Shown: piece by piece, positions 1 to 22,470 of the stretch
Layout of the letters: every line of letters starts with the position of its first letter
Numbering within the stretch: the first letter of the stretch is position 1
NCBI GenBank assembly: GCA_016932575.1
Contig: JAFGCO010000003.1
Coordinates: 1-22,470 of the forward strand
DNA from: a bacterium
Lineage (GTDB): Bacteria; Zhuqueibacterota; QNDG01; JAFGCO01
DNA length: 22,470 nt
Direction: 5' to 3'
Program-made: the position numbers and the translations under genes
The notes under the pieces: model-generated
What the model saw: only the letters and a program-made list of their open reading frames with translations
What the model was told of the DNA's origin: nothing
The model's database searches: none

Positions 1-2
1 CA

Positions 3-86
3 CAGGAACAGGCGGCAGGTATTTATTTATATCGTATTCAGGCCGGAGACTTTTCGGAAACGAGAAAGCTGATTCTGCAAAAATAA
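3..86 (+). CDS. C-terminal end of a T9SS-secreted protein (partial)
   Basis: Only the last 27 residues are inside the window, read in frame 3 and ending at TAA 84-86. They contain AAGIYLYRIQAGDF followed by a basic-hydrophobic finish (TRKLILQK). This is the end of a Por secretion system (type IX) C-terminal sorting domain and closely resembles the ends of the two other T9SS proteins in this window (IYIVYLKAG...KMILQK and IYLMELAVDG...RLVLCK). Such domains route a protein through the outer membrane and are usually removed at the surface. The body of the protein lies upstream of the window, so its function cannot be told. Confidence 0.75.
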   Translation, partial: QEQAAGIYLYRIQAGDFSETRKLILQK

Positions 87-477
87 AGAAACAAGAGTCA
101 AGAATCAAGATACAAGAATCAGGATACAAGAATCAAGATTAAAGAAATAAGATTAAAGGCCAAGAAGGGTATAAGGAAATAAGGATATCGGGGTATAAGG
201 GAATGATAAAATCCAAAATCCAAATATCAAAAGAATGACAAAATCCAAATGATCAAAAGCGATATGATCTTGAGGATCGTACTGCGATTTTTGGGGAAAA
301 CATGATTAAACACAAAGAAACAGCTATGAAGATTTATTTGGCATTTGTCATTGGGATTTATTTTGGCATTGGAATTTTGTCATTTGACATTTCATAGCCT
401 TAATAATGATATAGAACCAAGTGCTTCAAAATAACCGAATTTTACAAATATATGGAAATAAATAGGGAGAAATTATT
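87..477. repeat. AT-rich spacer with 14-nt direct repeats and an imperfect long inverted repeat
   Basis: No gene is supported here. About 91-155 holds degenerate tandem copies of ACAAGAATCAAGAT. About 202-262 and 341-401 form imperfect inverted arms built from AATGACAAAATCCAAATG-like words; the right arm reads as the reverse complement (TTGGAATTTTGTCATT). The start codon and Shine-Dalgarno GGGAG (465-469) of the next gene lie at its right end. A similar A-rich AAGAATCAAGA stretch follows the next T9SS gene, so it appears to be a recurring spacer type in this genome. Confidence 0.55.
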
Positions 478-3400
478 ATGAAACGCCAACACATTATTCG
501 TATGGTCATTGTTGTTTTAACTCTGTCCCTGTCTTTTGCATGGACACAGCGGGGTGTGCCCCTGGCTAAGATCAGGGTGAATGAGAACGGCAATGTGGAG
601 ATTCAAAGTATAAAAACAGGTGAAAGAGGAGAAGCCAATTCGGAAAATTCTGAAATAAGCGAAATCTCCCTTCAAAAAATCCAATCCCTTCAATCCAGTC
701 AGTTATCCTTTTCTTCTGACCCGGTTCAGGAAACTCGCTCCATCAGCGGTTCATCAGTAACACTATCATCAGGAGCGGATTTGACCTATTTTAATCCAAG
801 TTACACGTTCAACCCACCCAATCTGCGTATAGACGTCAGTGTACGCAATATTGGGCTGATACTCTCAGGACCCTCAAAAATCGGATTCTATCTTTCTGAG
901 GACAATACAATCACAACAGCAGATAACCTTATAGGAACACAATCCGTGCCTGCACTCTCTTATTTAGGAACTGTGACAAAAATGTTGATCAAGAACATAT
1001 CCGATCAGCCGGGTACGTATTATGTGGGCATTATTGTCGATTATTTAAATGAGGTGGCTGAGACTGATGAAAGCAACAATCGGGTATGTTTGACTCCTTC
1101 CATTCATAATTTACCAGATTTAACCTCTATTAACTCAAATTACAAATATTCAGAACCCAATTTTAGTATTGATGTTGAGGTAAAAAATATCGGATTCAGT
1201 AATGCACGTTCGTACAATGTTGGATTTTATCTTTCTACTGACAATACAATTACAAGAGAGGATCGGTATATCGATCGTAAATTCATGGGTATACTCAACC
1301 CTGATGCAGAAGTGACTGCCTCTTTTTATAAAAACTTTGATGATCATGCGCCGCCCATTTGCGGGGGTGTCTGGTATGTTGGTTTTATCATTGATGATCA
1401 AAATCGTGTCGAAGAATTAAATGAGAACAACAATGCAGGATTTATTGAACCCCCAGTTGAGGGTGGAGAGTGTTTGCCCGATTTGGATAAGGAAGGTATT
1501 CTTATAAATGATAATACAGGGCCAGATATTGAATATACTATCTTATTAAACAATAATGGCGCTGTAAGCACAGGCAGTTCTTTTGAGAATGATATTTATC
1601 TGTCTGTTGATACCAGCCTCGATCCATCCGAGGATTACCCGATCGATTCATTTACATGCCCTCCCATTTCAGCCGAATCCAATGGGGGACCGGGTCTAAT
1701 AAACACAACCATCAGCAATGTGCCTGCAGGAGAGTACTGGCTGGGAATAGATATTGATGTGAACGATGTGATTGAAGAATATAATGAAACCAACAATAGA
1801 CATGTTCCTACCTTTCAAAAAATATCAGTTCCTGCTGTTCCGGCAACTTATCCCGATCTGACTGTCACCAATGTGACTGTCATTGACGCGCAGGGTCCGG
1901 AGATTTCCTGCAGACTCACCGTGAAGAACACAGGACAAGGGGCTACGGGGGGCATAAAATTCAAGAATCGCATCTATCTCTCACCGGACAAGACCATTAC
2001 CCCCTCGGATCATCTTATCAACGACTGGAACTGCTCCGATAATCTTGCTTCGGATCAATCCAAAACCAGTTATGATGTCCCATCCACAGTCAGCGGAGTG
2101 CCCGCAGGCAGTTATTATCTGGGCGTGATCGCGGACGCCGAACAGGTGATTCTGGAATCCAATGAAAACAACAATACCGGATATGCGGATTCACCCAGGG
2201 TCACCATTACCGATGAAGGCGCCGGCAGTATCGCCCAGATTCTCGAAGTGCCCATGGCAGCATCCTCTCCCATAATCGACGGCAACATGGATGCCATCTG
2301 GTACAGCGTTTCTTCAGTGCCCATGGAAAAACAGAACACGACTGATATGACTGCTCCGGACAACTGGCTGGACTGTTATGCCAGTTTCAAAATGATGTTT
2401 GATTTGAACAATTATTATCTTTTTATCCAGACCTATGACGACCAGATCAAAACAAACCATGCTGATGCCTATCAGAACGATTCTTTCGACCTGTTTTTTG
2501 ACGGGGACAACAGCAAAAACGATCAGGCCACCGGATATGATGCCAATGATATTCAGCTGCGTTATATGTACGGCCAGACCACGGAAAATGGCAGCAATGC
2601 GCCGAACTCCACCTGTAAATTCCGGAATACGGATGACGGCTATAATCTGGAAATCCGGATTCCGGCCAGTGACATGACCTTTGATCTGGAAGCGGATCAC
2701 CTGTTTGGATTTGAAATTCAGATGAACGACAATGACACCGGCAGCCGGGACCATATGCTGAAGTGGTGGGCCGAAAGCAATGACTCATGGATCAATCCGA
2801 GCCTGTTAGGCACGGCCCGGACCACGGATTATGTGGCCAGTGATCCGATGTTTGTACTCGAAGCCACGGGCGCTCCGACGATCGACGGATCGAATACAGA
2901 TGAAGCATGGAACACTGTTCCCTGGTTCGGTATCAGCAAATATGCGGACAGAGACAATGGTGTGCTGTTTGATCCGCCCCTGAACCTGGCCGATGTGGAC
3001 GGCTGGGACGACTGCTGGTTTCGGTACAAGATGATGTGGAAAGGCAGCATGCTCTATCTGTATTCGGAAGTATACGACAATATTATTGACATATCCCAGC
3101 CGGACTGGTACATGAATGACTGCTTTGAAATTCAGATCGACGGGAACAATGACAAGGGCCAGACCACAGACAGCAACGATCATTCCTACAACTTTGTGTA
3201 TTCACCGACTCCCGCGTCAGATGTGGCTTTTACTCAAAAAGATTTCGGGTGGACGATCGAGGCCCGGATGAACATTGCCTCGGATTGCGGAATTACACCA
3301 TCTGTGGGTCATCAAATGGGGATGGAAGTGCAGGTCGATGACAATGACGGAGGCGGACGCGATCTGATCGGCCGGTGGTGGTCCAATGACAACATCACCT

Positions 3401-4230
3401 GGACCAATCCCAGCCATCGGGGCACCATCGAACTGGCGGGTGTGACCGTAACCGATCAGGGAGAACCGCCCAAAGATCCTGATGAGCCTGCCGGCAATAT
3501 GGTTTCCAACTGGAGTTTTTCCAGCGGCATGAATAACTGGACATTTAACACAGCCGAAGCCGGCAATGCGGCAGCAAAAATCGAAAACAGCGTATTTCAT
3601 GCGCAGATCACCAATGGCGGAGCCAATGCGTGGAATGTCGCTTTGTATAATAACGGTTTAAATATTGTCAATGGAAAAACCTATACGGTCTCATTTGACG
3701 CCCGTGCGGCCAGTCCAAGAAACATACTGGCCTCTGTGGCCATGGGTGTGTCTCCCTTCTGGCTGTACAACTATGAACCCGTTTTTTCAATCACCACCGA
3801 ATGGCGAACCTATACCTTTACATTTATAATGGGTTTTGATTCAGATCCGGCCGCCCGTATGGGATTTGATATGGGAACCTCGAATGCGGATGTGTATCTG
3901 GACAATATCAGTCTGGTGGAAACAGGATCCACAGAGATCGGCTCAGAAGATCCGGCTCAGGTTGTCACCACCTTCGAACTGTCCCAGAACTATCCCAATC
4001 CGTTCAATCCGAACACCACGATTCAATATCAGATTCCCCGGTCCTGTTTTGCTACCTTGAAAATCTATGATCTTCTGGGACGTGAAGTCGCAACCCTGGT
4101 GAATGAACACAGGTCTCCGGGCGTATATCAGGTGGAATGGAACGGACAGGATGCGTCCAGCGGGATTTATATTGTTTATTTAAAAGCGGGAAGGGACACG
4201 AAGGCGGTGAAGATGATTTTGCAGAAGTAA
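478..4230 (+). CDS. Secreted multidomain protein: CARDB x4, CBM9-like x2, CBM-like, T9SS sorting domain
   Basis: A 1250-aa exported protein. Residues 1-23 form a Sec signal peptide (basic start, hydrophobic core, processing near AWT). Four CARDB-like Ig-type domains follow at about 101-206, 214-325, 336-447 and 461-577; each opens with P-D-L-T/D and ends in an E-x-N-E-x-N-N motif. Two related CBM9-like domains (about 590-783 and 791-985) each open with an 'IDG...D..W' motif and contain FDGDN/IDGNND and NDNDTG/DDNDGG acidic loops. A jelly-roll CBM-like domain (about 1006-1147, NWSFSSGMNNW to YLDNISLVE) precedes the T9SS type A sorting domain (about 1163-1250, ELSQNYPNPFNP). GGGAG eight bases upstream supports the start. 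No catalytic domain is visible, so a surface binding or adhesion role, perhaps to polysaccharide, is inferred. Confidence 0.85.
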   Translation: MKRQHIIRMVIVVLTLSLSFAWTQRGVPLAKIRVNENGNVEIQSIKTGERGEANSENSEISEISLQKIQSLQSSQLSFSSDPVQETRSISGSSVTLSSGADLTYFNPSYTFNPPNLRIDVSVRNIGLILSGPSKIGFYLSEDNTITTADNLIGTQSVPALSYLGTVTKMLIKNISDQPGTYYVGIIVDYLNEVAETDESNNRVCLTPSIHNLPDLTSINSNYKYSEPNFSIDVEVKNIGFSNARSYNVGFYLSTDNTITREDRYIDRKFMGILNPDAEVTASFYKNFDDHAPPICGGVWYVGFIIDDQNRVEELNENNNAGFIEPPVEGGECLPDLDKEGILINDNTGPDIEYTILLNNNGAVSTGSSFENDIYLSVDTSLDPSEDYPIDSFTCPPISAESNGGPGLINTTISNVPAGEYWLGIDIDVNDVIEEYNETNNRHVPTFQKISVPAVPATYPDLTVTNVTVIDAQGPEISCRLTVKNTGQGATGGIKFKNRIYLSPDKTITPSDHLINDWNCSDNLASDQSKTSYDVPSTVSGVPAGSYYLGVIADAEQVILESNENNNTGYADSPRVTITDEGAGSIAQILEVPMAASSPIIDGNMDAIWYSVSSVPMEKQNTTDMTAPDNWLDCYASFKMMFDLNNYYLFIQTYDDQIKTNHADAYQNDSFDLFFDGDNSKNDQATGYDANDIQLRYMYGQTTENGSNAPNSTCKFRNTDDGYNLEIRIPASDMTFDLEADHLFGFEIQMNDNDTGSRDHMLKWWAESNDSWINPSLLGTARTTDYVASDPMFVLEATGAPTIDGSNTDEAWNTVPWFGISKYADRDNGVLFDPPLNLADVDGWDDCWFRYKMMWKGSMLYLYSEVYDNIIDISQPDWYMNDCFEIQIDGNNDKGQTTDSNDHSYNFVYSPTPASDVAFTQKDFGWTIEARMNIASDCGITPSVGHQMGMEVQVDDNDGGGRDLIGRWWSNDNITWTNPSHRGTIELAGVTVTDQGEPPKDPDEPAGNMVSNWSFSSGMNNWTFNTAEAGNAAAKIENSVFHAQITNGGANAWNVALYNNGLNIVNGKTYTVSFDARAASPRNILASVAMGVSPFWLYNYEPVFSITTEWRTYTFTFIMGFDSDPAARMGFDMGTSNADVYLDNISLVETGSTEIGSEDPAQVVTTFELSQNYPNPFNPNTTIQYQIPRSCFATLKIYDLLGREVATLVNEHRSPGVYQVEWNGQDASSGIYIVYLKAGRDTKAVKMILQK

Positions 4231-4458
4231 GTAAAAAAGAATCAAGAAGCAAGAGACAAGAAATAAGAATCAAGACAAAGACAAAGAAAAAAAGATTGTC
4301 GTAGAGTCGTTGGGTCTAAAATAAAAGCGTAGATGAGTAGATGGGTAAATGAGTTCCCTTTATCCCTACTTCCCTGAGAAAAAAATTATATATGCATATT
4401 TGGTGGGGTAAGGAGTGGCCGCATCAACCCATCAACTCATCTACCAATATACGCTTTT
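4231..4458. repeat. A-rich simple repeat followed by an imperfect inverted repeat
   Basis: Right after the stop codon lies an A-rich stretch of AAGAATCAAGA-type words (about 4240-4290), like that after the T9SS gene ending at 86. It is followed by an imperfect inverted repeat: AAAAGCGTAGATGAGTAGAT from 4323 pairs with CATCTACCAATATACGCTTT, ending near 4458. The loop is about 70 bases. This could act as a transcription end or be a miniature element; nothing coding is seen. Confidence 0.5.
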
Positions 4459-4460
4459 TC

Positions 4461-4584
4461 TGTCATCCCGAGCGGAGTCGAGGGATCTGTGATCTGAACC
4501 AAGGTTCAAATTCGCCCATTTGATTATTGAAAACATCTAATGTATCTGCAGATCCCCGGTCTCTCCGCTTCGGTCGAGACGACA
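4461..4584. repeat. Palindromic repeat element (TGTCATCCCGAGCGGAG type)
   Basis: The left arm TGTCATCCCGAGCGGAGTCG...GGATCTG (4461-4489) pairs imperfectly with the right arm CAGATCC...CCGCTTCGGTCGAGACGACA (4549-4584). The remaining bases form a loop of about 60 nt. Elements starting with 'TGTCAT[TC]CCGAGCG' are widespread intergenic palindromes in many bacterial genomes (known pattern, from memory). The open reading frame that crosses the right arm (4527-4721) includes the usual chance translation of such an element and is not annotated as a gene. The rest up to 4773 holds no recognisable feature except the hemerythrin ribosome site. Confidence 0.6.
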
Positions 4585-4773
4585 GGTTTTTTGTCATACT
4601 TAGCGTCAAGTGCCCCGAATGTGTGATATATTATCAATCTCCTTTGGACTTTTCCTTTTCATCAATATCCCTACTTGGCAATATCGATCACGCTTGCGGA
4701 TGTTTGAAAAAATGTGTATGATATACTGTCACTATTGATGTTTTCATATACAATTCAAAAACAGGAGTGACTC

Positions 4774-5178
4774 ATGCCGTATATCGAATGGTCAAATAAA
4801 TACACAGTTGGTTTTGTCGAGATCGATAACCAGCATCAGCGATTATTCGAAATGATCAACAATTTACATAAATGTGCTGAATTAAAAGATATGACAGCCC
4901 CCAGGAAAATATTGGCAAATCTTCTGGATTATGCTTTGTATCATTTCAGAACCGAAGAGAAATATTTTGACAGATTTCAGTATTCAAATGCGCAAGGACA
5001 TAAAAATGAGCATCAGGAGTTTGAATCAAAAGTGACAAAATTTCAAAGGGCATACCAGGCAAAAGGCACATTTAATACAGTGGTGGTTAGCGATTTTATC
5101 AGAAATTGGATCCTCAATCATGTATTGATCAGTGACAGAAAATATATTCGATGCTTCTCTGAGCATGATCTGCATTAA
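4774..5178 (+). CDS. Bacteriohemerythrin (O2-binding di-iron protein)
   Basis: A single-domain 134-aa hemerythrin, the normal size for the family. All seven iron ligands of the di-iron site are visible: H21 (in IDNQHQRLF), H57 and E61 (HFRTE), H76 and H80 (HKNEH), H116 and D121 (HVLISD). The N-terminal I-E-W-S...V-G-F-x-x-I-D signature is also family-typical. It should bind O2 reversibly in the cytoplasm for sensing, storage or scavenging, common in microaerophiles and anaerobes. AGGAG at 4763-4767 supports the ATG. It stands alone, with spacers on both sides, so it is probably its own transcription unit. No signal or output domain is fused to it. Confidence 0.93.
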   Translation: MPYIEWSNKYTVGFVEIDNQHQRLFEMINNLHKCAELKDMTAPRKILANLLDYALYHFRTEEKYFDRFQYSNAQGHKNEHQEFESKVTKFQRAYQAKGTFNTVVVSDFIRNWILNHVLISDRKYIRCFSEHDLH

Positions 5179-5346
5179 GATCTGTTTTACTGATTCATCG
5201 ATCCGTTTCGTTTTTATCCAGGATTGTGTGGATATATTAAACTAATAGTCCTAAATGCAAATATATGATACGTCTGTAAAGATATTTTAATCATCCCTTC
5301 ATAATCACCTTATAAATTGAAGGGAAGTCAGAAAGGAGATGGGGAG

Positions 5347-6171
5347 ATGAATGATAAAAAATGGATTCCTTGCATTCTTTTCATTTTGTTGGGAGCAGGC
5401 GTTCATTTTGCTTGTACGCCAACCGAATCTGAATTAAAAAATATGTTTCAGGCAGAAAAAGAAGTGTTAAAAGAAGTCACGCTGATTTCGGTGTATGATA
5501 ATTATCAGACCAATCCGGAATTGAAAACAGGCTGGGGCTTTGGCACAGTCGTTAAAACACCTCAGGAAAGTATACTGTTTGACACCGGAGGGGATTCAGA
5601 CATATTACTTTCCAATATGGAGAAAATAAAGATCGATCCTGGATCCATTGACATGGTCTTTATTTCCCATGTTCATGGAGATCATGTCGGGGGATTAAAA
5701 GGATTTTTAGAGAAGAACAATCATGTGACCGTATTTATTCCCGCGTCTTTTCCGACGTCCATCCGGAATATGATCACCGCTCAGGGGGCTGAATTTGTCG
5801 ATGTTTCGCAACCACAAAAAATTTCCGACTGTATTTTCAGCACAGGAGAAATTGACGGACCGCCAATCGAGCAATCCCTGATTATCCAGTTAAAAAAAGG
5901 ATTGGTTGTGATGACAGGCTGCGGCCATCCGGGAATTGAAAGGATTGTTCAAAAAACCAAAAACCTGTTCCCTGAATTAAATGTATACATGGGCATCGGT
6001 GGTTTCCATCGCCCGTCTGTTGACGTTGTTCAAGCGCTTCAGGAACTGGGCGTGGAAAAAATTGCTCCGTCCCATTGCACAGGGGACCGGGTCATCGAAG
6101 CATTCAGAGAAGCATATCAGGATAATTTCATCCGGTATGGCGTGGGAAAAATTATAGAGATTAATGAATAA
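5347..6171 (+). CDS. DHPS-like metallo-beta-lactamase-fold hydrolase, putative lipoprotein
   Basis: A 274-aa MBL-fold protein of the COG1237 / dihydropteroate-synthase-like MBL group. The ATG at 5347 is chosen because AAAGGAG (5332-5338) sits eight bases upstream; an in-frame TTG at 5317 lies ahead of that site. Residues 1-23 look like a lipoprotein signal with Cys23 (weak lipobox HFAC). The metal motif HVHGDH is at 108-113, with further likely ligands H194 (GCGHPG), H221 (GGFH) and H243 (PSHCTG), all typical of this group. Members have been linked to methanopterin-like chemistry, but most are uncharacterised; export here argues for another substrate. Not clearly in one operon with its neighbours, being separated by about 100 bases on the right. 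Confidence 0.85.
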   Translation: MNDKKWIPCILFILLGAGVHFACTPTESELKNMFQAEKEVLKEVTLISVYDNYQTNPELKTGWGFGTVVKTPQESILFDTGGDSDILLSNMEKIKIDPGSIDMVFISHVHGDHVGGLKGFLEKNNHVTVFIPASFPTSIRNMITAQGAEFVDVSQPQKISDCIFSTGEIDGPPIEQSLIIQLKKGLVVMTGCGHPGIERIVQKTKNLFPELNVYMGIGGFHRPSVDVVQALQELGVEKIAPSHCTGDRVIEAFREAYQDNFIRYGVGKIIEINE

Positions 6172-6267
6172 AATACAAACGAAACGTGTATATATTTTAA
6201 AGATGATCTGATTTTACATGTTCTCGAGAATGCGTTTCCATTACTGTCAGCTTCAGGAGGTTTATCC

Positions 6268-6582
6268 ATGAAACGATCCATTTACTATTTACTGATCATT
6301 TCGGTTCTGATGTTTGCGGCCTGTGCTGCAGGATCCAACGACATGGCCGACTCGGTCAATCAGGCCGGAAAAATCGCGGGTTTCTGGAAAGGATTATGGC
6401 ACGGATTTATTGTGCTTTTTACGTTTGTGATTTCTCTGTTCAGTGACAAAGTGAATGTATATGAAGTGCATAATAACGGCGGATGGTATAATTTCGGATT
6501 CATTCTGGGTGTGATGACATTTTTCGGGGGGAGCAGCGGCAAAGCCGGGCAGAATATGTGCCGGAAGAAAAAGGAAGAATAA
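6268..6582 (+). CDS. Small conserved lipoprotein (FWKGLWHGFI...NNGGWYNFGFILG type)
   Basis: A 104-aa protein with a clear lipoprotein signal (MKRSIYYLLIISVLMFAACA, lipobox FAAC, Cys19). The mature part has the pattern GFWKGLWHGFIVLFTFVISLF, a likely membrane-inserted hydrophobic segment, then a V-x-V-Y-E-V-H-N-N-G-G-W-Y-N-F-G-F stretch and a second hydrophobic segment, ending in a basic tail. I recall similar small proteins in many bacteria and archaea, without assigned function. AGGAGG at 6255-6260 supports the start. The FMN-binding lipoprotein begins only about 40 bases downstream, so co-transcription is likely. Confidence 0.8.
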   Translation: MKRSIYYLLIISVLMFAACAAGSNDMADSVNQAGKIAGFWKGLWHGFIVLFTFVISLFSDKVNVYEVHNNGGWYNFGFILGVMTFFGGSSGKAGQNMCRKKKEE

Positions 6583-6622
6583 GTTATCATTCGTGCGAAA
6601 ATTTATCTCAGGCAGGATTGAT

Positions 6623-7003
6623 ATGCGGTCAGATTTTTATTACCTGTGGATGTTTTTATTTCTGCTCCTTGTCTCCGGTGTGTCCTGTGCTCTCAAGCGG
6701 GATCTGGACGAATTTCTTGCCAATCCGGATATTGCCACACCAGAGTTGGCACGGATCCAAGATGGAACTTACACCGGAGAGAAAAAGGCAGGACCCATTT
6801 TTGTGCGCGTTGAGGTTGCAGTCAAGGAACATACAATAACACATTGCAAAATTTTAAAACACCGTTGCGGCCGGGGGAAACCGGCCAATACAATCGTGGA
6901 TTCCGTGCTTCATAAACAATCCTTGGAGATAGACGCGGTTTCAGGCGCGACGTTTTCCAGCAAAGTGATCCTGAAAGCCATTCAGATGGCCCTGGAAAGG
7001 TGA
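6623..7003 (+). CDS. FMN-binding domain lipoprotein
   Basis: A 126-aa protein. An alternative GTG start exists at 6593, but the ATG at 6623 gives a compact lipoprotein signal (hydrophobic core FLFLLLVSGVS, Cys22) and has an AGGCAGGA ribosome site just upstream. The mature part is an FMN_bind domain: D-G-T-Y-T-G-E, a CGRGKPA turn, and D-A-V-S-G-A-T-F-S-S, the motif in which the Thr is covalently linked to FMN via a phosphoester by ApbE in this family. The domain is found in Nqr/Rnf subunits and in extracytoplasmic electron-transfer proteins. Redox work outside the cytoplasm is inferred. Its redox partner is not apparent in the window. Confidence 0.85.
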   Translation: MRSDFYYLWMFLFLLLVSGVSCALKRDLDEFLANPDIATPELARIQDGTYTGEKKAGPIFVRVEVAVKEHTITHCKILKHRCGRGKPANTIVDSVLHKQSLEIDAVSGATFSSKVILKAIQMALER

Positions 7004-7790
7004 TGAACAATTTTTTGTCAAAGGATATCTGCCGCATCTTAAATTTTTTTGGCTGTTTTTTATTGATTTTATTTTCAAATATGCTTACCATCCATTGTTC
7101 ATTATTTATAAAACCACAACCTTGGGTTGCGGTATGATTAAGAGTTATACTAGCCTGAGTCATTATTAAATAGAGATTCAAAATATGAATATAAGATCCC
7201 ACTTTCTTTTGAAAAGAAAGTGGCAAAGAAACGTTCTGGCATTTGAAAAACCTCCTGAAATCCGATTCCGCTCACGGAAGGACTGTAACTCCCCCGTGAG
7301 ATAGTAAAGCTTATCTCACGGGGTCAAACATCAGTCCTTCTAATCGTTCGCTCCATCCGGATTTTTATACGGAGATTTTTCGAATGCCAGGTTACCCATC
7401 ACTGCACATAAAAGACCGTCTGATTGTAGTATAAACGTTAACCACCTTGGAACTTCACATCTTTTATTTAAATTATTACATAACGGTGGCATGGGTATAT
7501 CAATTATATAGAACGCAAAAAATAACATTTACAACTTATACCCCCTATACACATATTCCATGGTGCTTGTTCTCGGGAAATTTCCCGGATCAGGCTCGGG
7601 GATGTTCCCGAAAAAGATAGATTACTCAATGCATCTTCTGCATTTTATCCTTGTTATAACCTCCATAGAATTAAATAAATACGTCTTATCCAATTCTCCA
7701 GAATAAAGGTTTGGCATGTTTATGGTATTGGTGAATACCAGAGTGTGTTATTTAATATCCTTGAAAAAATCTGCGGGAGGAGAATGGGTC
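7004..7790. other. Gene-free spacer carrying repeat copy A and palindromes
   Basis: No credible gene lies between the FMN-binding gene and the Kelch gene. The stretch contains a T-rich segment (about 7040-7075), copy A of a dispersed structured repeat (7111-7404, separate entry), then about 150 AT-rich bases with nothing recognisable. A perfect 14-base palindrome CGGGAAATTTCCCG (7574-7587) follows, then a hairpin TCGGG-N6-CCCGA (7596-7611) running into AAAAAG. The T-rich run near 7055-7085 resembles the one at 8618-8650. Short reading frames on the minus strand here cover the repeats and have no ribosome site. Confidence 0.5.
7111..7404. repeat. Dispersed structured repeat, copy A
   Basis: It matches 19216-19502 along its whole length; the middle about 150 bases are almost identical. 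The order of parts is a diverged leader with GGTATGATT-AGAGTTA; a perfect inverted repeat CCACTTTCTTTT / AAAAGAAAGTGG (7199-7210, 7212-7223); then a nested hairpin. Its outer arms are CTGGCATT-GAAAAA-CTCC (from 7236) and GGAGATTTTTCGAATGCCAG (to 7390), a middle pair is AATCCG/CGGATT with AAGGACTG/CAGTCCTT, and the core is CCCCGTGAGATA/TATCTCACGGGG with an AAGCT-containing loop. It could be a miniature mobile element or a structured RNA. No open reading frame is conserved between the copies. Confidence 0.8.
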
Positions 7791-8510
7791 ATGAAAAAGT
7801 TAATCGTAACCGTCCTGTCGCTGTGCGCGGCATCTGTGAAAAAATACTTTATTATGATTTTGGTTGGATTATTCAGCATCGTCTCAATCATTAAAGCACA
7901 AAATGATCCCTGGACTGAAAAATGTCCTTTGCCTGAGAGAAATAGCTGGTTGGCTTCTTGTACGCTGGATGAAAAAGTGTATATCATCGGCGGCGCTACC
8001 GATTTAATCGTTCTATCCAATGTCGAAGTGTATGATCCGGCAACAGATACCTGGAACACAAAAGCGGAAATGCCAACGCGCAGGATGGCATTATCTGCAA
8101 GTGTCGTCGAAGGGTTCATTTATACCTTTGGCGGAAATATTGTCAGCTATCCCTGGATACCCAGCGTCGCAACTGTTGAAGAATATGATCCTTCATTAGA
8201 TCAAACAACGGATGTGGGAAATTCGTCCTTGGTGCAACATCCCGATCAATTTCTGCTTTCCCAGAATTATCCCAATCCCTTCAATCCAACCACAATCATC
8301 GATTATCAATTATCCATAAGCGGTGAAGTTGAATTGAGCGTTTATAATCTGCTGGGTCAAAAGATAATCACATTGGTATCTGAAAAACAGGTAGCAGGAA
8401 CTTACAATATAGAATGGGATGCAACAGGATTTCCAAGTGGTATCTATCTCATGGAATTGGCTGTCGATGGTCAATATAAGCAGGTCAAACGGCTGGTTCT
8501 ATGCAAATAA
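7791..8510 (+). CDS. Shortened Kelch-repeat protein with T9SS sorting domain
   Basis: About 239 aa. The ATG at 7791 is preceded by GGGAGGAG (7775-7782), so the upstream in-frame extension to 7716 is not used. The N-terminus carries two consecutive hydrophobic runs, MKKLIVTVLSLCAAS and then VKKYFIMILVGLFSIVSII-KAQ; the second looks like a complete signal peptide by itself (a GTG at 7836 could even start it). Roughly two Kelch units follow (YIIGGAT...VEVYDPATDTW, and YTFGGN...VEEYDP), then a T9SS domain starting FLLSQNYPNPFNPTT. A functional Kelch propeller needs five to seven blades, so this is probably a remnant of a longer gene or a degraded fusion, though the frame is open. Confidence 0.75.
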   Translation: MKKLIVTVLSLCAASVKKYFIMILVGLFSIVSIIKAQNDPWTEKCPLPERNSWLASCTLDEKVYIIGGATDLIVLSNVEVYDPATDTWNTKAEMPTRRMALSASVVEGFIYTFGGNIVSYPWIPSVATVEEYDPSLDQTTDVGNSSLVQHPDQFLLSQNYPNPFNPTTIIDYQLSISGEVELSVYNLLGQKIITLVSEKQVAGTYNIEWDATGFPSGIYLMELAVDGQYKQVKRLVLCK

Positions 8511-8603
8511 TAAATCGGCAATATCTTGAGAAAATTTAGATGTAAAGTCATTGAATATGATCCGTCATTTTGGCTTATTTCCTTTGATCTTCCATTTTCG
8601 CAC

Positions 8604-8623
8604 AAAACCTGCCAGGTTTTTTT
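8604..8623 (+). terminator. Possible intrinsic terminator
   Basis: AAAACC-TGCCA-GGTTTT forms a six-pair stem with a five-base loop and runs straight into further T residues (TTTTTTTATT). It sits about 95 bases after the Kelch gene stop and ahead of the quinone reductase, a sensible place for transcription to end. The stem is AT-rich and short, so strength is uncertain. Confidence 0.4.
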
Positions 8624-8703
8624 ATTGCAATTATTTTTAAATATGCTTATCATTGACTACGTATTGTATTTTAATAGCGGTACATCCAAAACATAAATCC
8701 ATT

Positions 8704-9297
8704 ATGCATGTTTACATCATCTTTTGTCATCCGAGCCGGCAGTCATTTACCTATTCGGTCTTGTATTCTTTTACCGCAGGATTAAAGAAAGCGGGGCATA
8801 CATACGAGATCGGCGATTTGTATGCCATGAATTTTCAGTCGGATATGAATCCAGAACAATACAATCGTGAAAGCGGTACTGAACCCGGTTTGCCCGTTCC
8901 CGACGATGTTGCGGCTGAGCAGGCCAAAGTCGATGCATCGGACGCATTGGTGTTTATCTACCCGGTCTGGTGGAGCGATTGTCCGGCAAAACTGAAGGGA
9001 TGGTTTGAACGTGTCTGGACAGTCGGATATGCGTATTCCTATGAGAATGGAGAGCACAGCGCATCGCGAATTAAAATTGAAAAAGCGCTGGTTCTGTGCC
9101 CGGCCGGGCATCCGGTCGAGTATCTGGAAAAAATCGGAATCGCCGAGAGCATGCGAAAAATCATGCTGGATGACCGTCTCCGGGGCGTCGGGATCGAAGA
9201 CGCTGAAATGGAGATCCTCGGCGGTATGATCAGTCAGGATCCGGACATCCATGAGCGCAACCTCGGCAGGGCCTATGATCTTGGCAGGTCTTTCTGA
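8704..9297 (+). CDS. NAD(P)H quinone reductase, NQO1/MdaB-type flavodoxin-fold protein
   Basis: A 197-aa single-domain flavoprotein. The ATG at 8704 gives the usual N-terminus (MHVYIIFCHPSRQSF), a beta strand plus FMN/FAD phosphate loop; an in-frame TTG at 8653 would add residues not expected in the family. The signature YPVWWSDCPAKLKGWFERVW (residues about 86-105) is the family's flavin-binding and dimer motif, and AYSYENG follows as in homologues. It should carry out two-electron reduction of quinones or similar acceptors in the cytoplasm. No clear Shine-Dalgarno is seen. It is followed after about 100 bases by the radical SAM cluster; a functional link is not evident. Confidence 0.85.
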   Translation: MHVYIIFCHPSRQSFTYSVLYSFTAGLKKAGHTYEIGDLYAMNFQSDMNPEQYNRESGTEPGLPVPDDVAAEQAKVDASDALVFIYPVWWSDCPAKLKGWFERVWTVGYAYSYENGEHSASRIKIEKALVLCPAGHPVEYLEKIGIAESMRKIMLDDRLRGVGIEDAEMEILGGMISQDPDIHERNLGRAYDLGRSF

Positions 9298-9399
9298 TTT
9301 TATGCGTTTAAATGATTGAAATAAACACATATATTTTTAAATTTAAACATTCAGGTCCAGGGATACAGGATGACCCTGATGATATGATAACGGTCCCGT

Positions 9400-10473
9400 A
9401 TGCAGAGTAAAAGCAAACAGTTGTTTTCTCCGGAGTGCCTGACAATCAGTCTTGGAAGCAGATGTCATCTCGATTGTCTTTATTGCTTCTCAAAAAATCA
9501 GGGAAAAGATACACAGAGGTTGTCGGAAGGGGATTTTATCAGAGGCGTTTCAAGAGCCGCTGAACTTGTGGCGAAGAATTGTTCTGAAAAAAATATACCG
9601 TTTTTTCTGGGATTTCAGGGAAGCGGTGAACCCCTCGAGTATTTTAAACTATTGAAACAGGTTTACGGCCAGGTTGAATCCATTGTTGCAAAGAATCATT
9701 TGAATTTGTTTGCTTTTATCACAAGCAACGGCTGTATGGAAGCGGATCAATACCAATGGGTGGCCGAGCGGTTTCAGCGTGTTTGTTTGTCCATTGACGG
9801 GGACGAGCGGCTGCATAATATTCAGAGACCGGGAAAAAATGGTGAAGGCACCTACGGCCGGATCATTAAAACACTTCAGATTCTTCAGAATCAGGGAGTC
9901 CGGCCGGCCGTGCGAATGACCGTAACCCGGCACAATGTACAGGATATGTCCCCGATCATCCGGCATTTTATCGATGATCTTCAGCTTTCCGATATTCAGG
10001 CGGAGCCGGTTTATCAAAATGCATCCCTGGCTGCTGATCCCGTATTATTTGCAGAAAATTTTATACGGGCCCGGAACGATGCTTCGGACAGTGGCGCAGT
10101 GTTGAAGTATTCCGGATACCGCAGCCATGAAAAACATGGCCCCTACTGCAATATGAACCGGAATGTGCTGTATGTGGGACCAGGGGGAACCGCGTCAATT
10201 TGCCTGTTTAAAGATCATGAGAGCAGAGAAAGCCCTTTTGTCATCGGATACTACCATACTGAATCCGACCGGTTTGTTCTTCTGGAAGATAAAATCAATC
10301 GTTTAATTGATCATTCATCAAGGATTTACCGGGATTGCGAATTGTGTGAAATTGTCGATTCCTGCGTCAGGGGATGCCCGGATGTCTGTATCATTAAAGA
10401 AGATTCCCGTTATCCAATAAAAAATACACATCGCTGTCAAATAAACCGATTGTTATATAAAAATGGATCATGA
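9400..10473 (+). CDS. Radical SAM/SPASM maturase (rSAM1)
   Basis: A 357-aa radical SAM enzyme. The [4Fe-4S]-SAM motif is C22-x3-C26-x2-C29 (CHLDCLYC), with a GSGEP variant of the GGEP motif at about 74-78 and a SIDG strand at about 131-134. The C-terminal part is a SPASM domain with auxiliary cluster cysteines C250, C268, C313, C316, C322, C326, C330 and C346 (pattern C-x2-C-x5-C-x3-C-x3-C). SPASM enzymes such as anSME, PqqE and thioether synthases modify protein or peptide side chains. It opens the gene run whose fourth member is PqqD-like, so it is the prime candidate for modifying the WD40 protein tails. A stop codon just upstream limits the start; no strong ribosome site is seen. It overlaps the next gene by 11 bases. 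Confidence 0.9.
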   Translation: MQSKSKQLFSPECLTISLGSRCHLDCLYCFSKNQGKDTQRLSEGDFIRGVSRAAELVAKNCSEKNIPFFLGFQGSGEPLEYFKLLKQVYGQVESIVAKNHLNLFAFITSNGCMEADQYQWVAERFQRVCLSIDGDERLHNIQRPGKNGEGTYGRIIKTLQILQNQGVRPAVRMTVTRHNVQDMSPIIRHFIDDLQLSDIQAEPVYQNASLAADPVLFAENFIRARNDASDSGAVLKYSGYRSHEKHGPYCNMNRNVLYVGPGGTASICLFKDHESRESPFVIGYYHTESDRFVLLEDKINRLIDHSSRIYRDCELCEIVDSCVRGCPDVCIIKEDSRYPIKNTHRCQINRLLYKNGS

Positions 10474-11656
10474 CAGAAAACATTTTCCGGCATTGCTGGC
10501 GGATATTCTTCAGGGGATCGTGCCTATCCGGCCGAATACCGCTGAACTGCATTCCGAATGGCGGCAGTATACAGATACATTGAAAACCGGACTGCCCGGA
10601 ATCGAGATCAAAGATGACGGCGATACAGTATGCCTGGGCGCGCTGTCTCCCGGCTGCCGGTGCTGTAAAAACGGTGAATGGGACTGTCTGTTTATCACAC
10701 CTGCCTGCAATTTACACTGCCGGTTCTGCATCAGTCCTTTTCAGAATCGCCGTGTGCCCGTTTCAGCCTATGGCAAATCGCCTGAAGACCTTATAAGCAG
10801 CTATAAAAAAGCGGGAATCACAGGAGTCAGCTTTTCAGGGGGCGAGCCTTTTCTGGATTTTCCGGCGGTCACCAAATGGCTGAGCGATTTAGAGTCCGAG
10901 TTTCCGGATCATTATTACTGGATATACACAAACGGAACCCGGACGCGCCGGGAACACATTGATACGCTGAGTGAGCTGGGGCTCGACGAAATCCGGTTTA
11001 ATACGGCAGCAACTGGTTATCATGATTCGGCTGTCATGCAACTGATGGCATACGCGGCTCAAAAGCTTCCAAATGTGACTGTCGAGGTCCCTTTGCTTTA
11101 CCATGATTATGAAATACTCCGTACCGCAATACCGGATTACGCCAGAGCCGGGGTTCAATTTCTCAATTTACACGAGCTGATGCGTGAGAGTCATACACCC
11201 TCACATCAGTTGAAGAACGAAAATTTTAAGACTGTTGTTTTTCCGGATGGCCATGTCACCGATGTCTCGATGCACAGCCGTATTATGTTTCAGAATATTG
11301 CACATACAGTCCTGGATTCGAATCTGCCGCTTAATCTTAATTTTTGTTCGACAGTAAACAAACGCCGCCAGATCAGAAAACGCCGCAGCAGTATCATGAA
11401 GCTGAACACAAAGACGTATGAGAAAGTGGTGGATGAAGGCTGTCTGGAATCGGTTTTTGTTTTTCAGGATAAAGATCATTATCAATGGGTGCATCCGGAT
11501 GTCTGGGAGGCTCGGAAATCCCGGTTTGCCGGTTATACAGCATTCAGGCTGAAAAAAACAGCCCCGTTATCGGTCTGGGACAGGGGCCGGTACCTCAGCG
11601 CGGAAAAACTTGAGGATCATCATGTGGTTTCATCTTCGTCTGCTGGAAAAATGTAA
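10463..11656 (+). CDS. COG2108-like radical SAM protein (rSAM2)
   Basis: A 397-aa radical SAM protein. It has C82-x3-C86-x2-C89 (CNLHCRFC), GGEP at about 126-129 and a YTNGT strand. Ahead of the cluster motif is L-G-A-L-S-P-G-C-R-C-C-K-N-G with cysteines at 65, 67, 68 and 75. A 'LSPGC..C..G' segment just before the radical SAM motif is characteristic of the COG2108 group, related to pyruvate formate-lyase activating enzymes and of unknown substrate. No SPASM domain is present; the C-terminus is basic and variable (RRQIRKRRSS). It overlaps both the gene before (11 bases) and the gene after (about 35 bases), which implies one transcript and coupled translation. A role in the same modification pathway is inferred from this arrangement only. 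Confidence 0.85.
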   Translation: MDHDRKHFPALLADILQGIVPIRPNTAELHSEWRQYTDTLKTGLPGIEIKDDGDTVCLGALSPGCRCCKNGEWDCLFITPACNLHCRFCISPFQNRRVPVSAYGKSPEDLISSYKKAGITGVSFSGGEPFLDFPAVTKWLSDLESEFPDHYYWIYTNGTRTRREHIDTLSELGLDEIRFNTAATGYHDSAVMQLMAYAAQKLPNVTVEVPLLYHDYEILRTAIPDYARAGVQFLNLHELMRESHTPSHQLKNENFKTVVFPDGHVTDVSMHSRIMFQNIAHTVLDSNLPLNLNFCSTVNKRRQIRKRRSSIMKLNTKTYEKVVDEGCLESVFVFQDKDHYQWVHPDVWEARKSRFAGYTAFRLKKTAPLSVWDRGRYLSAEKLEDHHVVSSSSAGKM

Positions 11657-12482
11657 TTTAAAATGTGTGTCCTGCTACGCTCAGAATCATGACCGTTCTT
11701 TAATCATGAGTTTTGGTATGTTCAGGGATGTGCTTGAGGTCATTCAACAGGTCAGGGCTGCAGACTCTCAGAAATCCGTGATCTATTTAAGCGGGGGCGA
11801 GCCCCTGATGCATCCGCAGTTTTTCGAATTTTTGGACTGTTGCTTTTCCCGCTTTGACCGGGTATCCATTCTGACCAACGGCATTCTGGTGCCGAAATAT
11901 GTTCAGAAGTTTACACCCTACCGTGAAAAGCTCTGTGTTCAGATCTCTCTGGACGGGGATGAAACCATCAATGATCAGATCCGCGGACGCGGTGTTTACG
12001 CCAAAGTGGTGAAAGCCCTGAATCTGCTGAAGGAGCATGAAATCCGCCACTGGATCAGTTATACAGTGTCGCAGGCAAACAAACAGTGTTACCCGGATAT
12101 TCTGCAAGTGGCAAAAGAAACGCAGTCCTTTTTCAATAATGTGACGCCCTATATTGGGGATCCAGATCAAATGCTGGATTATTTTGAGTGGAAAGAATTC
12201 AAATACAATTTTGAAAAACACAGCCGCGAATTGGGACTGGACATGGCTCACGGGCCCAATTGCTGCGGATTTCGTTATCAGTGCGGCGCGTTTTACAGCG
12301 GTGTCACAATTAATCCGGACGGCTCGCTGGCCGGCTGCGCCCGCATCAATAATGTCAAGGGCCAGTACACGGACATGCAGAAATATCTGTTGAAACAGCC
12401 CCTGTCCATAACCGAAACCTGCATGAAGCAGAAATGGGGCAGTCTGCGTCCGTTTGATGTGATCAGCTCACTGGAAACATAA
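11622..12482 (+). CDS. Radical SAM protein with short SPASM-like tail (rSAM3)
   Basis: A 286-aa radical SAM protein. The ATG at 11622 has GAGG (11612-11615) six bases upstream, better than the TTG at 11610. The cluster motif sits very near the N-terminus: C11-x3-C15-x2-C18 (CNLKCVSCY). GGEP is at 58-61, and Q-I-S-L-D-G at about 107-112. The C-terminus has C214, C215, C221, an N-P-D-G-S-L-A-G-C239 element typical of SPASM/Twitch domains, and C267; it is shorter than a full SPASM domain, so probably one auxiliary cluster. A peptide- or protein-modifying role is likely by family. It starts inside the previous gene's end and the PqqD-like gene follows after about 20 bases. Confidence 0.85.
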   Translation: MWFHLRLLEKCNLKCVSCYAQNHDRSLIMSFGMFRDVLEVIQQVRAADSQKSVIYLSGGEPLMHPQFFEFLDCCFSRFDRVSILTNGILVPKYVQKFTPYREKLCVQISLDGDETINDQIRGRGVYAKVVKALNLLKEHEIRHWISYTVSQANKQCYPDILQVAKETQSFFNNVTPYIGDPDQMLDYFEWKEFKYNFEKHSRELGLDMAHGPNCCGFRYQCGAFYSGVTINPDGSLAGCARINNVKGQYTDMQKYLLKQPLSITETCMKQKWGSLRPFDVISSLET

Positions 12483-12505
12483 GCCGATTGGAAGACAGAA
12501 GACCC

Positions 12506-12946
12506 ATGACACAGCGCCGGGAATTTTTTAAACGATTTTTTGCCGAGCTTTCTTATCTGAAAGACGAAGCCAGGGGCCGCCGGCATTTCAAACTCTCTGA
12601 TCTGTGGAAACTGGATGAGAACAAATTCAGACAGCTCAAATTCAGAGTGCGGGAAGGCGTGGCGGTTCAGTACAGCGAACAGGATATCCGCGCGAAAAAA
12701 AAGGATGATGATCCGGTTTTTTTATGCGACACAGGAACCGGACAGGAGTCAATATTCCGGCTTATGCAGCAGCGTTTGAGTGTGGGAGAAATCACAGAAA
12801 GAATAGCCGTAGACAGGGATCAGAAACAGGAAAACGCGTTTCATGAGGTCCGCTCATTTTTATTGTTCCTGATTAAGGAGTCAGTTTGCATCCCTGCCAA
12901 TGACATCTGCTATGAACCGGACAGCCAATCGGAGCCAGATGAATGA
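12506..12946 (+). CDS. PqqD-like RiPP recognition element protein
   Basis: A 146-aa protein. Residues about 70-130 fit the PqqD/RRE winged-helix pattern: a small beta hairpin (PVFLCDTGTGQ), then ESIFRLMQQRLSVGEITERI, then an acidic linker and a last helix HEVRSFLLFLIKESVCI. PqqD-type proteins bind the leader of a substrate peptide and present it to a radical SAM/SPASM enzyme. The N-terminus is unusual: MTQRREFFKRFF carries a twin-arginine motif like the WD40 substrates but no hydrophobic stretch follows, so it should stay in the cytoplasm. ATG 12506 is chosen over TTG 12488, with GGAAG upstream. Its stop overlaps the first WD40 gene as ATGA, which ties the two together in translation. Assignment rests on pattern, not on a profile score. 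Confidence 0.65.
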   Translation: MTQRREFFKRFFAELSYLKDEARGRRHFKLSDLWKLDENKFRQLKFRVREGVAVQYSEQDIRAKKKDDDPVFLCDTGTGQESIFRLMQQRLSVGEITERIAVDRDQKQENAFHEVRSFLLFLIKESVCIPANDICYEPDSQSEPDE

Positions 12947-14210
12947 AAAAGAAAAAACAAGAAAAACCCGAAATCTTTGCGGTTCAGAATAATAACACTG
13001 AGAAGGGCGTTTCCAGGAGGGACTTTATCGGGTTTGGAACCGTAATCGCTGCAGGTGCCACAGCCGGGATGATGGGTTCCTGCTCGGATCCCAATTCATC
13101 AAAATGGTCGAATACAACCATCAGTCAGAACGAATGCAGACGATATATTCAGCAGTCGCATTTTCATTATGTGAAATCAGTCGCCATCAGCGCGGATAAC
13201 ACCCTGCTGCTTTCCGGCTGTTATCTTTCGACGGAGTGCAATCCGAAAATATGGCGTTTGTCCGATGGCGCTCTCCAAAAAACATTATCCGGTTTTCCGG
13301 ATGAAATCTATTCCGTGGCCATCAGTCCCGACTGCCATCTGATGGCCATGGGCTGCGGTGATCACAGTATCAAACTGTGTCAGTTTCCGCAGAGGAACCT
13401 GCTGAAAAGCCTCGAAGGACACGATTCAACGGTCAATTCAGTTACATTCAGCCCGGACGGATCGCGCTTCTGGCCTCGGCAGGCAGCGACAGGACGGTCA
13501 GGCTCTGGGGCCTGCCTGACGGCAATCTGATGCAGACACTGGAAGGTCATACGTCTTATGTAGAAGCTGTTGCATTTCATCCGCAGGGAACATTGCTTGC
13601 ATCCGCGGGAAGGGATGACACGGTCAGGTTCTGGAATCTTGCGGACGGCAGCCTGGTTAAAACCCTGGAAGACTACAAATCAAAGGTTTTATCCATTGCA
13701 TTCAGCTCGGATGGGGCCTTGCTGGCCACCGGGAGTTACAAGACCATCAGATTATACCGGATGTCTGATCAAAAGTTGATTCAATCGTGGGACGGTCATG
13801 AAAGCTATGTGAACGCGCTGGCATTCGGTCCGAACGGATCGCTTCTGGCTTCAGTAAGTGAAGATGCCACTGTTAAACTCTGGCAGTTGCCGGAATGCGA
13901 TCTGTTAAAAACGATGAGTGAGCATGTGAATGATGTCACCTGCGCAGTTATCAGTCCGGACGGAGCAGTACTGGTCACTGGGGGGTTCGATGCGACCATA
14001 AAGAGATGGGAGCTTCCGTCAGAGGAAATCATCGATACGCTTGCTGATCCGGCATGTGAAGTTGAAGCATTATGCGAAAACGATCCTTTCTACGGGAATT
14101 ATACCGGGTGTTCCTGCGATGCAGTCACGATCTGCAAGTGTGATACAGTCTGCACTTGCGACAATGTGTGTAATTCTCACAGCAGCAGCGGTTACTGGTA
14201 TCCGAATTAA
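12943..14210 (+). pseudogene. WD1: Tat-exported WD40 lipoprotein with Cys-rich tail, frameshifted
   Basis: The 5' part is open 12943-13530 and the 3' part is open to 14210; they join at 13464/13467 if the extra CG at 13465-13466 (within TCGCGCTT) is ignored. The repaired product is about 421 aa, the same length as WD3 and WD4. It has the extended N-terminus with EKPEIFAVQ, the Tat motif SRRDFIGFG, a hydrophobic stretch and a lipobox MGSC. Seven WD40 blades follow (the join restores S-P-D-G-S-L-L-A-S in blade 3). The tail reads CSCDAVTICKCDTV, CTCDNVC and ends SSGYWYPN, lacking the Cys before GYWYPN. It could be a sequencing error, a recent mutation, or a truncated product that loses the tail. 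No slippery site suggests programmed frameshifting. Confidence 0.8.
14046..14207 (+). other. WD1 Cys-rich tail
   Basis: This 54-residue segment is the C-terminal region after blade 7: an acidic entry (DPACEVEALCEN), then hexad-like units C-x-C-D-x-V (CSCDAVTI, CKCDTV, CTCDNV), then C-N-S-H and the end motif S-S-S-G-Y-W-Y-P-N. Eight cysteines are arranged as C-x-C pairs with Asp directly after each second Cys. It is the proposed site of radical SAM modification. Confidence 0.6.
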
Positions 14211-14320
14211 ATGTGACAGGTTTTACATAATTTTAGGGATCAATGATGACCGGATTTTCTGGTCGAGCTATTGATAATTAATATCCATTTTATCGTTTTT
14301 CTGCAAGGGAAGGAGAGATG

Positions 14321-16024
14321 ATGAAACAGTTAAAGCAAGACAAGGAAAAGCCCGAAATCTTTGCGATTCAGAAAAGTAAAGACACGCACGGCATCAACCG
14401 CAGACAGTTCGTGGGCCTCATGGGGACGGGTGCGGCACTTACAGGTTTGTGCGGCAGGGTATGGGCCAAGGGAGATGTCAAAGGCCAGTCTGTCGGCAGG
14501 CTTCCCGTCAATCTTTGCAAACAGGTAAAAGCGCATTCTGATGATGTTAATTCCGTTGCTATCAGTCCTGATGGTAAGCTGCTGGTGTCCGGGAGTGTTG
14601 ATCACTCAATCAGACTGTGGCGCCTGCCCGGGGGCAAGCTTCTGAATTCGCTGAAGGGACATTTGCATTCTGTCAAATCCGTTGCTATCAGCCATGATGG
14701 CAAACTGCTGGCCTCAGGAAGTTCGGATAAAACCATTAAACTATGGCAACTGCCGGGGGGCAAGCTTTTAAATACATTGAAAGGGCACTCTGATTTGATC
14801 TGTTCCGTTGCTATCAGCCCTGACAGCACTTTGCTGGCATCCGGAAGCAAGGATCACACCGTCAAGTTATGGCGTTTGCCGGAAGGCAAGCTTGTGAACA
14901 CACTGGAAGGGCATCCGAAATCTGTGGAATCGGTTGCCATCAGCCCGGACGGTACGCTTCTGGCGTCCGGGAGCCGGGATCAAACGATCAAACTGTGGCG
15001 CCTGCCCGGGGGCGAGCTTATGGACACACTGAAGGGGCATTCCGATGTTGTCAGGTCTGTTGCCTTCAGCCCGGATGGTGAGATACTTGCGTCAGGGAGT
15101 GTGGACGGCACGATTAAACTATGGAGTCTCGAAAATGTGAAAACGAAAATGAATAAAGAAAAAGAACTGTCAGACAATCCGAATGCCAAGGGATTATTGG
15201 CCATTCCGTTCATTTATGGAGCAGCAAAAGAGATACGTCATTCCGGAGCTGAAGAAGAAAGGCTGAATCAGCAAAACAGTCACACAAAGAATCATATCAA
15301 GACAGCAGCATCATTGGCGGCAGGTGTCACGATTTTGTCTGTTTTGGGATGCAGTAACGATTGTATCAAGACATTGAAAAGCCGTTCTTTTACTGTTGAA
15401 TCCATTGCTTTTAGTCCTGACGGCACACTACTGGCATCCGTAAGCTGGAACACAATCAAACTATGGCACCTGCCGGATGGCGGGCTGCTGAACACGCTGA
15501 ACGGGCATTCCGGAAATATCAATTCCGTGACTGTCAGTTCTGATGGCGCGCTGCTGGCATCCGGAGGTGATGATGATACCATCAAACTGTGGCGCCTGCC
15601 TGAGGGCGAGCTCGCGGGGTGTTTGTTTGATCCTTCTTTTATTGAACCGAAAAATGTCCGGGAAGTGCGGCAGAAAGATACCGAAATTCTGACCCTGCCC
15701 TGCGGCAGCCCGCTGCCTGCCGGAGCCACCTGTATTTGTGACTGCGTTGAGAGTTCACGCACCTATCCGGGCACCCGGACCGTTTGCACGTGTAATACGA
15801 TCATGGTGTCCTCAGGCGCTTCACTTTCCGGCAGTGTCGTCTGCGTGTGTGATACGGTTTCTGTGGGTACAAAAAATATCAGTGCCAGCAATGTCAAGCG
15901 AACCAAAAAGACAAGCGGTTCGATATGCACCTGCAATACGATCTGTACCTGCAACACCGTAAGCACATCGAGCTGCAGCAGCTGCTCCAGCTGTTCCAGC
16001 TGCGGGTACTGGTATCCGAATTAA
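14321..16024 (+). CDS. WD2: Tat-exported WD40 protein with inserted segment and long Cys-rich tail
   Basis: About 567 aa; the second ATG of an ATGATG pair is used because AAGGAG (14310-14315) is too close to the first. The N-terminus has EKPEIFAIQK, Tat motif NRRQFVGL, a hydrophobic run and a probable signal peptidase I site (VWA-K) rather than a lipobox. Five WD40 blades (about 64-272) are followed by a non-WD insert of about 85 residues, then two more blades, giving seven in total. The insert contains HIKTAASLAAGVTIL...LGCSND, which looks like a decayed copy of the family signal/lipobox region. The tail is much longer than in paralogs, with scattered CICDCV, CTCNTI, CVCDTV, CTCNTICTCNTV units, several with Asn in place of Asp, then SSC repeats and CGYWYPN. 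The metzincin-like lipoprotein gene starts 13 bases downstream. Confidence 0.85.
   Translation: MKQLKQDKEKPEIFAIQKSKDTHGINRRQFVGLMGTGAALTGLCGRVWAKGDVKGQSVGRLPVNLCKQVKAHSDDVNSVAISPDGKLLVSGSVDHSIRLWRLPGGKLLNSLKGHLHSVKSVAISHDGKLLASGSSDKTIKLWQLPGGKLLNTLKGHSDLICSVAISPDSTLLASGSKDHTVKLWRLPEGKLVNTLEGHPKSVESVAISPDGTLLASGSRDQTIKLWRLPGGELMDTLKGHSDVVRSVAFSPDGEILASGSVDGTIKLWSLENVKTKMNKEKELSDNPNAKGLLAIPFIYGAAKEIRHSGAEEERLNQQNSHTKNHIKTAASLAAGVTILSVLGCSNDCIKTLKSRSFTVESIAFSPDGTLLASVSWNTIKLWHLPDGGLLNTLNGHSGNINSVTVSSDGALLASGGDDDTIKLWRLPEGELAGCLFDPSFIEPKNVREVRQKDTEILTLPCGSPLPAGATCICDCVESSRTYPGTRTVCTCNTIMVSSGASLSGSVVCVCDTVSVGTKNISASNVKRTKKTSGSICTCNTICTCNTVSTSSCSSCSSCSSCGYWYPN
15731..16021 (+). other. WD2 expanded Cys-rich tail
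   Basis: About 97 residues. Module C-x-C-[DN]-x-[VI] appears five times or so: CICDCV, CTCNTIMV, CVCDTVSV, CTCNTI, CTCNTV. The first three are separated by Ser/Thr/Gly-rich linkers, unlike the compact tails of the paralogs. It finishes with C-S-S-C-S-S-C-S-S-C-G-Y-W-Y-P-N. The spread-out units indicate that the module C-x-C-[DN]-x-V-x-V, not the whole tail, is the conserved unit. Confidence 0.6.
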
Positions 16025-16037
16025 AGGAACGTAAAAA

Positions 16038-17699
16038 GTGAAACGATTTTGTCAATTTATCATCCTTACGATTGCTCTGACCACGGCATTTTGCAGCAGA
16101 CGGCCGGTGATGTCATCCCGGGCCTTTGGGAACAGGCTCAATCTGGCGTATGTGGTGCTTTATGAGCATGAGGCCCAGCTCGGTCCTGAAAAACAGAAAA
16201 TCAGCGACAGGCTCGAGCTGTTTTCTGAAATCATACAAAGGGAAAGCCGGGGACATCTGAATATCACATGCAAGCCCGTGTATATTCCTGTCGGTTCCCT
16301 GAGCTCAAAACATCTGAATTACCAGGATCATTCTTTTTTTGAGTGGATGGACAGGCTGCTGAAAACAAACGCCCTCACCGGTGATTATGAGATTGTGACA
16401 TTTACGCCTGTAATCCGAATGCCCTGGGCGCATGACTGCCACAGCATCGGGTACTATTATAAAAACCGGGTTTGTTTTTCACTCGAATATCATACTTATA
16501 CACAGCAAGAAAATGTCAAGGCTGTGAGTCTGATGATTCATAAAATGCTGCATGGATTCGGATATAATCATCAGAATATTAATATGCCGGCCCTGAAACT
16601 GCTCAACTGGCAGCTGGGTCTGCCTGTGAACACCGGACTGGAATTTATCCTCAGAGAAAAGCACGGAACCGATGCGTTCTTTTTCAGCCCGCATCTGCTC
16701 AGCGTACTGAACACATCACGGATTTCAGACCGGGACAGCCTGTGCCTCGACTGCGGGGGGCTGTTTTCACAGAGCGATCCCTGGCGGCAGGGCATTACGG
16801 CGGATGCGTACGGTCCCTATTGTTATGATGCGGATCATGACGGTATCCTGGATCATGCGGATGATTATTTTTTAAGCAGTCCTGTACAGGGAACGGACAC
16901 GGATGAAGACGGCATTACGGATTCTCTGGACCGGGTTCCCTGGAACCAGATTCGGGTTTCCGGCAATATCAAATCCGGTAAAATCCATCTGATCGCAAAG
17001 CAGGACCGGTCCACGATCGCGTTTGAAAGTGAACAGGCCGATATTATTGCGCTCAGGAAAATATATTTGCAGCGGGTGCCTGTCCAGGTCAAGCCCGATC
17101 ATTTTCCGGGCTGTTTTCCGCAAAATGCGGCAGAAACCATTCAGAGTAATCGCATTGTTCTGGAAAAGAATGTAAAAAAGCCGCCGGTGATCCGGATTGA
17201 AGTGGTTTACAGGTATATGGGCAGAATATTTTACCGGCCCTTTTATTTTTTCTTTACAGGCACACCGGTACTGCAGATCATCAATGAACGGGAATGGATC
17301 TACTTCTTACGGTTCGGCGCGGATATCCCCGCGGGAATTGATTTTTATCAAGTCGATACCTATGATGCGAACCATGACGGTTTTCTCGATCCGACCGATT
17401 ATCAATATTTTTCCATCCCCGAATCTTATGACTGGGACGGGGACGGTTTTCCGGATTTTGAAGATACGCTGCCTACAGTTTACGGAAGCTTTCAGAATCA
17501 GTGGGTAAGCGGAGTGAAAGATTCGGACGGTGATGGTCTGGCGGATCCGGGCTGTCTGGATTTTTCGTCACCGGCCGGCCTGATTCCTCATCAGCAATAT
17601 TTTGGTGAACTAAATCGTGTTCTTGGATTGAATCCGGACTATGACCTTTCACCCTACCTGGCCGGGAGCAAGGCAGCTAGGGGAATGCCGGATGATTAA
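16038..17699 (+). CDS. Lipoprotein with degenerate metzincin motif and Ca2+-binding DxDxDG repeats
   Basis: A 553-aa protein starting at GTG (AAAGGAAC just upstream). Residues 1-19 form a lipoprotein signal (TTAFC, Cys19). At 168-178 the sequence HKMLHGFGYNH matches the metzincin zinc signature H-E-x-x-H-x-x-G-x-x-H in spacing and in all three His and the Gly, but the catalytic Glu is Lys169. Five Asp-rich loops resemble dockerin / thrombospondin type 3 calcium-binding repeats: DADHDGILDHAD (264), DTDEDGITD (287), DANHDGFLDPTD (443), DWDGDGFPDFED (465) and DSDGDGLAD (495). The middle region (about 306-420) looks beta-rich and is not recognised. Its place 13 bases after WD2 suggests it belongs to the WD40 system, as a binding protein, a chaperone or a protease that has lost activity. 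Function is not known. Confidence 0.75.
   Translation: MKRFCQFIILTIALTTAFCSRRPVMSSRAFGNRLNLAYVVLYEHEAQLGPEKQKISDRLELFSEIIQRESRGHLNITCKPVYIPVGSLSSKHLNYQDHSFFEWMDRLLKTNALTGDYEIVTFTPVIRMPWAHDCHSIGYYYKNRVCFSLEYHTYTQQENVKAVSLMIHKMLHGFGYNHQNINMPALKLLNWQLGLPVNTGLEFILREKHGTDAFFFSPHLLSVLNTSRISDRDSLCLDCGGLFSQSDPWRQGITADAYGPYCYDADHDGILDHADDYFLSSPVQGTDTDEDGITDSLDRVPWNQIRVSGNIKSGKIHLIAKQDRSTIAFESEQADIIALRKIYLQRVPVQVKPDHFPGCFPQNAAETIQSNRIVLEKNVKKPPVIRIEVVYRYMGRIFYRPFYFFFTGTPVLQIINEREWIYFLRFGADIPAGIDFYQVDTYDANHDGFLDPTDYQYFSIPESYDWDGDGFPDFEDTLPTVYGSFQNQWVSGVKDSDGDGLADPGCLDFSSPAGLIPHQQYFGELNRVLGLNPDYDLSPYLAGSKAARGMPDD
16539..16571 (+). other. Zinc-binding motif with Glu-to-Lys change
   Basis: Codons CAT AAA ATG CTG CAT GGA TTC GGA TAT AAT CAT encode H-K-M-L-H-G-F-G-Y-N-H. 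A single A-to-G change at the second codon (AAA to GAA) would restore the full metzincin H-E-x-x-H-G-x-G-x-x-H motif. Confidence 0.65.
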
Positions 17700-17821
17700 A
17701 ATGGATTCTTACTGATAAAAAGAGGAGAAAAATAGAATTTGTTGCTCAGCCTCTCAGCGGATCATGCATACAGGCGATAAATGCGGTTCCCGTAATCGGA
17801 AAAAACAGAATAATGAAATAA

Positions 17822-19174
17822 ATGATAAAAAAATCAACTGAATCCCAAAATTTCGGTACACAATTTTACACCTTTCTGAATAGTACACCCCGTGCGTTTC
17901 AAGAGAAAATTGCAGGCAGTTATAACGCAATAAAAGGAGTTTATCCCATCTGCTCCCATGCCATGCCGCAGCCGCTATGGAAAAAGCGGGGCTATAACGA
18001 TGATGGAGATCAGGTGTGGGAAAAGATATGCAGGCTATTCAGACAAAACACACCTCAACCTGTTTCAGTTTATGTGCATGTTCCGTTCTGTCAGCAGAAA
18101 TGCGGATTTTGCGACTGTCTGTCGCTGCCGATCAAAGACAGCTTGACCGCCGACCGTTTTGTTTCTGCTCTTCAGATGGAAATTAAAGCCTGGGGTCAAT
18201 TGCCCGGAATCAAAGAATGCCCGGTGACCGTGCTTTATTTCGGCGGGGGAACGCCAAACAGTCTTCCGGATGCTCTTTTTGAACAGGTTCTACGCATGTT
18301 GAAGAAGACATTTCAAATTCACGAGGACACGCAAATCTCAGTGGAATGCAATGCGCATCTTTTGACACCGGAACGTCTGCGGATGTTGAAGACGCTCGGT
18401 GTGAACAGAATCAGCATCGGTGTACAGACCCTGCAGGAGCCGCTGAGATTCAGGCTGGGCCGGCATTCAAGCGCGAAAGAAGTCCTTACGGCGATTCAGC
18501 GATGCAAAGGATCCGGATTCATTACATGCGCCGATGTGATCTATGGCCTGCCCGAACAAAACATGAACGTCTTCTTGGATACGCTGCAATCTTTAATTGA
18601 TGCCGGTATTGACGGATTGTCTCTGTACCGTTTTAATTTGCGTCAGCAGAATCAGGAGTTCATCAAAAAGACATTCCCCCGGTTTCATATAAGTGAACTT
18701 AAGAATTATGTTTATTTTCAGGCCGGCCATTGTCTTTTAAATCAGGCTGGATATCAAAAAAATCATTTCATTCATTTTGTGCGGAGCGATAATAATTTGT
18801 ATTACCGCCATGTATTACGGAGTGAAGATCTGATCGCTCTGGGGCCCACGGCAGATGGTGTCATTGGTTTCTACCGATACCGTCATCCTCATTTAAAGGG
18901 CTATTTGCTGAAGGATAAGAACAACCGTCCAAAATTTGAGGGGGGAACGGATGAATCGCAAACCATGAAAACCCGACCATTAACTGCTGCCCTGATGTGC
19001 GGTGAAATCGTTGAAGAAAAGATGCGGTCTGCAGGCCTCGGACCGCTTTTGTCGAAATGGCAGTCATGTGACATTCTTGAACCGTCAGGCTCGGGTCGCT
19101 GCCGGCTGACAGCGAACGGCTCCTGGCTCATTGATCCGATCATTGATGAGGTGAAAAGAGCGTTGGACGGATGA
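17822..19174 (+). CDS. HemN/HutW-like radical SAM protein (rSAM4)
   Basis: A 450-aa member of the coproporphyrinogen III dehydrogenase-like radical SAM family. The motif V-Y-V-H-V-P-F-C90-Q-Q-K-C94-G-F-C97-D-C99 gives C-x3-C-x2-C-x-C, with the HemN-like fourth Cys. YFGGGTPNSLP (139-149), R-I-S-I-G-V-Q-T-L and D-V-I-Y-G-L-P-E-Q are all family landmarks. HemW proteins are about 380 aa and HemN about 455; the roughly 80-residue N-terminal extension before the motif and G-R-H-S-S pattern recall HutW/ChuW anaerobic haem-degrading methyltransferase-like enzymes. True substrate is uncertain. It lies between WD2/metzincin and WD3, 122 bases after the former, and might be a passenger or provide a porphyrin-related step. 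The start is the first ATG in frame; no good ribosome site is seen. Confidence 0.8.
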   Translation: MIKKSTESQNFGTQFYTFLNSTPRAFQEKIAGSYNAIKGVYPICSHAMPQPLWKKRGYNDDGDQVWEKICRLFRQNTPQPVSVYVHVPFCQQKCGFCDCLSLPIKDSLTADRFVSALQMEIKAWGQLPGIKECPVTVLYFGGGTPNSLPDALFEQVLRMLKKTFQIHEDTQISVECNAHLLTPERLRMLKTLGVNRISIGVQTLQEPLRFRLGRHSSAKEVLTAIQRCKGSGFITCADVIYGLPEQNMNVFLDTLQSLIDAGIDGLSLYRFNLRQQNQEFIKKTFPRFHISELKNYVYFQAGHCLLNQAGYQKNHFIHFVRSDNNLYYRHVLRSEDLIALGPTADGVIGFYRYRHPHLKGYLLKDKNNRPKFEGGTDESQTMKTRPLTAALMCGEIVEEKMRSAGLGPLLSKWQSCDILEPSGSGRCRLTANGSWLIDPIIDEVKRALDG

Positions 19175-19215
19175 ATTGTTTTTATGTTGAAGTTTTTTTA
19201 TTTTATGATCAGCGA

Positions 19216-19502
19216 AAACCAGAACCTCATGTTGTGGTATGATTGAGAGTTAACCTGGTTGAAGCATTGTTAAATGGATATTAATATAGAATCCCACTTT
19301 CTTTTCAAAAAGAAAGTGGCAAAGAAAACGCCTGGCTACCGAAAAATCTCCTAAAATCCGATTCCGCTCACGGAAGGACTGAAACTCCCCCGTGAGATAG
19401 TAAAGCTTATCTCACGGGGTCAAACATCAGTCCTTCTTAACGCTTGCTCCATCCGGATTTTCATACGGAGATTTTTCGAATGCCAGGTAGCCCATCCCTG
19501 CC
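19216..19502. repeat. Dispersed structured repeat, copy B
   Basis: Second copy of the element at 7111-7404, same orientation. Parts: leader with GTGGTATGATTGAGAGTTA; inverted repeat CCACTTTCTTTT (19294-19305) / AAAAGAAAGTGG (19308-19319); nested hairpin with outer arms from CCTGGC (19331) to GCCAGG (19487); inner CGGAAGGACTG / CAGTCCTTC; core CCCCGTGAGATA / TATCTCACGGGG. Some arm differences are compensated: the loop side of the outer stem differs between copies while the core is identical. It lies directly upstream of the WD3-WD5 array. Confidence 0.8.
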
Positions 19503-19530
19503 AAGAAGAAAAAATGATAAGCTGGAGAAG

Positions 19531-19605
19531 TGATGTTTAAAACATCGCACCTTTTAGGGCGATGATTACAAGCCACCGCCTCTGGCGGTGGTAGTTAACT
19601 TTATT
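19531..19605 (+). mobile_element. Possible IS200/IS605-type end remnant (hairpin CCACCGCC-TCT-GGCGGTGG)
   Basis: The perfect eight-pair hairpin CCACCGCC/GGCGGTGG (19573-19580, 19584-19591) with a three-base loop is preceded by GGGCGATGATTACAAG and followed by TAGTTAAC. This layout resembles the right end of IS200/IS605-family elements, where a subterminal hairpin is recognised by the transposase. No tnpA or tnpB is present in the window, so at most a remnant or a non-autonomous piece remains. Resemblance is from memory and needs a database search. It could instead be a transcription attenuator before WD3. Confidence 0.35.
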
Positions 19606-19653
19606 GAAATTTGCAAAAGACCTTTTCATGGATTGTCATACATAGGTGATATG

Positions 19654-20895
19654 ATGAAAAAGAGAGAGAAACCTCAAATTTATAACATTCAGAAAAATCC
19701 GGACAACGATCATGTGAACCGGCGTGAGTTTGTTAAAATCAGCTCGGCGATTGCTGCGGGTTCTGTGGCCGGGGCCGTCAGCTCCTGTTCTGATCCAAAT
19801 TCGTCTCAAGAAGACAAAGAGACTGAGTGCAGGCGAACGATACAAACCTCACATGCCAATTCTGTTGACTCTCTCGGTTTCAGTCCGGACGGCACGATGC
19901 TGGCGTCAGGAAGTTATCAGGATACGATCAAGCTGTGGCGCTTGTCCGATGGCGAGCTGATAAAGGAGCTGGAAGAGCATCCCGATACAGTAAATACCCT
20001 TTGCTTCAGCCCGGGCGGTACGATGTTGGCCTCCGGGAGCTCTTATACCATCAAATTATGGCAACTGCCTGATGGCAATCTGCAAAAAATGCTTTCGGGT
20101 CATTCAGATTATGTGAAATCTGTCGCTATCAGTCCTGACGGCACCCTGCTGGCCTCTGGAAGCTGGGATCAGACGGTTAAACTGTGGCGCCTGCCCGACG
20201 GTGAGCTTTTGAATACACTTCGAGGACATACCAGAAATGTCAACGCTGTTACCATCAGCCCGGATGGTACATTACTGGCTTCCGGCAGTTACGATGATAC
20301 CGTCAAACTGTGGCGCTTGCCAGGCGGAGAGTTGCTCAAAACACTGACAGGTCATTCTGACTGGATATTTTCTGTTGCATTCAGTCCTGACAGTACCATG
20401 CTGGCTTCCGGAAGCCGGGATCAGACCATCAGGCTCTGGCAGATTCCTGAAGGTGAGCCACTGAAAACGCTTCAAGATCATTCTGACAGGGTGAATTCTA
20501 TTGCAATCAGCCCCGACAGCACGCGGCTGGTCTCCGGGAGCAGTGATGAGAGTATTAAATTGTGGCGCCTGCCTGGTGGTGAACTGCTGAAAACGCTTCA
20601 GGGACATACCGGCAGCGTCAGAACCGTCGCTATCAGCCCGGATGGCACACGGCTGGCCTCCGGGAGTTATGATAAAACCATCTTCCTTTGGGATATGTCA
20701 ACGGGAAATTTTTCAAAGGTATTTACAGATCCTGGCTGTGAAGTTGAAATCGACTGTGATGCTTATTCCGATTATCCTGAAAGCTGCTGTTCCTGTGATA
20801 CAGTAACAGTCTGTACATGCGACAGGGTCTGCAGTTGTGATACAATCTGCACTTCGGACAGTTCCTCGAGCTGCGGGTACTGGTATCCGAATTAA
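19654..20895 (+). CDS. WD3: Tat-exported WD40 lipoprotein with Cys-rich tail
   Basis: About 413 aa, intact. The ATGATG pair at 19651/19654 follows AGGTGAT; the second ATG aligns with the KKKEKPQI start of WD4 and WD5. Order: REKPQIYNIQKNP leader motif, Tat motif NRREFVKI, hydrophobic SAIAAGSVAGAVS, lipobox SSC. Seven WD40 blades follow, most 42 residues (126 bp), with the repeated core SPDG-x-LLASGS-x-D-x-T-KLWRLP-G-ELL-TL-GH. The propeller is thus complete. The tail contains CSCDTVTV, CTCDRV, CSCDTI, CTSD and ends SSCGYWYPN. The protein is probably exported folded and tethered to a membrane; WD40 propellers bind peptides or proteins. No enzymatic domain is present. Separated from WD4 by 83 bases. 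Confidence 0.88.
   Translation: MKKREKPQIYNIQKNPDNDHVNRREFVKISSAIAAGSVAGAVSSCSDPNSSQEDKETECRRTIQTSHANSVDSLGFSPDGTMLASGSYQDTIKLWRLSDGELIKELEEHPDTVNTLCFSPGGTMLASGSSYTIKLWQLPDGNLQKMLSGHSDYVKSVAISPDGTLLASGSWDQTVKLWRLPDGELLNTLRGHTRNVNAVTISPDGTLLASGSYDDTVKLWRLPGGELLKTLTGHSDWIFSVAFSPDSTMLASGSRDQTIRLWQIPEGEPLKTLQDHSDRVNSIAISPDSTRLVSGSSDESIKLWRLPGGELLKTLQGHTGSVRTVAISPDGTRLASGSYDKTIFLWDMSTGNFSKVFTDPGCEVEIDCDAYSDYPESCCSCDTVTVCTCDRVCSCDTICTSDSSSSCGYWYPN
20728..20892 (+). other. WD3 Cys-rich tail
   Basis: A 55-residue tail: acidic entry D-P-G-C-E-V-E-I-D-C-D, then CCSCDTVTV, CTCDRV, CSCDTI, CTSD, then S-S-S-S-C-G-Y-W-Y-P-N. Three consecutive C-x-C-D-x-[VI] units, each with Asp after the second Cys and a branched residue two positions later, define a six-residue period. 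Confidence 0.6.
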
Positions 20896-20935
20896 ATTCC
20901 AATCAAATTTATTTTGTTTTTTTACCCTGGAATTT
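20894..20935 (+). terminator. Hairpin with T-rich loop after WD3
   Basis: AAATTCCA (20894-20901) pairs with TGGAATTT (20928-20935) around a T-rich loop, overlapping the WD3 stop codon. It may attenuate transcription between WD3 and WD4. The corresponding place after WD4 keeps the T-rich stretch and GGAATTT but not the left arm, so its role is doubtful. Confidence 0.3.
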
Positions 20936-20978
20936 GTATTCTAAATACAAGGCTCAGTCAATCTCTGGAGATTATTTT

Positions 20979-22238
20979 ATGAAAAAGAAAGAGAAACCTC
21001 AGATTTACAGTATTCAAAAGAATCCCGACGACGATCATATAAACCGGCGTGAGTTTGTTAAAATTGGTTCGGCGATTGCCGCGGGATCCGTGGCTGGGGC
21101 TGTTAGTTTGTGTTCCTGTACGTCTTCGTCTAAAAAGAATCAAAAGTATGGGTGCAAGCGAACAATACAATACTCACATTCTGATGAGGTCAATTCGGTT
21201 GCAATAAGCCCCGATGGTATGATACTGGCATCCGGGAGTGATGATAACACTATCAAACTATGGCAAATTTCCGATGGTAAACTGCTGAAAACACTGAAAG
21301 GCCATTTATATAGTGTCCATGCTGTTGCTATCAGCCCGGACGGCACATTACTGGTATCCGGGAGCAGTGATGATACGATCAAATTGTGGTGCTTTCCTAG
21401 CGGCGAATTGCTGAAAACACTCAGAGGACATAAATATAATGTTTACAGCGTTGCCATCAGTCCAGATGGTAAGTTACTGGCTTCCGGCAGCAGTGATGAT
21501 ACAATAAAGCTTTGGCGCCTGCCAGATGGTGAGTTGTTGAAAACGCTGGAAGGGCATTCCGGTAATGTTAACTCTGTTGATATCAGCCCTGATGGTACGA
21601 TGCTGGTATCCGGGAGCAATGATGACATGATAAAACTTTGGCGTCTACCCGATGGCGACCTGGTGAAAACAATCAGAGGCCATTTGAGTGATGTCAACTC
21701 TGTTGTCTTCAGTCCTGATAGTACCATGATTGCTTCCGGGAGTTATGATAAAACCATCAAACTATGGCGTCTTGCCGGAGGCGAGCTGATGAATACACTT
21801 GTGGGCCATTCTAATTCTGTCTATTCAATAAAATTCAGCCCTGACGGCAAGATGCTTGCTTCGGGGAGTTACGATCACACTGTCAAACTGTGGCGTCTGC
21901 CAGATGGCGAGTTGATGAAAACGCTTAAGGGGCATTCTGCTTGTATTGAATCAATCGTATTCAGTCTTGACAACATGACGTTGGCTTCCGGTAGTGATGA
22001 TAAAACTATAATCATTTGGAATATTGCGGCAGGAGCTGATATCAGAGGATTGGCTGACCCTGGCTGTGAGGTTGAAGCAGATTGTGATGATTCCGATTTT
22101 CCTGTTAACAGTTGTTCATGTGATACTGTAAGTGTCTGTACTTGTGATAAAGTCTGCACATGTGATAAGGTTTGTACCTCCGACAGTTCCTCCAGTTGTT
22201 CCAGCTGTTCCAGCTGCGGGTACTGGTATCCGAATTAA
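20979..22238 (+). CDS. WD4: Tat-exported WD40 lipoprotein with Cys-rich tail
   Basis: 419 aa, intact. ATG 20979 has TGGAG (20966-20970) eight bases upstream and matches the WD5 start; the in-frame ATG at 20934 lies in the duplicated spacer and is rejected. Leader KPQIYSIQKNP, Tat motif NRREFVKI, hydrophobic SAIAAGSVAGAVS, then LCSC (Cys for lipidation likely). Seven WD40 blades of about 42 residues each, with variation concentrated right after GH (GHLYSV, GHKYNV, GHSGNV, GHLSDV, GHSNSV, GHSACI) and at the x-D-x-T turn. The tail reads CSCDTVSV, CTCDKV, CTCDKV, CTSD and ends in SSCSSCSSCGYWYPN. It is followed after 86 bases by WD5. Likely product of tandem duplication with WD3 and WD5. Confidence 0.88.
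   Translation: MKKKEKPQIYSIQKNPDDDHINRREFVKIGSAIAAGSVAGAVSLCSCTSSSKKNQKYGCKRTIQYSHSDEVNSVAISPDGMILASGSDDNTIKLWQISDGKLLKTLKGHLYSVHAVAISPDGTLLVSGSSDDTIKLWCFPSGELLKTLRGHKYNVYSVAISPDGKLLASGSSDDTIKLWRLPDGELLKTLEGHSGNVNSVDISPDGTMLVSGSNDDMIKLWRLPDGDLVKTIRGHLSDVNSVVFSPDSTMIASGSYDKTIKLWRLAGGELMNTLVGHSNSVYSIKFSPDGKMLASGSYDHTVKLWRLPDGELMKTLKGHSACIESIVFSLDNMTLASGSDDKTIIIWNIAAGADIRGLADPGCEVEADCDDSDFPVNSCSCDTVSVCTCDKVCTCDKVCTSDSSSSCSSCSSCGYWYPN
22056..22235 (+). other. WD4 Cys-rich tail
   Basis: A 60-residue tail: D-P-G-C-E-V-E-A-D-C-D entry, then CSCDTVSV, CTCDKV, CTCDKV, CTSD, a Ser run, and C-S-S-C-S-S-C-G-Y-W-Y-P-N. Compared with WD3 it has two extra S-S-C units before the end motif, as in WD2, so the S-S-C count varies between paralogs. 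Confidence 0.6.
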
Positions 22239-22324
22239 AACCCGTGAGATTTGAATTTGTCTTGGTTTTTTCCCGGAATTTTTATAATGAATAGAACACT
22301 CAGGCAATTCGGAGAAATTATTTT

Positions 22325-22470
22325 ATGAAAAAGAAAGAGAAGCCTCAGATTTTCAGTATTCAAAAGAATCCGGAAGGTGATCATGTAAACCGGCGAGAGT
22401 TTGTCAAAATCAGCTCAGCGATTGCCGCGGGATCCGTGGCCGGGGCTGTCAGCTCCTGTTCTGATCCGTC
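22325..22470 (+). CDS. WD5: N-terminus of a further Tat/WD40 paralog (partial)
   Basis: The gene runs off the window end. GGAG at 22311-22314 precedes ATG 22325. The visible 48 residues read KKKEKPQIFSIQKNP, Tat motif NRREFVKI, S-S-A-I-A-A-G-S-V-A-G-A-V-S and lipobox SSCSDPS, almost identical to WD3. It shows that the array continues to the right. Blades and tail cannot be seen. Confidence 0.85.
   Translation, partial: MKKKEKPQIFSIQKNPEGDHVNRREFVKISSAIAAGSVAGAVSSCSDP

Follow-up and report, generated by a model that had tools for sequence, protein, structure and literature searches.

Cysteine-rich tails of Tat-exported WD40 proteins as candidate substrates of a proposed RiPP-like radical SAM maturation system

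Background

To our knowledge, most radical SAM (rSAM) peptide maturases described so far have short peptides as substrates, with few examples at the scale of whole proteins. In the PapA/PapB system (NF047865), a single leader-dependent SPASM rSAM enzyme, PapB, acts on PapA, a short Cys-rich peptide with nearby Asp residues in CX3D motifs. PapB cross-links Cys-Xn-Asp with n = 0-6 (PMC9413430). In quinohemoprotein amine dehydrogenase, the SPASM rSAM enzyme QhpD (TIGR03906) forms Cys-Asp/Glu thioethers in QhpC, a small subunit that bears a quinone cofactor and ends up in the periplasm. PqqD/PqqE and other discrete pairs combine a stand-alone RiPP recognition element (RRE) with an adjacent SPASM rSAM enzyme, and ChuW/HutW, HemW and NocN are class C rSAM enzymes. 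Among viruses, phages of the Campylobacter CP220 group carry 11 rSAM enzymes that were called highly unusual in 2010, with metabolic roles suggested (PMC2853527).

The locus described here occupies positions 9400-22470 of a 22,470-nt stretch of contig JAFGCO010000003.1 (hereafter the window) and contains three rSAM genes, a gene for an RRE protein and, in tandem, genes for five WD40 paralogs exported by Tat, with a fourth rSAM gene among the latter. PapB is the nearest family to rSAM1 and to most of the phage enzymes considered below, but in place of a short peptide and a single enzyme the locus encodes four rSAM enzymes, a discrete RRE protein and full-size Tat-exported propellers that bear CxC[DN] hexads. 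QhpC, unlike these propellers, has no hexad tail, RRE protein or WD40 carrier. Compared with PqqD, the RRE protein adds a conserved RRxFF N-terminus, and no small excised cofactor or peptide product is evident from the genes. The partners of rSAM4 are a secreted protein, p553, and RiPP-type genes rather than heme uptake genes. A literature search found no description of the system, in agreement with an earlier note on this DNA that knew of no system with this combination.

Results and discussion

All genes of the locus lie on the forward strand. The three rSAM genes, PqqD-like gene and five WD40 genes listed in the earlier note agree with our coordinates, but that list overlooked two genes, p553 (16038-17699) and rSAM4 (17822-19174), which we assign to the rSAM1-3 module because they are conserved together with rSAM1-3 in Bacteroidales. 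The enzyme and PqqD-like genes had been described as overlapping one another and the last as running into the first WD40 gene; the RRE gene stop does overlap the WD1 start (ATGA at 12943), whereas rSAM3 and the RRE gene are separated by about 23 nt. No RiPP-type peptidase or transporter gene was found in the locus.

rSAM1 (9400-10473) has the radical SAM motif CHLDCLYC and, as PapB maturases require, the seven-cysteine spacing of SPASM auxiliary clusters (C250, G263-x4-C268, C313-x2-C316-x5-C322-x3-C326 and C346). Two SPASM or SPASM-like enzymes and one COG2108-like enzyme had been proposed previously. rSAM3 (11622-12482; motif CNLKCVSC; start set by a conserved MWFHxRLLE) has a partial C-terminal cysteine set; rSAM2 (10463-11656; motif CNLHCRFC), the COG2108-like enzyme of that proposal, lacks SPASM and has an HxsC/MoaA-like core. 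The top NCBIfam match was PapB for rSAM1 and the corresponding Bacteroidales enzyme, and likewise for five of the six rSAM enzymes from phages, versus none of four control rSAM enzymes of the phylum, with every PapB match far under the family cut-off (88.9 bits for rSAM1 against 340). rSAM1 also matches the QhpD model (5e-16). It is the most likely enzyme for the proposed modification of the tails. rSAM4 belongs to the HutW/HemW/NocN-like class C fold family: it matches the HutW model TIGR04107 with an E value of 1.5e-57 (195 bits, below the 400-bit cut-off) and, in the PDB, HemN (1olt) and NocN (9p2u).

The protein encoded at 12506-12946 gave no match to PqqD models in a profile search, while a homologue (L022; genome G046) hits the PqqD model TIGR03859 with 4.4e-5, a score below the cut-off. 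The top PDB matches of its AF2 model (pLDDT 77) in Foldseek were TbiB1, lasso B1, ThcOx, PbtF and PqqD, all of which are RREs. The protein thus models as an RRE whose top structural matches bind leaders, which bears out the earlier reading of this PqqD-like gene as being of the RRE type.

The WD40 proteins share a conserved segment of roughly KP[EQ]I[FY]xIQK ahead of the Tat signal, with RRxF about ten residues later; the twin-arginine motif [NS]RR[EDQ]F is present in every paralog and in the related genomes G034 and G059, and WD1 scores above the cut-off of TIGR01409 (TAT_signal_seq). In WD1 (12943-14210) a frameshift near 13460 breaks the gene into frames 12943-13530 and 13377-14210, and the tail (14040-14210) is undamaged. 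WD2 (14318-16024) is longer, carries a large internal insertion and ends in CGYWYPN after an interrupted Cys tail (last hexads 15890-16021). WD3 (19654-20895; open frame from 19588) and WD4 (20979-22238) have the leaders KPQIYNIQKN and KPQIYSIQKN, seven WD40 repeats each and Cys tails at 20722-20895 and 22050-22238, respectively. The contig end cuts WD5 (22325-22470) after its leader and Tat signal, so its tail lies beyond the sequence. Five Tat-targeted paralogs ending, where complete, in a Cys-rich hexad tail with GYWYPN had been reported; the paralogs, the Tat motif and a hexad tail with GYWYPN in the four complete proteins are all present, but WD1 is frameshifted and the tail of WD2 is degenerate. 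At about 410-570 aa these proteins are not the short, leader-released precursor peptides of a typical RiPP; the arrangement of rSAM1-3 and an RRE upstream of five paralogs with a common leader and a Cys core is that of a RiPP locus.

The window has three copies of the hexad DNA pattern where shuffled sequence predicts 0.00, and we reject chance as their origin. GYWYPN followed by a stop occurs four times in the 4.41-Mb assembly, each time on this contig, and is absent from 81 other genomes of the phylum even with up to one mismatch allowed. Identity is 61-78% in the tail versus 52-58% in the propeller, and between paralogs dN is 0.12 versus 0.31-0.39, with dS above 1 in both. Purifying selection, as estimated from these comparisons, is stronger on the tail than on the propeller. 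Among proteins not selected for that residue, Asp or Asn directly follows CxC in 41 of 44 cases, with Asn as frequent as Asp; we know of no precedent for a Cys-Asn thioether made by PapB.

Related loci were found in other bacteria. Homologues of rSAM1 are present in a third genus, G059 (51% identity), and in two Bacteroidales genomes (27-28%), rSAM2 has a homologue in G059 (54%), rSAM3 has homologues of 65-69% identity in all three, and rSAM4 has a 46% identical counterpart in L029, where the order of the genes is conserved. In G059 the leader directly follows the RRE gene. The second genus, G034, encodes three WD40 proteins with the leader and with tails ending in GTYW[YF]PN beside another SPASM-type rSAM gene, a recurrence that supports the reading of the earlier note; our searches did not find GYWYPN-type tails to be common in the absence of rSAM genes. 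Homologues of rSAM2 and the RRE protein were undetected in G034, where the tail-bearing contig is 3.5 kb with a single visible, truncated rSAM gene, and the genome's 33 PF04055 matches included no rSAM1-4 homologue on the contigs examined. WD40 matches in G083 and G059 have neither Tat leader nor tail. A phylum-wide scan for three consecutive hexads was overly strict, missing even the window's own tails, and in 395 genomes of another phylum the hexad pattern yielded only repeats outside any motif-bearing open frame (at least 60 aa).

The two Bacteroidales genomes contain an rSAM2-1-3-p553-rSAM4 module in which p553, 57-61% identical to that of the window, is encoded between rSAM3 and rSAM4 (L029 and L028). 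Tailed WD40 proteins were not found in these genomes, and the module must therefore have another substrate there. Alternatively, p553, or an unannotated small peptide, could be the true target of rSAM1-4, with the WD40 proteins as later arrivals using at most one of the enzymes. p553 contains conserved Cys and is the sole non-enzyme common to every complete module, including those free of WD40 proteins, but it has a Sec-type N-terminus and no CxC[DN] repeat, and in G000 and G059 the RRE gene and common leader are found with the WD40 proteins, whereas that RRE gene is missing beside p553 in the Bacteroidales modules. We therefore consider p553 or a small peptide unlikely to be the true substrate. 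p553 itself is a secreted protein with a metzincin-like HxxxHGFGYNH and Ca-binding-type DxDxDG repeats; the catalytic Glu of HExxHxxGxxH is replaced by Lys in both the window and L029 (HKMxHGFGYNH). A PDB sequence search with it gave no match, and its predicted structure has a pLDDT of 37.

A blind hexad scan of viral DNA, in which most raw pattern matches were off-frame low-complexity DNA and were filtered out, recovered unrelated proteins of phages that carry CxC[DN] tails, most of them encoded next to rSAM genes. An rSAM gene lies by 13 of 23 viral hexad loci versus 17 of 258 background loci (Fisher p = 9e-9), and by 7 of 15 after deduplication by hand (p = 7e-5). The other ten of the 23 have none within the stretch examined, several of these stretches being short. 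Searching from the enzyme side, we found the rSAM gene gp136 of Campylobacter phage CP220 a few genes from gp140, whose Cys-rich product has 18 CxC[DN] motifs; genes of both types occur in the same 15 phage records, here near tail and baseplate genes. A CxC[DN] neighbour was found neither in Achromobacter phage 2-1 nor in five unannotated gut contigs, and related-locus scans from two phage rSAM enzymes returned self-matches only.

In some phages the hexads lie upstream of a Peptidase_S74 domain, so self-cleavage would leave them at the mature C-terminus. That position, together with the invariant motif at the extreme C-terminus of the WD40 proteins, would suit a sorting or attachment signal (terminal YW[YF]PN) read outside the cytoplasm, with no radical chemistry. 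The tails, however, have no hydrophobic or basic segment like those of known sortase-like signals, and a signal would leave the hexads, the RRE and the rSAM neighbours unexplained; we think this account very unlikely and reject PEP-CTERM- or sortase-like sorting as the only explanation. A sorting role is compatible with tail modification, and both could hold.

CxC repeats are classical soft-metal ligands, and the tail might instead be an unmodified metal-binding or disulfide-bonded module, such as a metallothionein-like stem or spike tip, near an rSAM cassette that serves another substrate. Viral contigs with tails but no rSAM gene in the stretch examined, and cassettes without tails, would fit such incidental proximity. 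Plain metal binding, however, needs no Asp or Asn after CxC, where one is found in about 90% of cases, and the rSAM association recurs in unrelated phages and two bacterial genera, which makes an unmodified tail rather unlikely.

We favour, with moderate confidence, a RiPP-like maturation of whole exported proteins, in which, guided by the leader, a PapB-like reaction would link Cys to Asp/Asn within the tail before Tat export. Gene content, the conservation of leader and tail, the modelled RRE fold and the linkage of rSAM genes to CxC[DN] tails are the observations on which it is built; from them we infer the leader-RRE contact, the acting enzyme, the kind of bond formed and what the finished proteins do. 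A WD40 protein would be made with the conserved segment ahead of its Tat signal, and the RRE protein would bind this segment and so bring the substrate to the rSAM enzymes. Cross-linking of the cysteines of the CxC[DN]xV hexads to the adjacent Asp/Asn would then fall to a PapB/SCIFF-like SPASM enzyme, for which rSAM1 is the most likely candidate, possibly together with rSAM2 and rSAM3, and would give a rigid thioether-stapled stem, and the HutW-like rSAM4 may contribute a further step. The folded, modified protein would exit via Tat and probably become lipid-anchored or surface-bound, with the propeller as a variable binding head and the tail as a constant structural or attachment module.

This proposal is supported by gene overlap and order, the RRE fold and the PqqD match of a homologue, the co-conservation of leader and tail in G034, the leader next to the RRE gene in G059, the constraint on the tail and the phage rSAM association, including the reciprocal CP220 case, and also by the Tat route, which fits a protein matured in the cytoplasm. 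The preference for Asp or Asn after CxC, the PapB matches and the range of Cys-Asp spacings that PapB accepts speak for it as well. Against it count the Bacteroidales modules without tailed WD40 proteins, the tails of G034 without detected rSAM2 or RRE, the viral hexad loci without an rSAM gene, the one enzyme-side phage without a CxC[DN] neighbour, the PapB scores far under the cut-off, and the equal frequency of Asn and Asp after CxC.

Conclusions

The occurrence of CxC[DN] tails beside rSAM genes in bacteria and in unrelated phages suggests that modified protein tails of this kind form a family so far undescribed. More tentatively, CxC[DN]-repeat tails may be a general class of rSAM-modified protein ends that arose or spread in unlike exported or assembled proteins and whose mature C-terminus is stapled into a stem, which could explain the many rSAM genes of such phages. 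Members of this proposed class are Tat-exported bacterial WD40 propellers, S74-type and fibre-like proteins of large phages, a Mu-like phage protein and gp140 of the Campylobacter phages. If true, the use of leader-RRE-rSAM logic on whole folded, Tat-exported proteins would extend the RiPP idea to surface proteins and would offer a tool for stapling the ends of proteins. For Campylobacter group II phages, and for other large phages, the parallel would supply a candidate function of their rSAM gene clusters, which were noted as puzzling in 2010 (PMC2853527).

Organization of the locus

The window is one entire 22.5-kb contig of a 4.41-Mb draft assembly in 72 contigs. From position 9400 onward a single strand carries, in order, rSAM1, rSAM2, rSAM3, the PqqD-like gene, WD1, WD2, p553, rSAM4, WD3, WD4 and the start of WD5, the rest of which is cut off by the contig end. 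Two consecutive CxC[DN]x[VI] hexads followed by Cys occur three times in the window, against 0.00 expected from shuffled sequences, and the four GYWYPN-stop ends in the whole assembly all lie on this contig. WD1 is split by a frameshift and retains its tail.

The tails are more conserved than the propellers, with identities across paralogs and genera of 61-78% and 52-58%, respectively. Paralogs differ by a dN of 0.11-0.12 over the tail and 0.31-0.39 over the propeller, while dS exceeds 1 in both, indicating that the tail is not merely recently copied DNA.

Several local features of these genes were also observed. The WD1 frameshift falls at 13377-13530 with the tail frame still open, which might reflect an assembly error, a pseudogene or phase variation. 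An insertion in WD2 (15200-15400) contains a second hydrophobic stretch ending in Cys (AASLAAGVTILSVLGC) and resembles recombination of two paralogs. The SSC repeats (tccagctg-like units) directly before GYWYPN (15960-16024 and 22170-22238) differ in copy number among paralogs, possibly through slippage. The secreted protein p553 (16038-17699) has a metzincin-like HxxxHxxGxxH motif in the form HxxxHGFGYNH, where Lys takes the place of the catalytic Glu, and is conserved in two phyla.

Radical SAM enzymes and the RRE protein

rSAM1 combines the radical SAM motif with the full spacing of SPASM cysteines; its top NCBIfam match is PapB (3.5e-25; 88.9 bits, where the cut-off is 340) and its closest solved relative is 5wgg. 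rSAM2 has a MoaA/HxsC-like core without SPASM, rSAM3 matches models of the ACGX/NirJ type and rSAM4 is of class C type (HutW/HemW/NocN). None of the four passes an equivalog cut-off. Lone rSAM2 homologues with 34-35% identity (L016 9828-11291; L017 2864-4198, minus strand) lie away from any RiPP-like genes, indicating that this enzyme family has other roles.

The protein encoded at 12506-12946 had no match of its own in family model searches, and its relative in genome G046 matches PqqD (4.4e-5, below the model's cut-off). An AlphaFold2 model from a three-sequence input (mean pLDDT 77, core >90) has as its top PDB matches TbiB1 with leader peptide, lasso B1, ThcOx, PbtF and PqqD, at probabilities of 0.99-1.0 and E-values of only 0.007-0.07; against small stand-alone RREs, TM to target reaches 0.83. 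This predicted fold agrees with the earlier note's description of the protein as PqqD-like, and we take the protein to be an RRE.

Relatives in bacterial genomes

Genome G059 (JALOPY010000479) carries rSAM1-rSAM2-rSAM3-RRE at 51-69% identity to the window counterparts; beyond these genes its contig breaks off early in a Tat protein that shares the leader (PEIFAIHKSKDQSGISRRDF). In G034, three WD40 proteins in tandem have both leader and tail (ending GTYWYPN, GTYWFPN and GTYWYPN), and after them come the first 150 residues of a SPASM-type rSAM with an N-terminal extension. A tail profile search of 82 genomes of the phylum matched only G034 and the window's own assembly. Two Bacteroidales genomes (L028 and L029) have the order rSAM2-rSAM1-rSAM3-p553-rSAM4 without this type of WD40 protein. 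This places p553 and rSAM4 in the module, of which the tailed WD40 proteins would be a lineage-specific substrate set.

A second multi-enzyme cluster was seen in L029 (7492-11076, minus strand) and L022 (307-5662), comprising a SPASM rSAM, an 86-91 aa protein judged PqqD-like from its position, a further rSAM and a U32-like part. In L022 the last two are fused and an RRxFF RRE protein heads the cluster; in L029 it is accompanied by TPR-type T9SS proteins.

Hexad tails in phages

We scanned viral contigs with hexad DNA patterns alone, blind to rSAM information, and after off-frame and low-complexity matches were discarded 23 loci encoded in-frame CxC[DN] tails. An rSAM gene was present in the fetched stretch at 13 of these and at 17 of 258 other fetched loci (Fisher p 9e-9, a figure inflated by related phages; p 7e-5 after related loci were merged by hand). 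The rSAM profile behind these counts drew part of its training set from three of the tail-encoding loci. In 11 of the 13 the rSAM gene abuts or overlaps. The other ten viral loci show no rSAM gene in the fetched stretch, several of these stretches being short.

The carriers are diverse. Those with hexad tails or arrays beside rSAM genes include small proteins heading rSAM arrays (L120 7198-7812; L132 980-1555), a Mu-like phage protein downstream of a tail-fibre gene (L113 5335-5997, minus strand), L205 5882-6424 (minus strand) and L189 2480-4897. In L160 (2310-3146, minus strand, likewise beside an rSAM gene), L175 and L190 the hexads directly precede a Peptidase_S74 chaperone domain; such domains self-cleave, and cleavage would put the hexads at the mature C-terminus. 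Separately, L150 has two long ORFs (3860-5470; 8168-9394, minus strand) full of C[ST]CN[SAG]RT repeats, with ~56 Cys each, and only a weak and distant rSAM match.

In 15 Campylobacter phage records the L160 rSAM has relatives that are ~30% identical, among them gp136 of CP220. A few genes upstream, CP220 gp140 contains 18 CxC[DN] motifs, a large share of them within an array of CTCDCNY repeats, and has a 21-bp repeat array (gp140 and gp136, L372 4161-5765 and 7971-9140, equal to NC_027997 160932-162536 and 164742-165911), and gp140 is found in the identical set of 15 records. The 11 radical SAM proteins of CP220 were termed highly unusual, with metabolic roles proposed (PMC2853527). Prediction from the enzyme side, of a CxC[DN] neighbour of the rSAM gene, failed in Achromobacter phage 2-1 and in five unannotated gut contigs.

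Possible chemistry and mechanism

D or N follows CxC in 41 of 44 cases in the WD40 tails and gp140, proteins not selected for it (122 of 135 in all 16 proteins), while the middle residue is variable. PapB links Cys to the Asp beta carbon and tolerates Cys-Xn-Asp with n = 0 to 6 (PMC9413430). It is the top NCBIfam match not only of rSAM1 but also of its Bacteroidales counterpart and of five of the six phage rSAMs tested, and of none of four control rSAMs from the same phylum. Given this D/N preference, the PapB chemistry and the PapB matches, a Cys-to-Asp/Asn thioether is the most economical guess for the exact bond, a tentative one to which we give slightly less than an even chance. Alternatively, the terminal YWYPN aromatics might be cross-linked in cyclophane fashion instead.

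The cluster works like a RiPP system, although it lacks the short released peptide usual in such systems and, by the definitions of the respective models, falls outside PapB, PqqD and HutW; QhpD/QhpC is the nearest protein-scale precedent. From the observed parts, conservation and statistical association, together with the modelled RRE fold, we infer that the RRE would bind the leader, one or more rSAM1-type enzymes would modify the tail in the cytoplasm, Tat would export the folded protein and the exported protein would be anchored outside. The combination of a variable head with a constant tail resembles binding proteins that share an attachment part, and the WD40 proteins may be of this kind.
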